A DNA stretch of 64,000 nt from Leucobacter sp. UT-8R-CII-1-4 (GTDB lineage Bacteria > Actinomycetota > Actinomycetes > Actinomycetales > Microbacteriaceae), in NCBI RefSeq assembly GCF_030010235.1, contig NZ_JASCRS010000004.1, positions 248,001 through 312,000 on the forward strand. Direction: 5' to 3'. The position numbers and the translations under genes are program-made. The notes beneath the pieces were generated by a model. That model was not told the origin of the DNA. It was given only the letters and a program-made list of their open reading frames with translations, and searched no databases. Every line of letters begins with the position of its first letter. The first letter of the stretch is position 1. Shown piece after piece: positions 1 through 64,000 of this stretch.

Positions 1-488
1 CCACCACAACCCGTGAGCCCGGCACGGGAGGCAACGGCGGAGGCAGCAACCTTCCGGTAATCACCGCACAGGACGACGTACTGCTGGAGAATCTCACTCT
101 CCTCACTGCCGACCCCAAGATCGCGGAGGCCCTCGCGGTTCTGAAGGATGCAGGCATCAGCACTGGAGAGCAGTTCGACCGGTTGCAGCGGATCACCCCA
201 ACTAAGCAGGCATCCCGCAAGGCCAAGCGGGCGCTGCTCGACGAGCTTGTGAAGACCGCAGTCGGCCGGTTCCTCGCCAAGCACAACCTCAAGCACGCCG
301 GCCGCGACTTCGACAAGACCCGTGAAAATTTTAAGGTTGCGAAGTCCGCCATCGACCTTCGCATCAAAAAGACGGTCCCCAGCGGCGCGAGCACCCGCAG
401 CGAATACTCGACCGCGGATCTGGACCATCTCATCAAGGAACTACCGAATATCATCGGCCATGTTGAAGAGGAGTTGCGTCGTGGGTAG
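1..488 (+). CDS. C-terminal part of an unknown protein, cut by the window edge
   Basis: The frame is open from the first bases of the window (first full codon at 3) to the TAG at 486-488. The visible 161 residues are therefore the end of a longer protein, and the TTG at 183 is not needed as a start. A Gly/Asn-rich stretch (TGGNGGGSN) looks like a linker. It is followed by a helical, Lys/Arg-rich region with several Leu-rich turns that ends in an acidic helix. I do not recognise a family. The stop overlaps the GTG start of the next small gene by 8 bases, so the two are probably translationally coupled and may belong with the kinase-PurZ-like gene further on. Confidence 0.6.
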   Translation, partial: TTTREPGTGGNGGGSNLPVITAQDDVLLENLTLLTADPKIAEALAVLKDAGISTGEQFDRLQRITPTKQASRKAKRALLDELVKTAVGRFLAKHNLKHAGRDFDKTRENFKVAKSAIDLRIKKTVPSGASTRSEYSTADLDHLIKELPNIIGHVEEELRRG

Positions 489-708
489 CCAACGCTCATT
501 GTTGAGGTCCCTCTCCGTGGACACTGCGAAACGAAAGCACTACTGCAAAGCCAACAAGAGACACGTGCTCGAAAAGGGGCAACGAATTCTGGTGGTCAAA
601 ATCGACAGGGACCGCTTCCACTACTGCTTTGACTGTGCACTGAAGTTTGTCACTACCGCTCGATCGGGTCTTGACGCGCTCGAGACCGAACTACGGTCTG
701 ATCCCTGA
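481..708 (+). CDS. Small Cys-containing protein of unknown function
   Basis: A 75-residue protein starting at GTG 481, inside the last codons of the preceding gene. It has Cys in 'HYCKANK' and a 'YCFDC' pair about 30 residues later, with several His and Lys between. This spacing would suit a small zinc-binding treble-clef or ribbon fold. Part of the same frame can be read from an ATG at 322, but that would overlap most of the upstream gene, so the coupled GTG is preferred. The function is unknown. Tight linkage to the upstream gene and position just before the kinase-PurZ-like gene suggest one transcription unit. Confidence 0.5.
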   Translation: MGSQRSLLRSLSVDTAKRKHYCKANKRHVLEKGQRILVVKIDRDRFHYCFDCALKFVTTARSGLDALETELRSDP

Positions 709-862
709 CAATCCAGACGCGCCCCAGCCAAGTGGGCTGTCCTCGGCCCCGACGAGGATCCGAAGCCTATGGCCCGGCGAGTCGTGCACGCCGCACGGTC
801 AGCTCCGACAGAATAGGTTCATGGCTCTCGCAAAGATGCGAGAGTGGGAAAGGAAGTACACC

Positions 863-2482
863 ATGGCGACCGTCGTTGCTCTCTCCGGATCTGTCGCGTC
901 CGGGAAGACTACTCTCGCTAAGGCTCTGGAAGAACGTTGGGGCGGGGTGATCATTTCCACTCGGGAGGTGCTGGCCAAGCGCGCCTCTGAGCGGCGAGTG
1001 AGCTTGACAAACAGAAGAGACTTTCAGGAGTTCGGGGATTTACTGGACCGGGAAACGGGAGGTTCATGGGTGGCTGAAGCCTCCCATGCCAGCAAAGACA
1101 CTGTCGAAAGCCTCATAATTATCGACGCAGTTCGAATTGAGCAGCAAGTTAGCGCACTAAGGGAGATCTTTGGGAGATCTCTAGTTCATGTGCATCTCGA
1201 GACCAGTAGCCGCGAAGAACTCGCCAATCGATATCGCAAGCGGCGAGGATCGAACGCGTACTTCGAAGAGCTTGGGAGCTACGAAGAAGTTCTTGAGAAC
1301 GAAACCGAAGCTCTCATTGCGAATCTCGGCATGCACGCCGATGTGGTTATTGACACTTTGCGCAACACGGAGAAAGATCTTCTAGTTCGTTGCGAAGCTC
1401 GACTAGGCCTCCTCCCCTCCCTTACAGACCCGCTGGCGGATGTGCTCGTTGGTGGGCAGTACGGTTCAGAGGGCAAGGGGAACGTTTCCTACTATTTGGC
1501 GCCGGAATACCATTCACTCATACGGGTGGGTGGCCCAAACGCCGGGCATAAAGTCTGGCACGACGGAAAATCGTACACCCATCGCTCGCTTCCCTCGGGG
1601 GCCTTATCGAACCCTCACGCAGACCTTATCATCGGGCCCGGCGCTGTTCTCAACCTTTCGGTTCTTCAGAATGAACTGCAAGAGACAGGTGTAGATCCCG
1701 GCAGAGTTAAGATCGACCCTCAGGTAATGGTCATAACGGATGAGGACATAGCCGCAGAGAAGGACCTTCGTCGTGCGATCCAATCCACGGGGCAAGGAGC
1801 AGGAGCCGCTGCAGCCCGAAGAATCACTGGCAGAGGAGAACCTAGAGCACAATTAGCCAAGGACCTTCCCGAGTTTGCGAGCTTTCTTCATCCCACTGCG
1901 GATCTTCTTCACGAAGCGTTCAAACAGGGCAACCGCGTCTTAGTGGAAGGCACCCAAGGAACAGGCCTCAGCCTCTACCATGGGACATACCCCTACGTTA
2001 CTAGCAGGGACACCACGGTGGCCGGTGCGCTGGCCGAGGTGGGTATAGGACCACGTCGAGTACGCCGAGCCATCATGGTGGCTCGAACCTATCCCATCAG
2101 AGTCAACGGTGCCTCGGGACCGATTGGGAACGGAAACGAGCTCACTTGGGATGAAATCGAGGCCCGATCCGGCGTTGAAGGAACCGAAGTCACTGAACTT
2201 AGTTCAGTTGGAAAGAAGCAACGTCGGGTCGCAGAGTTCGACTGGGCAATGCTCCGGAGATCGGCCGAGTTGAACTCTGCAACCGATATCGCGTTAACTT
2301 TCGCAGATTACATCAGCTCGCACAATGCAAGTGCGTACCGCTATGAACAGCTCTCTCCCGCCACGCTTCAGTTCGTAGAAGAGGTCGAGAGTGTTACTGG
2401 CGCGTCAGTCTCACTGATAGCAACTTCTTTCTCCGACCGCAACATAATCGATCGACGAACCTGGCGCTCAGGTCGAAAATAG
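863..2482 (+). CDS. Nucleotide kinase fused to a PurZ-like adenylosuccinate synthetase
   Basis: ATG 863 is preceded by AAAGGAAG, giving 539 residues. Residues 1 to about 190 form a P-loop kinase: Walker A GSVASGKTT at 9-17, a 'TREVLAKRA' segment, 'IIIDAVR' and an Arg-rich lid (RYRKRRG). From residue 193 the protein is an adenylosuccinate synthetase of the short type: VGGQYGSEGKGN, GGPNAGHK, SLPSGAL, EGTQGTGLSLYHGTYPYVTS and the Arg-rich KKQRRVAEFD. In housekeeping PurA the first motif reads WGDEGKGK with a catalytic Asp. Here that position is Ser202, while the catalytic His (His229) is kept. The guanine-recognition TKxD motif reads TFAD. Phage PurZ, which joins dGMP to aspartate on the route to 2-aminoadenine, carries the same Asp-to-Ser/Gly change. 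Substrate and role here are inference. Confidence 0.82.
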   Translation: MATVVALSGSVASGKTTLAKALEERWGGVIISTREVLAKRASERRVSLTNRRDFQEFGDLLDRETGGSWVAEASHASKDTVESLIIIDAVRIEQQVSALREIFGRSLVHVHLETSSREELANRYRKRRGSNAYFEELGSYEEVLENETEALIANLGMHADVVIDTLRNTEKDLLVRCEARLGLLPSLTDPLADVLVGGQYGSEGKGNVSYYLAPEYHSLIRVGGPNAGHKVWHDGKSYTHRSLPSGALSNPHADLIIGPGAVLNLSVLQNELQETGVDPGRVKIDPQVMVITDEDIAAEKDLRRAIQSTGQGAGAAAARRITGRGEPRAQLAKDLPEFASFLHPTADLLHEAFKQGNRVLVEGTQGTGLSLYHGTYPYVTSRDTTVAGALAEVGIGPRRVRRAIMVARTYPIRVNGASGPIGNGNELTWDEIEARSGVEGTEVTELSSVGKKQRRVAEFDWAMLRRSAELNSATDIALTFADYISSHNASAYRYEQLSPATLQFVEEVESVTGASVSLIATSFSDRNIIDRRTWRSGRK

Positions 2483-2493
2483 GGAGCTTTCAA

Positions 2494-3135
2494 TTGAACA
2501 GAGAAGACTTCATTGCTCGCCATCCGCGACTATTTCACATGGCGGCGGCAGATTCTTGGCCTTCGATCCAGCGTCACGGACTACTATCTACAAGCGCCCT
2601 CGTCGATCTCTACGACCCCACACCCGCGGTACGGCATGAGATCCTAGAAACCGTAAGACGCAGAAGCTATGTGCTGAGTTACCCTGGTCTGGATGACGCC
2701 ACAGTTCGCGATCAACTTCCGCTTAAGTTCATCGATCGCTGCCTGTTTCCCGGTGTAACCACTCAGGAATTCCTTGATGCTCTCAACACTCGAGTCTTTT
2801 TCCATGTCGATGAGGAACGACTACTTCGACTCCTGAACGCAAGGGCATATCGCAACAAGGTTCATGACGTGCTCATGCTCGACACCGCCACGTTTCTGGG
2901 CAATCATCCAAACGTCGAGCTAGCTCCATACAACACCGGAAGTGTACATGTCCCAAACATGCCCCCCAGAGGTCCCGAGACCTTTGAACCTCTGGAAGAC
3001 TATTCCTTGCCTTACTGGGAGCGCATCCGCGGAAGCAAAGATGCAATCGTGGAGCTCACGGTACGTCACTCAGCACAGTTAGGCAACGCTGTACTTTCTG
3101 CATCCCAATGGCACCACGGAGCGCGGGTCTCTTAA
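2494..3135 (+). CDS. DUF7002/DarT-like protein, possibly ADP-ribosyltransferase fold
   Basis: TTG 2494 follows AGGGAG by seven bases, and the gene begins 11 bases after the kinase-PurZ-like gene, so they are co-transcribed. The 213 residues start with 'LFHMAAADSWPSIQRHGLLSTSAL'-type sequence (about residues 13-35). This His-plus-'SIxxHGLLS' pattern is shared by DUF7002 proteins and resembles the N-terminus of DarT/DUF4433 ADP-ribosyltransferases. A mid-protein 'RVFFHVDEERLLRLLNARAYRNKVHDVLMLDT' block, quoted only in outline here, is typical of the same uncharacterised family. The resemblance to DarT is by eye and no catalytic Glu was confirmed. The context suggests a partner of the unusual purine enzyme, either an effector or a modifying enzyme. 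Confidence 0.55.
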   Translation: MNREDFIARHPRLFHMAAADSWPSIQRHGLLSTSALVDLYDPTPAVRHEILETVRRRSYVLSYPGLDDATVRDQLPLKFIDRCLFPGVTTQEFLDALNTRVFFHVDEERLLRLLNARAYRNKVHDVLMLDTATFLGNHPNVELAPYNTGSVHVPNMPPRGPETFEPLEDYSLPYWERIRGSKDAIVELTVRHSAQLGNAVLSASQWHHGARVS

Positions 3136-3185
3136 TTCGGAATCACGTACCGGCGCACTCGATGCTAACGCGAAGACTCTCGGGT

Positions 3186-3713
3186 TCAATCGATGAAAAG
3201 CGGTGGTTGATCGAGAAGAACATCCACAATTCTGGGCGGCCTATAGTCCGACCCTTTGAGCACCTTGCCATCTTCTCGAATAACAGGACGTCCATCCTGA
3301 CCCAACTTGCTCATGTTAGCGCGATGAATCTCGCGAAGGACCGCGTCTAGATCAATCCCATACGTTATCGCCGCGCCGTACGTGACGTAAACAATGTCTC
3401 CAAGCGCGTCTGCAATCGCTACAACGTCTTCGCACTCGACTGCGTTCTTGAACTCTTCGAACTCCTCCCGCAGAAGCTCCACCCGGAGTTTGCTGAGCTC
3501 GTTCGACACTCGCCCCCGCGGACGACTCGCTATCGGCAAATCGAAGGCAACATGGAACTCACTAACGATTTGCGTGTTCGACACGGCTTCATCGGCCCGA
3601 CGGCGTCTTGATTTCCGGCTTTGAATCCTTGGCGGCAGACCTAAATCAAGCTCAAGCTGGAGATACTCTGGCTCGCGCAGAGCCACCGCGGCAAGCTCAA
3701 TCGTGTGTCCCAT
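3186..3713 (-). CDS. MazG-like nucleotide pyrophosphohydrolase
   Basis: A protein of about 175 residues on the opposite strand, ending 51 bases from the end of the DUF7002-like gene (convergent). ATG 3713 is used; a TTG at 3722 would add three residues. The all-alpha NTP pyrophosphatase signature is visible: ELLREEFEEF (ExxEE) and, about 20 residues later, DALGDIVYVTYG (metal-binding Asp residues). It is followed by the tail 'KLGQDGRPVIREDGKVLKG..YRPP' that is common in phage-type MazG-like proteins. The family hydrolyses (d)NTPs to (d)NMPs. Z-genome phages pair PurZ with a MazG-like dGTP hydrolase (MazZ) that supplies dGMP, which makes this neighbour suggestive. Substrate is not readable from sequence. 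Confidence 0.72.
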   Translation of the reverse strand: MGHTIELAAVALREPEYLQLELDLGLPPRIQSRKSRRRRADEAVSNTQIVSEFHVAFDLPIASRPRGRVSNELSKLRVELLREEFEEFKNAVECEDVVAIADALGDIVYVTYGAAITYGIDLDAVLREIHRANMSKLGQDGRPVIREDGKVLKGSDYRPPRIVDVLLDQPPLFID

Positions 3714-3722
3714 ACCACTCAA

Positions 3723-4297
3723 TTATGTCACAGGCGAACACGTGCATGCCGCCCGCATCGCAGACTACGCGCGTCAAGCGCCTAGGCCGAAGTAGCGATC
3801 AAGCCGTGATCGGGTTCACGGTCTGGCCAGAGACTCCTGTGCTTCGCAGAAACACTCACTTGACTCAAACATCGCGAGACGATCGCATATAGGGTTCATG
3901 GTCCAACCACCTTCGCACTAGACGCCGCCTGTTGGCAAACAGCGCCGTTCGGAAGCGCGGTGTTGCGCCGGCGTACTCCCAATCTCCGATGTCCGGAACT
4001 TGCTAGTCGAGAATAAGCAGGACAGGCCGCATGTCTTCCTCTACTGTGCCTGACGGCAACGACACGGTCGCCGTTCAAGCGCGCTACCATAGTCCCGCCG
4101 GTCTGGGCCAGCTGACTGGAGGAGGAACGCTCAGCCAGATTCTCGCTCCCGTCGCGGTTTGACCAGTGTTTCGGCCCTCGGGCCCCGAAAGAAGAAGTTC
4201 GGCACGACACGACTTTCGAGTGCCGAGGACTGTCGGGTAGCCCGGATCGTGCTTGCGGATTCAGCCAGCATCGATCGCATTTCGTTTCACGGAGCAC
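3723..4297. other. Intergenic stretch without a recognisable gene
   Basis: About 575 bases between the MazG-like start and the end of the broken AbiEii gene. The only long frame (minus strand, 3896-4297) has no family resemblance and a composition typical of chance frames in GC-rich DNA. I see no tRNA, repeat or strong terminator. It may hold the promoter of the MazG-like gene. Confidence 0.5.
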
Positions 4298-5181
4298 CTA
4301 CTTCTCAGCACTCTCAGTATCAACCGTTGCTTTAGGCGACTCCTCCGCACTGAACACAGGGTCAAGGATTGCTGCTACACGTGTCAGCTGGTCGTCCAGT
4401 CTCTCATCACAAGCCGCTTCGAGCCCCTCTTTCCGGCGCCAGGCTACCACTTTGCTTGCGAAAGAGCACCATGGCCTTCAACGACCGGGCCGATGGGTTG
4501 CAGCTCGATTCCCCGATACGCTGCCACTGCCCGCACCGCGCGCTCAAGCGCTTCGCAATCCAGTCCGACGCTGCCAAGAGTGACGATGTCCACGTAGTCT
4601 CGCCAACGAGTGCTCGTAATTCCCCGTTCGAGGATGGTAACGCCCTTCTCTGCAACAGTCGATTCAGGCGCGTAGCCGATGAGGGTGATCGGCTCGCCCA
4701 GAACTCGATCGAGCGTAACTTTGCGCAGAGCGGGAACAATCGGGTCTCCTGTCGACACGTCCCATGAGATGGTGCCCTTCCACGTTGAGATTGCGACCTT
4801 CACGCGAAGGCGCAAGCCCGGGTATTCAGCGCCGTCCCGGATCTCGATCACGTTGACGCCGTCTAGATCGAACATCACGCCGTCGTTGACGGCAACCTCG
4901 GCTACGGCCCGAACGACTTGCTCAAGATGGGCGGGGGTGGTGTCCGCGCTGATTGCATTTGAGTCAGCATCCTTCGTGGGGCGACGCACACCATAGGCTC
5001 CGAGCAGAAGACCTCCCTTCAACACAAAGTCGGGGGTGTATGGCGTGCGATTGAGACGATCTAGGAACAATTCCAGCGCGTGTCGAATTAGATACTCATG
5101 CGTAGGAATCGGGATACCGAGACGCGCCGCATCAGTGCGTGCGGCCTTCTGAATTTCCCGGTAGACCTCGTCAGTGTTCAC
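4298..5181 (-). pseudogene. abiEii: AbiEii nucleotidyltransferase toxin, frameshifted near its C-terminus
   Basis: The first 245 residues are a clear AbiEii/AbiGii nucleotidyltransferase: 'FVLKGGLLLGAYG..RPTKDADS' near residue 55 carries the nucleotide-binding GG and the KDxD-type metal site, and 'AEKGVTILERG...RWRDYVDIV' is the second conserved block. The frame then stops at a TAG (4444-4446) right after 'GALSQAKW'. Shifting one base restores 'VAWRRKEGLEAACDERLDD...RVAAILDPVF', the expected AbiEii C-terminus, down to a stop at 4298. One G is missing in the run around 4447. AbiEii toxins transfer nucleotides to targets and are neutralised by AbiEi. Loss of the last 50 or so residues probably inactivates it, unless the missing base is an assembly error. 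Confidence 0.8.
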
Positions 5182-5727
5182 GCCAGCAACTCCAAGGTGG
5201 TGAGGACGGTCGATCTTGCACGAGGAAGCCGACTGGCGATCTGCATCAACGCAGCAGGCTTACCACCGCGACGCAGCCACTCCTTCGTCGCGTCCCGTGC
5301 GATTTCATACCCGGTAGAGGAACGCAAACGGAAGCAATCGGCGATCGTGCGCTCAGGACTGTAGATCCCGATCATCTGGCCGCTCCCCGCAATCAGTATT
5401 TCGTCCCGTCCAAGATCGAACGTCTCCTTGTTAAAGTGGTGCCACCTGATCGCGCCCTGTGTTCTGGGCGCGCGCGCCACGTGGGATTGCCACATCCAAC
5501 GCGTCGGGGATCGCGTCGGTGAGATCGTAGTGAGCGAGCACCGACAGGAGGCAAATGGTGGCGTCTGGTCGCCTAGTCGCGGCCTCGATCTGCTCCCAGT
5601 CTGCAGGTGGTGCATCAATAGGCATGTAAATGCCTCGCGCAATGCGCTCTCAGCGCCCCGCCTTCGCACCCCAGTACAGGGCGCTCCGAGTAGTCCCTGC
5701 TGGCGCGCTGGGCCTAATCGCACGCAT
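5178..5727 (-). pseudogene. abiEi: AbiEi-type antitoxin, broken by a stop codon and a frameshift
   Basis: This is the partner of the AbiEii gene, with which it overlaps by ATGA. From ATG 5727 the protein reads a short winged-helix start ('TTRSALYWGAKAGR'), then hits an in-frame TGA at 5650-5652, and continues in the same frame as 'ERIARGIYMPIDAPPADWEQIEAA...LLSVLAHYDLTDAIPDALDVAIPRG'. Around 5450 one extra base shifts the frame, and 'AIRWHHFNKETFDLGRDE...IYSPERTIADCFRLR' continues in the next one to the stop at 5178. The combined sequence is a full AbiEi antitoxin of the transcriptional-regulator type. With two lesions it is unlikely to be functional, and the toxin is also damaged, so the pair appears to have decayed together. 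Confidence 0.78.
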
Positions 5728-6220
5728 CTCAACCACCTTTCGAAACGAATCGAGTACAGGTAACTGTGTCTGACGACGTTTCGTCCCGCCAGTGCGGCCA
5801 CCGCGGAGCCTAGATGTTGACGCTCCGGGAGCACTAGCAACCTACGCCGAGGGAAAGTTAACGAATCTTCAACACATGAGGCTAGCTACTGACAACCCGT
5901 TCCAGACCCTTCACAGCCGTGCTCCTTGATCCCGCTTTCGGGCCCTAGTTTTGAGTGCACAGCGACGCCTGCTTGGCCCGCCCGCACCCGCAGATCTTCA
6001 TAGAAGAACTCTGAGCCGCAAGGCCCTAGTGAACGATGCAGCGCTGAGCAGTGGTTCGCGAGCCAGCGCCTGAGCCCGAGCCCGCGCCTGGTGATGCTCG
6101 TCGAGTCTGACCATTGCGAACAGAACCGTGTGGTCTCCCAACCATCGCGCTTTTAGCGAGGCGCTCGCATCCCTCGGCTTCGGAGGCGCTGACTGCTAGC
6201 GATGCGAAATCCTCGACTTA
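5728..6220. other. Intergenic stretch without a recognisable gene
   Basis: Close to 500 bases between the AbiE remnant and the integrase. No frame resembles a known family. It presumably contains the promoters of the two flanking units. I see no tRNA sequence here that could be the partner of the tRNA-Pro fragment at 7502-7546. Confidence 0.45.
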
Positions 6221-7375
6221 ATGAGCATCCATCATTCTTCCTTTCCTCCGTTCGGAACTCGCTTGAGCACTGACGTCCGTCCTCGTGGTTCCCGATTTCG
6301 TGCTCGAGTGCGTTGGACGGATCCCGCCACACGCCAACGCAAGAGCCGTTCAATCACCGTGGAGAACGAAACGGAGGCAGAGGCATTCTTTGAGAATATG
6401 CGATCGCCGTTTGACCAGAAGCTGGACCCGTTGATCACGCTGAGTGTCTATGCAGGTTTGATCGGGGAACGCTTCCTGCGTGGCGTCGATATGACTTCCA
6501 CAGCGAGCGGTTACCGCGCAGGCCTGAGGCTTCGTGTTCTGCCAACGCTTGGCCACGTTCGTATTCGCGATCTCTCTGCTGGCATCGTGGATCGCTGCAT
6601 CGACGAGTGGGAGGTTCGATACTCGCCGTCAACCGTAAAGAACACGATTGTCGCCCTCACGCGGGTGCTTGACGAAGCAGTCCGTGATGAGATCATCAGC
6701 CGCAATCCAGCACGATGCCGGTCGAGCCGGAGGTGTCAGGCGCGGGGAAAGCTTGCATCGATCCGTGAGATGCCTTCGCGTGCGGACGTTGAGCGGATTG
6801 CGGCGGCATGTGCCGAAGTGCATCAGAGTTACTCCGACCATGTGATGCTGAGTGCGTTCCTTGCTGCACGGACTTCAGAAGTTGCCGGCCTCTTGGTCCG
6901 GGAGGTGGATTGGGAGAACGGAGTCGTCGCAATCGAGCGCCAGTGTTTCCCCGGAACCGGCGGGCTGAGCGTCAAAGCGCCAAAAGGGCGTCGTGCGCGG
7001 CTTGTGCCCATAATCGATCCGGTTGCACCGGTGTTGCGACGGCTCACAACGCAACGTCGTCGCAACGCGCCCCTGCTGCGGGGTACGCGCGGAGGTGTCA
7101 TCACGACGGCAGCTTCGCGAAGTGCAACCGGCTGGGATGGACTGGCTGCATCACTAGTGTTGCAGGGGTTGCGCCGTCATGATCTGCGGCATGCAGGTGC
7201 AACCTGGTTTGCGAACGCGGGGATTCCGATTCATGTGGTGAGCGACATTCTCGGGCATGCTTCCGTCGAGACGACGCGTGCGTACCTGCATCCTGACAAT
7301 TCCGCTTTGCGCGCGGCAGTGCGATCGATGAACCAGCACTTCCTCAGGCAGCGACGACGCCATTGTACCAACTGA
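6221..7375 (+). CDS. int: Tyrosine recombinase (site-specific integrase)
   Basis: A 384-residue phage-type integrase. The N-terminal third holds an arm-binding region ('RGSRFRARVRWTDP') and a SAM-like core-binding domain. The C-terminal catalytic domain shows Arg in 'AARTSEVAGL', the HxLRH box 'RRHDLRHAGATW', His in 'DILGHASVETT' and the nucleophile Tyr in 'RAYLHPD'. All catalytic residues of the family are present, so it may be active. It ends inside a long perfect hairpin and 127 bases from a tRNA-Pro 3' fragment, the usual arrangement of an integrase beside its attachment site. It most likely mobilised the island on its left; see the attachment-site entry for orientation. Confidence 0.9.
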   Translation: MSIHHSSFPPFGTRLSTDVRPRGSRFRARVRWTDPATRQRKSRSITVENETEAEAFFENMRSPFDQKLDPLITLSVYAGLIGERFLRGVDMTSTASGYRAGLRLRVLPTLGHVRIRDLSAGIVDRCIDEWEVRYSPSTVKNTIVALTRVLDEAVRDEIISRNPARCRSSRRCQARGKLASIREMPSRADVERIAAACAEVHQSYSDHVMLSAFLAARTSEVAGLLVREVDWENGVVAIERQCFPGTGGLSVKAPKGRRARLVPIIDPVAPVLRRLTTQRRRNAPLLRGTRGGVITTAASRSATGWDGLAASLVLQGLRRHDLRHAGATWFANAGIPIHVVSDILGHASVETTRAYLHPDNSALRAAVRSMNQHFLRQRRRHCTN

Positions 7376-7416
7376 ACCCCTTGACCACGTCTGGTCAAGG
7401 GGTTCAGTTGGTACAA
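7363..7416 (+). terminator. Perfect 25-bp hairpin overlapping the integrase stop
   Basis: Bases 7363-7387 and 7392-7416 are perfect reverse complements separated by only four bases (cgtc). The integrase TGA (7373-7375) lies in the left arm, and an A/T-rich 'aaaatt' follows. It can act as an intrinsic terminator in either direction. The arms contain the 11-mer accccttgacc, which also occurs in the neighbouring tRNA-Pro fragment (7531-7541), so they may double as recombinase-binding sites. Confidence 0.75.
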
Positions 7417-7432
7417 AATTGGGTACACCAAA

Positions 7433-7468
7433 GTCGTTCAGAGCTGGTATACTACCCAGGTGAACGAC
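7433..7468. repeat. 8-bp inverted repeat between integrase and attachment site
   Basis: gtcgttca at 7433-7440 is inverted as tgaacgac at 7461-7468 with a 20-base spacer that includes ggtatactacc. It lies in the stretch between the integrase gene and the tRNA fragment, where arm-type or excision-control sites are often found. It could also be an operator. The function is unproven. Confidence 0.35.
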
Positions 7469-7501
7469 CGAGAAAACCTTCCTGATCAGGAACTTTTCTC
7501 T

Positions 7502-7546
7502 TGGTCGGGTTGACAGGATTTGAACCTGCGACCCCTTGACCCCCAG
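7502..7546 (-). other. tRNA-Pro(GGG) 3' half, probable attachment-site remnant
   Basis: Read on the minus strand, 7546 to 7502 gives the anticodon-loop bases ctggggg, the 3' anticodon stem tcaag, the variable loop, a T arm with gcaggttcaaatcctgt, the 3' acceptor strand caacccg, then a and cca. That is the 3' half of a GGG-anticodon proline tRNA. The bases upstream of the anticodon loop (gacgc instead of a matching cttga) do not form the 5' half, so no intact tRNA exists here. Identity starting exactly in the anticodon loop and running to CCA is typical of att sites used by tyrosine integrases. A fragment like this normally marks the end of an element whose other end has the intact tRNA. Confidence 0.72.
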
Positions 7547-7812
7547 GCGTCCGAACGGCTCAAATCTCACCAAGAACCGCGTGATTCCGCGGATCAGATC
7601 ATGCAGAGTACGTCACGAAATGCGTGGATTGCATGATTCTGGTCCCCTTTTGGTCCCCTCCCCGAACCGACGAACAACTGGCTCAACTTGGCTCCAGGCT
7701 TATGATGACCTGTCAGCCAGGACCATTGAGAGGATGCGGCCATCATCTATCGATTCATCAACGCCAAATACGCTCGCAAGGCAACACTGATCGAGAGGCT
7801 CGAGAGAGGCTT

Positions 7813-9639
7813 CTAGCCTGATTCCTGCCCCGGAGCTGCAGGCTCTCGCGCTTCAGCCGCCCCTGGATCGTGCAGCGCGTTCCAGTAGGGCATGAAGACG
7901 AGCTTGAGCGTGAACCACCAGAGGTAGACGCTCACTCCTGAGGAGAAGACAGTGTCGCCGATCAACCCATGCGCAACCTCGTTGCGCAGATTCGGGCCAA
8001 TAGGTCCGCACAGCAGGGCGCGAAGTTCGAACACAATATCTTCACCGAATATGTCGATGACCCGCTCGTTCTCCATGAGTCCGGAGAGTCCGACCTCGTT
8101 TTCATTGCCGTCCGCACTAATGACGCTCGTGCGTTCACCAGCGTTCGCAAGGTGCAGTCGCACGAGTGCCTCGACAGCGGGCGCGAGAAGATGAACCGCG
8201 GCTCCGAAGTCTCCGTTGTATCCGTAGTACAGGCCACGCGCGAAGACCCCTTCGTGCGTGCTTGGCACGATTGCACTGCCCGAAGCAAGCGCTTGGAAAT
8301 CCCCGATGTGAAGCCGGTGAGCAGTTGATAGCTGTCTCCATGCCCTCGGCAGCAGAATACCGCCGAGAAGATTAACCCGCTGCCGGTAGTACTGGATCAT
8401 TCCTTCCCAAATCTCTGCCTTCTCGCCGTAGATTGTGGCGTCGTCACTCTCAGGCGAGCGGTACACAGTGCGCCCATCGGAACTGAGGGTTCGCCGTGTC
8501 ACTAATAACGAAACTGGGGACTGCTGCCCGACTTCCTCAGCCTCAGTCCGAGCTGTCGACGCGCTCGCGAACGGCTGTAGGCCAGCGAAGCGTCGAATCG
8601 ACTCAACGGGATCGTCGCTACGGATCACGGCAAGCAACTCAGTGACCTGGCTGCCGAGGTCCTCTCTCTCCGTAGTGAACGTTTGCATCTGACCGATCGC
8701 TGCGGCGCCACTCTCCCTGATTCGACGCGCAAGTTCGGTTGGTAGATCGATCGCCCCAAGGCGCTCGCGGGCCGCACGGGACAACGTGCGAAGAATCTTG
8801 AGCGCCAACTCTAGGTGAATGGATGCACGAAAAGCCTGGCTCGCGTCTGCTTCAGCGATCAGCCGCTGAACGATTGCGTACGTTGTCTCTTCTGCCGACC
8901 CTGGATCGTCTGCCCGCAGATACCACTCGGCCGCGACCTCCAAGGTGTTTTGCGCGGCGATGGACTCAATGCCTTCAGCATGTGCTGCGAGGTGTTCAGC
9001 GATCGCCGCTGCATGCTCTCGCCCAAGTCGATTCTCGCCGAGCATTCGCGCCGCGCGTACCGCAAGCTCGCCGTCGGAGGAAGTGCTCGCGGCCTCAACA
9101 AGCTGGCGCTCGATCTCATCGAGCTGCGCGGATGCAACGCCGCGGAAGCGAACGGCGACGGCAAGCCCACGTTCCCACTGCTCAGAGGCGTGGCTGATGG
9201 CCTCGCTAGTCACCCCATGGTCGACCAGGGCCTGGAGCTGCTCGACATGCCGAGTCGGGCGAAGCGAAGGGTCTCCAGTGATTGCTACCACGTCGAGGAC
9301 GCGACTCCGGAGGATCAGGCTGGGGATGAGGTCAATGACCGCGCCCAGCACCGCGATGTCCGCCTCCGTGAAGTCCGCGGGAATGGAACTCCGCCGATCG
9401 CCGAACGTAGCGAAAGGACCGTACGGGTTGGTCCAGTCGTCCCCATTCGGCATGAACCACGAGATCGTCGCAAGCAGGCCCGCCACGAAACGGACGTCGT
9501 CGTCGATTTCGGCATCATCTGCAATTGCCCGGAGAGGACTGCCCATGAGGAGCGTTCCGGTGTCTTGTTCAGCGAGCGCTGCCTGCAGTTCAGGGTGGCT
9601 CGCAGCTACCCGCCACCGAGAGTCCCGACCCATGCTCAT
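7813..9639 (-). CDS. DUF4209 (HEPN-like) protein
   Basis: A 608-residue protein that is mostly alpha-helical and Ala/Glu-rich. The last 150 residues carry the DUF4209 pattern: 'GYNGDFGAAVHLLAPAVEALVR' followed by 'GPNLRNEVAHGLI'. The RNxxxHG motif is the catalytic signature of HEPN ribonuclease-type domains and is intact here. The N-terminal region resembles the DUF7380-like domain that often precedes DUF4209. Proteins of this type are common in defence islands, and this one sits beside a Qat system, although it is separated by 188 bases and is not known as a Qat component. An RNase effector role is inference. Confidence 0.72.
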   Translation of the reverse strand: MSMGRDSRWRVAASHPELQAALAEQDTGTLLMGSPLRAIADDAEIDDDVRFVAGLLATISWFMPNGDDWTNPYGPFATFGDRRSSIPADFTEADIAVLGAVIDLIPSLILRSRVLDVVAITGDPSLRPTRHVEQLQALVDHGVTSEAISHASEQWERGLAVAVRFRGVASAQLDEIERQLVEAASTSSDGELAVRAARMLGENRLGREHAAAIAEHLAAHAEGIESIAAQNTLEVAAEWYLRADDPGSAEETTYAIVQRLIAEADASQAFRASIHLELALKILRTLSRAARERLGAIDLPTELARRIRESGAAAIGQMQTFTTEREDLGSQVTELLAVIRSDDPVESIRRFAGLQPFASASTARTEAEEVGQQSPVSLLVTRRTLSSDGRTVYRSPESDDATIYGEKAEIWEGMIQYYRQRVNLLGGILLPRAWRQLSTAHRLHIGDFQALASGSAIVPSTHEGVFARGLYYGYNGDFGAAVHLLAPAVEALVRLHLANAGERTSVISADGNENEVGLSGLMENERVIDIFGEDIVFELRALLCGPIGPNLRNEVAHGLIGDTVFSSGVSVYLWWFTLKLVFMPYWNALHDPGAAEAREPAAPGQESG

Positions 9640-9827
9640 GAGTCAATGATATTGCCGAACGTCGGCGCTACCGTCTTAGCTTCGCTGGATAGCCCCGGAT
9701 GCTCTTGTTCGTCGGCAACTTCAACAGTTCCCAAAGTTCGATTCCCACGTAGCGTCTTCTGTGCTCCAGGCGCTCAAAACAAGGGAGCATCACGGTCGAC
9801 ATCCGGATCTCCACGAAAACTGATGCC

Positions 9828-10583
9828 TCAGTAGTCCGCTTTGAGCGCACTCGCGACAGGGGCGAGAAGCGCCCGCTCATTGGCTTCGATCTGTCTTTTC
9901 GCCTCATGCTCGCTCACACCCCACAGCTCCGCGATCGGCCCGAGGACCGTGACGATATCCCATGGGTTCAGTACCTGACTTCGCACCCGTACGAACGGCC
10001 CATCAGTTTCAAGGACAATCTTGTCCTTGGGCATGCCCGCCACTAGGTCTCTGCCTTTCGCGCCAGCCAACATCGTTGGACCAACACTGAACCAGCACCC
10101 GCGCCCGATCGCGCGCCCCAGCTGTGAGTGTGAGCCTGAGAACCAATGAAGCACCGGGGTCTTGATCTGAGAGTACTGGTCGAGTTGGTTAAGTACATCC
10201 TTGGCCGCCCTACGGCTGTGGATCGAGATGACCTTTTCGTCTCCGGCGCTACAAGCTTGGAGCACGTGGTCGAATACTTCCAACTGGTCTTCCCAGAAGG
10301 TGCGGCACTCGGGAGAGCCATCTAGGCCTACTTCACCAACAAAGGGAGTCTTCGCCAAGTAAGTGTCGAAGAGGGCCAGTTCATGCTTTCTCTGTCCTGC
10401 GAGTTGAGGGTGCAAGCCAATCGCAGTGCGGACCGCAGAACGTCCCGCGGCGAGCTTCGCGGTGCCGTTCCACGCGGAGGGCGTCGTGGTTACCGAGAGT
10501 ACGCCGATACCGCGGCGTTGACTCTCGTCGGCTACGGCAGGTGGCGATTGGTAGAGATCTAGGTGGCAGTGGAAGTCGATCAT
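9828..10583 (-). CDS. qatD: QatD, TatD-family hydrolase of the Qat defence system
   Basis: A 251-residue TIM-barrel metal-dependent hydrolase of the TatD family. Visible metal ligands are the N-terminal HxH in 'MIDFHCHLDLY', Glu in 'FVGEVGLDG', His in 'ISIHSRRA', His in 'LHWFSGS' and Asp in 'VLETDGPF'. It is the last gene of a four-gene unit, and its ATG overlaps the stop of qatC by four bases. In the characterised Qat anti-phage system (QatABCD) the TatD-like protein is one of four components, and its exact substrate is not established. All expected catalytic residues are present. Confidence 0.9.
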   Translation of the reverse strand: MIDFHCHLDLYQSPPAVADESQRRGIGVLSVTTTPSAWNGTAKLAAGRSAVRTAIGLHPQLAGQRKHELALFDTYLAKTPFVGEVGLDGSPECRTFWEDQLEVFDHVLQACSAGDEKVISIHSRRAAKDVLNQLDQYSQIKTPVLHWFSGSHSQLGRAIGRGCWFSVGPTMLAGAKGRDLVAGMPKDKIVLETDGPFVRVRSQVLNPWDIVTVLGPIAELWGVSEHEAKRQIEANERALLAPVASALKADY

Positions 10584-11857
10584 ACGAGACCGTACCTCTC
10601 ATGGACTTTCCGTAGTTCGCCAAAGCCGCGCTGGAGCATGTCTCGAAGCTCAAGTCGGTTATGGATTAGCGGAGAGCCGAGAGTCGGTCCGAGCCAACGG
10701 TCGAAGCCATCCTGTTCGATCGTGAGCAGCGCGATCGCTACGGAACGCACGTCATCAAACGCTGCATGGTCTTCATCTTGGATAGCCAAGTTGTCGTACA
10801 CGTACTCAGTCGGGTCTGGGCGTCCCCACGCCTCGAATGAAGCGCGTCGAATCTGGCATGGGACGCATCGACCGCAATGCCTGTAGTTGAAGCGCTGGAA
10901 TCGACCGCAGCTTGTTGATAGCGGCGCCTCGGTGGACAACAGGTCTTGGTCAAGACACTCGCGAAGCATCTCGCCCTTGGTCTTCTCCGCGTAGGGGTTC
11001 TTGATCTGGACATTGAGTCCTACGGCATCGAAGATGCCTTGCATTCGTCCCAGAAACTCGGGATGCGCTGTTCGAGTGCTGAGGCTTCCTACGCGAGCCG
11101 CTGTCAACGGCGGGTTGATCGCAATGAATCCGTTCTCACTCACGTAGAGAGGTACCGGCTGGCCGTAAGCGTAACGACGGGTGGCGGTGGCGGCCAGCAC
11201 GGCGAAGGCCAGAAAGATCAGTGAACGGGAGCGTTGTGAGGTTTCCTTCTCACCACGTGGGGTACTTGCGTTGTGATTGAGTTGGAGGTGATCGATGCCC
11301 CCGCCAATGCGCCGGGCGAACCGGTCTTGCTTTGCCGCGTCTCCACGCACCGTTTGGCTGACGGCAAGCAGTGTCGTTCCTGCGGCAGTGAGGTCGATCG
11401 CACCAATCAAAGAGTCGAGGCCACCAGATAAGAGCGCGACAGCATCACTCGTCGGGTATCGAGGCTTCTTGGGCGGGGTTGGGATTGCTCCGCCGTCTCG
11501 AAACGAGATCGCCCAAAGATCGGTGGTTAGGAACTTCAACGCCGTAGCGATTGCTTCGGCGTGCGGGTGCCAACGCTCCGGATCACTTAAGGCAATCTCA
11601 AGTTCGATCTGCCGGGTCCATCCGTCTGGGCTTCCGCTTCGCAACGTCGTGCCGTCGGCGACAACAACCGACAGGGCGATAGCGAGCAAGTCCCACGCTA
11701 CGGCATCTGGCGTCAGCTTCTGTCGGCGGACCTTTTCCGCAGCAGACCACCCCGCGGTGAGTACATCGCTGGTTTCGCCATGTCCGAACAACACGATGGG
11801 AGTTCGGTCGCCGCTTCGATCGCTCGCCGATAACCTGGGAACGCTGAGGTACTTCAT
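10580..11857 (-). CDS. qatC: QatC, QueC-like protein of the Qat defence system
   Basis: A 425-residue protein whose middle holds a PP-loop pyrophosphatase motif 'VALLSGGLDSLIGAIDL' (SGGxDS), as in QueC, the 7-cyano-7-deazaguanine synthase. A C-terminal Cys cluster 'SCGRF...RHCGRCVPC' matches the QueC zinc site. The N-terminal 120 residues are an extra domain typical of QatC rather than housekeeping QueC. It overlaps qatB (ATGA) and qatD. No other queuosine or deazapurine genes are nearby, which fits a defence rather than a tRNA-modification role. Confidence 0.9.
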   Translation of the reverse strand: MKYLSVPRLSASDRSGDRTPIVLFGHGETSDVLTAGWSAAEKVRRQKLTPDAVAWDLLAIALSVVVADGTTLRSGSPDGWTRQIELEIALSDPERWHPHAEAIATALKFLTTDLWAISFRDGGAIPTPPKKPRYPTSDAVALLSGGLDSLIGAIDLTAAGTTLLAVSQTVRGDAAKQDRFARRIGGGIDHLQLNHNASTPRGEKETSQRSRSLIFLAFAVLAATATRRYAYGQPVPLYVSENGFIAINPPLTAARVGSLSTRTAHPEFLGRMQGIFDAVGLNVQIKNPYAEKTKGEMLRECLDQDLLSTEAPLSTSCGRFQRFNYRHCGRCVPCQIRRASFEAWGRPDPTEYVYDNLAIQDEDHAAFDDVRSVAIALLTIEQDGFDRWLGPTLGSPLIHNRLELRDMLQRGFGELRKVHERYGLV

Positions 11858-12666
11858 GAGGTGTACTCCTCGAAAACTGCCAGCGTCTCGCGGAGCGCCG
11901 CACGGGTAAGTTGAGCGATGCTCCTGGTCGTCGGAGTTTCGCTGTTGTCGCGAATCTTGCGAAACGAGGCTGAGACTTGCTCCGAGATAAACTCGCGGAT
12001 GTATCTCAGCCGGCGCATCCCGGTGACTGCATCTGGGGCTTTGTCCAGCACAGTCTTCTGTAAGTCGAGGCAGAATCGCGCATATACGTCGAGAGCTGCA
12101 TAGCGCTCGATCACGTAGTTCCTCTGCGCTTCGGTCAGCGCAAAGAGGTCGGCGTCGGGGAACCGTACTAGTAAATCGGATAGCGCATTGCGGATCGAAA
12201 GGCGTGATGCTTCTTTGTCCTGCGTTCCATCCGCGGGACTGGCGGCGTCAACGATCGCGTCGAGTACAGCATTCGCGTCGCTCCCGTTAGCCAGAGCTGC
12301 ATCGCGGAGCGACGTCCCGTCCGGCGTTCGGCCAGACTGAAACATCGAGCCCAGCCGGCCGGCTGTCGCTGCCGTTCCACCAAGCCGGCGCGTCATGGTC
12401 GCGGTGCCGCCGTAGCCGCTTCTTACATAGTGACCGAGCGACCGGCGAAGGTCCCGGCTGTCCCCATTTTTGGCATAGCTTCCAAGACTTCGGCGAGTGT
12501 CCCTGAACCGTGCAGGTGGTGCTTCCTGCGGCCGGCTCTGGTCGGGCTCGTCGGATGTGTCGTCGGTGCTGGGGTCGGATGGGTTGTCCGGGGGCACGTC
12601 GTCGGCCCACGGTGGGACGAGGGCGACTCCGGCGCCTGGTCCGGTGCTACTTTGCGAGGTTCCCAC
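11854..12666 (-). CDS. qatB: QatB component of the Qat defence system
   Basis: A 270-residue protein with a low-complexity Pro/Asp/Ser N-terminus (about residues 1-50), a Gly/Arg-rich 'RRSLGSYAKNG...RRSLGHYVRSG' repeat, then a helical domain. This layout, and its place between the KAP ATPase and the QueC-like gene, identifies QatB. Its start lies 20 bases inside qatA and its stop overlaps qatC. QatB has no assigned enzymatic activity. The R-R-S-L-G-x-Y repeat near residues 60-85 is a noticeable internal duplication. Confidence 0.85.
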   Translation of the reverse strand: MGTSQSSTGPGAGVALVPPWADDVPPDNPSDPSTDDTSDEPDQSRPQEAPPARFRDTRRSLGSYAKNGDSRDLRRSLGHYVRSGYGGTATMTRRLGGTAATAGRLGSMFQSGRTPDGTSLRDAALANGSDANAVLDAIVDAASPADGTQDKEASRLSIRNALSDLLVRFPDADLFALTEAQRNYVIERYAALDVYARFCLDLQKTVLDKAPDAVTGMRRLRYIREFISEQVSASFRKIRDNSETPTTRSIAQLTRAALRETLAVFEEYTS

Positions 12667-14518
12667 TCTTGGACCTTCCTTCGATGACCTTCTTTACTGG
12701 CCCCTCGACATCCGTGGCGTTGTTCCAATGTTTGAGTACATCGGCGGCCCAGGGTTCCGACTCGATCTTCGGCACGATACTTGCCTGAATCTGTCTGCCG
12801 GGTCGCTCGATGAGAAAGCCTGCGAGGCTTCGTCCTTGGTTTGGGTCGGCCGCAGCGAGGGCAATGCAGGCATCCAAGATTGGCGGAGCTCCCCACTCTT
12901 GGACCTGGCGAGCGCGCGCAAGAACGCGATCCATCATGATCGACAACTCGGTTCGAGGCAGCGCCGCGAGTTGAGTAACGAGGGCCTGGGACTCCTGGGG
13001 ATCCTCAACAAGTGCTCGAAGCAGATCGGCCGCCGCGGAGGACAGACGATCCGATGCGGTGACCAAGGGCGCATGTTCGCGTCCGACATAGAGCGCGCCA
13101 CGAAGGTCTATCTGGCCGAGCGCTGGCGGGAGAGCCAGCCATTCACGAACGAACGCTTCACTCCATGCCTCGTCGGGCTCAAACTCCTCCTCCTTCGTTG
13201 CTGCTTCTTCCCACGGAGTTAGGATTTGAGGCTTTCCATCCGGGTCGGCGTTTACCGCGCCTGTCAATGCCGCGTATGCCGCTGGAGAAGCCAAACGCTC
13301 GAACAGGAGCAACTTCGCTAAAACCGCTTCATCCACGCCTACGCCTTGAGCGGTCGAGATGGTCATGCGGATCGAAAGCGCGTTGAGGAAGCGCTTGATC
13401 AACCTGGGATTTCCCGCGATCCGATCCGAGGTTGTCATGAGCGGAGCAAGCCGCTCCGCTGTCTCCAACCGAGCAAGCAGCGTGGGCTTCAAGTCAATCC
13501 CGCAACTACTAACGAATGACCGGTCGACGCGCTTGCCCTTCCAAGACTCTCGGAGTTGGCCTGCAATCGATGTCCGAAGTTGATCCTTGTGCGCCTGAAC
13601 GAGGTCGCTGTTCTCGATGAACAGCATCATGAGGTAGGCACGAACTTCTTGAGTTCCAAGCGCTGGTACGCGAATAGGTATCTGTACAAGCTTGTCGAAG
13701 TAGTTGGTGATTAGTTCGTCATCTTCCAGTCCACCGAAGTGCTTCTTGACGGCGTACTTGATCATATTGTCGTCGGCAGCGATGACGAACGCCGTGTGCT
13801 CAAGGAACAAGAAAAGACGGATAGCTTCCAGAGTCGATATTGTCGTCCCTGGCATGCACCGATCTAGATCGTCGATGAGCACCACGAGCGTGATATCAAG
13901 CGCTTTGATTGCGTCTTCGAACGAGTCGCGAAGAGCCTGAATCTCTTTCGGCGGTGACACCGCTTCCTTCGGCTTCACCAGAGCTGTCGCGGCGGTTACT
14001 GTGGCCGCCGCCTGCTCGCCAAGAGTCTCCAGCGCTTCATTGTCCAGGTTGCCAGAGGTTGCATCCTTGACAGCTCCAGCGATCTCGCCCGCGAGTCCCA
14101 ATGGCGGAAGCCCCAGCGCTATCGACGCGGCAGGCAACGCGACCAGTTTTGCAAGACGGAACCATCGGACCCGTGAAAGAAAGTCCTTTGCTTTGTCGAT
14201 CCCTGCCTTGCGAGCTTCTGCCTCAGCCTCGAGCTTGTTGGCAATCACTTCGAGAAGCGCTGCACGGGCGTCGTCGTATCCCTGGTACAACCAAGCGTTG
14301 AACTCTACGAAGACGAACTTCTCTGGTCCCTGCTCTGGTTGATACTTCGCGAGGGACGTCTTTGTCAGCTTGATCATCGAGGACTTGCCAACACCCCAGG
14401 CACCAGATACCCCGATTGATACGGGCCGTCCGTCAGCGCTGACGATGACCTCGGCGATGGTGTCGGCGACACCCTCGAAGTTAAGAAAGTCGCGATCAGT
14501 CTCGTTGTCGGTCCACAT
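12647..14518 (-). CDS. qatA: QatA, KAP-family P-loop NTPase of the Qat defence system
   Basis: A 623-residue KAP NTPase. Walker A 'SGAWGVGKSSMIKL' is at about residue 40, a long hydrophobic insertion ('LVALPAASIALGLPPLGLAGEIAGAV') follows near residue 150, and Walker B 'TLVVLIDDLDRC' is near residue 215. The insertion between the Walker motifs, which may contact the membrane, is characteristic of KAP ATPases. It is the first gene of the qatABCD unit, and the other three follow with overlaps, so one promoter upstream of 14518 should serve all. It is full length for QatA. Confidence 0.9.
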   Translation of the reverse strand: MWTDNETDRDFLNFEGVADTIAEVIVSADGRPVSIGVSGAWGVGKSSMIKLTKTSLAKYQPEQGPEKFVFVEFNAWLYQGYDDARAALLEVIANKLEAEAEARKAGIDKAKDFLSRVRWFRLAKLVALPAASIALGLPPLGLAGEIAGAVKDATSGNLDNEALETLGEQAAATVTAATALVKPKEAVSPPKEIQALRDSFEDAIKALDITLVVLIDDLDRCMPGTTISTLEAIRLFLFLEHTAFVIAADDNMIKYAVKKHFGGLEDDELITNYFDKLVQIPIRVPALGTQEVRAYLMMLFIENSDLVQAHKDQLRTSIAGQLRESWKGKRVDRSFVSSCGIDLKPTLLARLETAERLAPLMTTSDRIAGNPRLIKRFLNALSIRMTISTAQGVGVDEAVLAKLLLFERLASPAAYAALTGAVNADPDGKPQILTPWEEAATKEEEFEPDEAWSEAFVREWLALPPALGQIDLRGALYVGREHAPLVTASDRLSSAAADLLRALVEDPQESQALVTQLAALPRTELSIMMDRVLARARQVQEWGAPPILDACIALAAADPNQGRSLAGFLIERPGRQIQASIVPKIESEPWAADVLKHWNNATDVEGPVKKVIEGRSKSGNLAK

Positions 14519-14947
14519 GCTCGGCCGCCTCCTCGCGTTCCTTGCTCTGATCGGTGATCCAAGCTGGCCTCACCTCAGATTCTCCCATGTTGTCTGCGCC
14601 CTGCGCCTCTGTCGGGTCTGTGTCGCACTCAGATCTGTCTCATACCGAGGCGGAACGATTCGCCGATTCCTCGCCAACCCTTCTTGCAGAAACAGACGAG
14701 CGCGTCTACAACTCATACTCCCTCGCTTCGTAAAGTGGGGTACGCCTGGAAAAGAGGCAGACGGTCTACGAACCGAAAGTGACGTGACCACGATGCCTAA
14801 GAGCTCAACTACAGAGACGACGCGCGGGCGTCAATGCCAATGGTCTTGCGAGCGGGCTACGTCAGAGTCTGAGCGATCCTCTGAGAGGATAGGATCGCGC
14901 ATCATTGACGATGTGCCGAATAACGTTCTGTAGGGGATTGAGGACTC
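14519..14947. other. Divergent promoter region between Qat and Gabija operons
   Basis: About 430 bases separate the divergently transcribed qatA and gajA. No frame here resembles a known family. It must hold the promoters of both defence operons. I could not assign a convincing -35/-10 pair or operator. Confidence 0.5.
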
Positions 14948-16705
14948 ATGCACCTAGCGCGAATCACCATCGAAAACTTTCGGGGTATTTCAAAGGCGGA
15001 AGTCTCGTTCGCGGGAAACACAGTGCTCCTCGGCGACAACAACTCGGGTAAGTCCACCGTGCTCGAAGCCGCGGAACTTGCACTAGGTGCTGATCGCTTG
15101 TTCCGTCGCCCAGTCATCGATGAGCACGACTTTCACGGTGGTGAATATCTCGTGAATGAGATCACAATCGAAGTCATGATTGTTGATCTTGACGATGAGC
15201 TTCAATCTCGTTTTCGAAACAACCTCGAGTACTGGGACTCTGCCAGCAACACGCTGCTCACATCTTTACCTGGACCAGGTTCGGACGCACTTCCCTCCGT
15301 GCGGATCCGATTCGTTGGACGGTACGACGCGGAAGAGGACGATTTCGAAGGTCGAACCTGGTTCTGCAGTCCAGAAGACGATGAGGGGAACCTCACCAAC
15401 GAGGCGAGATCGGCTGACAAGCGCGAATTTGGCTTCCTCCTGCTTCGTGCCCTGCGGACAGGTACCCGAGCCATGTCGATGGAACGCGGCTCGCTCCTTG
15501 ACTATGTTCTTCGCACGTTTGAGGTCGAAGTTCAGATGTGGGAGGCCCTCCTCCAAAAGCTACGAAGTGTGGCTGTGGCCGGAGAAGAGAATCCCGAGTT
15601 TGGCCAGGTTCTCTCAAGTATCGATGAAGCTATGAAACAGATCGTCGCCGCAGAGTGGGCAGATGCGCCGCATCTTAGGGTGTCTGAACTCACGCGGGAG
15701 GACCTCCGCCGAGTGCTCAAGTCCTTCATGGCCACGGGGGTGACCGGTTATTCGGCGCCTTTCAACCACCAAGGATCGGGCACTATCAACTCACTGGTAA
15801 TCGCCATGCTTACTCTCATCGCCCAAAAACGTGAGGGACGCGTCATCTTCGCGATGGAGGAGCCAGAGATCTCAGTTCCTCCGACGGCTCAAAAGAGAGT
15901 CGTCGATCTCATTCTCGCGCTCGGCGGCCAGTCCATATTTACCACCCACTCACCTTACGTGCTCGAAGAGTTCGAACCTGAGCAGATGACCGTGCTTTCT
16001 CGTGCACACAGCACCGGGCAGCTGTCTAGTACACCCGTCACATTGCCTGCCTCGCTGCGTCTTAAGGCGTTCCGTAACGGGATTCGAACGCGATTCTGCG
16101 AAGCACTGCTAGCTCGCAGAGTTCTCGTTACGGAAGGAGACACTGAGGCTGCTTCGTACGCCGAACTCGCCAAAACTGCCGCCCGAGCCAACCCCGCCCG
16201 ATTTGCGAGGCTCGACACCCGCGGTTGGGCTATTTTCGATGCACAAGGTGAAACCAACGTCGCCGGCTTCGCGGGCTTCTTCCGCGGCCTTGGAAAAGAT
16301 GTTGCTTCAGTATTTGATCAACAGCCCGCTGATCGTCTAGACGAGATCAAGGCGAGTTCTGACTACACATTCGAGCAGCCGTACGTCGGCTTCGAAGACT
16401 TAGTTCTGGCAGAAGTTCCCGTTGATGCGAAACGCAAGTATGTTGATGCGCTAATCGCTAATGGGACGTGGCCTACACATGTGACAGGGCCGAGAGAGGA
16501 TACTGATGACGAATACGTCAAGGCACTGAAGAAGCTTCTATCGAAGACCAAGGGAGATCGCTTCGCAGCTGATCTGGTAGCAGGTCTGGCGGAGGTTGAC
16601 TTCCCTCCCTCTATGACGAGTGTCCTGGAAGCATTGAAGGAAGCCAGCGAACCTCCCGCACCTGTCTCCACGGACACCATAGCGCCGACCGCTGACGCTG
16701 GTTAG
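14948..16705 (+). CDS. gajA: GajA, OLD-family ATPase-nuclease of the Gabija defence system
   Basis: A 585-residue OLD-family protein. The ABC-type ATPase half shows 'ITIENFRGI', Walker A 'LLGDNNSGKSTVLEA' (about residue 27), Walker B 'VIFAMEEPEI' and the switch His in 'IFTTHSPYV'. The C-terminal half has the TOPRIM nuclease motif 'VLVTEGDTEAASYAELA' with its catalytic Glu, and later acidic residues ('VASVFDQQPADR'). Length and order match GajA, the DNA-nicking subunit of Gabija that senses nucleotide levels and cuts DNA when ATP falls. gajB follows 17 bases later on the same strand. Confidence 0.88.
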   Translation: MHLARITIENFRGISKAEVSFAGNTVLLGDNNSGKSTVLEAAELALGADRLFRRPVIDEHDFHGGEYLVNEITIEVMIVDLDDELQSRFRNNLEYWDSASNTLLTSLPGPGSDALPSVRIRFVGRYDAEEDDFEGRTWFCSPEDDEGNLTNEARSADKREFGFLLLRALRTGTRAMSMERGSLLDYVLRTFEVEVQMWEALLQKLRSVAVAGEENPEFGQVLSSIDEAMKQIVAAEWADAPHLRVSELTREDLRRVLKSFMATGVTGYSAPFNHQGSGTINSLVIAMLTLIAQKREGRVIFAMEEPEISVPPTAQKRVVDLILALGGQSIFTTHSPYVLEEFEPEQMTVLSRAHSTGQLSSTPVTLPASLRLKAFRNGIRTRFCEALLARRVLVTEGDTEAASYAELAKTAARANPARFARLDTRGWAIFDAQGETNVAGFAGFFRGLGKDVASVFDQQPADRLDEIKASSDYTFEQPYVGFEDLVLAEVPVDAKRKYVDALIANGTWPTHVTGPREDTDDEYVKALKKLLSKTKGDRFAADLVAGLAEVDFPPSMTSVLEALKEASEPPAPVSTDTIAPTADAG

Positions 16706-16722
16706 GAAGGCTCAGAGTAACC

Positions 16723-18480
16723 ATGCCAGCGACGCCGCAACCTGAGGAAGCTTACGAACTCGCTATACAGCCGCTGTTGGAAGCTAACGGCCCAGTGATG
16801 GTCACCGGTAGTGCTGGCTGTGGCAAAACCACCGTGGCTCTTAGAAAGGCCGCTCGCGCGATTAATGAGGGCCTTGGCAGCCCCCACACCCGAGTGCTTT
16901 TCCTGAGCTTCGCGAATGCAACCGTCGACCGCGTTGCAGAGTACGCAACTCTCCAGCTCGCAAAGAAAGAGCGCCACCAGCTAGAGGTTGGGACGTATCA
17001 CAGCTTTGCATGGACGATCCTACGTAGCCATGGTTACCTCCTAGGCGCGCCACGAGGTGTGAAAATCATGTCCCAGGCCGAACAGAACGCGTTCCGATCT
17101 CACTTTCAGGATCCCAACGTTGACCTACGCGCTGAGTTCAGGCGGCAATTCGAGATGCTGGGACACGTAGGGTTCGACGACTTCGCAGGACTTGCCAACG
17201 AGATTCTCGCGGGGAGCCCTTCACTCCTCAAGGCTTATGCGTCGGCCTATCCACTCATCGTCCTCGACGAATTCCAAGACACTACAGACGATCAGTGGGC
17301 CCTAGTCAAGACGCTTAGCCAACACTCACAGCTCGTTGCCCTCGGAGACCCGAGCCAACGAATTTACGACTTCGTGGAAGGGGCAAGCGAAACTCGCTTC
17401 GCAGACTTCGACGAAGCACTCGCGCCACAACACGTGGACCTTTCAGAGTGGAACTGGCGGAGTCCCGGCAGTTCGATTACCCGTTTCGGTCGCGATGCTC
17501 TTCGCGGGAACTTTGAACCTCCCTACGATGAGGTCGACATACTGTTGAGCGACTTCCCTCCACTCATGAGGCTCAAACTCACCCTTCTTGCATCACTAAA
17601 GCGGCTTCGGGACGATGGCGGTGGGACGATCGCTATTCTCACGCCAACAAATGCCCTCGCTATGAAGGTATACGACTACATAAGTGAGTCACAGAGCAAC
17701 CCGAAATTGCCTGCTCTCAGCATCGACATCCATACAACAAAAGAGGAGGGCTATGCCGCACTCATCTTTATAGGCGCGATTCTCCAAATGTCCGGCGAAG
17801 GCTCCGAGCGAGACGCAACCGTTTGCAGCGCAATGGCCCATTACCTGCGAACGAAGTCAACGAAGCTTTCAGCGACCGCCCGCACCATGGCCGATCGCTT
17901 AGAAGGATACGCCACCAAGCTCCGAACAGGTACGCCCGTCAACGTCAAGATTGTCAAGGCGCTGCGTGAAGTCCTTGACGGGTCGATCAATAGAGCCCGA
18001 AGCGGATATGTACTCGGGGACTACCTCACCATCGTCAGTATCCTTGCGGCGTCTGATGCGACCGAGATTAAGCAGATGGCTGGATATGTGCGAATGCTTA
18101 ACTTCATCACACGGGGATCTGAAATCGAAACATCGTTGGCGGATATCTGGCGCGAGAACGGTTCCTATGTCGGGGCAGCTGACACGCTCCGGAACGCAGT
18201 CCTTCAGTACCAACTAACTAGCAGCAAACGTGGCAACAGAGATCTCATTGTCATGACCATTCACCGAGCCAAAGGTCGCGAGTTCGACGAGGTCATCACA
18301 TATGAAGAGCGATATGAACCTTTGCTCAGGCTGAATGCGACACCGAGAGATTTGGAGTCCGCGCGATATGCGCTCAACGTTGCAGTGACGCGGGCGAGGA
18401 AGCGTGCAACGATCATCACGCCGTCGAATGCTCCCTCGCCTCTCCTCACCCTGGAGCTTGATCATATAAGTAAGGCCTAA
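16723..18480 (+). CDS. gajB: GajB, UvrD-like helicase of the Gabija defence system
   Basis: A 585-residue superfamily 1 helicase. Motif I 'VTGSAGCGKTTVAL' (about residue 27), motif II 'IVLDEFQDTTDDQW', motif III 'LVALGDPSQRIYDF', motif V 'VMTIHRAKGREFDEV' and motif VI 'NVAVTRARKRATI' are all present. It partners GajA in the Gabija complex, where it appears to respond to DNA ends and stimulate the nuclease. It is somewhat longer than the Bacillus prototype, as many actinobacterial versions are. The gene ends about 80 bases from the convergent integrase. Confidence 0.88.
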   Translation: MPATPQPEEAYELAIQPLLEANGPVMVTGSAGCGKTTVALRKAARAINEGLGSPHTRVLFLSFANATVDRVAEYATLQLAKKERHQLEVGTYHSFAWTILRSHGYLLGAPRGVKIMSQAEQNAFRSHFQDPNVDLRAEFRRQFEMLGHVGFDDFAGLANEILAGSPSLLKAYASAYPLIVLDEFQDTTDDQWALVKTLSQHSQLVALGDPSQRIYDFVEGASETRFADFDEALAPQHVDLSEWNWRSPGSSITRFGRDALRGNFEPPYDEVDILLSDFPPLMRLKLTLLASLKRLRDDGGGTIAILTPTNALAMKVYDYISESQSNPKLPALSIDIHTTKEEGYAALIFIGAILQMSGEGSERDATVCSAMAHYLRTKSTKLSATARTMADRLEGYATKLRTGTPVNVKIVKALREVLDGSINRARSGYVLGDYLTIVSILAASDATEIKQMAGYVRMLNFITRGSEIETSLADIWRENGSYVGAADTLRNAVLQYQLTSSKRGNRDLIVMTIHRAKGREFDEVITYEERYEPLLRLNATPRDLESARYALNVAVTRARKRATIITPSNAPSPLLTLELDHISKA

Positions 18481-18561
18481 CTGCGTCGTCGTTAGTCTCT
18501 CTGCGAACGGCCCATCCATCTTGCATACACAGAATCACTGCTCTGAAGTGCCAAGATCCAG

Positions 18562-19743
18562 TTATCCAGCCTTTCCAAACGCTTGTTCCAGGTGCGCGGC
18601 GGTGACGGGGTTCACAGTCTCTTTGTGCTGGATATAGTGCTGCATCGTGATCCGCGGGTCGGTGTGGCCGAGGAGTTCGGAGGCGAGTAGCGCGCCTTGC
18701 GCATCGTTGACGACAGTTGCGACAGTGCGGCGGAATCGATGCGGCGTAACGTTCTCGATCCCTGTGTCATCTGTTACCTCCCGCAGAAGTCGGCGGATGT
18801 TGTTCGTTGTGTGCGGCGTCCGTGCTCGCGTTCCGAAAAGGAGAGCATCCGGATCAGTTTCGCCGGTTCGAAGAAGCCGTGTGCGGATTGCGTGCAACGC
18901 GAACGAAGGCAGTGCTACTCGACGGACGGAGCGATCGGTCTTCGGGTGATCCTGCCGGTGGGTGGACTCGCCCTTGCGGCTGACGATTGTTCCAGCAATC
19001 CGCGCGGTCGGGATCGGGCCCTCTAAGTCAAGATCCTGGAGACGGATTGCAAGCACTTCACCGATGCGGGCGGAGGTACCGAGCAAGACCTCGACGATCT
19101 GCCCGAGCTGCCGATCAGGCCTCGGCCCCGCTAGTATCCGACGGGATTCCCAGGCCTTGATCGCGGCGCGGATGTCCTGTACCTCACCGATAGTGAACGC
19201 ATCCGGGATGGTCTTCTTCCGGTGGAGCCGGGAGACATGGTCCATCGGGTTGCGGGGCAGAATCTCGTGGCGGACCGCGAGCGCGAGCGCGAGGCGGAGG
19301 ACAACGCGGGCGTGCTTGGCGCGACTGTAACTGCGTTTGGCGAGGTGTTTGAGGAAGTAGTCGCAGCGAGCTACGCCGATCTCTCGGAGTGTGAGGTCTT
19401 TGAAGGCTGGGAGGACGAGGGTGCGCATGTCTCGCTCGTACAGGTTTCTGGTGGTTCGTGAGAGTCGGTCTTCGATCTTTATGTCTTCGAGCCAGTAGGC
19501 GACGAGTTCTGAGAATGGGCTGTCGGCGCTCATCCCGTTGAAGCCAGGCTGGTAGAGGGTGCGTTCTGCGAGTTTCTGCTTCAGATTCCGTTCGGCAGCT
19601 GAGCGTGATGGTCCGGTGGTCTGCACGAGTCGGTTCTTGCCGTCCCAGTCTCGGTAGCGGGCTTTTGAGACGTAGTTGCCTCGGGGCTGTGCTCGGGTTG
19701 CGATGACTCCGAAGGTGCCGATCGGGGTGCGGGGCCTACCCAC
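18562..19743 (-). CDS. int: Tyrosine integrase of the mobilizable element
   Basis: A tyrosine recombinase of 393 residues from GTG 19743, which overlaps the stop of the excisionase gene. The frame is open further upstream, but that part covers the excisionase and is not integrase-like. Arm-binding 'GNYVSKARYRDWDGK', core-binding domain and the catalytic residues Arg ('SARIGEVLAIRLQDL'), HRFR ('VTPHRFRRTVATV'), His ('LLGHTDPRITMQHY') and Tyr ('MQHYIQHKE') are present. Together with the excisionase and MobF relaxase it forms the mobility module of an actinobacterial integrative element. No tRNA or direct repeat was recognised at its 3' end. Confidence 0.9.
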   Translation of the reverse strand: MGRPRTPIGTFGVIATRAQPRGNYVSKARYRDWDGKNRLVQTTGPSRSAAERNLKQKLAERTLYQPGFNGMSADSPFSELVAYWLEDIKIEDRLSRTTRNLYERDMRTLVLPAFKDLTLREIGVARCDYFLKHLAKRSYSRAKHARVVLRLALALAVRHEILPRNPMDHVSRLHRKKTIPDAFTIGEVQDIRAAIKAWESRRILAGPRPDRQLGQIVEVLLGTSARIGEVLAIRLQDLDLEGPIPTARIAGTIVSRKGESTHRQDHPKTDRSVRRVALPSFALHAIRTRLLRTGETDPDALLFGTRARTPHTTNNIRRLLREVTDDTGIENVTPHRFRRTVATVVNDAQGALLASELLGHTDPRITMQHYIQHKETVNPVTAAHLEQAFGKAG

Positions 19744-19987
19744 GTGCTGACTCGGTGGCTTCGGGAAAGGTGGCGGCGCCGGTAGGTTCGCGCATGGTGT
19801 CCATCCATGCGCGAACGTCGTTGGTACCGAACATGATCCGCTTTCCGAATCGGTAGGCGCGGGGGCCTTTCCCATTGGTACGCCAGTCGTAGATGGTAGA
19901 GACAGGCACGCCCAGGTAAGCGGCGAGTTCGTTGATATTCAGGAGAGGTTCTAGTTCGTGGGGGCTGGTCTGTGGTTCATCGTTCAT
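19736..19987 (-). CDS. xis: Excisionase / AlpA-like helix-turn-helix protein
   Basis: An 83-residue protein with a MerR-type winged helix: 'LLNINELAAYLGVPVSTIYDWRTNGKGPRAYRFGKRIMFGTNDVRAWM', quoted in outline only. This is the standard excisionase/AlpA domain that directs integrase toward excision. Its TAG overlaps the GTG of the integrase, the classic coupled xis-int arrangement. It is transcribed away from the relaxase region and probably shares a promoter upstream of 19987. Confidence 0.85.
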   Translation of the reverse strand: MNDEPQTSPHELEPLLNINELAAYLGVPVSTIYDWRTNGKGPRAYRFGKRIMFGTNDVRAWMDTMREPTGAATFPEATESARG

Positions 19988-20091
19988 CCCTCAAGTCTCG
20001 AAGGTGGACGATCGGGGTAGTCACGCGGCGCACCCCGTCGATGAACTCCAACTAGGAGCGAGAACCCGAATCGGGTTGGGTCGGACCCCGA

Positions 20092-20421
20092 TCAGGAGCG
20101 CTGAACAGCCTGGTGGGCGCGGTGCTCACGCGCGTTGGCTCGTACGAGATGCACCAGGCTGACCGGTCCGATCCATAAGAACTTGAGCGCGTTCCAGATG
20201 CAAAGCAACACGATGAGGTGCATCCATTCGGGCGCGCCGTTGTGGATGAGGTTCGTGCAGGTGCTCGCGATGAGTAGGTACGGCACGGCAAGCAGCATTG
20301 CGGGCACGCCCCACTTGAATCCTCGGCGGGTGCGGATGGCGTCGAGGAGGATATTGGTGGGCATGTAGCGGCGCAGGAAGTCGCGGATATGGATGCTGAG
20401 GGTCCAGAGCGAGCGAATCAT
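20092..20421 (-). CDS. Small membrane protein of the mobile element
   Basis: A 109-residue protein with an amphipathic, Arg-rich start and two to three hydrophobic segments ('WGVPAMLLAVPYLLIAST', 'WMHLIVLLCIWNALKFLWIGPVSLVHLV'). Small integral membrane proteins of this kind commonly sit between the relaxase and the integrase of actinobacterial mobilizable elements. The function is unknown. A role in conjugation or entry exclusion is only a guess from position. Confidence 0.55.
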   Translation of the reverse strand: MIRSLWTLSIHIRDFLRRYMPTNILLDAIRTRRGFKWGVPAMLLAVPYLLIASTCTNLIHNGAPEWMHLIVLLCIWNALKFLWIGPVSLVHLVRANAREHRAHQAVQRS

Positions 20422-20582
20422 GACGGCAGTCCTCTTCTAAGGGTCTGGCGACAAAGAACCTTGAAGGACTGCCCGGAGGCCGTCATACCGTCACGCTCGG
20501 GGCGACGGCGACACACATTTGAAAGTCGCCTTGCTTGTCTTTCCACTGTACGTCGCACTACTGACAAGAGGAAGGGCACCGG

Positions 20583-23500
20583 TCACAGTCCTCGAGAAGC
20601 TCCCTCTCGGTGCTTCACCTGTGCCTGCACGCCACTCTTCTCAGAACGGAGATCCTGGAGCCTCGCGAGGGCGGCTTTCGCTCGTGCCGCGTCGATCTTC
20701 TGCGCATGGCTATCAGGCGCGGGGCCGAGCAGCGTGCGTGTGGTGATGCCGTATCGGTCGCGATACGCGGCAACCGTTCGCGCTTGCCGTTTCCACGCGG
20801 CCGCGGCTCTGGCATCTGCCGGTGTGTCTCCGAGCGCGAGCACCCAGTCCTGCCGTCCGGCGATGGCTTGGTCGAGGACGGCTTCGGCACGTTGCTGGAT
20901 CAGCTCTCGCCGCTCCGTGAGTCCCTTCTGCATCTCGGCGGACATGGGTCCTGCTGCTTCGGGGATGAGACCTGCGATCAGACGGGGCGCCTTGCGGGTA
21001 CGACCGGAACCAGCCGGCCTCTCGGTGGCGCGGGTGAGGCGGTGGTGCAGGACGGAGGCGATGTCGTCGGCGTCGCCGAACCCGCGGGCTGCCACGAGGC
21101 GCGGCATGAGAGCGTCGATGTTGTGGTGGTTCGCTTCCGCCCGGCGCAGTTCAGCGGTGAGTGCCCCGAATGCGTCGGAGTGGATCGTGTCTTCTGCTTC
21201 GTCCGGGGTGAGGCCGGATTCGCGGATGAGGGTGGCGAAGCGGTCGTGTTGGGCGGCTTGCGCGATCGTCTCGTACTCGGCCGCGAGCTGTCCCACCGAC
21301 CCCCAAGCTTCGTGTTCGGCGGTGATCGTCTCGTGCGCGGAAAGTTCCGCACCGACGTGCTGCAGGACCCCGTAGAGGACGCTCCGAGCGGTCGCCTTAG
21401 GATCATCCGCCGGGTGCGGGGTGGCGTGGTTGTCGTCGGGGCGATCGGTCGCGACGTAGACGAGGTTCGACTGTCTGCCGCGGGTCATCGCGACATACAG
21501 GTTCTCCCGCGTCGTAGACGGATCAACGAGCACATGAGAGGTGTCCGTGGTGATGCCTTGTGCCCTATGCGCCGTGACTGCGTATCCCAGATCGACGTGA
21601 TCGGAGGCATAGTCGGCGGGGAGGATCACGGTGCCGCGGCTGTTCGCGCGGCGGACGGTGAGTGATCCGTCATCGCGGACGTCGATGACGGTCCAGCGGT
21701 CCCCGTTGCGTACCCATCCGCGCGGGGTGTGGAGTCGGCGGTCGTTCTTCCTGGTGATGATCGTGTCCCCGACCCCAACACGGGCGTCGCCTTGGAGGGC
21801 AGCTTCGCGGCGGGCGTCCACGGTGCCATCGAGGATGAGATCGGCACGAGCGCGCTGATTCAGAGCATGGACCGAATCGTTGGAGTCCGCGATCAACACC
21901 GTCGAAACCCCGGCGAGGGTGTCGGTACGCCAGGCGGTGTAGGCGGCGTCAATCATCGCCTCGGTATCACTGCCAGTGATGCGGCCGTGGGTGGCGTAGG
22001 CGTCGATGGCTTCGGTGTGGCCGTGACGGAGATCAAGGGAGGCGGTCTTCTCCCAGTCATTGACGAAACGGTGAACGTCGACCAGTTCGGGTGCGTCGTT
22101 GCGGTCGTGGACGAGGAGGGAGAACGCGCCGCCTGCGGTGACGGATTGCAGTTGCGCCCAGTCACCCACCAACAGCACCTTCGCACCCACCTCCACCGCA
22201 TGTTCGGTGATCCGGTCGAGCGAGAGGGTGCCGGCGAGGGAGGCTTCGTCCACGATCACGAGCTGCCCGCTACGGAACGATGCACCGGTGCTCTGGCGGT
22301 CTTGCCACCACTTCGCGGTGTTCTCCGTACGAATACCAAGATCATCAGAGAGGACCTGCGCCGCCACCGCTGACGGTGCCAGCCCGACGACGCTGCCGCG
22401 CCCATGCTCCCGCTCCCACGCCGCGCGTAAGGCACGCATCGCTGTCGTCTTCCCGGCCCCGGCCGGGCCGACCAAGACGTCCACTACTCGGCCTGAGATC
22501 ACGACCCCGGCGAGGGCGGCGGCTTGATCGTCCGCGAGGAGCCTGCCGTCGCGGTCCGGGCGACGGGTGACCTTCTCGATCACCTCGACCGGCACGGTGG
22601 GTGATGTCATGGTGCGGGCACGCTCGAGGAGCCGGTCTTCCGCCGCAAGGATGTCCGGCGATGAGTAGACCGTCGATGCGACGGGTCGGAATCTGCTGCT
22701 GTCGTCATCTCGACGGAACACGGTCGGGCTGGATGCGAGTTCGGGCGGGGTGAGCTGGATCGAGGCGTGCTCGGCGGCATCGACCACCATTCCGACGACC
22801 GCTTCACGATCCTGGGTGGTGGCGAACCGGTACGGCATGGTTTGGCGTGCGGCTTCGGCGGTGAGGTTCCAGCGCCGCCAGGTCGACCGCTTCTCACCGA
22901 CCGCCTCAACCACGCTGCGCCCCAGTGAGGCGATCACGTCCAAGGGCACATCGTCCGCGCGTAACAGCATCGGGGCGTCGTTGGCGGTGACGGTGCGGGC
23001 CCAGCGGGTGGCGTTCTCGCCGAGAAGGTGCGACGCACGCTCCCGCCACTCACTCGTGAGGTCCGCGAGGGAACGGACCTGCTTCTCCGGCCTGGTCGCC
23101 AACGTCGCCTGTGCGCGAAGTCTCACGATGGTGGCAGGCGTAGGCCTGCGCCCGTTCGCGGCAACGTACGCTGCGATCAAACGATCCGTCTCTGCATCAA
23201 TGTGCCGCGCACGAGTGGAGAACTCTGCAACCAGCCGCTCCGGCACCGCGGTGATCGCCCAGGCAGGGTTGCGGTCGCGTCCCATCTCACGTGCTTCCCA
23301 TGCGACGCCGGAAGTACGGGTGAGGTGGTCGGCAAACACGGCTTCATGGAATTCGGAGAGAGCGACGGTCGCGGCGTGAAGGGGGCGTCCATCGAGTGAG
23401 CGCCATCTGCCGTCATGGGCTGTCTGCACCTTGTTCGAGATCACCACATGCGTGTGCAGATGCGGATCACCCGCCCGTGAATCATAGTGATCGAACGCCG

Positions 23501-24128
23501 TCGCGATCACCCCGGACACATCAGCCTGCGCAACCGCCCCATTGCGAACTGCCGCACCGACACGGGTTGCAGCTACCTCGCGCTCGATGAACGCAACCAT
23601 CTCCGCAACCGCCGCATGATGCGCATCCGCAATCAGCGATTGCGTACCAGCATCGGACACCGCCCACAGCACCGAGGCAGACTTCGGGATCGAGAACGTG
23701 AAATCGAAGCCTGCAACCGCCTTCCGCGCCCCGCAAGCATTCTCCTCAGCGGCGATTGCAGCGACCGCTTCGGCACGCTCGGTCACGGGAAGGCCGGCGT
23801 CGAGCCTGTTGGTGCGGTGTTCGATCCGCTCAGCCACGGTTGGATACTTCCGATACGGACTGCCGAGCGCCTGATCGGTTACCGGGTCTCGGCCCTGCCC
23901 AATCAAGCGTTGAAGCTGCTGCTCGGAAACCTCGTCACCGACGGTCATCGTTCCGCCGCCGAGCGCGGTAAGGGCTGACCCGAGCCAGCGACCCGGCGGC
24001 GTTCCTTCCTCCGTGTAGTACCTGGTCAACGGTGTGGAGAGCACGCGGTCGCCGTCACCTGTGGCGACGGTGCGCAGGAGGTACTTGTAGCCGTCTCCAG
24101 CGGACATCACCCTGAGGGATACGGTCAT
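20583..24128 (-). CDS. MobF-family conjugative relaxase-helicase
   Basis: An 1181-residue TrwC/TraA-type relaxase. The N-terminus has the nicking Tyr pair in 'LTRYYTEEGTPPGRWLG' (about residue 37) and the metal-binding His triad 'DHYDSRAGDPHLHTHVV' (about residue 220). The middle carries a RecD/TraI-like helicase with Walker A 'VGPAGAGKTTAMRAL', 'VIVDEASLAG' and the late motif 'AVTAHRAQGI'. The C-terminal 250 residues are coiled and Arg/Glu-rich. The protein would nick the element at oriT and unwind it for transfer. No VirB4, VirD4 or pilus genes are in the window, so the element may be mobilizable rather than self-transmissible. Confidence 0.92.
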   Translation of the reverse strand: MTVSLRVMSAGDGYKYLLRTVATGDGDRVLSTPLTRYYTEEGTPPGRWLGSALTALGGGTMTVGDEVSEQQLQRLIGQGRDPVTDQALGSPYRKYPTVAERIEHRTNRLDAGLPVTERAEAVAAIAAEENACGARKAVAGFDFTFSIPKSASVLWAVSDAGTQSLIADAHHAAVAEMVAFIEREVAATRVGAAVRNGAVAQADVSGVIATAFDHYDSRAGDPHLHTHVVISNKVQTAHDGRWRSLDGRPLHAATVALSEFHEAVFADHLTRTSGVAWEAREMGRDRNPAWAITAVPERLVAEFSTRARHIDAETDRLIAAYVAANGRRPTPATIVRLRAQATLATRPEKQVRSLADLTSEWRERASHLLGENATRWARTVTANDAPMLLRADDVPLDVIASLGRSVVEAVGEKRSTWRRWNLTAEAARQTMPYRFATTQDREAVVGMVVDAAEHASIQLTPPELASSPTVFRRDDDSSRFRPVASTVYSSPDILAAEDRLLERARTMTSPTVPVEVIEKVTRRPDRDGRLLADDQAAALAGVVISGRVVDVLVGPAGAGKTTAMRALRAAWEREHGRGSVVGLAPSAVAAQVLSDDLGIRTENTAKWWQDRQSTGASFRSGQLVIVDEASLAGTLSLDRITEHAVEVGAKVLLVGDWAQLQSVTAGGAFSLLVHDRNDAPELVDVHRFVNDWEKTASLDLRHGHTEAIDAYATHGRITGSDTEAMIDAAYTAWRTDTLAGVSTVLIADSNDSVHALNQRARADLILDGTVDARREAALQGDARVGVGDTIITRKNDRRLHTPRGWVRNGDRWTVIDVRDDGSLTVRRANSRGTVILPADYASDHVDLGYAVTAHRAQGITTDTSHVLVDPSTTRENLYVAMTRGRQSNLVYVATDRPDDNHATPHPADDPKATARSVLYGVLQHVGAELSAHETITAEHEAWGSVGQLAAEYETIAQAAQHDRFATLIRESGLTPDEAEDTIHSDAFGALTAELRRAEANHHNIDALMPRLVAARGFGDADDIASVLHHRLTRATERPAGSGRTRKAPRLIAGLIPEAAGPMSAEMQKGLTERRELIQQRAEAVLDQAIAGRQDWVLALGDTPADARAAAAWKRQARTVAAYRDRYGITTRTLLGPAPDSHAQKIDAARAKAALARLQDLRSEKSGVQAQVKHREGASRGL

Positions 24129-24195
24129 ACAGGGAGGTGCGCGAGCTACTTCCTCTGTTCAAGCACGTAGCTCAGGACTCGTCTTCATCAGATCG

Positions 24196-24921
24196 CTAGA
24201 TCCCGGCAGGCCAAACATCTCGGTATGTGAGCCGAGCAGAGATTATCGCCTCATAGATTTCATTTAGAGCGGTGACGGCTTCCGGGTGCGAATCCTTCTG
24301 GTATTGCTTTCGTTGCAGCGCGAAGGCAACCATGTCCGCCATCTGGATACCCGGGCTATCCGAAGAACGAGCGAAATGCACTGAGTCGATGACTCGCTTC
24401 AGCTTCTTTCCTGGCACAACGCCCACGTTATAGCTTTGTAAGTCCGAAATCAGCTTTATCGCGTTTGATTCGTGTTCCTTGGCTTCATCAGCGACCACGA
24501 TCTTAAGCTCTGACGAACCTCTCAGCTCGATCTTTTCCAGCAGAAACTGCATCGCGAGCAAGTAGGCATTGGCGTCAGCGCTTCCGTCGTACTTCTCATG
24601 GAGGCGTGACTTATGAATGCTCGAGTAAGCCACCTGAATCTCAAGGGTTGCAAGGAGGTCAATTACATCGCGGAATGCCGCCAATAGCTCTGCAGGGGTC
24701 TTGTCCTTCCAATGACCTGCGCCACCCCAGACCTCAACCCCATGGAACTCAAAATCCTTTGGAACCCAGCCAAGATGTTTGAAAGCGAGTTTTCTGAGAG
24801 ACGCAGCCAACGGTTGTACTTGCGTTTCGGGAACGATCGCCGCAGCTAGGGTGAGCAGCGGCTGGTTTCGAGCGCCTTTGCCGGTCGACCCGGTTTCATC
24901 AATGTAGATCAACTCGGCCAT
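24196..24921 (-). CDS. DUF3800 protein
   Basis: A 241-residue protein starting 'AELIYIDETGSTGKG', the DUF3800 signature with adjacent Asp-Glu. Further acidic and polar blocks are 'KIVVADEAKEHES' and 'GIQMADMVAFAL' near the C-terminus. The family has an RNase H-like fold with conserved acidic residues consistent with a nuclease. It is frequent on mobile elements and in defence islands, but its biochemical role is not established. It stands alone between the relaxase and the methyltransferase. Confidence 0.8.
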   Translation of the reverse strand: MAELIYIDETGSTGKGARNQPLLTLAAAIVPETQVQPLAASLRKLAFKHLGWVPKDFEFHGVEVWGGAGHWKDKTPAELLAAFRDVIDLLATLEIQVAYSSIHKSRLHEKYDGSADANAYLLAMQFLLEKIELRGSSELKIVVADEAKEHESNAIKLISDLQSYNVGVVPGKKLKRVIDSVHFARSSDSPGIQMADMVAFALQRKQYQKDSHPEAVTALNEIYEAIISARLTYRDVWPAGI

Positions 24922-25185
24922 ACCGAAATTCTCTCATTTGTCGTAGCGACCCCGCCATCGGTCCAACGGCGACGATTGGCGCGGTCATGCCTCGCTTGCA
25001 AGAGGCGTGACAACCCGTTCGAGCGAACCGCGAGAGGTCGGCGGCGCTGGGCGTCGATGTCGGCCGACGTGACTCGGGAAGAGCCGGCTGAACGGCAGTG
25101 GGTGGGGTGGCTCGTGCACCTGGTGGGTGACCAGCTCGGAGCAAGCAATGCGGCTCTGAGGAGCGCCGTTCCAGGAGGTTCGCCC

Positions 25186-26277
25186 GTGGCAGCACAGACC
25201 CTCACCGATCCGCCCGCGCCGCTGCGTGTCGGGTCGCTGTTCTCCGGCTACGGCGGACTCGACCTTGCCATCGAGGAAGTCTTCGGAGCACGAACGATCT
25301 GGTTCTCGGAGATCAACGAACCCGTCGCGCGTGTCTTTTCCCACCATTGGCCTGACGCGCCGAACCTCGGAGACATCACCACCATCGACTGGAGCCTCGT
25401 CCCTCGGGTGGACATCCTCTGCGGAGGGTTCCCCTGCCAAGATGTCTCCACCGTCGGGAAGATGGCCGGCCTGAAGCCCGGCACTCGCTCCGGCCTGTGG
25501 GCGCACATGGCGGCAGCGATCGATGCGCTGCAACCCGGGTGGGTCGTGATTGAGAACGTCCGTGGGCTGCTCTCCGCACCCGCGATCCGCGCAAACCTCC
25601 AAGGAGATGACGATGAGCAACGCAACCCCCGAGATGCAACCCCTCGCGGTGTGGAATCCGACCCGTGGCATCTGGGAGAAACCGCAACTCGACCTCTTCG
25701 CGCAGCAGGAGCAGTTCTCGGAGACCTGGCCGACCTCCGGTATGACGCGCAATGGATCGGTCTACCCGCTTCCGCCATCGGCGCACCGCACCCCAGGTAT
25801 CGCGTGTTTATCCTCGCCCACCGCACTTTTTCGAACCCCACTTGCCTCGGACGCGTCCCGTGGCGGAGAGAGTTTGCAGCGGGTGAAGGCCCGGCGCGGG
25901 ACGATCGCGTTGAGCCATCAGATCATCGATCTCGCCCTCCATGGCCCGAGCGGATACCCGCGCGAGGAACCCGAGAACCTATGGATGTTGATCGGGCGGC
26001 TCTTCGGCGATGGGGTCGATACGCCGAGGCAGTGACCCAATGGGAACAGATCACTGGCCGCGTGGCCCCTGCGCCGGCTCTGCTAAGCGACGAGACTGGC
26101 CCGCGTCCAGCGCCGAAGTTTGTCGAATGGCTCATGGGGCTTCCCGACGGCTGGGTAACCGAGCGCCAGCACGGCCTCACGATGAACCAGCAACTTACCG
26201 CGCTTGGTAACGGCGTACTACCCGCACAGGCGCGCACGGCCCTGCAACGCCTCATCCGCCTGCATGATGTGAGGTAG
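25186..26277 (+). CDS. DNA (cytosine-5) methyltransferase, orphan
   Basis: GTG 25186 lies seven bases after AGGAGG, giving 363 residues; the frame is open further upstream (ATG 25057) but without methylase similarity. Motif I 'LRVGSLFSGYGGLDLAIEE', motif IV 'GGFPCQDVSTVGK' with the catalytic Cys, motif VI 'VIENVRG', motif VIII 'GAPHPRYRVFILA' and motif X 'LGNGVLPAQA' are present in order. It transfers a methyl group to C5 of cytosine. No restriction endonuclease is adjacent, so it probably protects or regulates the mobile element. Roughly 420 bases between motif VI and the C-terminal region also encode another protein in a different frame. Confidence 0.85.
   Translation: MAAQTLTDPPAPLRVGSLFSGYGGLDLAIEEVFGARTIWFSEINEPVARVFSHHWPDAPNLGDITTIDWSLVPRVDILCGGFPCQDVSTVGKMAGLKPGTRSGLWAHMAAAIDALQPGWVVIENVRGLLSAPAIRANLQGDDDEQRNPRDATPRGVESDPWHLGETATRPLRAAGAVLGDLADLRYDAQWIGLPASAIGAPHPRYRVFILAHRTFSNPTCLGRVPWRREFAAGEGPARDDRVEPSDHRSRPPWPERIPARGTREPMDVDRAALRRWGRYAEAVTQWEQITGRVAPAPALLSDETGPRPAPKFVEWLMGLPDGWVTERQHGLTMNQQLTALGNGVLPAQARTALQRLIRLHDVR
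25613..26035 (+). CDS. Gene embedded in the methyltransferase in another frame
   Basis: ATG 25613 follows AAGGAG by six bases and opens a 140-residue frame lying wholly inside the methyltransferase gene, shifted by one base. The protein reads 'MQPLAVWNPTRGIWEKPQ' then 'FSETWPTSGMTRNGSVYPLPP' and 'LFRTPLASDASRGGE', which matches from memory a family often found overlapping actinobacterial and actinophage methylases. A good ribosome-binding site and a long frame rich in sensible residues argue that it is translated. Function is unknown; linkage suggests it modulates the methylase or acts on the same DNA. Confidence 0.6.
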   Translation: MSNATPEMQPLAVWNPTRGIWEKPQLDLFAQQEQFSETWPTSGMTRNGSVYPLPPSAHRTPGIACLSSPTALFRTPLASDASRGGESLQRVKARRGTIALSHQIIDLALHGPSGYPREEPENLWMLIGRLFGDGVDTPRQ

Positions 26278-26322
26278 CAGTGAAACGTTGCCTCATTGGC
26301 AGAAGGCCTGGGCTTCTTTCTA

Positions 26323-26338
26323 GTACATCTTGTAGAGT
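26323..26338 (+). promoter_or_regulatory. BlaI-type operator overlapping the -10 box of the first blaI gene
   Basis: GTACATCTTGTAGAGT combines an inverted repeat (GTACA, three bases, TGTAG; one mismatch) with a TAGAGT -10 box at 26333-26338. The same 16-base arrangement recurs at the copC and KAS III promoters. It sits 19 bases before the blaI start, so the repressor would control its own gene. Confidence 0.65.
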
Positions 26339-26356
26339 TGATTCAGGAGGTTTGTA

Positions 26357-26734
26357 ATGACTGGTGGAGCAACTCGGGAACGAGGCGAACTCGAGCAAGA
26401 GATCATGCGGTTGCTGCGTGCACAAGCCCAACCGATTGGTGCCCGTGAATTGCAGGATCTGTTCTCTGGTCAGGTGCCGGCGTATACGACCTTGATGACT
26501 GTGCTTACTCGGCTCGAGAAGAAGGGCGAGGTCGTTCGCTCTGGGAGCTCTCCGCGGAAGGTGAAGTTCTTCCCTGCTCGGTCGGATGAGGAGCATGCGA
26601 GCCAGACGATGTTGTCTGCGCTTGGTAGCGCGGGTGATCGGCGTGCCGCACTGCTGGCATTCGCTGGCAATCTTGACGAAGATGATGTGGCGCTGCTGAG
26701 TTCCGCTTTCGTGACACCTCGCAAGAAGCGCTAG
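26357..26734 (+). CDS. blaI: BlaI/CopY-family repressor
   Basis: A 125-residue winged-helix repressor with AGGAGG at 26345-26350 and the family core 'ELEQEIMRLLRAQAQPIGARELQDL', 'AYTTLMTVLTRLEKKGEVVRSG' and a helical dimerisation tail. BlaI-family proteins bind TACA/TGTA dyads and are removed either by proteolysis through a BlaR/M56 partner or by metal. A matching dyad lies in its own promoter, and an M56 peptidase gene follows. The C-terminus has no CxCx4CxC metal site, so a CopY-like copper switch is unlikely and proteolytic control is the better guess. Confidence 0.85.
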   Translation: MTGGATRERGELEQEIMRLLRAQAQPIGARELQDLFSGQVPAYTTLMTVLTRLEKKGEVVRSGSSPRKVKFFPARSDEEHASQTMLSALGSAGDRRAALLAFAGNLDEDDVALLSSAFVTPRKKR

Positions 26735-26742
26735 CTCTGCTC

Positions 26743-27561
26743 GTGCTGTGGATAGTTCTTGCCTGCTTCGGTAGCGCACTGATCATGTCGCTGCTCGCCC
26801 CGCTGGTGCTGACCATCGGACGCTGGCAGCTCCTTCATCCACGGACTGCTCTCACCGCTTGGTTTGGGGCGCTCTTTACCGGCGTGGCACTCATTCTGGC
26901 TGGTCTTGCGATCAGTGTGATCGGTGCAGTTTCTGCACCGGATTATGTTGGTGGGACCGAGTCCCTTCTGCTCACTGTGGTCGCTTGGTTCGGACTCGGC
27001 GTGTTCGGAGCGGTTGCAACCATGGTTTCCGTATCCTCCGAGCCGATTGTTGAGGCTCGACGAGAAGCCTTGAAGGTGATGGCTCCGGTAGCACGATCTC
27101 GTGAAGCGCGGCAGGGGTTCATCCTTGTGAGGTTCGACTCTGACGAGGCGGTCGCGTTTGCTGTTCCAGGCAGGCGTCCCGAGATATTTATCTCCTCAGC
27201 GGTGGAGGATTTGCTTTCTAAGGCGCAGCTGGGTGCGGTGCTCGCGCATGAATATGCGCACCTACGCCACCATCACGGGTGGGCGCTCCGCATTGCCGCC
27301 GTCAACGCTTTCTGCCTCGGCCGTCTCCGTCCGGGCCGCGACTTGCATCGCGCAACAAAACTCCTCGTTGAACTCGCAGCCGATGATGCGGCGGCGCGTC
27401 AGGCCGGGGCCGCGAACCTTGCGAATGCGCTCACGCTGCTCGCAGAAAGCGATGGGGATGCGGGGATGCGGCTTCGCGCGACACGTTTGACGAGTAAGCG
27501 GTGGCCATCTGCATCCCGTCGACGGCTTCCGAAGGCTCTTGCAGCGACAGTTCTTCCGTAG
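26743..27561 (+). CDS. M56-family membrane metallopeptidase (BlaR1-like sensor)
   Basis: GTG 26743 begins a 272-residue protein eight bases after blaI. Three hydrophobic segments occupy the first 110 residues. The zinc peptidase motif HEYAHLRHHH is near residue 170 and a downstream 'ELAADDAAARQ' supplies the third ligand, as in M56 peptidases. It should cleave or relieve BlaI when a signal is sensed. The usual C-terminal membrane segment is missing: the protein stops shortly after the peptidase domain at 'AATVLP', and no penicillin-binding sensor domain is attached, so what it senses is unclear. Confidence 0.8.
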   Translation: MLWIVLACFGSALIMSLLAPLVLTIGRWQLLHPRTALTAWFGALFTGVALILAGLAISVIGAVSAPDYVGGTESLLLTVVAWFGLGVFGAVATMVSVSSEPIVEARREALKVMAPVARSREARQGFILVRFDSDEAVAFAVPGRRPEIFISSAVEDLLSKAQLGAVLAHEYAHLRHHHGWALRIAAVNAFCLGRLRPGRDLHRATKLLVELAADDAAARQAGAANLANALTLLAESDGDAGMRLRATRLTSKRWPSASRRRLPKALAATVLP

Positions 27562-27766
27562 CTCTCGCAACCCGCCACGCTCGCAGGGTCGACATTTGTG
27601 AGACTCGAGTTCATCAATAACTCGCTACCGAGATGATGACAAACAACAGCGTCCGAAGATAGAAACAGGCTCGGCCGAGCCGCTGCCAGCTCGTGCTTCG
27701 AGAATCGCCAGGAGCCGGATCGAGCGTGACACTCCACGATGCTGAAGCCCACCCGCTGAACGACAT

Positions 27767-29071
27767 CTAGTGCAGCGGAAGATTGAACATGCTCCGGTAG
27801 TCCCAACTGGCGTTGCGCCAGTTTTCCGAGTCGAGGCAATGCCGAGTATCGACGATAAGCGGGCGTCGGACCGTGGGAAGGAGTGCTTCCGGGTTCAGGT
27901 GCCGGTATTCCGGCCAAGCAGTAGCCACTAGCGTCACGTCGGCTTCCCGCATCGCCTCCTCGGCGGTGCGTACGAACTCGAGCCGGCTGTCCGCTCCGCA
28001 CGACGCGACCACTACAGGATCCGCGATACGCACGCGCAGCCCGGCGCTTATGAGTACGTGTGCGAGAGCGATCGAGGGTGACTCGCGCGTGTCGTCTGTA
28101 TCAGCTTTGAAGCTCGCTCCGAGGATCGCGACCTGCGACCCCTGGCGTTCAAGGAGCTGTGCAATAACCCACTCGGCGATGTGCTGCCTCTGTACGGTGT
28201 TGATTATGTCGACTTGAGCGAAGAACTGGGCCGCCTCCATGGCGCCTGCATGCTGGGCATAGTACGCGAGCCCGCGGGTGTCTTTCGGGAGACAGCCCCC
28301 ACCGTACCCCAGGCCTGGGTTCAGATGGGAGGCGCCGATCCTGGTGTCGGTACCGAGAAGCTGCGCTGTCTGGAGGGCATCGGCGCCACTGGTCGCGGCA
28401 AGTTGCGCGATCGTGTTGATGAAGGAGATCTTCGTGGCAAGGAACGCGTTGGTGGCGAGTTTCACGAGTTCAGCGGTCGCGAGATCCGTGATGACGCGAT
28501 GAGTCCCTGTGTCGAGGATCGGTTGATAGACCTCATCGAGCCGACCAGCGGCTTCCTGGCTGCTCACACCGTAGATGAGCCGTTGGGGGGCGAGGGTGTC
28601 TCGCACTGCGGTTCCCTCTGCGAGGAACTCGGGATTCCATGCGAGCTCGGCATCGGGGCTCTCTCTGTGAAGCTGGGCAGCGAGAGCCACTGCTGTCCCG
28701 GGCGGGACCGTGCTCTTGCCGACGACGAGATCGCCTGGCTGTAAGAAGGGTACAAGGGACCGCAGCGCGCTTTCGAGGTAGCCAGCGTTGAACCCCTCGT
28801 GAAAGGCGAGTTCGGGTGTGCCAACTGTGAGAAAGTGAACCCTTGCTCCCATTGCGGTGCTCGGTTGGCTAGTGACGTCGAGCGTACCGTCTGTGAGTGC
28901 CGAACGGACAAGATCCGCGAGTCCAGGTTCGTGTATTTCGAGCGTGCCATCAAGAATCTTGCCGACGCGTTCCGTATTCGTTTCGATTCCGACGACCCTG
29001 TGCCCGAGCGAGGCGAGGGCGGCGGCGTGGACGAGGCCGAGACGCCCAAGCCCGATGACAGATACTCTCAT
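27767..29071 (-). CDS. UDP-glucose 6-dehydrogenase family protein
   Basis: ATG 29071 is chosen because it is preceded by GGAAGAG and starts the Rossmann fold 'MRVSVIGLGRLGLVHAAALASLGH'. The 434 residues contain the middle-domain Glu motif 'WNPEFLAEGTAVRD' and the catalytic Cys loop 'GLGYGGGCLPKDTRGL', so the enzyme can oxidise a UDP-sugar (UDP-glucose or UDP-N-acetylmannosamine type) to the uronic acid in two steps. The start overlaps the stop of the small membrane protein by ATGA. It is the last gene of the copC operon, supplying a precursor for surface glycan. Confidence 0.85.
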   Translation of the reverse strand: MRVSVIGLGRLGLVHAAALASLGHRVVGIETNTERVGKILDGTLEIHEPGLADLVRSALTDGTLDVTSQPSTAMGARVHFLTVGTPELAFHEGFNAGYLESALRSLVPFLQPGDLVVGKSTVPPGTAVALAAQLHRESPDAELAWNPEFLAEGTAVRDTLAPQRLIYGVSSQEAAGRLDEVYQPILDTGTHRVITDLATAELVKLATNAFLATKISFINTIAQLAATSGADALQTAQLLGTDTRIGASHLNPGLGYGGGCLPKDTRGLAYYAQHAGAMEAAQFFAQVDIINTVQRQHIAEWVIAQLLERQGSQVAILGASFKADTDDTRESPSIALAHVLISAGLRVRIADPVVVASCGADSRLEFVRTAEEAMREADVTLVATAWPEYRHLNPEALLPTVRRPLIVDTRHCLDSENWRNASWDYRSMFNLPLH

Positions 29072-29298
29072 TCGTTCTCTTCCTGAGTGCCTGGGTCCCG
29101 CTTCCCGATGCTGAAGATCCTTCTTGCGAAGCGCTTCCACAGTCGTTTCGCGCCGTAGTAGAGGTTTTCAAGCTCTTCACGGACCGTGGGAGGTTCCTCG
29201 TCTTCTCGCCTCGCAGGCCCACTCAACCCGATCCACAGGATCAGAACCATGCCCGCGAACAGCGTGGTGAGTGTAGAGAGAATGGGCCACACAGTCAC
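29068..29298 (-). CDS. Small single-span membrane protein
   Basis: GTG 29298 overlaps the TGA of the peroxidase gene (GTGA), giving 76 residues. One hydrophobic span 'LFAGMVLILWIGLS' lies near the N-terminus. A charged cytoplasmic tail 'REELENLYYGAKRLWKRFARRIF' follows, with the stop overlapping the next start. It is not homologous to anything I recognise. Its fixed place between a secreted peroxidase and a sugar-nucleotide dehydrogenase, with overlaps on both sides, suggests it anchors or couples these activities at the membrane. Confidence 0.6.
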   Translation of the reverse strand: MTVWPILSTLTTLFAGMVLILWIGLSGPARREDEEPPTVREELENLYYGAKRLWKRFARRIFSIGKRDPGTQEENE

Positions 29299-30584
29299 GC
29301 TTCGAAGAGGGTATGACCGATGAACTGACCTTCTTCGCATCCGGGTGGTATCGCGAACACAGCAGAGCCGATGTGCACGATCCATTCGTTGAGGAGATCG
29401 AGCTCGTCGAGGCGTCGCTGCACTGGTGCGAACTGCGTTGCAACGTTGTATTGGTAGGCGGTGAAGATGAGCCCGGAGTTCGAGATCTCATCTCCCGTGG
29501 GAAGCTGATCGTAGTTGTAGGCGCGACGGAACATCCGCTCGTGCGGGTCTGCTGAGCGAGCCCGTCGGATGTGTGCGAACTCTGCGATGACCGGGAAGCC
29601 GATCGGGGTACGAGCTTCGAAATCAGGTTCGTCGTGCTCTTTCGTACCGGTGAGTGGTGCCCCGGAGTCCATCCGGCGGCCGACCGCTTGCTCACGTCCG
29701 CTGCGGTCGAGCCGATCCCACTTGTCGAGCAGCATCTCGATTCGTCGTACGACAAAGCCTGTTCCGCCATCGAGCCAGGCCGGGTTTGCGACGGGGCCTT
29801 TCCAGACGACGCCCGCGAAGTCGTCACTCCCCGGTGACATGTTGACGGTGCCATCGAGCTGCCCGAGGAGATTCCGCTGGGTCCTGCCGGGCTTCTCTGA
29901 ACCATAGGCTCGTCGGAACCCCTGCTGCACCCACCGCAGTGACCCGAAGGTGCGTGTGTCTTTGAGGAGCATGCGCTGAGCATGGGCCACGGTCAGTGGA
30001 TCATCGGAGGCGATCTGCAGCAGCAGATCACCGTCGTTCCACTCTTCTCGGAGCCGATCGAGCTTAAACGCCGGGATGCTGTCAAGCCAGTCTGGCCGGG
30101 CCGCAGGGTTCACGATATCGACAAGGCGTCGACCGAATCCGAAGGTGATGGTGAGCCGCGCAGGCCGCAGGGAGAGCTCGGGTTCCGAATCCGCCAACGC
30201 GTAGGTTCCCTGCGTGAGCCTGGCCGCATCCTCGGTGAGGATCATCAGCATGCGCCGCACATCTTCGCGGGTGATTCCTTCCCGCAATGTCACGGCCACC
30301 AGGGATTGGTGAGCCTGTGGCACCATCTCGATCCCTGCCTGATGGACACCATAGAACGGGATAGTCTCGCCGCCTCGCAGCTGCTCCGCATCCTCGAGCG
30401 CCTCAGCACGTGCCGCGGCCTCTCGGCCCGTGACAAACCCATCGGCCCCAACGACCGCGACCGCTCCTGCCGCGGCCGCCACACCACCGAACAAGAGGCG
30501 ACGCCGCGACAATCCCGACGACGGCTCCTTCGTGAAATCTGCTCCCGTCCCGTCAGTGGGCGCCACGTCTTCCTGCTTACTCAT
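29295..30584 (-). CDS. Tat-secreted DyP-type heme peroxidase
   Basis: ATG 30584 (or 30590) overlaps the end of the PCu(A)C gene. The 429 residues begin with a twin-arginine signal 'SRRRLLFGGVAAAAGAVAVVG'. The DyP family landmarks are the distal 'GQLDGTVN' (GxxDG-type) motif, the proximal heme His in 'EFAHIRRARSADP' and a following 'FRRAYNYD'. DyP/EfeB proteins are folded with heme in the cytoplasm and exported by Tat, where they oxidise substrates with peroxide or act on heme. Neighbouring copper proteins recall the Streptomyces DtpA context, where a DyP peroxidase works with a PCu(A)C-type chaperone in copper-dependent surface-glycan formation. Confidence 0.88.
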   Translation of the reverse strand: MSKQEDVAPTDGTGADFTKEPSSGLSRRRLLFGGVAAAAGAVAVVGADGFVTGREAAARAEALEDAEQLRGGETIPFYGVHQAGIEMVPQAHQSLVAVTLREGITREDVRRMLMILTEDAARLTQGTYALADSEPELSLRPARLTITFGFGRRLVDIVNPAARPDWLDSIPAFKLDRLREEWNDGDLLLQIASDDPLTVAHAQRMLLKDTRTFGSLRWVQQGFRRAYGSEKPGRTQRNLLGQLDGTVNMSPGSDDFAGVVWKGPVANPAWLDGGTGFVVRRIEMLLDKWDRLDRSGREQAVGRRMDSGAPLTGTKEHDEPDFEARTPIGFPVIAEFAHIRRARSADPHERMFRRAYNYDQLPTGDEISNSGLIFTAYQYNVATQFAPVQRRLDELDLLNEWIVHIGSAVFAIPPGCEEGQFIGHTLFEA

Positions 30585-31119
30585 CGACATAAGTCTCGTT
30601 CGCGCCCGTGTAGTCCTTTGCCGGGGCTTCGAACTCGAATACCGACCCGTCCTCCAGCTCGAGAGCGAACGACACAGTGTTTCCGGCGAGCACCGGATCC
30701 ACAATGTCCATGAGCATCAGATGATTCGCGCCCGGCTGCAACACATACTCCGAGTTCGCCGGGATCACGAAGCCACCATCCTTCTCCCGCATCACCATGT
30801 TCCCGTCCGCATTCTCGACGGTCTCATGCAATTCCATGATGGGCGAGGCATCAGACGTGGCCGACACCACACGGATATCTTCGCCGCTGTCATTGACCAG
30901 CACTCCGAAAGCTGCGGACATGCCAGATTCGGCTGCCTTAACCCACGCATCCTGGATGCTGATCGTCGAAGACTGTTCCTGGGACGCGCTCTTCGACGAC
31001 GCAGAAGGAGCGCCGGACTCGTTACTCGCGGGAGTCGTGCTGCATCCAACTACGCCGAGTGCGAGCGCACCGGCCAGCGCGAAGGATGCGGTGACTCTGG
31101 GGAGGGAGACAGACTTCAT
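30577..31119 (-). CDS. PCu(A)C-type copper chaperone lipoprotein
   Basis: A 180-residue lipoprotein: signal sequence with lipobox 'LGVVGC', a Ser-rich linker, then a PCu(A)C domain with the copper-binding pattern 'LHETVENADGNM' and 'ANHLMLM' (H..M..HxM). It would hold Cu(I) outside the membrane and hand it to a secreted or membrane copper enzyme. It overlaps copC upstream by four bases and precedes the peroxidase. All predicted copper ligands are intact. Confidence 0.9.
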   Translation of the reverse strand: MKSVSLPRVTASFALAGALALGVVGCSTTPASNESGAPSASSKSASQEQSSTISIQDAWVKAAESGMSAAFGVLVNDSGEDIRVVSATSDASPIMELHETVENADGNMVMREKDGGFVIPANSEYVLQPGANHLMLMDIVDPVLAGNTVSFALELEDGSVFEFEAPAKDYTGANETYVDE

Positions 31120-31751
31120 GATGTGGTTCCTTTCGAACGTCGAGAAGACCTGGTTTTTACGACACGGCCCAATGCAAACAACATCAGCGCGGCGAGCGCC
31201 CCCGCACCTGCGAGCAACGCGGTCCGCAAATGCCCGGAATCGCCTGAGGTCTTATCGTCACTTGCGCCGTCGAGCGAGAACTCGCCCTGATTGGCATTGT
31301 CTGCTGCAGACACCGGCGAATCCGCAGAAGCAGGTTCCGGTATCGGCAGCGCATCTGAGACATCGCCGACCGAGAACAAGAAGCTCTCACTAATGGGATG
31401 CCCGTCACTCGACACGATCCGCCAGCGCACCTGATAGTTGCCATCGGGCAGCGGGCTCTTCAGCTGCTGCGTCACCGTGAAACCTGAGAACGATGGTTCG
31501 CCTTCTTCCCACGACTCGCCTTCCGCGTCGACGACCATGATGATCGCGCCAACCGAAAGGGGCTCACCAGTGAACGTCAATGCGACTTCGTCAGGTGACG
31601 TGTCGAAATGTTCTCCAGCGGCAGGTGTCTGATTCGTCACCTGATCATGCGCATAGGCGGGTACCCCCGAGGCAAAGATCAGCCATGCGATCACGCTGAG
31701 TACACCAAGGAGTACGGCAACAGGCCGATGGGCGACGGTTTGGTGAGACAT
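31116..31751 (-). CDS. CopC-domain copper-binding membrane protein
   Basis: ATG 31751 gives 211 residues: signal peptide 'VAVLLGVLSVIAWLIFASGVPAYA', mature protein starting with His ('AHDQVTNQTPAAGEHFDTSP') as in CopC, a beta-sandwich with 'SSDGHPISESFLFSV', a disordered linker and a C-terminal membrane anchor 'LLAGAGALAALMLFALG' followed by Arg/Lys. CopC binds copper outside the cell and often works with CopD. No ribosome-binding site is seen; the -10 box TAGAGT ends seven bases before the ATG, so translation is probably leaderless. It is the first gene of a five-gene unit. Confidence 0.88.
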   Translation of the reverse strand: MSHQTVAHRPVAVLLGVLSVIAWLIFASGVPAYAHDQVTNQTPAAGEHFDTSPDEVALTFTGEPLSVGAIIMVVDAEGESWEEGEPSFSGFTVTQQLKSPLPDGNYQVRWRIVSSDGHPISESFLFSVGDVSDALPIPEPASADSPVSAADNANQGEFSLDGASDDKTSGDSGHLRTALLAGAGALAALMLFALGRVVKTRSSRRSKGTTS

Positions 31752-31757
31752 CGCCAC

Positions 31758-31774
31758 TACTCTACAACATGTAG
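31758..31774 (-). promoter_or_regulatory. BlaI-type operator merged with the copC -10 box
   Basis: Read on the minus strand, CTACATGTTGTAGAGT includes the perfect inverted repeat CTACA-ACA-TGTAG (31762-31774) and a TAGAGT -10 box (31758-31763). A bound repressor would cover the -10 element. It shares 14 of 16 bases with the blaI promoter site and 15 of 16 with the KAS III site. Confidence 0.72.
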
Positions 31775-31851
31775 TTCTAAACTTGATACTCAATCGCTCT
31801 GAGTGGCACGATTCCAGCCGGGATCACCAGAACCGGCAAGATCTTCGCTGG

Positions 31852-32826
31852 TCACGCGTCCGAAGCGGGTCGCGCATGATGGATCGCGCGTCGCTTAATG
31901 AACGTCCAGGCCGCACCAGCCCCGAGAACAAAGATGGCGAGGACGACTAGCGACAGCAGCGGGATGGCTGGGGTGGTATCGCCTATGAAGCGTTGTTCCC
32001 AACCTCCCGCGGGATCCTCTCCGGTGGCCTCCCACCCGTCTGCGATGAAGCGCAGCGAAGGTGCTCCGACGCCGATGACTTGCACCGAGTCGAATGAGGT
32101 GCCAGAAAGAGTGCCGCCGGGGAGAACCACCACGTCTTCAAGAACCGCCACCTGAGACGGGTGAGAGAACAGGGTGGTGACGTCAACCTCGAGCGCGCCA
32201 GTGACGACAGTGGTTCCGGTATTACGAAGCTCGTAGTGTGATTCGCCGCGCATAGGTGTCAGCGGCCAGGTGCTCACTCCGTCGAGTGACAACGTGCTGG
32301 TGGCCTCGAGCTGTGTGTTTCGGTCTTCGCCTGGGATTCGGAGCAGCAGTGGAAAGTTGAGGCTCCTGCCGCTGATCGCGTCGGTAACGACAAGACCAAG
32401 CGGATAGTCTCCATCGTGGGCGGTGTTGGGTACGCTGATCGTCAACGGAATGCTGCCTGACGAGCTGGCTTGCACCTCGACTGGGCCGTCTGCTTCGGCT
32501 CTGCTCACCCAGTTGCTCGGATCGAGACGCGAATCCGCCTCGCGGTAATCGAGCATGCCCTGCGGAGCGGATACTGCGATGGATCTGATCGATAGGGAGA
32601 TCGCGTTTGCGGAGGTGTTTTCAACCTCGACGGTGATGGTGTCGCGCGCGCCAGAGAACGCTTCTACCGCGACGAATGGGCCGAGTGTCGCCTCGCTCTC
32701 GGCGATCTGCACCGACCACGACCCCGAGGCCTGCTGGGTCTGGGTGGAGGGAGTCGTCGCCTGAGCAGGGGTGTTAGTTCCTAGCAGCGCGAGCACTACT
32801 GCGGCGATGACTCCGCGTATTCGCAT
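31852..32826 (-). CDS. Secreted, membrane-anchored beta-sandwich surface protein
   Basis: A 324-residue protein with a signal peptide ending 'NTPAQA', a Thr/Gln/Ser linker, and two Ig-like beta domains ('DTITVEVENTSANAISLSIRSI', 'HYELRNTGTTVVTGALEVDV'). A single C-terminal span 'LLSLVVLAIFVLGAGAAWTFI' is followed by KRR. The layout resembles DUF916/WxL-associated cell-surface proteins. It is the last gene of the KAS III operon and starts two bases after the ligase. It may bind or anchor the acylated product at the envelope; no catalytic motif is seen. Confidence 0.7.
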   Translation of the reverse strand: MRIRGVIAAVVLALLGTNTPAQATTPSTQTQQASGSWSVQIAESEATLGPFVAVEAFSGARDTITVEVENTSANAISLSIRSIAVSAPQGMLDYREADSRLDPSNWVSRAEADGPVEVQASSSGSIPLTISVPNTAHDGDYPLGLVVTDAISGRSLNFPLLLRIPGEDRNTQLEATSTLSLDGVSTWPLTPMRGESHYELRNTGTTVVTGALEVDVTTLFSHPSQVAVLEDVVVLPGGTLSGTSFDSVQVIGVGAPSLRFIADGWEATGEDPAGGWEQRFIGDTTPAIPLLSLVVLAIFVLGAGAAWTFIKRRAIHHARPASDA

Positions 32827-32828
32827 GC

Positions 32829-34361
32829 TTAGTTCACCTGCCGGTCGCGGTCGAGCCAGTGCTGTTCGCGCAGTGTGCGGCGCAGGATCTTCCCGCTCGG
32901 GTTCCGTGGAATCGTGTCGACGAAGAGATATTGGGTCGGTCGTTTAAAGGCAGCAAGCCGGTTTCGCAGGAACAGGGCCAGTTCCCGGCTCGTCGGTATC
33001 TTGTCGTGAGGAACGATATAGGCGAGTACGGCTTCCCCTGCAGCATCGTCCGGTATCCCGATGACGGCGACATCGTTCACTGCCGGGTGCCCGGCAAGCG
33101 CGTTTTCGACTTCTGCGGGGAACACGTTTTCGCCCGCGACGAGGATCATATCTTTGACGCGGTCTTCGATGAACAGGTATCCCTCGGCATCCAGTCGACC
33201 GGCATCTCCGGTGCGAATCCACCCTTCGATGAGAGTGTCGGCGGTCGCTTCGGGAAGGTTCCAGTATTCGAGCATCGCTGCCGGGGTGCGCAGCCACACT
33301 TCCCCGACCTCTCCTTGAGGCACCGGGGCGCCGTCCTCGTCGGTGATGCGCACTTCTACTCCGGGGTAGGGGCGACCTGCAGCTCGTAGTCTCGTGGAAT
33401 CCGGGCCGTGCTGGTCGGGCGGGAGGCAGATCGCGGTGTTGCCGGTTTCGGTGAGGCCGTAGATCTGTGCGAAGTCAGCGGCGAAGTCGCGTGCCGCACG
33501 GCGCAGCAGTGACTCGGTGATGGGGGCGCCACCGTAGATGATCTTGCGGAGCGTGGTGAAATCTCTGAGACTCCCAGGCGCGTCGAGGATCTGTCGCAGC
33601 ATCGCGGGCACGGCGATCGCGGTGGTGATGCCCAGGGAACGTATGGCCGTGCGCGCGGTCACCGCGTCGAACTCCGGCATGCTGAAAACCGTCGCCCCAG
33701 CGTGGAACGCTTGAGTGGCGTACCAGAGCCCTCCAATGTGGAATCCGGGGATGCCGATCATCGCGATATCGCCATCACACCAATCGATCCAGTCGAGGCC
33801 AGCGTTGCCGAGTGCGTCGCGGATTGCGGTGAAGCTGCGCTGCCCGAGCACGACGCCTTTAGGGAGTCCGGTAGTGCCACTGGTGTAGAGCTGCGCGATC
33901 GGCGTATCCGGATGCGTCTCGAACGGCGCGGCATCGGATCCGGAGTCTCGCCAGACAGTGAAGCTCGGGAGATCTGCGATGATCTCGGTGCGGCCGGTCT
34001 GCCCGGCGAGGGGGTGGTCGTGGTCGATGAACACGAGTGCTGCGTCTGCGTCGTCCACTATATGCTCCACTTCTGCAGCAGACAGAGCGGGGTTGATGGG
34101 GACGAGCACTGCGCCGGTGGCGGAGGCGGCGAAGAGGAGTTCCCAGTAGCTCGGGGTCTCGCGCCCGAGGCAGGCGATGCGGTCGCCGGGACGAATGCCT
34201 GCGGAGCGGAGCGCGCCGGCGAGGCGTGTGCTGCGGTAGTGAAGCTCCCTGTAGCTGACGGTGGCGCCTGTCGGGGTGAGAATCGCGGCATGCTCAGGAG
34301 CATGCCGCGCGTGGAACGCGATCGTGTGGTTGAGGGTGGTGAGATTGGGGTGGAAGATCAC
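32829..34361 (-). CDS. Acyl-activating (AMP-forming) ligase
   Basis: GTG 34361 overlaps the TGA of the carrier-thioesterase gene (GTGA). The 510-residue ANL-family enzyme has the P-loop 'LYTSGTTGLPKGVV', the adenylate motif 'IYGLTET', 'WIRTGDAG' and the C-terminal catalytic Lys region 'IPRNPSGKILRRTL'. It activates a carboxylic acid, probably a fatty acid, as acyl-AMP and loads it on CoA or on the carrier domain encoded just upstream. Substrate length cannot be read from sequence. It lies in the same operon as a KAS III, which suggests a dedicated acyl-chain pathway. Confidence 0.87.
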   Translation of the reverse strand: MIFHPNLTTLNHTIAFHARHAPEHAAILTPTGATVSYRELHYRSTRLAGALRSAGIRPGDRIACLGRETPSYWELLFAASATGAVLVPINPALSAAEVEHIVDDADAALVFIDHDHPLAGQTGRTEIIADLPSFTVWRDSGSDAAPFETHPDTPIAQLYTSGTTGLPKGVVLGQRSFTAIRDALGNAGLDWIDWCDGDIAMIGIPGFHIGGLWYATQAFHAGATVFSMPEFDAVTARTAIRSLGITTAIAVPAMLRQILDAPGSLRDFTTLRKIIYGGAPITESLLRRAARDFAADFAQIYGLTETGNTAICLPPDQHGPDSTRLRAAGRPYPGVEVRITDEDGAPVPQGEVGEVWLRTPAAMLEYWNLPEATADTLIEGWIRTGDAGRLDAEGYLFIEDRVKDMILVAGENVFPAEVENALAGHPAVNDVAVIGIPDDAAGEAVLAYIVPHDKIPTSRELALFLRNRLAAFKRPTQYLFVDTIPRNPSGKILRRTLREQHWLDRDRQVN

Positions 34362-35371
34362 GGCATGTCCTTGCTTGGCGATGGTTGTGCGGGAGTGAGC
34401 GCGGACCATACCTGCGCCAGTGTGGCGGGGTCGCTGAGTATGCTCAAATGGGTGCCCGAGATGCGGTGCACCTGCTCCGGGACTGCGAGTCCACTGGACC
34501 ACCGCGCGGCCTGTTCGGCGTTCTCATCGGACACGAGGACTCTTGCGTATGGCGGGAGCGGTGCGGGCCTGTGACGGTTTTGGATGCGGATGCCCTGTTC
34601 CCAGAAGGTTGCCTGCTGGACCGGGGGTGAGTAGCGCACAACTCCGGCAGTGGCGACGCGGAGGTGGGTGCGCAGTCGCTGGCTCAGCGGTGGTGGTGAA
34701 GCAGTGTTGCTTGCTTGGCGGTAGTCAGCCACGGAGGCGGAGTCGATGCTTTTCAGCACAGTATCGAGGAGCAGCAGTCGCTCGACCGTTCGCCCTTGCT
34801 CAGTGAGGAGCTGTGCGACGTCCGTGGCGATGTGACCGCCGAATGAGTGCCCGAGAAGCGTGTACGGGCCTTGGGGCTGTTCGCGTAGCAGGGACTTGAA
34901 GTGACGACGTGCGTGCGAGTGAACAGTCCAGGAGGGAACCGCTCTCGACTCGAGACCGTGCGCTTGGTAGGCGATGACGGCGCAGCCAGGGTCAGCCATG
35001 GATGCGAGGCCGAGGAAGCTGACGCTCCCGGCTCCCGCACCTGCGAAGCAGTGCACCGTGGAGGTCACCGTTCCGGGGTTCGTCAATCTCCGATGCGCGG
35101 GCGTGTGACGGGTGAAACGGGTTCTCTGAGTGGTTTCGATGCGTGCGGCGATCTCGGCGAGTGTCGGCCGGCCGACGAGTACCTCCGCCCCGAGATCGAC
35201 CGCCAGACGGCGTCGAAGAAGTACCAGCACCTTCTCCGCAGCGAGCGAAGTTCCACCGAGCTCCGCAAAGCGATCATGTCTGCTGATCGGTTCAATTCCC
35301 AGCACCGTGCCCCACGCGTCGGCGAGTACTTCTTCAAGCGGCGTGGCCGCGGGAACGACTTCCTCTGTCAC
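34358..35371 (-). CDS. Acyl-carrier domain fused to a thioesterase
   Basis: A 337-residue, two-domain protein. Residues 10-85 are a phosphopantetheine carrier with the attachment Ser in 'FAELGGTSLAAEKVL'. Residues 105-330 are an alpha/beta-hydrolase thioesterase with the nucleophile motif 'LLGHSFGGHIA', an Asp region and a late His ('GTHLSILSDP'). This is the end module of a nonribosomal peptide or polyketide line without its condensation or synthase domains. It overlaps the KAS III gene (ATGA) and the ligase, implying that the three enzymes build and release one acyl product. Confidence 0.85.
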   Translation of the reverse strand: MTEEVVPAATPLEEVLADAWGTVLGIEPISRHDRFAELGGTSLAAEKVLVLLRRRLAVDLGAEVLVGRPTLAEIAARIETTQRTRFTRHTPAHRRLTNPGTVTSTVHCFAGAGAGSVSFLGLASMADPGCAVIAYQAHGLESRAVPSWTVHSHARRHFKSLLREQPQGPYTLLGHSFGGHIATDVAQLLTEQGRTVERLLLLDTVLKSIDSASVADYRQASNTASPPPLSQRLRTHLRVATAGVVRYSPPVQQATFWEQGIRIQNRHRPAPLPPYARVLVSDENAEQAARWSSGLAVPEQVHRISGTHLSILSDPATLAQVWSALTPAQPSPSKDMP

Positions 35372-36336
35372 GACCGGTCTCCTCTGTTAAGGATCACTAC
35401 TTGTCCGGAGTAGGAAAACCCGCCACCGAACCCGAGCAACAGGACCGGTCCGTCCTCAATCGCTCCTCGTTCGATCATGCGCGATAACGCGACAGGAATC
35501 GTCGCTGCAGATGAGTTCCCCAACTCGGTGACCTCTTGCGCAGTCAGTTCAAGAGGAATCGAGAGCTGGCTTGCGAGAGCAGTGATGATGCGCAAGTTCG
35601 CCTGGTGTGGAATGAATCCGGCAAGGTCTGCGGCCGTGATGCCGGCCTGTTTGAGTGCGTCGCGAGCGACATGCTGGGCGCGGGTGATGGCCCAGCGAAA
35701 CACTGTTTGTCCTTGCTGTCGGAAGAGGTGATCCGGTGCAGCGATCGTGATGGCCTGCGCAAGATCTGGGTCTGACCCCCACGCCACCGGGCCAACACCG
35801 GGACGCTCAGAGGCAGAGAGCACCACGGCCCCGGCACCGTCAGCCATCAGGATCGCAGTGCTGCGGTCCTGCCAGTCGAGAACCTCGCTCATTGCATCCG
35901 CACCGACGACCAGTGCGTGGTCGGCCGCGCCGCATCTGATTGCATGGTCGGCGATTGCGAGCGCCTGCGAGAACCCGGCACATGCCGCGTTCACGTCGAA
36001 CACCGCAGGGTCCGTGGCGCCAAGCCGCGCCCCCAGTTGTGCAGCGAACGACGGGCAGCGGTCCAGAGCGGTCATTGTCGCGACCACAACCAAGTTCACA
36101 TCGGAGACGGGGATGCCAGCATCTTCGAGTGCACGTTCAGCAGCACGGGTTGCGAGATCGAGCAGCGATTCGTCTGCGAGGACGCGGCGCTCGCGTATCC
36201 CTGTTCGCGTTACGATCCAGGAGTCATCGGTGTCGAGGAATGCCTCCAGCTCAGAGTTTGGAATCCGGCGGGATGGCAGCGCATGACCAGTCCCGCAAAT
36301 GGCGGATCCTGGGCGCGCGAGGGGAACAGACAACAC
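35368..36336 (-). CDS. Beta-ketoacyl-ACP synthase III-like enzyme
   Basis: GTG 36336 starts a 322-residue FabH-type ketosynthase. The catalytic triad is visible: Cys in 'NAACAGFSQALAIA', His in 'FIPHQANLRI' and Asn in 'ELGNSSAATIPVAL'. Such enzymes start chains by condensing an acyl-CoA with malonyl-ACP, or transfer acyl groups in secondary metabolism. It is not in a fatty-acid synthesis cluster but heads an operon with a carrier-thioesterase and a ligase, so a specialised role is likely. The -10-like TAGAGT ends six bases before the GTG, suggesting leaderless translation. Confidence 0.85.
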   Translation of the reverse strand: MLSVPLARPGSAICGTGHALPSRRIPNSELEAFLDTDDSWIVTRTGIRERRVLADESLLDLATRAAERALEDAGIPVSDVNLVVVATMTALDRCPSFAAQLGARLGATDPAVFDVNAACAGFSQALAIADHAIRCGAADHALVVGADAMSEVLDWQDRSTAILMADGAGAVVLSASERPGVGPVAWGSDPDLAQAITIAAPDHLFRQQGQTVFRWAITRAQHVARDALKQAGITAADLAGFIPHQANLRIITALASQLSIPLELTAQEVTELGNSSAATIPVALSRMIERGAIEDGPVLLLGFGGGFSYSGQVVILNRGDRS

Positions 36337-36342
36337 AGAATA

Positions 36343-36361
36343 ACTCTACAACAGGTAGTAT
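36343..36361. promoter_or_regulatory. Shared operator between KAS III and flippase promoters
   Basis: CTACAACAGGTAG (36346-36358) is the copC dyad with one change. On the minus strand it runs into TAGAGT for the KAS III gene (CTACCTGTTGTAGAGT). On the plus strand TAGTAT (36356-36361) can serve the flippase, whose GTG is eight bases further. One repressor site could therefore control both divergent units. Confidence 0.65.
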
Positions 36362-36369
36362 CTACGAGT

Positions 36370-37653
36370 GTGTCCCGATCCTTCCCCCGCATCCTCGGTC
36401 GAAGCGGGACGGGTGACTCCCGCCGGGTAGCGTCAGATTCGATCTTCCTCGTGGGAGGGAGTGCGGGAACCGCGGTTCTGGGGCTCGTCTTCTGGATTGC
36501 AGCCACAACGCTCTACCCGGTTGCAGATGTGGGCCGGGCAACGACAGCAGTCAATACGGGAACCGTGCTCGCATCGATCGCGAACCTCAGCATGGGGCCG
36601 CTCCTAGAAAGATTCCTGCCAGCTTCTGGGAGATTGCGCGGACGCGCGGTCGCTTTCGCGTTGACCGGTTCAGCAATATTTGCGCTCTTGCTCGGCGGAG
36701 GCTATGCGTGGTGGATGCCGGGCACGGCGCTGTTTGCATCGGCCTGGGAGCGAGTGGGCTTCGCGCTGGCCGTCGTGGTGTTGGCTGCCTTCGCGCTCCT
36801 GGATTCCGTGTTGATCGGCATGCATCGCGCCCGGTGGGTGGCACTGAAGAACGTGGGGCACGCGGTCGCCAAGCTCGGCGCGATCGTGCTGCTTGCCGGC
36901 GTGGGTGGGGGGATGTCGCTGGTCGGATCGTGGATCGTGACCGCGGTCGCCGCGGTGGGAGTGGTGGAGGCAGGGTTGTGGCTTACGCGTTCCCGCTGGA
37001 ACGGCAGGAATACTGATCCTGCGCTTCCTCGGCGGCGCGAGCTCGCTCAGTTTGGTGTGGTGTCCTTGGGGTGGATGCTCGCGCAGGCGCTTCCCGGTAT
37101 CGCGATCCCCACTATCGTCATCACAGCCGCTGGCGTTGACGACGCAGCCTATTACAACATTGCATGGACCATTGTCGCGGCTTCGCTCATGATGACGAGC
37201 CTGGTCACCGGGCCTTTTGTTGCTGCGGCATCGAAGCCCGGTGCGAATGTGGGGGCGCTTGTGCGCTCCTTCGCGCTGGTGTTGTGTGGAGTCAGCGTGG
37301 TTCGGGGAATCGGTGTCGGAGTGGTCGGCCCGATTGCGCTGCACTTGTACGGCAGTGAATATGCCGAGCACGGCAGCGAACTGCTGATATTGATGGGGAT
37401 TGCACACGCAGTGTCGGGGGTCGCGATGCTTTACGGTGCGCTTGCCCGTGTCGCCCGACGCATCGCATATCCGATGATCGTTCAGCTTGTGGCATCGCTC
37501 GTTGTCGTCGCACTGGTTGCACTGTGGATCAAACAGCTCGGTATCGTCGCGGTCGGGTGGGCGTTTCTCACACATGACATCCTGATCCTCATCGCCGCCA
37601 TTCCACCGCTGTGGATCTTGCTGCGTCGCCTGCGCACGGATGGAGCTCTGTGA
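36370..37653 (+). CDS. Polysaccharide-flippase family membrane protein
   Basis: GTG 36370 begins a 427-residue protein of about 12 membrane helices of the MATE/Wzx (MurJ-like) superfamily: 'LVGGSAGTAVLGLVFWIAATTLYPVADVGRATTAVN' at the start (outline), and repeated Gly/Ala/Val-rich spans through the end. Proteins of this family move lipid-linked sugars across the membrane. The next gene, a glycosyltransferase, starts inside its stop codon (TGATG). Upstream frame can be read far back through the KAS III gene, but that is the antisense of a real gene. It probably exports the product made by the surrounding enzymes. Confidence 0.8.
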   Translation: MSRSFPRILGRSGTGDSRRVASDSIFLVGGSAGTAVLGLVFWIAATTLYPVADVGRATTAVNTGTVLASIANLSMGPLLERFLPASGRLRGRAVAFALTGSAIFALLLGGGYAWWMPGTALFASAWERVGFALAVVVLAAFALLDSVLIGMHRARWVALKNVGHAVAKLGAIVLLAGVGGGMSLVGSWIVTAVAAVGVVEAGLWLTRSRWNGRNTDPALPRRRELAQFGVVSLGWMLAQALPGIAIPTIVITAAGVDDAAYYNIAWTIVAASLMMTSLVTGPFVAAASKPGANVGALVRSFALVLCGVSVVRGIGVGVVGPIALHLYGSEYAEHGSELLILMGIAHAVSGVAMLYGALARVARRIAYPMIVQLVASLVVVALVALWIKQLGIVAVGWAFLTHDILILIAAIPPLWILLRRLRTDGAL

Positions 37654-38825
37654 TGGCGAGGCGTGTGACTGTCTGGCGGTTGGATTCCCTTCCGGGGTCT
37701 GAAACGTTCATCCGCAACCAGCTTGATGCGATGACTAGGTGGCAGCCCACGCTGCTTGGCTCCCTTCGAGTTTGCTCTCCGCTGTCTCGAGAGGAGGAGC
37801 CGGTGGTGTTCACGCGTTCACTCCGGGATCGCGCAGCGCTCTTCTGGGTGTCAGCCACGGGTCGCTCAATGCGTATTCGAGAGGCCCTCAGGCAGACTCG
37901 GCCAGACCTCGTCCATGCGCACTTCGCGAAGGACGCGTGGATGATCCTCCGCGCATGCCGGGCGTTGCAGATTCCGCTTGTCGTCACCGTCCATGGATAC
38001 GATGTCACGGCGCTCCCGCGCGTTCGTGGTGTCCGGGGCTGCATCAATCGCTGTCGAATCCGGAAGGTGCTCCGCAGCGCCGATGCTGTGGTTGCCGTTT
38101 CCGAGTTCATCCGTGACGAGGCTCTCAGGTGGGGTGCTCCACAGGGACGAGTACGTGTGCTCCCGATCGGCGTTCCAGTCACTGAGCCCGCCATTGCTGT
38201 CTCTCGCCCGGTCGATGTGGTGTTCCTGGGCCGATTGGTTCCGAAGAAGGGTGTGAGAGATGCGTTGCAGGCGATCGCCGCTCAACCCGATGCGCACGCC
38301 CTTACCTGTGAAGTGATCGGAGACGGACCACTCCGCGCTGATGCTGAAGCGCTTGCGAAGCAACTTGACCTCCGGGTGACCTTCACCGGTTCGCTGCCAC
38401 CGACGCGAGTGGCGCAACATCTTGCGCGAGCACGCATCTTATTAGCCCCCTCTCAGTACGCCGCCGACGGTGACGCTGAGGGTTTCGGCATGGTCTTCCT
38501 CGAGGCCGCCCTCGCGGGTGTCCCTGCTGTCGCTTACCGTCACGGGGGGGTGCCGGAGGCGGTCGTCGATGGAAAGACAGGGCTCCTGGTGCGGGAAGGC
38601 GACACAGCCGAGCTTGCTTCCTCGCTACGTGAACTCCTCGCTGATGAAGACCTGCGGGCCTCGATGGGCGAGGCTGCAAGGCAGCGAGTGCGAGAACAGT
38701 TCGATGTCGCTCTGCGTACACCCCCTCTCGAACGGCTATTCGATGAGGTGACAGCGGCCGCAATAGCGAAAGACTCTGGTGCGCGGAGCCAGCGACCGCC
38801 GACGCAGAACGAAGGCGAATCGTGA
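37653..38825 (+). CDS. GT4-family glycosyltransferase
   Basis: A 390-residue GT-B glycosyltransferase. The N-terminal domain has 'RLDSLPGSETFIRNQLDAM' and 'DLVHAHFAKDAW...VVTVHGYDV'. The C-terminal nucleotide-sugar domain has 'VVFLGRLVPKKGVRDAL' and the ExxE-type block 'EGFGMVFLEAALAGVPAVA'. It transfers a sugar from a nucleotide donor to a growing glycan or lipid. It overlaps the flippase by one base and the galE remnant by four, so the three are one unit. The acceptor is unknown. Confidence 0.87.
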   Translation: MARRVTVWRLDSLPGSETFIRNQLDAMTRWQPTLLGSLRVCSPLSREEEPVVFTRSLRDRAALFWVSATGRSMRIREALRQTRPDLVHAHFAKDAWMILRACRALQIPLVVTVHGYDVTALPRVRGVRGCINRCRIRKVLRSADAVVAVSEFIRDEALRWGAPQGRVRVLPIGVPVTEPAIAVSRPVDVVFLGRLVPKKGVRDALQAIAAQPDAHALTCEVIGDGPLRADAEALAKQLDLRVTFTGSLPPTRVAQHLARARILLAPSQYAADGDAEGFGMVFLEAALAGVPAVAYRHGGVPEAVVDGKTGLLVREGDTAELASSLRELLADEDLRASMGEAARQRVREQFDVALRTPPLERLFDEVTAAAIAKDSGARSQRPPTQNEGES

Positions 38826-39187
38826 AGGTGCTCATCACTGGCGGCGCGGGATACATCGGAACCCACACTGCGCTGGTGCTTCTGCAGAACGGCATGGATG
38901 TCGTTGTTGTTGATGATCTATCCGAAGGGAGCGCTGAAGGCATTCGGCGGGTGCAGGATCTCGCAGCGCGGCAGGTGCGGCTCGTCGTCACGGATCTCAC
39001 CGATGCGGTCGCTACCGAACTGGCGCTCAGCGGCGTGGACTTCGACGCGGTCATTCATCTCGCTGGCGTGAAAGCAGTTGGTGATTCTGTGCTTCACCCC
39101 GTCCGATACTTTCGGCAGAATCTCGATTCACTGTTAAGACCGACCGGGCACAGGCCTCATCGTGGCCATGGCTCAGGCCAGGTGTGA
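38822..39187 (+). pseudogene. galE: UDP-glucose 4-epimerase, truncated after about 100 residues
   Basis: GTG 38822 opens a GalE-type Rossmann domain 'KVLITGGAGYIGTHTALVLLQNGMDVVVVDDL' (outline), with 'VIHLAGVKAVGDSV' and 'YFRQNLDSLL'. Then similarity ends abruptly near 39132 and an unrelated tail runs to the stop at 39187. The catalytic Ser/Tyr-x3-Lys and the substrate domain are missing, compared with about 330 residues normally. A one-base shift does not rescue it, so this is a deletion junction rather than a point frameshift. The remnant is probably inactive. Confidence 0.75.
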
Positions 39188-39329
39188 CTACGTTTACCTC
39201 TCCACGGGGTGACACATTCTGTGTTGCATCGCGTCCTCACCGTTGAAAGCGCTGAGCGGGTATTCCTGGTTCGACTCCTGGGCGACGTGCCGGAGGAGAT
39301 GGGCCGTCCCGTCATCACCGGCTACCGGG

Positions 39330-40316
39330 TCAGTTGCATCCAGTGAGGGCGGCGATGGCATAAGCTACGTGCACGCTGGCAGCGAGGAAGGTGAGCGCGG
39401 TCAGACAGCCGGCACTGACGGTGGTGGAGATCACGCCGGCCATGCCGGTACCGGGTTGGACGAGGTGCCGGATGCGGTCGGGGCCGAGTGCATGCAGTGC
39501 GCCGTCGAGCGCCGCGCCGTCGTGGTGGTGAGGATGCCCGGCGCGTCCGAGCGTGAGCAGCGCACTGGCGAGCGCGGGTGTTCCGACGTGTCGTCGTGCG
39601 GTGTCGTCGGCGGCGATCTCGAGGTAATGGCCGAGCGCATCTTCGGCGGCGGCGATCAGTGGGATCCAGCGCAGTCGGCGGGTCAGGCTGGCCAGGATGT
39701 CGGTGAGGAGGTGATGATGCTGGCGCAGGTGGGCGTGCTCGTGGGCGAGGACTGCGGCGAGTTCGTCCGGTGCGAGCAGGTCGATCGCGCCGGTGGAGAT
39801 TACGATGCCGCCGTGCCGTTCGGGCAAGGTGAGCGCAAACGGGTGCGGGTCGTCGGCGACGAGCACTGAGTAGCCGTGGAGCGAGCGGGGTTCGCTGTGG
39901 GCATGGAGCCTGCGTGCGGTGCGGAGGGTGCGTCGCCGTCGCCGCTGTGTTTCGAGGATGATCGAAATGGCGTGGAATGCCGCGCCGACGGTGGGGAGCG
40001 CTAGCAGCACGACGACGGGGACGACGGTTTCGATGCTCGGGCTGGATGTGAACGGGTTCGCAGCGGTCAGGCATTGCTGGCAGACTTCCGCGGCGCCTCC
40101 TGGCAGGACTGCGGGGCCGGAGATCACCCAGGCGAGCATCGGGCCGAGTGCGAGCAACGCCAACACCCAGGCGAGGATGCTGCCGGTGAGCAGAGCAATG
40201 GCGAGCCGTGGCAGGCGCATCAACGCAGGAGCGGCGTGCCGGAGTACCCAGGGGCCGGCGATCGCTGAGAGTCCCAGGCCGATGATGAGCGACACAGCCA
40301 GGGTCGGGGCGCTCAT
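39330..40316 (-). CDS. M56-family membrane metallopeptidase (second)
   Basis: ATG 40316 overlaps the stop of the second blaI (ATGA). The 328 residues have membrane spans at the N-terminus, around residue 95, and at the C-terminus ('TALTFLAASVHVAYAIAAL'). The zinc motif HEHAHLRQHHH and a following 'YLEIAADDTARRH' form the M56 site. A 'CQQCL' pair lies in the second loop. It probably controls its BlaI partner. It differs from the first M56 protein in keeping the C-terminal span. Confidence 0.83.
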   Translation of the reverse strand: MSAPTLAVSLIIGLGLSAIAGPWVLRHAAPALMRLPRLAIALLTGSILAWVLALLALGPMLAWVISGPAVLPGGAAEVCQQCLTAANPFTSSPSIETVVPVVVLLALPTVGAAFHAISIILETQRRRRRTLRTARRLHAHSEPRSLHGYSVLVADDPHPFALTLPERHGGIVISTGAIDLLAPDELAAVLAHEHAHLRQHHHLLTDILASLTRRLRWIPLIAAAEDALGHYLEIAADDTARRHVGTPALASALLTLGRAGHPHHHDGAALDGALHALGPDRIRHLVQPGTGMAGVISTTVSAGCLTALTFLAASVHVAYAIAALTGCN

Positions 40317-40696
40317 GCCTGAGGTCCGTCGTCGCGGCGCTGCAGGTAGTCGCGCAGCAGCGCAAGGTCGGTTTCTGGGATATTGTCCATGAAGCGCAGG
40401 ATCGATGCCGCGCGGTCCTTGCTGGTATCGAGCGCATGGTTCATCACCGACGCCACGTGCTCCTCCCGCGAGGCGCGGGCCTCGTATAGTGTCGAGTGGC
40501 CCTCCTTCCGGGAGGCCACCAGGTGCTTGCGGTCCAGGTTGGTCAGCACCGTGGCGATGGTCGTGTAGGCGGGGTCGCTGGGCAGATGATCGATGACGCC
40601 TCGGATCGTGCTGGGTCCGTGATCCCAGAGCGTATCCATCACCTGCGCCTCCAAGGCTCCCAGACGGGGCGGTTCGTCTCCCAGCGCAGTGTTCAT
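40313..40696 (-). CDS. blaI: BlaI-family repressor (second)
   Basis: A 127-residue winged-helix repressor with 'LGALEAQVMDTLWDHGPSTIRGVIDHL', 'AYTTIATVLTNLDRKHLVASRKEGHSTLYEA' and a helical tail. Its start overlaps the stop of the upstream membrane protein and its stop overlaps the M56 gene. It lies fourth in an operon headed by dsbA, whose promoter carries a 12-bp palindrome, the likely binding site. It is distant in sequence from the first BlaI, so the two may read different operators. Confidence 0.85.
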   Translation of the reverse strand: MNTALGDEPPRLGALEAQVMDTLWDHGPSTIRGVIDHLPSDPAYTTIATVLTNLDRKHLVASRKEGHSTLYEARASREEHVASVMNHALDTSKDRAASILRFMDNIPETDLALLRDYLQRRDDGPQA

Positions 40697-41238
40697 CGGG
40701 CCATCTCCTTCTCACGGGTGGTGGGAAGGGGGCAGGAGACCTGCCCCCGCAGCCTCCACACCAGTGCGACGGTGGTCAGCACGAGCGCCCCAATGGCCAG
40801 GAAGGGTTGCACGGGGGCGAACCAGGTGATCGCGCCGGAGTATCCCAGCGCCAGCAGAGCGAGCTTGTTGCACACCGGGCACCCGACCGCGAACCATGCA
40901 AGCAGGCCGCCGGCGACACCGAACCGGCCTGTCCGTCGGTCCGCCGCATCACTGCGACCGTCAATTGATTCGTCCGCCCCTGCCTCGATGCCCCACCCCC
41001 GCACATAGGTGGCTGCGAGCATCCCTGAGAACAGGGAGGTGAGGATCCAGACCGGGTAGTTCCACCACACCGGTGGGATGTCCCTGGCGAAGAACGAATT
41101 CGGGATCAGCACGGTCACCACCCCCAGCAATAGTCCGAAACCCACCGCGACAAAGGTGGCGACGAGCACCTGCCTGGCCCTCCAGCTACGTAGCCCTTGC
41201 ACCGCCAGCTCAATGGAATTCGTGGTGATGCCGGTCAT
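40693..41238 (-). CDS. Membrane protein with a CPVC motif
   Basis: A 181-residue protein with five hydrophobic segments ('VLVATFVAVGFGLLLGVVTVLI', 'WWNYPVWILTSLFSGMLAATYV', 'GRFGVAGGLLAWFAVGCPVCNKLALLALG', 'FLAIGALVLTTVALVW'). A 'GCPVCNK' Cys pair sits at the edge of a span. Proteins of this type often accompany CcdA and thioredoxin-like genes in actinobacteria. The Cys pair suggests a role in passing electrons or in thiol chemistry at the membrane. It overlaps the genes on both sides. Confidence 0.65.
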   Translation of the reverse strand: MTGITTNSIELAVQGLRSWRARQVLVATFVAVGFGLLLGVVTVLIPNSFFARDIPPVWWNYPVWILTSLFSGMLAATYVRGWGIEAGADESIDGRSDAADRRTGRFGVAGGLLAWFAVGCPVCNKLALLALGYSGAITWFAPVQPFLAIGALVLTTVALVWRLRGQVSCPLPTTREKEMAR

Positions 41239-42104
41239 CTTTCGTTCTCTTCCTGTGGTGTTTTGTAGGCGGCGGCTCCGGCGGAGAACGTGCTCGTGCG
41301 GGAACGTTTCCGCAGGGCTCTGGCGGTGAGCCAGCCGGTGCCTGCGGCAGCCAGGACGATGCCGACGATGAGAAGGTCAGGAACGTGGCCGGCTTTCTGG
41401 AGGACGGTACCTTCGAGAGCGGCTTGGTCGGATGCACCGAGGATGCCGCTGAGTGTCGTGGTGCCGCCGGTCGCCAAGAGAAGGATGCCGACGGTGATGG
41501 TGAGCGCACCGCCGATGATCCCGGTCCATGTGTTGCGCCAGCGACCGATCTTGACCTCGCGCGGGCGGATGAGGCGTTTCACGAATGGGAGCCGCCCCCA
41601 CAGCAAGGACAGCAGCAGCAAGGGCAGCGCCATCCCGGCGGCGAAGACAAGGATGATGAACCCGCCGGTGAGGGCGTTGCCGGAGACGGCGGCGACGGTC
41701 AGCACCGCACCCAATAGTGGGCCGGCGCAAACACCGGCGAGTCCGTAGACGGTGCCGAGCGCATACACCGCCGCGCCGGAGGTGCCCTCGGATGCCGCAC
41801 CACGGGTGAGGAGGGGAACGGGGACGTTCAGCAACATGACCACGCCAAGGGTGATCACGATGATCGAGGCGATGGTGACGAAGGTGAAGCGGTGCTCGTT
41901 CACAAAGGCTCCGAGAGTGCCGGCGAGTACCCCGAGCGGGACAAGTGTGGTAATCAGTCCAAGGTAGAACACGCCGGTGCGGGTCAGCAGTGTTTTCGTG
42001 CTGGCGAAGGCATAGGAGAAGAACGCGGGCAGAAGCATCGCCGAGCATGGGCTCAGTAGGGTGAGAATGCCGCCGAGAAACGCCCCGAGCAGACCGATGT
42101 CCAT
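41235..42104 (-). CDS. CcdA-like thiol-disulfide membrane protein
   Basis: A 289-residue protein with about six to seven spans, starting 'LLGAFLGGILTLLSPCSAMLLPAFFSYAFA', the CcdA/DsbD-core signature with the first redox Cys. A second Cys is in 'YGLAGVCAGPLLGAVLTVAAV'. CcdA carries reducing equivalents from cytoplasmic thioredoxin to extracytoplasmic thiol proteins. It starts seven bases after dsbA and overlaps the next gene, consistent with one disulfide-handling operon. Confidence 0.88.
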   Translation of the reverse strand: MDIGLLGAFLGGILTLLSPCSAMLLPAFFSYAFASTKTLLTRTGVFYLGLITTLVPLGVLAGTLGAFVNEHRFTFVTIASIIVITLGVVMLLNVPVPLLTRGAASEGTSGAAVYALGTVYGLAGVCAGPLLGAVLTVAAVSGNALTGGFIILVFAAGMALPLLLLSLLWGRLPFVKRLIRPREVKIGRWRNTWTGIIGGALTITVGILLLATGGTTTLSGILGASDQAALEGTVLQKAGHVPDLLIVGIVLAAAGTGWLTARALRKRSRTSTFSAGAAAYKTPQEENER

Positions 42105-42111
42105 CGGACCC

Positions 42112-42858
42112 TCACTCTGTCCCTGTTAGCGCTTGGTCGAGGAACTCCCGGAACACGTCCACCGGCTGCGCCCCGGATAATGCCGTGTTGCCTGCAACGA
42201 AGAACGGCACCGCAGTGACCCCGAGCTGCTGCGCCTGCTGCGTACTGGCATGCACGTCCTGCAGCAACTGTGCATCATCGAGATCGGCGACGAACTGCTC
42301 CATATCGGGCACTCCTGCTTGTTCGGCGAAATCGATGAGCATGTCGCGGGGCATATCCGGGTGCCCGCTCTCCGGGGCGGCGGCGTAGACGGTCGTCAGG
42401 TACTCCACGTACATGTCCTGCTTCCCCGCAGCGCGTGCCGCGATGGCGGCGTTCTCGGAGTGCTCGCCATAGAACACCACGTCATGGAACTCAACCCGTA
42501 CTTGACCGGTGTCGACGTACTCCTCGATCAGGATCGGCAGCGTGTCACGGCTGTAGAGCGCACAGAACGGACAGCGCATGTCAACCCACTCCGTCAGAAC
42601 TACGGGCGCATTCACATCGCCAATCGCCATCGGATCGTCGGGATCACGACGCACGAACTCCATATCCCCGCCGCCGCCCGTGGACTGTTCGGCCGCAGAG
42701 CCGGAGGACTCACCCGGTGCGGCCGTCGTCGGAGTCTGCCCGGGAAAGAGTTGGGCAGCGACGACGACCGCGAGGAACACCGAAACTGCTCCCAACACGA
42801 TGTTCAACCGCCGGGACCACCGGCACTTGGACCCCAGATCCTGCGTCTTCTGCCTCAT
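42112..42858 (-). CDS. Membrane-anchored DsbA-like thiol oxidoreductase
   Basis: A 248-residue protein with an N-terminal anchor 'IVLGAVSVFLAVVVAAQLF', a Ser/Gly-rich linker, and a thioredoxin-fold domain with active site 'VDMRCPFCALYSR' and the cis-Pro loop 'LGVTAVPFFVAG'. It forms or isomerises disulfides outside the membrane, most likely together with the CcdA encoded next. It is the first gene of a five-gene operon that ends in a BlaI/M56 pair. Confidence 0.88.
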   Translation of the reverse strand: MRQKTQDLGSKCRWSRRLNIVLGAVSVFLAVVVAAQLFPGQTPTTAAPGESSGSAAEQSTGGGGDMEFVRRDPDDPMAIGDVNAPVVLTEWVDMRCPFCALYSRDTLPILIEEYVDTGQVRVEFHDVVFYGEHSENAAIAARAAGKQDMYVEYLTTVYAAAPESGHPDMPRDMLIDFAEQAGVPDMEQFVADLDDAQLLQDVHASTQQAQQLGVTAVPFFVAGNTALSGAQPVDVFREFLDQALTGTE

Positions 42859-42901
42859 GTGCGATTCCGTCTCCTTGGCTCGTCGCTATCTACTATCCCA
42901 C

Positions 42902-42913
42902 ATAGTCGACTAT
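42902..42913. promoter_or_regulatory. Perfect 12-bp palindrome upstream of dsbA, likely operator
   Basis: ATAGTCGACTAT is a perfect palindrome 44 bases upstream of the dsbA start. It is flanked by a second ACTAT/ATAGT pairing (42892-42906). The operon encodes its own BlaI repressor, so this is the natural candidate for autoregulation. It differs from the TACA/TGTA dyads near the first BlaI. Confidence 0.55.
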
Positions 42914-43005
42914 CGAGGATGGCAGAGCGATTTCCTGGGCCCGTTTGTCACCTGGCCGCACGAATAGGGCCGATGACGAGTGACGCGCTCGTATCTATCT
43001 CGGGT

Positions 43006-43848
43006 TCAGGCGTTGATCTCGCGTAGCCATTGCTCGACCGGGCGGGGGCGGATGCCGAGGAGTTTCTGGGCGGAGCGTTCCTCGTCGATCACCTCTCCGG
43101 GCATGGCCCAGCGTGCGTGGTAGGAGTCGATGACGGGACGTCCGGCGTCTGCGCCGAAGATGGGGATGATCTGCTGGCCGTATGCCTCAGGGTCCTGGCT
43201 CTCGAATTCGACGGGTCGATCCAGGTAGCGGGCGAAGCCCTCGGCGAGGTTCCGGCCGAGCAGCGCGGGAAGGGCGCCGGCGGTGACGATCCCGGTGACG
43301 GTGGTGTCCGTGAGCAGACGGGCAGCGATATCGGCCATGTCCAGGTGGGAGATCCACGACACCGCGTAGTCATCTCGGATCGGGTATCGCAAGACGCCCT
43401 CTTCCCGCGCAGGTGAAAGAGTGACGGGCAGGAGAAGGTTCTCGAGGAAGATCTTCGGCGCGATGACCGCGTAGGACACTCCCGAGGCCTCGAGAGCCTG
43501 CTGCAGGATGCCGTGGGCGGTCGGCGTTCCGTCGGGCGTCGCGGTGGGGTATCCGCTGGTGGAGAAGACTACTCGTCCGGGGCGGGCCGTGGTGACCGCT
43601 TCCGCGATGTTTCGCGCGAACGTGACCTGATCGTCGGGACTGCCCAGGGGCAGGTGGATGAACACGCCCTCCGTGCCGGTGTACGCGGCGATGAGGGACT
43701 CCACCGAGGTGTTGTCGATCGGGACCGCCTGTCCGGTCGCCTTCTGGGCGTCGCGGACGGCGGCGGCGGCATCGTGGCCGGCCGAGCGGAGAGCGGTGAG
43801 AACGGGGGAACCTTGAGCGCCTGTGGCGCCATGCACAATGAAAGTCAT
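43006..43848 (-). CDS. NmrA-like NAD(P)-binding protein (copy A)
   Basis: ATG 43848 is used; the frame opens six codons earlier. The 280 residues begin with the Rossmann motif 'TFIVHGATGAQGSPVLTAL' and carry 'GVFIHLPLGSPDD' and 'GRVVFSTSGYP', typical of NmrA-like atypical short-chain dehydrogenases (NAD(P)H-quinone reductase or redox sensors). A close paralogue lies at 61083-61946, and the two share a nearly identical promoter. No regulator gene remains next to this copy. Confidence 0.82.
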   Translation of the reverse strand: MTFIVHGATGAQGSPVLTALRSAGHDAAAAVRDAQKATGQAVPIDNTSVESLIAAYTGTEGVFIHLPLGSPDDQVTFARNIAEAVTTARPGRVVFSTSGYPTATPDGTPTAHGILQQALEASGVSYAVIAPKIFLENLLLPVTLSPAREEGVLRYPIRDDYAVSWISHLDMADIAARLLTDTTVTGIVTAGALPALLGRNLAEGFARYLDRPVEFESQDPEAYGQQIIPIFGADAGRPVIDSYHARWAMPGEVIDEERSAQKLLGIRPRPVEQWLREINA

Positions 43849-43852
43849 ACCC

Positions 43853-43891
43853 CTATTAGTGCACACAATGCATCGGTTACGTCAACTGCAC
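43853..43891. promoter_or_regulatory. Duplicated operator region upstream of NmrA copy A
   Basis: These 39 bases are identical at 36 positions to 61951-61989, the region between NmrA copy B and its divergent HxlR gene. They contain inverted AGTGCA and TGCACT ends and an inner TGCAT. The conserved noncoding sequence marks the probable HxlR binding site, although the HxlR gene is absent here. Confidence 0.65.
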
Positions 43892-43991
43892 TAACAGCCG
43901 GTGGTCATCGATTGGGTGATGCAGGTCGCGTCCTGTTGGACCATCCCACCCACCTTGCCGCCGCGACGCCCCCGACAGGTGCGAGCAGAAC

Positions 43992-44020
43992 TTGACCCCA
44001 TGGTCATGTACGGGTATGGT
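43992..44020 (+). promoter_or_regulatory. Strong promoter for the FrnE operon
   Basis: TTGACC (43992-43997), a 17-base spacer and TATGGT (44015-44020) form a near-ideal sigma-70-type promoter. Initiation would fall at about 44027-44029, on the ATG of the small peptide, so the transcript is leaderless. ATGGTCA (44000-44006) and TGACCAT (44024-44030) form an inverted repeat around the -10 box, a possible operator for the TetR regulator encoded downstream. Confidence 0.65.
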
Positions 44021-44028
44021 TCTTGACC

Positions 44029-44181
44029 ATGTCGTCAACAATGAAGATTCAGGATCAGACCGGGCCGGTCACGACCAGCACCGCAGAAGCCCCTGCTGCA
44101 CCCGACGTCGAGCTGAATCAGGTCACCGACCTTAGTGCTGACGGGGTTGGCGTGTGTGGTCTGGACGGGTACTGCGCATGA
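44029..44181 (+). CDS. Leaderless 50-residue peptide with a CGLDGYC motif
   Basis: ATG 44029 coincides with the predicted transcription start and gives 50 residues ending '..ADGVGVCGLDGYCA'. The stop overlaps the start of the FrnE-like gene (ATGA), so translation is coupled. The first 35 residues are Thr/Ala/Pro-rich and probably unfolded. The two Cys five residues apart at the extreme C-terminus could be a redox or metal tail, perhaps a substrate or partner of the oxidoreductase that follows. I know of no assigned function. Confidence 0.55.
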   Translation: MSSTMKIQDQTGPVTTSTAEAPAAPDVELNQVTDLSADGVGVCGLDGYCA

Positions 44182-44870
44182 GCGGCCCGGTGGATGCGGC
44201 CGACCGCGAGCTGGTGGTGGAGGTGTGGAGCGATGTGATGTGCCCGTTCTGCTATCTCGGCCACACTGTGCTGCACGAGGCGATTGATGCGTTCGAGCAC
44301 GCGGATCGGGTACAGGTCCGTTACCGCAGCTATCAGCTGATGCCCGACCTGCCTACTGACACGCCCACGGATTTGAACGCGCTGCTGTCGCAGCGGCAAG
44401 GCGTCACTGCGGAGCAGTTGGAGGCCGGCCACCGACAGTTGATGCAGCGCGGCGCGGAGGCCGGGTTGGAGTATCGGTTCGATCAGACGATCACGATCAA
44501 CACGCGCACCGCGCATCGGCTCACCCATTTCGCGGCTAGTCAGGGTGCGGGCGAGGCGATGGTCGATGCGTTGTTCCGCGCTCATTTCACCGACGGGAAG
44601 AACATCGCCGACATCGACACCCTCGTGACGCTGGCGGGCGCGGCCGGTCTCGATGAGAACACTGCACGCGACGCACTGAGCGGTGATGCGTTTGACGCGG
44701 ACGTTACCGCGGACGTTGACGCGGCGCGTCAGCGCGGTATCCAGGGTGTGCCGTACTTTCTCATCGACGGCACCTACGCGCTCTCCGGCGCTCAGCCCCG
44801 CGACGCGTTCGTGCGGGCACTGGTGACCGCCTGGGACGCTGCGCGCACCCCGGCCGGGGATCGGGCGTGA
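44178..44870 (+). CDS. FrnE-like DsbA-family oxidoreductase
   Basis: ATG 44178 overlaps the peptide stop. The 230 residues have 'VEVWSDVMCPFCYLGHTVL' (active-site CPFC near residue 22), the helical insert typical of DsbA, and the cis-Pro loop 'IQGVPYFLIDGTYALSGAQP'. FrnE-type enzymes are cytoplasmic two-cysteine oxidoreductases linked to oxidative stress. It is followed by a TetR regulator, thioredoxin and others, forming a thiol-stress unit. Confidence 0.88.
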   Translation: MSGPVDAADRELVVEVWSDVMCPFCYLGHTVLHEAIDAFEHADRVQVRYRSYQLMPDLPTDTPTDLNALLSQRQGVTAEQLEAGHRQLMQRGAEAGLEYRFDQTITINTRTAHRLTHFAASQGAGEAMVDALFRAHFTDGKNIADIDTLVTLAGAAGLDENTARDALSGDAFDADVTADVDAARQRGIQGVPYFLIDGTYALSGAQPRDAFVRALVTAWDAARTPAGDRA

Positions 44871-44888
44871 ACATCCCGGGAGGGCGCG

Positions 44889-45443
44889 ATGCGCGCTGAC
44901 GCGCGCCGCAATGTCGAGAGTATCCGGCAGGCGGCATTGACGGTGTTCCGCGAGAACGGTCTGACCTCCCCTCTCGACGATGTTGCACGCCTGGCGGGGA
45001 AGGCGAAGGGGACGATCTATCACCGTTTCGGGGGTCGTGCTGGGCTGATCGACGCTGTCGTCGAGGAACTCGTCGCCGAGCGGGTGGACGGCATCATCAC
45101 CTCGGTCAGCGCCCTGGACATGGGCGCGGTGGACCGGTTAGAGGAGTACCTGCGACGAGTATGGCTGCTGCAGTTCGAAGAGCCGGCCGCCAATGACGTG
45201 TTCTTGCGCGTCGAACCCGACTCCCCGGTCCTGATCGCCCTGTGTGATCGAGCCCGGACCTTCGCGATCGACCTGCTCGATCAGGCCCAAGCGGCCGGGG
45301 GCATCCGGCCAGAGGTGACCGCACAGGATCTGTATGCGCTGATCTGGGAGCGCGGCGTGATCGCTCGCGAAGCGACCTGCACCAGGCAGGACTACCTCAG
45401 ACGCTGCGATTGGGTTCTCGCCGGACTGCGCACCTGCCGCTGA
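44889..45443 (+). CDS. TetR-family regulator
   Basis: A 184-residue TetR protein. The N-terminal helix-turn-helix 'NVESIRQAALTVFRENGLTSPLDDVARLAGKAKGTIYHRF', in outline, is followed by a ligand-binding helical domain. It begins 18 bases after the FrnE gene and probably controls this operon. The ATGGTCA/TGACCAT repeat around the promoter at 44015 is a candidate site. The inducer is unknown. Confidence 0.82.
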   Translation: MRADARRNVESIRQAALTVFRENGLTSPLDDVARLAGKAKGTIYHRFGGRAGLIDAVVEELVAERVDGIITSVSALDMGAVDRLEEYLRRVWLLQFEEPAANDVFLRVEPDSPVLIALCDRARTFAIDLLDQAQAAGGIRPEVTAQDLYALIWERGVIAREATCTRQDYLRRCDWVLAGLRTCR

Positions 45444-45494
45444 TCGGCGCGTGCTCCCAGGAACCAGGCACGAAGGAATCGAAAGGAATCTCTC

Positions 45495-45857
45495 ATGACA
45501 ACCGTGGAAATCACCAAGGACACACTGCAGTCCACCATTGCCAGCAACGAAATCGTGCTGCTCGACTTTTGGGCTGCATGGTGCGGCCCGTGCCGAGCAT
45601 TCGGACCCGTATTCGAGAAAGCCTCGCAGACCCACCCCGATATCACCTTCGGGAAGATCGACACCGACGCGGAGCAGGAGCTCGCGGCGCAGTTCCGCAT
45701 CAGCTCGATCCCAACGCTGATGGTGTTCCGCGAAAACGTGCTCGTCTTCTCCCAGCCCGGCGCCCTGCGCGGCCCCCAACTGGAAGACCTGATCGCCAAG
45801 GTCCAGGCACTCGACATGAAAGACGTTCACGCCCGGGCCACCACATCCACGGCCTGA
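45495..45857 (+). CDS. Thioredoxin
   Basis: A 120-residue thioredoxin with 'VLLDFWAAWCGPCRAFGPVFEKA' (CGPC active site) and cis-Pro 'ISSIPTLMVFREN'. It reduces disulfides in the cytoplasm and can feed CcdA. A ribosome-binding GGAAAGGAA lies upstream. It is about 15 residues longer at the C-terminus than the minimal form. Context with FrnE and an AhpD-like protein supports an oxidative-stress role. Confidence 0.9.
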   Translation: MTTVEITKDTLQSTIASNEIVLLDFWAAWCGPCRAFGPVFEKASQTHPDITFGKIDTDAEQELAAQFRISSIPTLMVFRENVLVFSQPGALRGPQLEDLIAKVQALDMKDVHARATTSTA

Positions 45858-45894
45858 CGGCGTGTGTCCAGCTCGCGAACTGGGGTCGAAAGTG

Positions 45895-46473
45895 ATGGAC
45901 ATGTACCAGATGTTCGTGCTTCCAGCAGGTACGCCAGGAGAGGCTGGTGCCGAGCTCATGGCTCGATCAGGACGCCTGCTCCAGGCCGCCGCGGTGAAGC
46001 GCCTGGAGCTTCCTGCCCCGGACCTCCATGTGCTCGAAATCGGTTTCGGGCCCGGAGTCGGGCTCGCCCTGTTGGCCGACACCGTCCCCCAAGGACATGT
46101 GACGGGAGTGGACCCCTCTGAGCTCATGCACCGGCACGCCGCACAACGCAACAGCGAGGCGATAGCCGCCGGACGTATGACGCTGATCCGCAGCACCGCA
46201 GACACACTTCCGCTGCCCGATGACAGCCAGGACGCGGCGATGATGATCGACAACCTGCACTTCTGGCCCGACCCCGTCGCGGGATTACGGGAGGTCTCGC
46301 GGGTCCTAGCGCCCGGAGGAGCAGTGGTGTGTGGGTTCAGCCCACCGTCGGGAGGACCCCCTAACGACCTTGCTCGTATGTTCGACACCGCCGGCTTCGT
46401 TGAGATCGAATCGCTCACTCGTCGCGGAGGATTCCTGCTGCGGGCGCGCACTGCTACTGGAGCTGATCGATGA
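45895..46473 (+). CDS. Class I SAM-dependent methyltransferase
   Basis: ATG 45895 gives 192 residues; an earlier GTG frame from 45862 would add eleven. SAM-binding motif 'VLEIGFGPGVGLALLA', acidic 'VDPSELM' and 'LIRSTADTLPLPDDSQDAAMMI' are typical of UbiE/Methyltransf_11 small-molecule methylases. It ends with a short 'GFLLRART' strand. The substrate is unknown. It follows thioredoxin by 37 bases. Confidence 0.78.
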   Translation: MDMYQMFVLPAGTPGEAGAELMARSGRLLQAAAVKRLELPAPDLHVLEIGFGPGVGLALLADTVPQGHVTGVDPSELMHRHAAQRNSEAIAAGRMTLIRSTADTLPLPDDSQDAAMMIDNLHFWPDPVAGLREVSRVLAPGGAVVCGFSPPSGGPPNDLARMFDTAGFVEIESLTRRGGFLLRARTATGADR

Positions 46474-46762
46474 CCTCGGCTCAGCCTAGAGCCCAAGGGA
46501 GGGTGCCTAGCTTCGGGGCATTCATTGCCGAGACCGCCGGGATCGCGCCGTAGACATAAAAGCCGTAGACACAGAAAGCACCCATGACCTGGGCGAATTG
46601 GAACTGTCTAGAGTCCGTAGTCGCTCAGTGCAGGGAGCACCTCCAGGGCGAGCACTACTGGCCAAGGGCGTGAGATGACCCCCAGGTCCGGCCCCGCCTG
46701 TGCCGGACGTACCTTGACCACCTTGGAAAGAACCAATCAAGAAAGAGAATCAAGGCACGATC

Positions 46763-47067
46763 ATGACAAGGAAGCGAAGTTCATGGCGGACATCAAGGAC
46801 GCCGCGCCTGAGATGGTCTCGGCCTTCTTCGGGTTCGACAATGCTGTGTTCAAGAAGGAAATTGCGACCCGCGAGCTGATCGCGGTCGGGGTCGCAGTGA
46901 CCACCCAGTGCCCGTTCTGCATCGAGGACCACGCGAATCGTGCCATCAAGGCCGGCGCGTCCAAGGGTGACGTCGCCGAGGCCGTCATGGTCGCCGCCGC
47001 CCTCCGAGCCGGAGGAGGAGTTACCCACGGCTGGAAGGCCATGAAGGCCATCGCCGAGGACGAGTGA
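46763..47067 (+). CDS. AhpD-like carboxymuconolactone decarboxylase-family protein, N-terminal frame uncertain
   Basis: The core '..KEAKFMADIKDAAPEMVSAFFGF', 'CPFCIEDHANRAIKAG' and 'AALRAGGGVTHGWKAM' is an AhpD-like alkylhydroperoxidase with the CxxC-x3-H redox site. An AAGG lies seven bases before ATG 46763, but from that ATG the frame is off by one; adding a C after ATGAC would give the expected 'MTKEAKFM'. As sequenced, translation could start only at ATG 46783, which has no ribosome-binding site, or far upstream at 46675. Either a one-base deletion has damaged the start or the base was lost in assembly. Confidence 0.75.
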
Positions 47068-47086
47068 CCTGCGCTCGATCTCATCC

Positions 47087-47135
47087 AAGCGGACGGCAGG
47101 GCGGAGCGTGAGAGATTCCGTCCTGCCGTCCGCTT
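47087..47135. terminator. Bidirectional terminator after the AhpD-like gene
   Basis: aagcggacggcagggcgg (47087-47104) pairs with ccgtcctgccgtccgctt (47118-47135) at 17 of 18 positions. It lies between the end of the AhpD-like gene and the end of the CsoR remnant on the other strand, so it can stop transcription from both sides. Confidence 0.72.
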
Positions 47136-47142
47136 CGTCATC

Positions 47143-47266
47143 TCAGGCCAGTTGCAGGAAGAGCTTCTCCAGCTCCTCCGCCGAAAGCGCCTGATCGTCA
47201 TCAGGATCGCTCAGGCATTCCTTGAGCGCGCTCGAGATGACGAGGAACCCGCGCGGTCGAGCGCCT
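47143..47266 (-). pseudogene. CsoR/CstR-family C-terminal remnant
   Basis: The minus strand encodes 'FLVISSALKECLSDPDDDQALSAEELEKLF' (outline) to a stop at 47143. This matches the last 40 residues of the intact regulator at 52059-52343. Upstream, 'gcgctcgaccgcgcgg' corresponds to 'ALDRAG' but with one G fewer than the intact copy, so even this piece is frameshifted. The N-terminal DNA-binding part and its Cys are missing. It is a fragment of a duplicated sulfur-stress locus. Confidence 0.75.
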
Positions 47267-47298
47267 CATGTGGCGGCATGACCGCTGATCGTGGATGA

Positions 47299-47667
47299 TC
47301 AGTCGCTGAGCTGCTGCCGTTCAAGCTTGGTGGCCGCCTCGATGCCGGCGTTCAGCGACCGCTTCACGGTGCACAGCTTGTCGATGACTCGTGCCGCGCT
47401 CGAGACCAGCTTGTCGTGGTCGCCGGGATCGAGCTCCTGCCAGTCCTCCGCGAGCCCCTTCCAGCCGCACTCACAGGTCGGGAGGATGTCGCCCTCGACG
47501 GCGGCCTGGCGCTTGTCCAGCGCCTTCTGAGTCGTCCAGTCCAGTCCCGGTCGGCGCTCCTCGATCACCTCGATCAGATCCAGGTCCTCCGCGGAGAGCT
47601 CCCTCGCCGTCACCCAGCCCGCGAACGCGTGGCCCTGAAGTTCGTTGCGTCCTCGTCGTGCTGGCAT
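47299..47667 (-). CDS. Chimeric protein: unknown N-terminus joined to an OsmC C-terminus
   Basis: A 122-residue frame. Residues about 83-118 ('DHDKLVSSAARVIDKLCTVKRSLNAGIEAAT', outline) are nearly identical to the end of the OsmC protein at 49140-49565, and the DNA similarity continues past both stop codons. The first 80 residues, including 'CECGWKG', are unrelated to OsmC and not recognised. The OsmC fold lacks its first two thirds here, so peroxidase activity is unlikely. It may be a recombination product that happens to remain open, or a new small protein. Confidence 0.5.
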   Translation of the reverse strand: MPARRGRNELQGHAFAGWVTARELSAEDLDLIEVIEERRPGLDWTTQKALDKRQAAVEGDILPTCECGWKGLAEDWQELDPGDHDKLVSSAARVIDKLCTVKRSLNAGIEAATKLERQQLSD

Positions 47668-47836
47668 CCATCCAGTTTCACCCCGCGGGCCGTCAGATCA
47701 GGTGACCACTCGTGAAACTCATCAACGCAGGTCTGAGATTCGATCGACTACGGCCTAGCGACGTCGGTGGTCTCCTGTCCTGACGACTCTGAGTTACCGT
47801 GCCTCTGAGACAGGGATCAGGAGCGGAGGGACAGCC

Positions 47837-48067
47837 ATGGCCAGTGCCTACAGGCAGTTCCGCTGGCGCTGCATCGAGAAGATCATCGCCGGCGTGGCGG
47901 TCGCCCTCGCGGGCCTCGCGCTGCTGCTCGGGGACGTAGGGCTCGGAGCGATCACGATCCCGCGGAGCCCGTGGGCCGGGGGCCTGATCGCAGCGGCAGG
48001 CGTGCTGTACTCGGCGGCCGCGGTGGTCGCGCTCCGCAGCAGGCGCAAGCCCTCCGTGAGCCGCTGA
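47837..48067 (+). CDS. Small two-span membrane protein
   Basis: A 76-residue protein with two hydrophobic segments ('IIAGVAVALAGLALLLGDVG' and 'WAGGLIAAAGVLYSAAAVVAL') and a basic tail 'RSRRKPSVSR'. GGAGCGGAGG precedes the ATG. No family or function is recognised. It stands alone between the chimeric gene and the HxlR gene. Confidence 0.6.
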   Translation: MASAYRQFRWRCIEKIIAGVAVALAGLALLLGDVGLGAITIPRSPWAGGLIAAAGVLYSAAAVVALRSRRKPSVSR

Positions 48068-48102
48068 CGCCCTCGGTCTGCGATCCAGACCAGCGCCCGG
48101 CG

Positions 48103-48495
48103 TCAGCTCATCGCGGCATCGGCCTGCGCCGACTTCTCGTCGTAGGCCGCGCGTGCCGATTCGACCTCGACGATGTGCGTCTCCGCCCATCGGCCCAGCG
48201 CCGCGAGAGGCTCCTGCAGGGTCCGGCCCAGCGCGGTGAGCTCGTACTCCACCCGCGGGGGCATCTGGTCGTACGCGGTCCGCGAGACGATGCCGTCGCG
48301 CTCGAGGTCGCGCAGCGTCTCGGCGAGGACCTTCCCGCTGATCCCGTCCACGGCCTTCCGGATCTCCCCGAACCGCAGGCGGCCCTCGCTGAGAGCGATC
48401 ACCGTCATCGCGGTCCACTTGTTCGCGATCCGCGCCAGCGACGTGCGCGAGGGACACGTCGCGACCATCACGTTCCACGGCGGCTGCTCATCCAT
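48103..48495 (-). CDS. HxlR-family regulator
   Basis: A 130-residue winged-helix protein with an N-terminal Cys ('VMVATCPSRTSLARIANKWTA') and 'LRFGEIRKAVDGISGKVLAETLRDLERDGIVSR'. HxlR proteins often use this Cys to sense electrophiles or oxidants. It diverges from the SnoaL-like gene with a set of GTTAC repeats between them, so it most likely represses itself and that gene. Confidence 0.83.
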   Translation of the reverse strand: MDEQPPWNVMVATCPSRTSLARIANKWTAMTVIALSEGRLRFGEIRKAVDGISGKVLAETLRDLERDGIVSRTAYDQMPPRVEYELTALGRTLQEPLAALGRWAETHIVEVESARAAYDEKSAQADAAMS

Positions 48496-48521
48496 GTCTT
48501 CCCTTCCTCCCCATCTCGCTA

Positions 48522-48554
48522 GTTACGTTGAGGTAACAGGTTACAGATCGTTAC
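48522..48554. promoter_or_regulatory. GTTAC/GTAAC operator cluster
   Basis: GTTAC-gttgag-GTAAC (48522-48537) is a perfect inverted repeat. It is followed by GTTAC at 48540-48544 and again at 48550-48554. Four half-sites in the 99-base gap between the HxlR gene and the SnoaL-like gene fit the dimeric HxlR repressor. Confidence 0.6.
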
Positions 48555-48593
48555 CATCAGTGTATCCACGATCCGCACGATGAAGGAGATCCC

Positions 48594-49001
48594 ATGACCG
48601 AGAACCAGACCGCCCCCGCCGCCGTCGCGGCTGCCTACTTCGACGCCCTGGGCGGCGGCGACGTCCCCACCGCCATGGCCCAGCTGAGCCCTGAGGTGGT
48701 GTGGTACCAGCCGGGGGCCAACCAGTTCTCCGGGGACCACGTCGGCGTCGAGGGCGTCGGCGCGCTGCTCGGCGGGATGATGGAGGCCAGCGAGGGCAGC
48801 TTCCAGCTCGCGGTCACCGGACCCGCGATGGTCAACGGCGAGCTCGTCGCCGTTCCGGTCCGCTTCACCGGCGCGCGCTCGGGCGCATCGATGGACATGG
48901 CGGGTGTGGATCTGCTGACCGTCCGTGACGGCAAGATCGTCGCCGTGCACCTGTTCTCCGAGGACGGCGCGGCGGAGGACGCCTTCTGGGGCCGCGGCTG
49001 A
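48594..49001 (+). CDS. SnoaL/NTF2-like protein
   Basis: A 135-residue NTF2-fold protein: 'AAAYFDALGGGDVPTAMAQLSPEVVWYQPG', 'VEGVGALLGGMM' and 'DLLTVRDGKIVAVHLFSED'. Family members are small-molecule isomerases, hydrolases or binding proteins. Control by the divergent HxlR regulator suggests a role in handling a reactive compound. The substrate is unknown. A good hairpin terminator follows. Confidence 0.8.
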   Translation: MTENQTAPAAVAAAYFDALGGGDVPTAMAQLSPEVVWYQPGANQFSGDHVGVEGVGALLGGMMEASEGSFQLAVTGPAMVNGELVAVPVRFTGARSGASMDMAGVDLLTVRDGKIVAVHLFSEDGAAEDAFWGRG

Positions 49002-49018
49002 TCACGCGCTGTCGATAA

Positions 49019-49058
49019 CAGAGCAGCCCCGCGACCTCATGGTCGCAGGGCTGCTCTG
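49019..49058 (+). terminator. Intrinsic terminator of the SnoaL-like gene
   Basis: cagagcagccccgcgacc (49019-49036) pairs with ggtcgcagggctgctctg (49041-49058) at 17 of 18 positions around a tcat loop. It is followed by a short T-containing stretch. Confidence 0.75.
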
Positions 49059-49139
49059 TCGTTTCGCGCGACCCGTCCCGGGCCCGTCTCGCACCACCTG
49101 GGCGGCATGACCATCGATCATCGATGGTCAGTCGCCTCG

Positions 49140-49565
49140 TTACTGCCGTACGAGCTCGGTGGTCGCCTCGATGCCGGCGTTCAGCGATCGTTTCACGGTG
49201 CATAGCTTGTCGATGACTCGTGCCGCGCTCGAGATCAGCTTGTCGTGCTCGTCTGCATCGAGCTCCGAGGAGTCCACCGCGATCGTCGTGGCGAGCTTCT
49301 CCACCCGGTTCTGCTCCGCGTCGTAGACCGCGCCGACGGTCGTGACCGCATCGAAGTCCTCGCCGAGTCGGCTCACCAGCTGGGCCTCGGCGGAGAGGGA
49401 CGCGCAGCCGGCCAGCGCGGCCTGCAGCAGCTCGACGGGCGAGAACGCGCCGGCGGCACCGGGCATGCCGATCTGCAGCTCGGCACCGGCGCTGTTGCGA
49501 ACGGTGTAGGTGCCGGCCGCGGTGCGCTGAGCGACGAGCTCGGGAATGGGTGCATGTCCTGCCAT
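49140..49565 (-). CDS. OsmC/Ohr-family protein
   Basis: ATG 49565 gives 141 residues. The OsmC fold is visible: 'FSPVELLQAALAGCASLSAEAQ' with the first reactive Cys, and the later 'VIDKLCTVKRSLNAGIE' with the second. Such proteins reduce organic hydroperoxides through the two Cys. It starts 17 bases after the isochorismatase gene and ends with sequence that is duplicated at 47271-47432. Confidence 0.82.
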   Translation of the reverse strand: MAGHAPIPELVAQRTAAGTYTVRNSAGAELQIGMPGAAGAFSPVELLQAALAGCASLSAEAQLVSRLGEDFDAVTTVGAVYDAEQNRVEKLATTIAVDSSELDADEHDKLISSAARVIDKLCTVKRSLNAGIEATTELVRQ

Positions 49566-49582
49566 GATCGATATCTCCTTGT

Positions 49583-50212
49583 TCAGACGGCGCTGCGGCC
49601 CTGGGCGGCGGACGTCGGCAGGTCGCTCTTGCTCAGCGCCTCGCCGGCGTGCAGAGCGGCCGTCCATCCTGCGGTGTCGGTGACGGCGGCCCAGTTCGAG
49701 TGCAGCAGTGCCATGAGGGTCTCGTGGACCTGCTGGGCGGAGGCGCGTCCGGCCTCGTTGGCCAGGTCGATCGCGCCGGTCGCGTCGGAGAGGACCTCGA
49801 CGGCGAAGCCGAGCGGCTCGGCGGCTGCCGCGGAGGCGAGCACGCAGTTGTTGGTCATGTAGCCCACCAGGGTGATGGTGTCGATGCCCTGCGCGCGCAG
49901 CCACTGCTCGAGGTCGGTGCCGGCGAAGACGCTCGAGGACTGCTTGGTCACGCGGTGCGAGGCGCGCGCCTCGTGCGCGGCGACCACGGGGTGGTTCTGC
50001 CAGGTCGGCGATCCGGCGGCGAAGACCGGGGCCTCGGCGGGCAGCTCGTGCTGCACCAGTACGACCGGGATGCCGGCCTGCTCGGCGGCCTGGATCGCGT
50101 CATCGATGCGGGCTATCGAGGCGTCGCGGTCGGGGTGCTGGACCGGGAGGAGTCCCTCGAAGTACTCCTGCTGGGCGTCGATGACGACGAGGGCGCGGTG
50201 GGGTGCGGTCAT
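49583..50212 (-). CDS. Isochorismatase-family cysteine hydrolase
   Basis: A 209-residue protein with 'ALVVIDAQQEYF' (catalytic Asp), 'VVLVQHELPAEAPVF', 'HRVTKQSSSVFAG' (catalytic Lys) and 'TLVGYMTNNCVLASA' (nucleophile Cys). The triad is intact. Members hydrolyse amides such as nicotinamide or act on isochorismate-like compounds. It lies between an LLM oxidoreductase and OsmC in one minus-strand unit, suggesting xenobiotic breakdown. Confidence 0.85.
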   Translation of the reverse strand: MTAPHRALVVIDAQQEYFEGLLPVQHPDRDASIARIDDAIQAAEQAGIPVVLVQHELPAEAPVFAAGSPTWQNHPVVAAHEARASHRVTKQSSSVFAGTDLEQWLRAQGIDTITLVGYMTNNCVLASAAAAEPLGFAVEVLSDATGAIDLANEAGRASAQQVHETLMALLHSNWAAVTDTAGWTAALHAGEALSKSDLPTSAAQGRSAV

Positions 50213-50262
50213 GGTGTTCTCTCCTGTGTGTGAGGTGGTGCTGTGGTCGGTCGGTTCGGTGG

Positions 50263-51351
50263 TCAGCTGCGCGAGAGGGCGTAGTGGTCGGCGATTAGCT
50301 CGATGCCGCGTCGGTCAATCTCGGCCGAGTGCCCGCTGACGACGAGCATGACCTCGTCGACGTCCGTCCGTGCGTGCAGGGATTCGAGGCGCTCCGCGAC
50401 GGTAGCCGGGGTGCCGTGGAACGTGCGGCCGATGTAGGCGTCGAGGATCTGGCGCTCCTGGGTGGTGGCGGGGTAGGCCTCGACCTCTTCGGGCGGCAGT
50501 AGGAGGTAGCCCTTGCGCGTGAACATCCGCAGCATCGCCATGGCTGAGGTCGCGGCTTGGCGTCGCGCCTGATCCGGGTCCTCGCTGATCGCCGCAGGCA
50601 CGCTGACTATCGTGCGCGGCGCGGCGAGCACCTCGGAGGGCTGGAATTCCTCGCGGTAGATGCGCAGCGCGGTGTCGATGTCGGCGTCGCCGAACTGCAG
50701 GGCGAAGGCGTAGGGGCGGCCCAGCTGCGCTGCGAGCTTCGCCGAGTACGGCGAGGATCCCAGCATCCAGATCTCTGGCCCGGTGGCTGAGGCTGGCACA
50801 CGGTTCTGGGTCGCCTGCCACGGGCCCGGCACCGCATGCACGGACCCGTACGGGTGCCCGGGCGGGAAGTCATCGCCGAGGAATCCGAGCAGCTCGAGCA
50901 CCTGCTGGGGGAAGCTGTCGTTGGGATCCGCGCCCTGTCGCAGGGCGGCAGCGGTCGCGCCGTCGGTGCCCGGTGCGCGCCCGAGCCCCAGGTCGATGCG
51001 CCCGGGGGCCAGAGCATCGAGCATCCCGAACTGCTCGGCGACCAGCAGTGGGGAGTGGTTGGGGAGCATCACGCCGCCCGCGCCGAGATGGATCCGGGTG
51101 GTCTCGGCGATGAGGTGGGCGACCATCAACGGCGGCGAGGACACGGACGTTGCCCCCATGCCGTGGTGCTCGGACATCCAGAACCGGCGGTACCCGAGCG
51201 CATCGGCCGTCTGGGCAAGCGCAATGGTGCTCGCGAGCCCGTCCTGGGCGGTGGTCCCGACCCCCGTGCCGCCTCCGGCGAGCACGGACAGGGCGAACGG
51301 CGCGGTACCTCCACCAGGCTCTGACTGCATGGGGGCAAGCTCCTGTCTCAT
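50263..51351 (-). CDS. Luciferase-like (LLM) flavin-dependent monooxygenase
   Basis: A 362-residue TIM-barrel enzyme: 'GYRRFWMSEHHGMGATSVSSPPLMVAHLI' near residue 60, 'LGAGGVMLPNHSPLLVAEQFGMLDALAPGRIDLGLGRAPG' after it (both in outline), and a long C-terminal helical part. It belongs to the MsnO8-like group of the bacterial luciferase family and uses reduced flavin. The divergent CGNR-domain regulator at 51418 probably controls it. The substrate is unknown. Confidence 0.85.
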   Translation of the reverse strand: MRQELAPMQSEPGGGTAPFALSVLAGGGTGVGTTAQDGLASTIALAQTADALGYRRFWMSEHHGMGATSVSSPPLMVAHLIAETTRIHLGAGGVMLPNHSPLLVAEQFGMLDALAPGRIDLGLGRAPGTDGATAAALRQGADPNDSFPQQVLELLGFLGDDFPPGHPYGSVHAVPGPWQATQNRVPASATGPEIWMLGSSPYSAKLAAQLGRPYAFALQFGDADIDTALRIYREEFQPSEVLAAPRTIVSVPAAISEDPDQARRQAATSAMAMLRMFTRKGYLLLPPEEVEAYPATTQERQILDAYIGRTFHGTPATVAERLESLHARTDVDEVMLVVSGHSAEIDRRGIELIADHYALSRS

Positions 51352-51417
51352 GGAATAAAGCGATCTTTAGCGTGACCGAGCCTAGCAGGAGTGTCACGGA
51401 AAAGTGCAACTGATACC

Positions 51418-52020
51418 ATGAGAGGCATGACGCAGACAGTTCAACCGACTGTGCCGGGCACGCGCGAGCACCCCAGCCTGGCCCTCGTCGACACCGTGCA
51501 CGGATCGCCCGGCGGCAGGGATCGCGACGAGCTGTCCACGCCCGAAGCCGCCACCGCATGGCTGGTCGATCACGGACTGATCGCCCCGGAGTCGGGGCTG
51601 CAGGAGCATTGCCAGGGCCGGCTCGTCCGATTCCGGCACGATCTGCGCGACCTCTTCGTCGCGCAGATCTCGATGGACGTCCCCGCGCCGAAGGCGGTCG
51701 AGGCGCTCAACCGCGCACTGAGCAGCGCCCCTGGCGCGCTCCTGTTGCGCTTCGATGCCGAGTTGCGGTTCTTCCGCAGTGCGGAGCATCCCATGACTCA
51801 GGCCGTGGAGCACGCCATGGCGATCATCGCCGAAGATGCCGCCTCGCTGCTCACCGGCGACGCCGCCTCGCAGATCGCCGCCTGCGAGTCCGATTCCTGC
51901 CAGCAGCTCTTCCTGCGCACCCACGCGCGCCGGCAGTGGTGCTCGAACCGCTGCGGCGACCGGGTGCGCGCCGCGCGTGCCTACGCCCGCCGGCGCGAGC
52001 AGCGTGGGGTTCCGGCCTAG
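51418..52020 (+). CDS. ABATE/CGNR zinc-finger regulator (first)
   Basis: ATG 51418 gives 200 residues (51427 is an alternative). The N-terminal ABATE domain reads 'HPSLALVDTVHGSPGGRD'. The C-terminal CGNR-type finger is 'IAACESDSCQQLFLRTHARRQWCSNRCGDRVRAARAYARRR', here in outline, with its four Cys. These proteins are stress-linked DNA-binding regulators. It diverges from the LLM oxidoreductase gene with 66 bases between. Confidence 0.8.
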   Translation: MRGMTQTVQPTVPGTREHPSLALVDTVHGSPGGRDRDELSTPEAATAWLVDHGLIAPESGLQEHCQGRLVRFRHDLRDLFVAQISMDVPAPKAVEALNRALSSAPGALLLRFDAELRFFRSAEHPMTQAVEHAMAIIAEDAASLLTGDAASQIAACESDSCQQLFLRTHARRQWCSNRCGDRVRAARAYARRREQRGVPA

Positions 52021-52058
52021 GCGAGGGAAAAGCCCTCTACGCCGTCCGCGTCGCTGTC

Positions 52059-52343
52059 TCAGGCCAGCGACAGGAAGAGCTTCTCCAGCTCCTCCGCGGA
52101 CGGGGCGTCCTCGCTTTCCGGCTCGGTCAGGCATTCCTTGAGCGCGGTCGAGATCACGAGGAACCCCGCGCGGTCGAGGGCCTTGGACACGGCGGCGAGC
52201 TGCTGGACGACGTCTCGGCAGGGCGCGCCGGCCTCGACGGCGGCAGTGACCGCCGCCAACTGTCCCTGCGCCCGCCGGAGGCGGTTGATGATGTTGCGCT
52301 GGGCGGCCTCGTCGTGGGCTGGCGAGGGGGCGGCGTCTGCCAT
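52059..52343 (-). CDS. CsoR-family regulator, CstR-like persulfide sensor
   Basis: A 94-residue four-helix regulator: 'IINRLRRAQGQLAAVTAAVEAGAPCRDVVQQLAAV', in outline, and 'GFLVISTALKECL'. Copper-sensing CsoR uses Cys-His-Cys. Here both Cys are kept ('APCRDV', 'LKECL') but the His position four residues before the second Cys is Ser/Thr-Ala, as in CstR, which senses reactive sulfur. It diverges from a CoA-disulfide reductase-rhodanese unit with two operators between, matching a sulfide/persulfide response. Confidence 0.82.
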   Translation of the reverse strand: MADAAPSPAHDEAAQRNIINRLRRAQGQLAAVTAAVEAGAPCRDVVQQLAAVSKALDRAGFLVISTALKECLTEPESEDAPSAEELEKLFLSLA

Positions 52344-52379
52344 GGCTGTCCTTCTTCCATCGTCGAGTTGACTCCCAGC

Positions 52380-52418
52380 ATACCCCGGGGAGTATTGTGG
52401 ACATACCCCCTGGAGTAT
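52380..52418. promoter_or_regulatory. Two CstR-type operators
   Basis: ATACCCCGGGGAGTAT (52380-52395) and ATACCCCCTGGAGTAT (52403-52418) are two near-palindromes of the G/C-tract type bound by CsoR/CstR regulators. They lie between the regulator gene and the Cys-rich peptide/reductase genes. A TTGACT (52368-52373) 17 bases before the first repeat's AGTATT suggests that the first operator covers the spacer and -10 of the rightward promoter. Confidence 0.75.
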
Positions 52419-52436
52419 ATGGACGAGGAGTCATCG

Positions 52437-52628
52437 ATGTGCCGAGCAGTGAGGTGCCGCGTGTGCGGCAAGACGACATGGGCCGGGTGCGGCCAGCATG
52501 TCCAGCAGGTGAAGCAGACGGTGCCTTCTGCGTAGTGGTGCGGCGGTTCGCACACCGCGGCGCAGCGAGAGGCGGCCGACGCGAGGCGCGGAGGGTTCTT
52601 CGCCCGCCTGTTCGGACGGAGGGGCTGA
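52437..52628 (+). pseudogene. Cys-rich small zinc-ribbon-like protein with an in-frame stop
   Basis: From ATG 52437 the frame encodes 'MCRAVRCRVCGKTTWAGCGQ' plus about 12 residues, then meets a TAG at 52533-52535. It continues in frame as 'WCGGSHTAAQREAADARRGGFFARLFGRRG' to a TGA at 52626. The pieces together look like a small Cys-rich protein of a type common in actinobacteria. A single C-to-T change of a CAG codon explains the stop. The first 32 residues could still be made and hold the CxxC-x-CG Cys cluster. A related intact gene follows at once. Confidence 0.6.
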
Positions 52629-52629
52629 C

Positions 52630-52761
52630 ATGTGCCAGCGCGTGACGTGCTCCCGCTGCGGCAAGCCGACCTGGGACGGCTGCGGACAGCACATCGAGCA
52701 GGCGCTCGGAGATGTGCCGATCACCGATCGATGTGCGTGCACGACGGGACCGGAGCGATGA
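52630..52761 (+). CDS. Cys-rich small zinc-ribbon-like protein (second copy)
   Basis: ATG 52630 gives 43 residues: 'MCQRVTCSRCGKPTWDGCGQ' followed by a His-containing helix and 'DRCACTTGPER'. Six Cys in CxxC and CxC arrangements suggest a bound zinc or redox role. It is a paralogue of the broken gene just upstream, with the same 'CGKxTWxGCGQH' core. The stop overlaps the start of the reductase-rhodanese gene (ATGA), and it lies behind the CstR operators, so it belongs to the sulfur response. Confidence 0.62.
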   Translation: MCQRVTCSRCGKPTWDGCGQHIEQALGDVPITDRCACTTGPER

Positions 52762-54416
52762 GCCCGAAGATCGTGGTCATCGGCGGCGTGGCGGGCGGGA
52801 TGTCCGCCGCCACGCGCCTGCGCCGACTCATGGAGGACGCTCAGATCGTGGTGATCGAGCGCGGAGGGGAGGTCTCCTATGCGAACTGCGGCCTGCCCTA
52901 CTACGTCGGCGGCACGATCGCTGATCGCTCTTCCCTGCTGCTGCAGACCCCCGAGTCGCTGCACCGCAGGTTCCGACTCGACGTCCGGGTGTGCCACGAG
53001 GCGACGCGCATCGACACCGCGGCCCGGACCGTCGAGGTGACGGACCTGAGCACCGGAGCGTCGACCACGGAGTCCTACGATCACCTCGTCCTGGCCCCCG
53101 GCGCGCGCCCGCGACCTCTCCTCGAGGAGCCGGGGATGCCGGTCATGACGCTGCGCACGGTGCCCGATGCCGACGCGATCTATGCCGCAGTGCAGACGCC
53201 CGGCACCCCTGTCATCTTGGTCGGAGCCGGCTACACGGGGCTGGAGGCGGTCGAAAACCTCGTCGCCCGCGAAGCCCAGGTGACACTGGTCCAGAGAAGC
53301 GCTCAGGTGCTGTCGCCGCTGGACCCGGAGATGGCCACGCCCCTGGCAGAGGAGATCCGCGCGCACGGCGTCGACCTGCGCCTGGGCACCCAGATCGACC
53401 GCATCGAACGCGACGCCGTGGTGCTGAGCGACGGCTCCCGCATCCCTGCCGCGTTCGTCGTCGACGCCGCCGGCGTCGTCCCCGAGACCGCTCTGGCCGC
53501 CGATGCTGGCCTGCGCATCGGGGAGAGCGGCGGCATCTGGGTCGACAGTGCCAACCGGACCAGCGACCCGCACGTCTTCGCCGTCGGCGACGGCGTCGAA
53601 AAGCATGACCTCGTCGGCGGCGATGCCGCGCTCGTGACGATGGCGGGACTGGCGAATCGGCATGGGCGAATGGTCGCCGACGTCATCGCCGGACGAGACG
53701 CCACTGCGCGTCCGGCGCTCGGCACCGGTGTGGTGGGGGTCTTCGGCCTGGTGGCAGCGAAGGTGGGCTGGAGCGAGAAGGCTCTGCGCGCCGCGGGTCG
53801 CCCGCACTATCAGGTGCACGTGCATCCGAGCTCGCATGCCGGGTACTACCCCGGCGCGGAGGTGCTCTCGATCAAGCTCCTTGCCGACCGGGAGACGGAC
53901 AGGATCCTGGGGGCGCAGATCGTCGGCCGCGACGGCGTGGACAAGCGCATCGACGTCATCGCGACCGCGATGCACGCAGGCCTGACCGCGTCCGAGCTCG
54001 CGCACCTGGAGCTCGCCTACGCGCCCCAGTTCGGCTCCGCCAAGGACGCCGTGAACATCGCCGGATACGCCGCCGAGAACACACGCAACGGCACGACGCC
54101 CACCCTCCAGTGGCACGAGCTCGAACAGGCGCGTGCCTCGGGCGCAGCGCTCATCGACGTCCGCTCGCGCGACGAGCACTCCGCCGGGAGCATCCCCGGG
54201 TCGATCAACGTCCCGCTCGACGACCTGCGCGAGCGCCTCACAGAGTTGCCGCCCGGAGAACTCGTCGTGCACTGCCAGGTCGGCCTGCGCGGCCACATCG
54301 CGACCCGGCTCCTCATGCAGCACGGCTTCTCGGTCCGCAACCTCGACGGCGGGTACCGGACCTGGCGTGCTGGGCAGTGCGCCTTGCAGAGAAGTTGCCA
54401 GAATGTGCGTGAGTGA
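52758..54416 (+). CDS. CoA-disulfide reductase-like flavoenzyme with C-terminal rhodanese domain
   Basis: A 552-residue protein. The FAD/NAD(P) reductase part has 'KIVVIGGVAGGMSAATRLRRL', the single active-site Cys 'VSYANCGLPYYVGG' and 'VFAVGDGVE'. Residues from about 450 are a rhodanese domain with 'ALIDVRSRDEHSAGSIPGSINVPLDDL' (outline) and the catalytic Cys loop 'LVVHCQVGLRGHIA'. This CoADR-RHD fusion handles CoA or protein persulfides and polysulfides. With the CstR-like regulator, its operators and the Cys-rich peptides, it forms a reactive-sulfur detoxification unit. Confidence 0.88.
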   Translation: MSPKIVVIGGVAGGMSAATRLRRLMEDAQIVVIERGGEVSYANCGLPYYVGGTIADRSSLLLQTPESLHRRFRLDVRVCHEATRIDTAARTVEVTDLSTGASTTESYDHLVLAPGARPRPLLEEPGMPVMTLRTVPDADAIYAAVQTPGTPVILVGAGYTGLEAVENLVAREAQVTLVQRSAQVLSPLDPEMATPLAEEIRAHGVDLRLGTQIDRIERDAVVLSDGSRIPAAFVVDAAGVVPETALAADAGLRIGESGGIWVDSANRTSDPHVFAVGDGVEKHDLVGGDAALVTMAGLANRHGRMVADVIAGRDATARPALGTGVVGVFGLVAAKVGWSEKALRAAGRPHYQVHVHPSSHAGYYPGAEVLSIKLLADRETDRILGAQIVGRDGVDKRIDVIATAMHAGLTASELAHLELAYAPQFGSAKDAVNIAGYAAENTRNGTTPTLQWHELEQARASGAALIDVRSRDEHSAGSIPGSINVPLDDLRERLTELPPGELVVHCQVGLRGHIATRLLMQHGFSVRNLDGGYRTWRAGQCALQRSCQNVRE

Positions 54417-54451
54417 AGACGGCTGCGCGGATTCTGCCGGCAGCCGTCTTC
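54415..54451. terminator. Terminator between convergent reductase and MFS genes
   Basis: gaagacggctgc (54415-54426) is perfectly inverted as gcagccgtcttc (54440-54451). It lies between the end of the reductase-rhodanese gene and the end of the transporter gene, so it serves both. Confidence 0.75.
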
Positions 54452-54474
54452 GCGCGACGCGGCAGGCTTCTCAG

Positions 54475-55893
54475 CTACTCCGCCCGCGGCTGCGCCGTAG
54501 CACTGGTCGGTGACCGGGACATGATCACGGCACCAGCAGCCAGTCCTGCGACCGCGAGCGTGGCCGCGATGACGAACGGATCTCCGGCGTGCAGGGCGGG
54601 GGCGAAACCGAGGCCCACATACACCGCCACACCGGCCGCCCCTCCGAGCTGGTCGGCCGCTCGCTGGACGCCGGAGGCGATCCCTGCGTCCACGTCGGTG
54701 GTCCCACTGACCGCGATGTACTGCAGGCCCACGAGTCCGAAGCCCATGCCGGCCGCGATGAGCAGCATCACCGGGAGCAGCCATGCCGCGCCGCCGCCCA
54801 TGACGCCCACGACCGCGACCACCGCCATCGCGCCCGCGGCGGCCGCGAGCCCGATCAGCACGCACGCGCGAGCGCCCCAGCGTCCCAGTAGCCGGGGAAT
54901 GAGCCCCGATGCCGCGATCAGCGCCACGGCCAGAGGCAGCATCGTCAGACCCGCCCCCAGCGGTCCGATCCCGAGCCTGTCCTGCAGGTAGAACGTGAAC
55001 AGCAGGAAGGACGTCGACAGCGCGCCGCTGAGGAGCATCGTCGTCAGGTTCGCCCGCAGCCGCGCGCGGTCGGCGAAGAAGGCCAGCGGGACCAGTGGGT
55101 TCGGCGACCTCGACTCGACCCGGACGAAACCGACGGCGGCCAGCATCGAGCCGACCAGCGCGGCCACGCTCAGCCACGGAGTGGTCCCGGGGTCGCCGAC
55201 CTCGACCGCAGCATAGACGAACAGCAGCGGGCACGCCGTCAACAGAAACGACCCGGGAAGGTCCAGGCGGACCCGGTCACGAGACGAAGGCCGGTCCGCC
55301 GGGATCAGTACGAGCACAGCCACGATCACGGCCAGGATGAACGGGACCGAGATCAGGAAGATCCAGCGCCAGCCCAGCTGCGCGGTGATGATCCCCGAGA
55401 GGGCGAACCCGAGCACCAGGCCGCAGCTGGCGACCGCGGCCCACACGCTCAGGGCGCGCGCCCGCTGAGACCCCTCGGGGAAGAGCATTACAATGGTGGC
55501 CATCGCCGCGGGAAGCGCGACAGCCTCGCCTGCGCCCTGGAGCAGGCGTGCGGCGACCAGGACGGGGAACGCTGGTGCAAGGCCGGCCAGCAGTGACGCC
55601 GCGCCGAAGAGGGCCATGCCGATCAGAAGGGGAGGGCGGCGTCCGAAGAGGTCGCCGAGCCGGCCGCCGAGCATCAGCAGCCCGCCACCGGTGATCGTGT
55701 AGCCGACCACGACCCAGGTCAGAGAGTGGCCCTCGACGTCGAAGTCCGCGCCGATCGAGGGCAGCGCGATGTTGACCACGGTCACGTCGACCGCGATGAA
55801 GAACTGCAGCATGGACAGCGCGCACAGCACGAGCCATGCGCGCACAGGGGCGGGACCGATCCCGCGGTTGGAAGAGGAAATGCCTGAAAGCAC
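54475..55893 (-). CDS. DHA2-family MFS drug/proton antiporter
   Basis: A 472-residue, 14-span transporter. Motif 'FFIAVDVTVVNIALPSIGADF' in the first helix, 'GGRLGDLFGRRPPLL' (motif A) and 'ARLLQGAGEAVALPAAMATI' are characteristic of the DHA2 drug:H+ antiporters. It is full length and should export a toxic organic compound. No regulator is adjacent; the 450-base gap upstream carries a hairpin but no gene. Confidence 0.86.
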   Translation of the reverse strand: MLSGISSSNRGIGPAPVRAWLVLCALSMLQFFIAVDVTVVNIALPSIGADFDVEGHSLTWVVVGYTITGGGLLMLGGRLGDLFGRRPPLLIGMALFGAASLLAGLAPAFPVLVAARLLQGAGEAVALPAAMATIVMLFPEGSQRARALSVWAAVASCGLVLGFALSGIITAQLGWRWIFLISVPFILAVIVAVLVLIPADRPSSRDRVRLDLPGSFLLTACPLLFVYAAVEVGDPGTTPWLSVAALVGSMLAAVGFVRVESRSPNPLVPLAFFADRARLRANLTTMLLSGALSTSFLLFTFYLQDRLGIGPLGAGLTMLPLAVALIAASGLIPRLLGRWGARACVLIGLAAAAGAMAVVAVVGVMGGGAAWLLPVMLLIAAGMGFGLVGLQYIAVSGTTDVDAGIASGVQRAADQLGGAAGVAVYVGLGFAPALHAGDPFVIAATLAVAGLAAGAVIMSRSPTSATAQPRAE

Positions 55894-56346
55894 CGATTGC
55901 TCCGTCGCTCAGAAGTGTTGCGAGCAGCACGAAGGGCCGCTCCGGATGGATCACGAAGCGACTGGACGTTCCAGGAGGTAACTGGGGGTGAGGTGGACGT
56001 CCCGCCGCTAGCGGGAAGTCCTGGTCACTGCCGCGCATGCGGCCGAGCTCGAAGCGCCTGACATGACGAACATGCTAGCAACGAATATTCGGCATTCCCT
56101 AGCCCAGAGCCACTGGGCTAGGGAAGGTAGCGCTATCGGGATCGGTTGCGATGGGCCCGGGATGCGGGTATCAGCGGCGATCTTGCGCCGCTCGTTTCCA
56201 CGAACGCGTGGGTGGCAAGCGGTCCGAGTCCTGGCCTGCGTTGAGCGTGCACGATGGCGGTCGTCACTTGAGTGTGCCCGTTCTCGCGCGGACACCTTTC
56301 ATCTCCCCCGCGCAGGTACGGTGCGCGCGTCAGGTGGCTCCCCGGT
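55894..56346. other. Gap upstream of the MFS gene; contains a 12-bp hairpin
   Basis: No gene is recognised in these 450 bases. ttccctagccca (56095-56106) is perfectly inverted as tgggctagggaa (56114-56125) with a seven-base loop. It could be the terminator of the CGNR gene, which ends at 56347 and is transcribed toward it. The sequence nearer 55893 should hold the transporter promoter. Confidence 0.5.
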
Positions 56347-56868
56347 TCAATGTGTCGTCGCCCGGTGACGACGCACTGCGTCGTAGTTCCCACACGTGGT
56401 GGAACAGTAGACGCGTCGGCCGTTGCGGCTGGTATCGACGAACACGACAGGACAGCCCTCGCGCCGGCAGCCTCCCAAGCGGCCCCCGTCGGACTCAACG
56501 GTGAAGATCGCCAGTCCGCCTGCGGTGACCGCCTTCACCCGCGCGACGATATCGTCCTCGTCGGCGGCGAAATGCAAGTGTGGACGCAGGCCATCGTGCA
56601 TGGTGAGGTATGCCCGCGCCGTACCCGCATCCAGCAGCGTATTGATCGCGTCGCACCGCTCCGACTCGTCCTCGACGACAAACGGAGTGCGCAACTGCAG
56701 CGCCCACTCACGAAGATCCTCCGCGGCGGTGGCGGTGAGCGATCGGCGGCGGATCTGGTGGTCGGCCAGGATCTCGGTGGCGTCATCCTGGTTCCACACT
56801 CGACCGGCGAGCGTGGCGAGATCCGCGGCGAGCCACACCCCGGTCATATTGTCATGGTTGAACTGCAT
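56347..56868 (-). CDS. ABATE/CGNR zinc-finger regulator (second)
   Basis: A 173-residue protein with an N-terminal ABATE-like region and a C-terminal CGNR finger 'LGGCRREGCPVVFVDTSRNGRRVYCSTTCGNYDAVRRHR' (outline). It has four Cys and the typical Cys-Gly-Asn. It diverges from an AEC-family transporter gene by 26 bases, so it very likely regulates it. It is only distantly similar to the CGNR protein at 51418. Confidence 0.83.
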   Translation of the reverse strand: MQFNHDNMTGVWLAADLATLAGRVWNQDDATEILADHQIRRRSLTATAAEDLREWALQLRTPFVVEDESERCDAINTLLDAGTARAYLTMHDGLRPHLHFAADEDDIVARVKAVTAGGLAIFTVESDGGRLGGCRREGCPVVFVDTSRNGRRVYCSTTCGNYDAVRRHRATTH

Positions 56869-56878
56869 TGACTCATTG

Positions 56879-56892
56879 CACCACAGTTGGTG
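56879..56892. promoter_or_regulatory. CACCA/TGGTG inverted repeat between CGNR and AEC genes
   Basis: CACCACAGTTGGTG is a 5-bp inverted repeat with a four-base centre. It lies in the 26-base gap between the two divergent starts and directly before the AEC ATG, where a bound CGNR regulator would block both genes. Confidence 0.4.
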
Positions 56893-56894
56893 AA

Positions 56895-57824
56895 ATGAAT
56901 GTAGTCGTCACCGCGATCGTCCCGATCCTGCTGCTCCTCGCCCTCGGTGCGCTCCTGCGGCGACGGTGTCTGACGGACGCGACATTCTGGGATGGGCTGT
57001 CCTGGATGAGCTACTGGGTTTTCACGCCCGCCCTGTTCATCAGCTCTATCAGTCAAACCGATCTCACCGTCATTCAGCCGGGCGCGCTCATGCTCAGCCT
57101 CGCGGTCCCGACACTGATCGTTGCTGCACTCGCATTCGTCGTCGCTCGCCTCACCCGGGCAGATGGCCCACAGTTGACTTCGCTCGTGCAGGGTTCAATC
57201 CGCATCAACACCTACATCGGATTGATCTTCGCGTCCGCCCTCCACGGGCCGGACGGAGTGGCGGCTTTCGCACTGGCTAGCGCCGTCATCGTGCCACTGG
57301 TCAACCTGATCTGCGTGAGCACGCTCGCCGTCTACGGCGAACGTGACCACGCCGTGAAGCGTGTGCCGTTGGGGCGTGAACTGATCGGCAACCCGCTCAT
57401 CATGGCCTGCGCCACTGGACTGCTGCTGAACGTGCTGCCGGTCGTGCTGCCGGGTGTCGCTATCGCGACGCTGGACATGCTCGCCGCACCTGCCCTCGCG
57501 TGCGGCACGCTCATAGCCGGGGCAGCTCTGCACTTCACCTTCCGTCGCAGCGATCTACTCCATATCGGCATCGCCACCATCCTGAAGCTCGCCATCCTCC
57601 CCGCCGCAGCGATCGCCATCGCGCTGCAGTTCGAGATGGCCGGAGCATCGCTGACCAGCATTGTCCTCATATGCGCTGTCCCCACCGCCCCAAGCGCCTA
57701 CGTCCTTGCCTCCCGCATGGGTGGTGATACCCGGCTCATCGCGGGCACCACCGGAGTCCAGACTCTCGCAGCGCTCGCGACGATGCCCATCGCGCTCGCC
57801 CTCGCAGGCCACTTGGCTTCGTGA
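56895..57824 (+). CDS. AEC-family (auxin efflux carrier-like) transporter
   Basis: ATG 56895 gives 309 residues with about ten spans: 'VVVTAIVPILLLLALGALLRRR', 'SIRINTYIGLIFASALHG' and 'IGNPLIMACATGLLLNVL', the AEC signature in two inverted repeats. These proteins export organic anions. The divergent CGNR regulator suggests induction by its substrate. No metabolic gene is nearby to hint at the compound. Confidence 0.83.
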   Translation: MNVVVTAIVPILLLLALGALLRRRCLTDATFWDGLSWMSYWVFTPALFISSISQTDLTVIQPGALMLSLAVPTLIVAALAFVVARLTRADGPQLTSLVQGSIRINTYIGLIFASALHGPDGVAAFALASAVIVPLVNLICVSTLAVYGERDHAVKRVPLGRELIGNPLIMACATGLLLNVLPVVLPGVAIATLDMLAAPALACGTLIAGAALHFTFRRSDLLHIGIATILKLAILPAAAIAIALQFEMAGASLTSIVLICAVPTAPSAYVLASRMGGDTRLIAGTTGVQTLAALATMPIALALAGHLAS

Positions 57825-58301
57825 TCAGTGCCACTAGACACGCACCGACGCTGGTGCGTGCGACCTCAGCCGTCATTCGGCCTTGGGTAAGTTCCGGCGA
57901 CGCTACGGTCTCATCCCTTCGCTCAACCGGCGAGGAAGCTGATCGGCCTGCGGCGAGTGGTTCAGAGCGCCTGCTCGCGGGCAAACGAGGGCTACCGAGC
58001 GACAACACGAGGGCCGACCAGCGCGCGCCGCGCAGATTGGTCCTCTCTTTTGCTGAGGGGAGCAGAGGACAGGGGCGTGCTGGCTCACGCGTGGGTCTGG
58101 GGGCTACTGGCGCACCTGCTACGCGCGAAGCGCTAACGGGCTGAACACCCAGCCTCCTATGCAGGGGAATCTGCGGCCTCGGCTGGCAGTGGGCTTCGAG
58201 AGCCCCGAAGGATGCGCGCCCTATTGACCCGCCCGGCGAGTCCGGGCGTGGGGCATAGCGGTATGACCGTGAAGCGGCAGAGTTGATGCGGTATGCGGCG
58301 G
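57825..58301. other. Gap between AEC transporter and UvrA-like gene
   Basis: About 480 bases with no recognisable gene. A long minus-strand frame crosses it and the end of the UvrA-like gene, but its composition is that of a chance frame. I see no terminator of convincing strength for the two convergent genes. The sequence is less codon-biased than its surroundings and may be scar DNA. Confidence 0.45.
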
Positions 58302-60956
58302 TTAGGTATCGGTGGCTGGCGTAGGAGACCGCCGGGCCAAGTCCGATCGCGGTGATGTTGCAGTTGAGGCGGCGGAAGATCCATCGCGGCATGTTCCTTC
58401 CACTGAGGAGCGGTGGTGAAGGAGGTGAGCGAGGAAGCGTCCGGTGACGCTGGTGGGGCTCGCAGCGACGGCTTGTGGGCTGCCGGTGGCGATGATCCGT
58501 CCGCCGTCGGCGCCGCCACCGGGTCCGAGGTCGATGATGTAGTCGGCGTTGGCGATCATGTCGAGGTCGTGCTCGATGACGATCACGGTTGCGCCGGTGG
58601 CAAGCAGCCGGTCCAGTACGCCCAGCAGAGTGCGGATGTCGAGCGGGTGCAGTCCGACGGAGGGCTCGTCGAAGACGAACAAAGATCCGGTGTGGGTACG
58701 GCCGAGCTCGGCGGCGAGCTTCAGACGTTGTGCCTCGCCGCCGGACAGTGCGGGAGTGTCTTCCCCGAGGGTGAGATAGCCGAGACCGAGATCAATAAGA
58801 GTTGCCAGCTTCTTGCGCACGCGGGGGTGTCTCTCAAGCAACTGCACAGCATCCGCCACGGTGCTGCGGAGCAAATCGGGAAGCGACACGGACCCTTCGG
58901 GGGTTGCGAGGCGGAACTGAGAGGCGCTCGGGCTGTACCGGGTGCCGTCGCAGTCGGGGCAGGGGATATCGACGTCGGGGAGGAACTGTACGTCGAGGAC
59001 GACCTGCCCAGTGCCTTCGCAACGAGGGCACCGGAGCGATCCGGTGTTGTAGGAGAAGTCGCCGGCTGTGAGGCCCTGTTCCTTCACGGAGGGGAGGCTG
59101 GCGTAGGCGCGGCGCAGATCATCGAGGGCGCCGCTGTAGGTGGCAACGGTTGAGCGGACGTTCGTGCCGATCGGTGTCGCGTCGACCACGTCTGCCCGGC
59201 TCACCCCCGATGCGTCAACGGTCTTCACGTGCGCGGGGAACGGCTCTTCAGCATGAGAAGCAGCCAGGGCAGGCACGAGACTGTCGAGAACGAGTGTGGT
59301 CTTCCCGGACCCGGACATGCCGGTGACCGCTGTCAGGCGGCCTTTGGGGATCGTGACTTCGAGCGCTCCGACGGTGTGGATCGGCGTTGTTTCCAGCCGT
59401 ACCGTACCGTGGGCGAACAGATCGGGCTCCGCGACGCGGTCGCGGATGACAACAGATGCGTCCCCGGTGAGGAAGCTGCCGATGAGCGAGGCCGGATCCC
59501 GCTGGACATCATCGATGGTGCCCTGGGCAAGGACGGTGCCACCGGCGGTCCCGGATCCGGGACCGATCTCGATCATCCAGTCCGCCTCGCGCAGCACCTG
59601 CACATCGTGGTCGACGAGGACCACCGAGTTCCCTCCGGCGAGGAGGTCTCTCATGACTCCGATCAGTCCTTCGATATTCCCCGGGTGGAGCCCGATGGAG
59701 GGTTCGTCGAGCACGTAGAGCACTCCGGTCGTCTCGTTGCGCACGGCCCGGGCCAGCTGCACTCGTTGCCGCTCTCCAGTGGACAGCGTGGAACTGGCGC
59801 GGTCGAGCGTGAGGTATCCCAAACCCAGTTCCATAAGACGGCGACCCATCTCGGTGAACTGCTGCGCGATCATCTCCGCCATAGGCCGCATATCCGCGGG
59901 GAGCGTTGCCGTCACCTTCGGCACCCACTCCATAGCCTCGGCAAGTGTCAGCGCGGTGGCCTGAGCAAGATTCTTGCCGTCCACCGTGGTGCCCCGGGCG
60001 GCTTCAGACAGGCGTGTGCCATGGCATGCCGGGCAGGTATGCGCGGTGATGAACCGGTTGATACGGGCCAGCCCCTTCTCGCTGGTCGCGTTATTCATCG
60101 CCTCGCGTACGGCCTGACGGGCGCTGCGGTACGTGAAGTTCAGATCGAACAGCTTCCCGGTCTTCGAAGGAACTGTGATCTCGCGTTTCTCCGCCGCGCC
60201 ATCGAGCACAATCTCCCGCTCCGCCTCGGTCAGATCGGCGTAGGGGACATCGATGCGGACCCCCATCGCCGCGGCGACCTGAGGCATCACCGAGAGCCCG
60301 AACATTCCCCACGGCGTTACCGCGCCATCCGCAATCGACCGGGAGGGATCCGGGACCAGCGTCGCATCATCGATGTCCCGCACCACGCCTGTACCGGCAC
60401 ACGCGGGGCACGCCCCATCGGAGTTGAACGCCAGCGACTCCGCCCCCGGAGGATAGAACTCCGCACCGCAGACCGGGCAGAGCAGGTCCTTGTTCGCCGC
60501 AACATCGATCGTCGGCTGCAGCCGGTGTCCGTTCGGACACAGGTGCGAACCGAGCCGGGAGAACATCACCCGTAGGACATTCAGCAGTTCGGTTGAGGTT
60601 CCGAACGTCGATCGAACGCCGGAGACTCCGGGGCGTTGACGCAACGCCAGCGCGGCAGGGACGTGCCGTACGGAATCCACCTTGGCGCGAGATGCATGAG
60701 ACATACGACGTCGCGTGTAGGTGGAGAGTGCTTCGACGTACCTCCGCGATCCTTCTGCGTACAGGACTCCCATCGCCAGTGACGACTTCCCCGACCCCGA
60801 TACTCCGGCGATCGCGACGAGTTGCCGCAATGGGACATCGACGTCCACGTTACGAAGATTATGCACGCGGGCTCCGCGCACCTCGGTGACCACTGGATCC
60901 TGGTGCTCTGGCATCTCGGTGCGGTTCCTTTCCACGAAGTCTCCCGTTCTAGTCAT
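58302..60956 (-). CDS. UvrA-like ABC ATPase (class II, resistance type)
   Basis: An 884-residue protein; ATG 60914 is an alternative start. It has two ABC modules: 'GVSGSGKSSLAMGVLYAEGSRRYVEAL' (outline) with 'LSTGERQRVQLARAV' and 'YVLDEPSIGLHP', then 'GMSGSGKTTLVLDSLVP' with 'LSGGEAQRLKLAAEL' and 'FVFDEPSVGLHP'. Zinc motifs 'CPVCGAEF', 'CPACAGTG' and 'CPRCEGTG' are present. It is shorter than housekeeping UvrA and resembles the UvrA2 group linked to DNA-damaging drug resistance. After 'GRFLAHLL' there is a 38-residue Ser/Thr/Arg-rich tail of unknown origin. Confidence 0.85.
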   Translation of the reverse strand: MTRTGDFVERNRTEMPEHQDPVVTEVRGARVHNLRNVDVDVPLRQLVAIAGVSGSGKSSLAMGVLYAEGSRRYVEALSTYTRRRMSHASRAKVDSVRHVPAALALRQRPGVSGVRSTFGTSTELLNVLRVMFSRLGSHLCPNGHRLQPTIDVAANKDLLCPVCGAEFYPPGAESLAFNSDGACPACAGTGVVRDIDDATLVPDPSRSIADGAVTPWGMFGLSVMPQVAAAMGVRIDVPYADLTEAEREIVLDGAAEKREITVPSKTGKLFDLNFTYRSARQAVREAMNNATSEKGLARINRFITAHTCPACHGTRLSEAARGTTVDGKNLAQATALTLAEAMEWVPKVTATLPADMRPMAEMIAQQFTEMGRRLMELGLGYLTLDRASSTLSTGERQRVQLARAVRNETTGVLYVLDEPSIGLHPGNIEGLIGVMRDLLAGGNSVVLVDHDVQVLREADWMIEIGPGSGTAGGTVLAQGTIDDVQRDPASLIGSFLTGDASVVIRDRVAEPDLFAHGTVRLETTPIHTVGALEVTIPKGRLTAVTGMSGSGKTTLVLDSLVPALAASHAEEPFPAHVKTVDASGVSRADVVDATPIGTNVRSTVATYSGALDDLRRAYASLPSVKEQGLTAGDFSYNTGSLRCPRCEGTGQVVLDVQFLPDVDIPCPDCDGTRYSPSASQFRLATPEGSVSLPDLLRSTVADAVQLLERHPRVRKKLATLIDLGLGYLTLGEDTPALSGGEAQRLKLAAELGRTHTGSLFVFDEPSVGLHPLDIRTLLGVLDRLLATGATVIVIEHDLDMIANADYIIDLGPGGGADGGRIIATGSPQAVAASPTSVTGRFLAHLLHHRSSVEGTCRDGSSAASTATSPRSDLARRSPTPATDT

Positions 60957-61022
60957 TCCTGCCCTGACACGGCCATGCTCCCGCTGCCCCGTCGCAAGAA
61001 GACGAACCGCCTCCGGGGCAAA

Positions 61023-61064
61023 CGGTCGTGGGTTCCTTCAGATCGCTGACGGAACCCACGACCG
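61023..61064 (-). terminator. Terminator of NmrA copy B
   Basis: cggtcgtgggttcc (61023-61036) is perfectly inverted as ggaacccacgaccg (61051-61064), a 14-bp stem with a 14-base loop. It lies just after the end of NmrA copy B. Confidence 0.75.
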
Positions 61065-61082
61065 GTCTCGGATCGCCCTAGT

Positions 61083-61946
61083 TCAGGCGCCGACGGCGCC
61101 CAGCCATGAGACCACCGTGCGAGGGGTCAGCCCGAGGAGGGTCTGGGCGCTGTTGGCCTTGACGATCGTATTGCCATCCAGCGCGTTCAGCGCCTGGTAG
61201 AGCCTGATAACAGGCGAGGCCGCTTCGGCACCGAACAGAGGCGTGATCATCTCACCGAACTCCTCAGGCGAGATCGCCTCGTACCGGACCTCACGGCCGA
61301 GCCGCTCGGAGAACCCACGCGCGAGGTCGGGGCCGGTAAGCCCGGGCAGGTGACCGATCGCGATAGTGCCGGTCTCCGAGGTGTCGCTGAGGAGACGGAC
61401 GACGACATCGGCGACGTCCAGATGTGAGCTCCAGGACACCGGGAACGCTTCCGGCAGCGGGTAGCGCAGTACTCCCTCTTCGGCGGCCGGTCCCGCGACC
61501 ACGGGAAGCAGCAGATTCTCCAGATACAGCCGTGGCGCGACCACGGCGGTAGGCACCCCGGTATCAATGATGTTGCGGATCAGGGTCGCGAGCGGGCTGT
61601 TCTCCGGCGCCTGCAACGGAGTGCCGGGCTGGTCGACGACCTGTCCGCTCGTGGAGATCACGACCCGGCCCGGACGGGCGGCGGCCACCGCAGCGGTGAT
61701 TGCCTCGACGTACGCGGGGGCACGGTCGGAGCCGTCCATCGGCAGATGCACGAACACGCCTTCCGCGCCAGTGTACGCCACGGTAAGCGCATCGGCGTCA
61801 GAGAGATCAACGGAGACAGCGTCCACTCCTTCAGGCAGGCCCGCGGGAGTTCGGACGGCGGCGACAGCCTGCTTGCCAGCGGCGATGAGAGCAGTGAGAA
61901 CGGGGAACCCTTGGGCGCCGGTAGCACCATGCACGATGTAAGCCAT
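61083..61946 (-). CDS. NmrA-like NAD(P)-binding protein (copy B)
   Basis: A 287-residue Rossmann protein starting 'AYIVHGATGAQGFPVLTALIAAG', with 'GVFVHLPMDGSDR' and 'GRVVISTSGQV'. It is a paralogue of the protein at 43006-43848. Unlike that copy, it keeps its divergent HxlR regulator. Likely a quinone or aldehyde reductase, or redox-responsive binding protein, induced by electrophiles through HxlR. The catalytic role is not readable from sequence. Confidence 0.82.
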   Translation of the reverse strand: MAYIVHGATGAQGFPVLTALIAAGKQAVAAVRTPAGLPEGVDAVSVDLSDADALTVAYTGAEGVFVHLPMDGSDRAPAYVEAITAAVAAARPGRVVISTSGQVVDQPGTPLQAPENSPLATLIRNIIDTGVPTAVVAPRLYLENLLLPVVAGPAAEEGVLRYPLPEAFPVSWSSHLDVADVVVRLLSDTSETGTIAIGHLPGLTGPDLARGFSERLGREVRYEAISPEEFGEMITPLFGAEAASPVIRLYQALNALDGNTIVKANSAQTLLGLTPRTVVSWLGAVGA

Positions 61947-61950
61947 ACCT

Positions 61951-61989
61951 CTATTAGTGCATATGATGCATCGGTTACGTCAACTGCAC
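61951..61989. promoter_or_regulatory. HxlR operator region upstream of NmrA copy B
   Basis: This 39-base sequence lies between the divergent NmrA copy B and HxlR genes and is 36/39 identical to 43853-43891. It contains AGTGCA and an inner TGCAT. The regulator's own start is three bases beyond, so binding would repress both genes. Confidence 0.68.
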
Positions 61990-61991
61990 CA

Positions 61992-62390
61992 ATGGCGCGT
62001 ATGCTGAGAAACGTGAGTGAGGTGGACCTTCCCGAGTGCGGCGTCGCCAGGTTCCTGATGTTGTTCGACGGGCCGTGGGCGACACTGATCGTGCGTGAGT
62101 TGATGCACGGCCCGCAGCGCTTTGGTCAACTGCGCGAGGCTTTGGGTGGCATAAGCGCGCATACGTTGACCAACCGGCTGCGGCTGTTCGAAGCGCGGGG
62201 GATCGTCACACGCACCGCATACGCAGAGATCCCACCGCGGGTGGTCTACGAGCTGACCGATCTGGGCTGGCAGCTGCGGCCGGTATTGGACGCGATGTAC
62301 GCGTGGGGGATGGCCGCGCCCGCGTCTGCCTTCACTAGCGACAACACGCACCCCGCGCCTGCACGCGCGGGATCTGACCTGCGCCGCTAA
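61992..62390 (+). CDS. HxlR-family regulator of NmrA copy B
   Basis: ATG 61992 gives 132 residues (ATG 62001 also possible). It has an N-terminal Cys ('VDLPECGVARFLMLFDGPWATLIVREL', outline), 'RFGQLREALGGISAHTLTNRLRLFEARGIVTR' and 'PPRVVYELTDLGWQLRP', the typical HxlR winged helix. The Cys near the DNA-binding domain is the usual sensor in this family. It most likely represses itself and the NmrA-like gene. It may also control copy A, which has the same operator but no regulator. Confidence 0.85.
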   Translation: MARMLRNVSEVDLPECGVARFLMLFDGPWATLIVRELMHGPQRFGQLREALGGISAHTLTNRLRLFEARGIVTRTAYAEIPPRVVYELTDLGWQLRPVLDAMYAWGMAAPASAFTSDNTHPAPARAGSDLRR

Positions 62391-62481
62391 AGACAGCTCC
62401 GGAATCCTGGCTGCTGGAGCCACCCACCGGCGCTCCCCTGGTCTCCCGACCTTCGGGTTGCCCCGTGCTTTGCTGCGTGAT

Positions 62482-62750
62482 GTGCAGGAGCGGTGGGACG
62501 TCATCGTCATCGGAGGCGGCGCTGCGGGTTGAGCGCGGCACTGATCCTTGTACGCGCCCGCCGCCGTGTGCTCGTGCTGGACAACCATGAACCACGCAAC
62601 CGCTTGCACCTCATATGCACGGTGTACTCAGCTGCGATGGGTACTCGCCGCTGGGGCTTGTGGCCGACGGGTATCGGGAGGTGACTTCGGCGGACGGTGT
62701 CATTGCTAATTCTCGCGCCGTCGAGACGGGCGCCGTCGACGGCAGCTTCG
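62482..62750 (+). pseudogene. Thioredoxin-reductase-like flavoprotein remnant
   Basis: Three pieces in different frames add up to the start of a FAD-dependent reductase: 'VQERWDVIVIGGGAAG' (62482-62529), then after a one-base loss 'GLSAALILVRARRRVLVLDNHEPRNRLH' to about 62610, then 'HGVLSCDGYSPLGLVADGYREVTSADGVI' from 62615 (outline). This matches the N-terminal FAD fold of thioredoxin-reductase-like proteins. The remaining two thirds, including the CxxC, are missing. Beyond 62758 a second scrap ('LGPDEAADFDTRIPHWMDAAG...SKDGKR') from an unrelated gene ends at 62874. Confidence 0.7.
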
Positions 62751-62895
62751 AGACGTCATCCTTGGTCCCGACGAGGCCGCCGACTTCGACACGCGGATAC
62801 CGCATTGGATGGACGCAGCCGGCGTCGGACCCACAGAGTTCCTATCGATTTTCAGCAAGGACGGCAAACGCTAGTGCTGGGGCTAAGCCTCGAGA

Positions 62896-64000
62896 CTAAT
62901 TGACCGTGACGGGTATCGTGACGATCGGCTGAGCGAAGGTGGATACGCGGGCGAGTACCTGTAACTCCCACTCTCCCGCGACAGGCATATTGAGCTCCGC
63001 GGAGTATTCGCCAGTTGCGGGGTCGAGTTCGGCTGTGGTCTCGAATGGTCCGAGATCGTGCTCGGCCTGGGTGGTGCGCAAGGTCACCTCGTCGGGAGCG
63101 ACCGATTCACCGTCGTATTCAAGAGTGAAGGTGATCTCGTTCTCCCCAGTCAGCGCCGGTTCGAGTTCGCCTCGCAGCGCGAGTCCTTGAGCATCCGCGT
63201 CGATGGTGACCGTCTGCGCGGTCGCCGCTGTGCTCGCGCTTGAGGTGTCGTGATGTTCGTGTGTGGGGCTGAGGTTGGTGAGAAATCCGGTCAGGAGCAG
63301 GACCGCGATGAGGAGCGCGGCTTCGTAGCTGAGGGTTCGGGTCAGCGTCTGCCATTGCATGCGAGCGGTCGGTCGTGACGTGATGCGTGGGAGCAGTCGG
63401 GTCCGGTTGTAGACAGCGATCGCGATGACGGGGATGACGATCCCAATCTTGAGTAGGAGGGTGAGGCCGTAGCTCGTCGTGATGAGAGCGTCAAAGCTTC
63501 CCACGATCAGGACGCCCATGACGGTTCCGCTGACGGCGAGGATGACGACGCTCCAGATCGCCAAGCGAGAGAACTTCTGCACGACCTTCGCGGCGAGGGC
63601 CGGCGCCGTGCTTGCCTCCCGGACGGTGGTCGCGCGGGTCGCCGCGAGGAACAGGAGGAGGCCGAGGACTCCTCCGGTCCAGAAGGAGCCGGCGAGGAGG
63701 TGTCCGAGGTCGGCGGCGATGATCAGAGCTCGCGGTTCCATTAGCTGGGTATGTCCGACGAGCACGGGCGCGGCCAGAGCGAGAAGGGGCAGCAGCGCGG
63801 CAAGCAGACGCGTCCCTCTGCGATCCTGCTGTCGTGTCCACAGCACTGCGGCACCAGTGAGCCCCACGCATACGATGATGGCCGCAACCACTGGGGCCCA
63901 GAAGACACCTGGCCACCAGGCCGACGGGCTGACCACCGCGGCCAGTGATTCTCCTGCCACGTTGAGTGCCGACGCGGGAATGAGGAGCAGTGAGGCGGCT
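62896..64000 (-). CDS. CopD-family copper membrane protein with C-terminal YtkA-like domain, partial
   Basis: The frame is open from the window edge to the stop at 62896, so the N-terminus lies outside; the GTG at 63960 is not a reliable start. The visible protein has about eight spans, with 'ADLGHLLAGSFWTGGVLGLLLFL' and 'SRLAIWSVVILAVSGTVMG' typical of CopD. An extracellular 'HEHHDTSS' His stretch is followed by a beta domain like YtkA ('TLEYDGESVAPDEVTL', 'GEWELQVLARVS'). CopD imports or moves copper, often with CopC. A CopC protein is encoded at 31116 but 31 kb away. Confidence 0.8.
   Translation of the reverse strand, partial: AASLLLIPASALNVAGESLAAVVSPSAWWPGVFWAPVVAAIIVCVGLTGAAVLWTRQQDRRGTRLLAALLPLLALAAPVLVGHTQLMEPRALIIAADLGHLLAGSFWTGGVLGLLLFLAATRATTVREASTAPALAAKVVQKFSRLAIWSVVILAVSGTVMGVLIVGSFDALITTSYGLTLLLKIGIVIPVIAIAVYNRTRLLPRITSRPTARMQWQTLTRTLSYEAALLIAVLLLTGFLTNLSPTHEHHDTSSASTAATAQTVTIDADAQGLALRGELEPALTGENEITFTLEYDGESVAPDEVTLRTTQAEHDLGPFETTAELDPATGEYSAELNMPVAGEWELQVLARVSTFAQPIVTIPVTVN

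What the first reader, a model, noticed from the sequence alone, without database searches (positions are those of the whole stretch)
863..2482. Kinase-PurZ-like fusion with the Z-genome Asp-to-Ser change
The C-terminal 347 residues are a short adenylosuccinate synthetase in which the catalytic Asp of the GDEGKG motif is Ser (Ser202) and the guanine-recognition motif is altered, while the catalytic His is kept. Known PurZ enzymes show this change and act on dGMP to make the precursor of 2-aminoadenine. Fusion to a nucleotide kinase could make and phosphorylate the product in one protein. Here it sits in bacterial accessory DNA rather than a Z-genome phage. It could support a modified nucleotide used in defence, or as a signal, or for a modified mobile genome.
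Basis: partly seen in the sequence, partly recalled or inferred. Interest (0 to 1): 0.9.

Follow-up and report, generated by a model that had tools for sequence, protein, structure and literature searches.

The report
Bacterial Z-nucleotide synthase with ADP-ribosylating partner
A bacterial defence island carries a kinase fused to an enzyme of the type that phages use to make the unusual DNA building block 2-aminoadenine, and across many phyla that gene sits beside a gene for a predicted ADP-ribosylating enzyme, which suggests that cells use this modified nucleotide in a previously undescribed way, perhaps against viruses.

Summary
Window 863-2482 encodes a 539-aa P-loop kinase fused to a short PurA/PurZ-like domain with Ser202 and catalytic His229. 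The domain is not housekeeping PurA: it lies on the PurZ side of a branch that separates it from all 14 PurA rows (100/99) and shares the PurA-to-PurZ substitutions at 202, 299, 308, 408 and 412. The genome has its own normal purA.

The fusion belongs to a rare, sporadic family. I compared 88 non-viral-collection loci, labelled with 15 phyla. In 87 of 88 a DUF7002 gene lies nearby, usually just downstream; the one miss is at a contig end. DUF7002 is confidently predicted to fold as a DarT-like ADP-ribosyltransferase. In 63 of 88 there is an ImmA/IrrE (CapP-like) protease fused to a macrodomain; the window's genome has no match to it. Actinobacterial copies add a MazG-like hydrolase (15, window included) and sometimes purB (5). 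Together these could lead from (d)GTP to a phosphorylated 2-aminoadenine nucleotide. Five of six viral fusion contigs without DUF7002 carry deoxyribosyltransferase-like, MazG-like or DNA polymerase A genes, reminiscent of Z-genome phages.

Best reading: a cellular Z-nucleotide conflict module whose likely effector is the ART. Substrate, product and antiphage activity are untested.

The parts
863..2482 (+). Kinase-PurZ fusion gene, 539 aa
   Evidence: compared with 87 other non-viral-collection loci and 10 viral-collection rows
863..1417 (+). N-terminal P-loop nucleotide-kinase-like domain (aa 1-185); G14 and K15 38/38, D88 36/38, R91 37/38, R123 38/38, R127 36/38
   Evidence: PADLOC dCTPase 7e-6 and VakA 3e-5
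1436..2458 (+). C-terminal PurZ-type adenylosuccinate-synthetase domain (aa 192-532)
1466..1468 (+). Codon of Ser202, in place of the PurA catalytic Asp
1547..1549 (+). Codon of the retained catalytic His229
2494..3135 (+). DUF7002 gene, DarT-like ADP-ribosyltransferase fold, 213 aa, 11 bp after the fusion's stop
3186..3722 (-). MazG/PRA-PH-like nucleotide pyrophosphohydrolase, 178 aa, convergent with the pair
   Evidence: PRA-PH 1.7e-18; family found in 15 of 88 non-viral-collection loci; metal-ligand-type residues E86, E87, E90, D105, D109 15/15; nearest solved relatives DR2231

Best explanation
The locus is the minimal actinobacterial form of a cellular 2-aminoadenine (Z) nucleotide conflict module. 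The MazG-like enzyme supplies a purine monophosphate such as dGMP from dGTP. The PurZ domain joins it to aspartate. Host PurB, or the locus's own purB in some relatives, releases fumarate to give (d)ZMP. The fused kinase phosphorylates this to (d)ZDP, and host NDK could give (d)ZTP. The modified nucleotide then acts together with the neighbouring DarT-like ADP-ribosyltransferase (DUF7002): most likely as its activating ligand or acceptor, less likely as a direct poison of replication. In most relatives an ImmA/IrrE-type protease fused to a macrodomain restrains, triggers or reverses the ART. Shown here: gene structure, predicted folds, conserved catalytic-type residues, phylogenetic side, and the association of fusion and DUF7002. 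Inferred: substrates, products, the activation step, and that the trigger is infection.
For: Ser202 and the other PurZ-type columns, shared by 37 of 37 fusion rows at 202, 299, 308, 408, 412 and 480. PurA rows one side of a branch, 100/99. Separate Asp-type purA in the own genome and in 11 of 11 fusion-bearing genomes checked. DUF7002 near the fusion in 87 of 88 non-viral-collection loci, although only 6 of 296 genomes of the class have any DUF7002. Fusion and DUF7002 distances correlate: r 0.56 over 70 of 88 loci, best of 999 permutations 0.22. DarT-like fold. Protease-macrodomain gene in 63 of 88. MazG-like gene in 15 and purB in 5 of 88, four of the five over the purB cut-off. Viral fusion contigs lacking DUF7002: deoxyribosyltransferase(NDT)-MazG-like proteins in L094, L097, L100; an NDT-like gene about 9 kb away in L101; DNA polymerase A in L094 and L096. 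Defence neighbours AbiE, PDC-S39, Qat, Gabija in the window.
Confidence: 0.45

Rival explanations
1. Direct nucleotide poisoning: the fusion drains dGTP and floods the cell with dZTP that is copied into phage DNA; the ART is an independent second toxin in the same operon.
For: Expressing the S-2L Z-cluster in E. coli puts Z into DNA and is toxic (PMC8342488, parts 1-2 of 6 read). A MazG-like enzyme could free dGMP. DUF7002 occurs without the fusion elsewhere.
Against: Near-constant pairing with one ART family, 87 of 88, and correlated distances suggest a functional link.
Confidence: 0.2
2. DarTG-like toxin-antitoxin module with an accessory enzyme: DUF7002 is the toxin, the macrodomain is the antidote, and the PurZ-kinase makes a metabolite that modulates or repairs.
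For: DarT fold. Macrodomain partner. PADLOC DarG hit 5e-5.
Against: 25 of 88 loci, the window included, have no macrodomain gene over the threshold of 150 bits (some loci end near the fusion). It does not explain the conserved catalytic fusion, MazG or purB.
Confidence: 0.17
3. The fusion acts on another purine nucleotide (IMP, dIMP, GMP or a deazapurine) in modified-nucleoside metabolism unrelated to Z or defence.
For: Closest solved relative is P. horikoshii PurA with IMP. D482 is retained. A short Asp-type PurA lies in a deazapurine-type cluster (L013).
Against: L013 has Asp and falls with PurA. The PurZ-type columns are shared. Five of six viral fusion contigs without DUF7002 carry NDT-like, MazG-like or pol A genes.
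Confidence: 0.13
4. Domesticated phage Z-genome gene that still serves to make a modified mobile element genome.
For: The same fusion occurs in viral-collection contigs.
Against: Non-viral-collection loci have DUF7002 in 87 of 88, viral-collection rows in 3 of 10 (L095, L098, L099), and L095 and L099 score almost exactly as the bacterial loci L088 and L072, so they may be bacterial DNA. No polymerase among the scanned neighbours of the window's fusion.
Confidence: 0.05

Closest known systems
Phage PurZ / Z-cluster (PurZ, MazZ, DatZ; S-2L, phiVC8)
   Same: Ser for the catalytic Asp, E299, S308, R408, I412, F480, and a loop longer than in PurA after V414; MazG-like partner in actinobacterial loci; HD-domain partner in 8 of 8 plasmid loci from Rhizobiaceae and Methylobacterium, distantly like DatZ (hhalign 96.9% over 76 columns).
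   Different: Fused kinase; separate clade; D482 kept; ART and protease-macrodomain partners; no Z-polymerase seen; bacterial chromosomes, plasmids and some archaeal MAGs; the MazG-like and HD proteins are only distant relatives of MazZ and DatZ.
PurZ0 of actinophages (with DutZ, DmtZ, DUF5664)
   Same: Ser motif GSE; some viral fusion contigs carry NDT-like proteins, the superfamily of DmtZ.
   Different: Outside the fusion clade (the PurZ0 label of rows other than Ghobes is mine, and these rows were not one clade in the careful tree). DmtZ/DutZ membership not tested.
DarTG / DarT1-NADAR
   Same: DUF7002 has the DarT fold; the partner gene of most relatives has a macrodomain.
   Different: 10-17% identity over the superposed residues; macrodomain fused to an M78 protease; kinase-PurZ in between; substrate unknown.
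CapP/CapH-regulated CBASS
   Same: The partner protein has a CapP-like M78 domain with HExxH.
   Different: No cyclase seen; macrodomain in the same chain.
Kongming (KomABC, dITP messenger)
   Same: Logic only: a noncanonical purine deoxynucleotide as an immune signal and an NAD-using effector (passage in the review PMC12948488).
   Different: Different enzymes and nucleotide; signal role here is inferred.
Antiphage dCTP deaminase and viperin-associated kinase
   Same: Weak similarity of the P-loop kinase domain (NCBIfam 1.7e-4; PADLOC dCTPase 7e-6 and VakA 3e-5; the meaning of 'VakA' is recalled).
   Different: The partner enzyme is PurZ-type.

Membership tests
PurZ (2-aminoadenylosuccinate synthetase) | Ser in place of the PurA catalytic Asp | tested here: met
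   Ser202; 95 of 96 fusion-locus rows, the other truncated there
PurZ (2-aminoadenylosuccinate synthetase) | Other positions that separate phage PurZ/PurZ0 from PurA | tested here: met
   299 E, 308 S, 408 R, 412 I in 37 of 37 fusions; 480 F in 37 of 37 (PurZ F, PurZ0 mostly M)
PurZ (2-aminoadenylosuccinate synthetase) | Groups with PurZ/PurZ0 away from PurA | tested here: met
   PurA 14 rows one side of a branch 100/99; order among Ser-type groups unresolved (AU p 0.098)
PurZ (2-aminoadenylosuccinate synthetase) | NCBIfam NF038379 cut-off | tested here: not met
   204.4 vs 300 bits; so not filed as a member of that phage family
PurZ (2-aminoadenylosuccinate synthetase) | Uses dGMP + Asp | not testable with these tools
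   No assay
Housekeeping PurA | Catalytic Asp and position among PurA | tested here: not met
   a separate purA lies at G000:C4:218310-219554
DarT-type ADP-ribosyltransferase (DUF7002 gene) | DarT fold | tested here: met
DarT-type ADP-ribosyltransferase (DUF7002 gene) | ART catalytic glutamate and partner residues | tested here: inconclusive
   E187, R72, D73, N147, H15 57/57; matching to DarT1 E152, R52, D54, N104 (PMC11543638 passages) is by order only
DarTG system | Macrodomain or NADAR antitoxin encoded beside the toxin | tested here: not met
   No hit of the protease-macrodomain profile in the window, 12 kb upstream or the genome; other macrodomain or NADAR families were not searched for; met in 63 of 88 relatives
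Phage Z-cluster | PurZ with MazZ and DatZ | tested here: inconclusive
   MazG-like present but nearest DR2231; no HD-profile hit in the window

The most novel reading that the evidence does not exclude
Prokaryotic cells make 2-aminoadenine nucleotides on purpose: during infection the kinase-PurZ converts the dGMP pool to dZDP/dZTP, nascent phage DNA takes up Z, and the DarT-like ART then attaches ADP-ribose to Z (which, like guanine, bears the N2 amino group used by DarT1) or is switched on by dZTP, while the macrodomain arm clears host DNA. This would be a defence that writes a non-canonical base as its own target mark or messenger.
Probability: 0.25. Interest if true: 0.96.

Novelty: new variant of a known kind. 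Interest (0 to 1): 0.82.

Why it matters
2-Aminoadenine synthesis is described as a phage trait with a possible archaeal origin; the papers of which I read parts mention only a few archaeal cellular relatives. A family of kinase-PurZ fusions, labelled with 15 phyla and in 87 of 88 loci near a DarT-like ART gene, would mean that cells also use Z nucleotides, probably in conflict with viruses. It gives a concrete, assayable enzyme, predicts an ART with an unknown acceptor or activator, joins three themes of current immunity research (odd nucleotides, ADP-ribosylation, CapP-type proteases), and may show where phage Z-genomes got their enzymes.

Tried and rejected
Housekeeping PurA: rejected. Deazapurine-cluster PurA (L013): Asp-type, falls with PurA. 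Window MazG as a close MazZ relative: not supported. HD gene of the plasmid loci as DatZ: distant only, absent from the window. Polymerases beside viral fusions as Z-specific DpoZ: blastp too weak to say. Neighbour clusters 'f108' and 'f287' lie mostly opposite the protease-macrodomain gene and were dropped as probable antisense frames. The roughly 455-aa gene of the plasmid loci has no Pfam match, and no PDB match below E 0.1; it is a different family from the protease-macrodomain gene, although my scripts call both p455. A PADLOC scan gave no match for DUF7002 or the MazG-like protein, and for the fusion only its kinase domain.

Biases: the scan used Q[YFW]GSEGKG and VGGPNAGH, and that used VG[AG]Q[YFW]GSE and [VMI]RVGGPNA, so Ser counts there are favoured, most of all among viral loci. 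The 8 plasmid fusions (tblastn) are free of this and are 8 of 8 Ser. One search found 414 relatives and kept the best 80 (79 loci) by a full-length query, which favours fusions; how many of the other 334 are fusions is unknown. Identical rows were merged before the residue counts. L059, L090 and L091 have short frames (278, 454, 454 aa), so they may be broken copies or bad assemblies; they were counted as they are. Many rows are MAGs; the phylum labels come from record titles. Gene calls are longest open frames, not curated. 'Nearby' means within the fetched locus (up to about 10 kb each side).

Literature: only open PMC full text was searched, and I saw listings, some capped (for instance 25 of 770 papers and 15 of 1,004). 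No paper in those listings was seen to pair PurZ with a bacterial defence operon, and none in the library holds DUF7002. The main text of DefensePredictor (PMC13092281, passages) has no 'adenylosuccinate'. Subscription papers and the primary Kongming paper were not seen.

Full report
Observation. Window 863-2482 (+) is an intact 539-codon gene. Residues 5-130 match AAA_18-type kinases and the C-terminal part matches adenylosuccinate synthetase. The motif GGQYGSEGKG puts Ser202 where PurA has Asp, and His229 (NAGH) is kept. A Shine-Dalgarno-like AAGGAAG lies at 850-856. The AF2 model (38-row alignment) has pLDDT 89.0. Its C-domain superposes on PurA, PurZ0 and PurZ structures and its N-domain on adenylate-kinase-like enzymes.

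PurA or PurZ? I aligned the C-domain of fusion loci with phage PurZ (S-2L, phiVC8, SH-Ab 15497, PMBT28, ZP6), PurZ0-type rows (Ghobes, and by my own grouping Jera, Beethoven, Parvaparticeps, Keanu), viral stand-alone relatives, and 14 PurA rows: 12 housekeeping PurA (the own genome and 11 fusion-bearing genomes), P. horikoshii, and the short PurA of a deazapurine-type cluster. Ser stands at this position in 95 of 96 fusion-locus rows (the other is truncated there) and in all 10 phage rows; Asp stands in 14 of 14 PurA rows. At 299, 308, 408 and 412 the phage rows and 37 of 37 fusions share E, S, R and I. At 480 the fusions and PurZ share F. Two trees put the PurA rows on one side of a branch (SH-aLRT 100; 100/99). 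The fusions form one clade (36 of 37, the stray L143 being a long branch; 20 of 20 in the careful tree without L143). An AU test did not reject fusion+PurA held together (p 0.098), so whether the fusions are the first Ser-type branch is open. Against a simple 'it is PurZ': the nearest structure is archaeal PurA (39% identity), the NCBIfam PurZ cut-off is missed, and D482, which aligns with the guanine-recognising Asp of E. coli PurA (recalled), is kept while phiVC8 and S-2L have N and Q. The energy donor and the sugar preference cannot be read from this.

Distribution. The family is rare and sporadic: 1 of 394 genomes of the class (the own genome), 2 of 100 of the family and none of the two other genomes of the genus in that sample, and 1 full-length match among 199 genomes of Terriglobus's phylum, which is Terriglobus itself, plus one partial match. 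It is also wide: 79 GTDB loci and 8 plasmids; with the window, 88 loci, 79 of them labelled with 15 phyla. Full-length fusions were not found in 50,697 phage records (0 of 218 matching records covered 80%), but IMG/VR gave 10 rows (9 contigs), one of them (L143) a weak, divergent match and two (L101, L168) parts of one gene at a contig's ends.

The third gene, in 63 of 88 loci and in 55 of 63 strong cases of the whole set directly upstream on the same strand, joins an ImmA/IrrE-type M78 domain (HExxH invariant in 21 rows; CapP and IrrE matches) to a macrodomain (BT1257 4e-45, ALC1 3e-21, C6orf130/TARG1 2e-12). Neither window nor genome gave a match. In the window's own actinobacterial group a MazG-like gene stands nearby instead or as well (15 of 88, window 3186-3722), and five loci add a purB (four over TIGR00928's cut-off). 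Eight plasmid loci of Rhizobiaceae and Methylobacterium add an HD-domain gene, distantly similar to DatZ. Each accessory could serve the pathway known from phages: dGTP to dGMP, Asp addition, fumarate release, phosphorylation; the specificities are not shown here.

Viral fusions. Seven viral-collection rows (six contigs: L094, L096, L097, L100, L101/L168, L143) have no DUF7002 hit. Three of these contigs carry proteins that join a deoxyribosyltransferase-like domain to a MazG-like domain (L094, L097, L100), L101 carries a deoxyribosyltransferase-like gene about 9 kb from the fusion, and L094 and L096 carry DNA polymerase A within about 2 kb of it. A phmmer search with these proteins found none in L143. 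This resembles Z-genome phages, which pair PurZ with nucleotide-pool enzymes (PMC12884076: abstract, part of section 18, passages, sections 24 and 26; PMC8342488: parts 1 and 2 of 6). It is the best indirect evidence that the fused enzyme makes Z nucleotides.

Setting. In the window the pair is followed by AbiEii/AbiEi, an integrase, PDC-S39, QatABCD, Gabija (GajA and a UvrD-type gene), another integrase and a TrwC relaxase, in DNA of 55-61% GC up to 20 kb, against 64-70% beyond 38 kb. Type I HsdM genes occur near 11 of 88 fusions. The S. medicae stand-alone relative lies near a BilD gene. No enrichment test against random windows was made.

Verdict. The notable thing is larger than the finding: a widely scattered unit of kinase-PurZ and DarT-like ART, commonly with a protease-macrodomain. 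I saw no description of it in the listings of ten full-text searches, several of them capped. I rate it a new variant of known kinds (Z-nucleotide synthesis; ART conflict systems), with a real chance of being a kind of its own.

Noticed in passing
window 4444-18480: Dense defence island: AbiEii/AbiEi, PDC-S39, QatABCD, Gabija (GajA 14948-16705 and UvrD-type gene 16723-18480).
   Followed up: partly
window 6221-7375, 18562-19875, 20583-24128: Two tyrosine integrases and a TrwC relaxase in or beside the island; GC is 55-61% up to about 20 kb and 64-70% beyond 38 kb.
   Followed up: partly
L094:11811-12719, L097:2144-2929, L100:2677-3381: Viral proteins that join a nucleoside-deoxyribosyltransferase-like domain to a MazG-like domain, near kinase-PurZ fusions; a possible salvage-plus-pool enzyme of Z phages.
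   Followed up: partly
L012:5290-9931: S. medicae conjugative plasmid: HD gene, stand-alone Ser-type PurZ relative and a dCTP-deaminase/Dut-like protein, then BilD: a second plasmid-borne Ser-type locus without kinase fusion.
   Followed up: partly
L013:5369-12932: R. leguminosarum plasmid cluster with folE, short Asp-type PurA, purB, QueE, IMPDH, nitrile hydratase, QueC: looks like 7-deazapurine nucleoside synthesis.
   Followed up: no
L041, L044, L047, L052, L055, L057, L058, L064, L081: A family of about 240 aa (often containing MKNQYFGD near its start; one member scanned, no Pfam match) lies after the DUF7002 gene in nine loci.
   Followed up: no
L004:12110-13468 and counterparts in L005-L011: A conserved gene of about 455 aa without a convincing Pfam or PDB match in all 8 plasmid fusion loci.
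   Followed up: partly
G398:C92:70780-73630 (genome of L032): Two Adenylsucc_synt matches in frames of 588 and 535 aa, the length of kinase-PurZ fusions, on opposite strands about 1 kb apart in one archaeal MAG.
   Followed up: no
L183:5596-6789: DUF7002 without the fusion, directly after a 162-aa gene that looks like a 2H phosphoesterase (by eye only).
   Followed up: no
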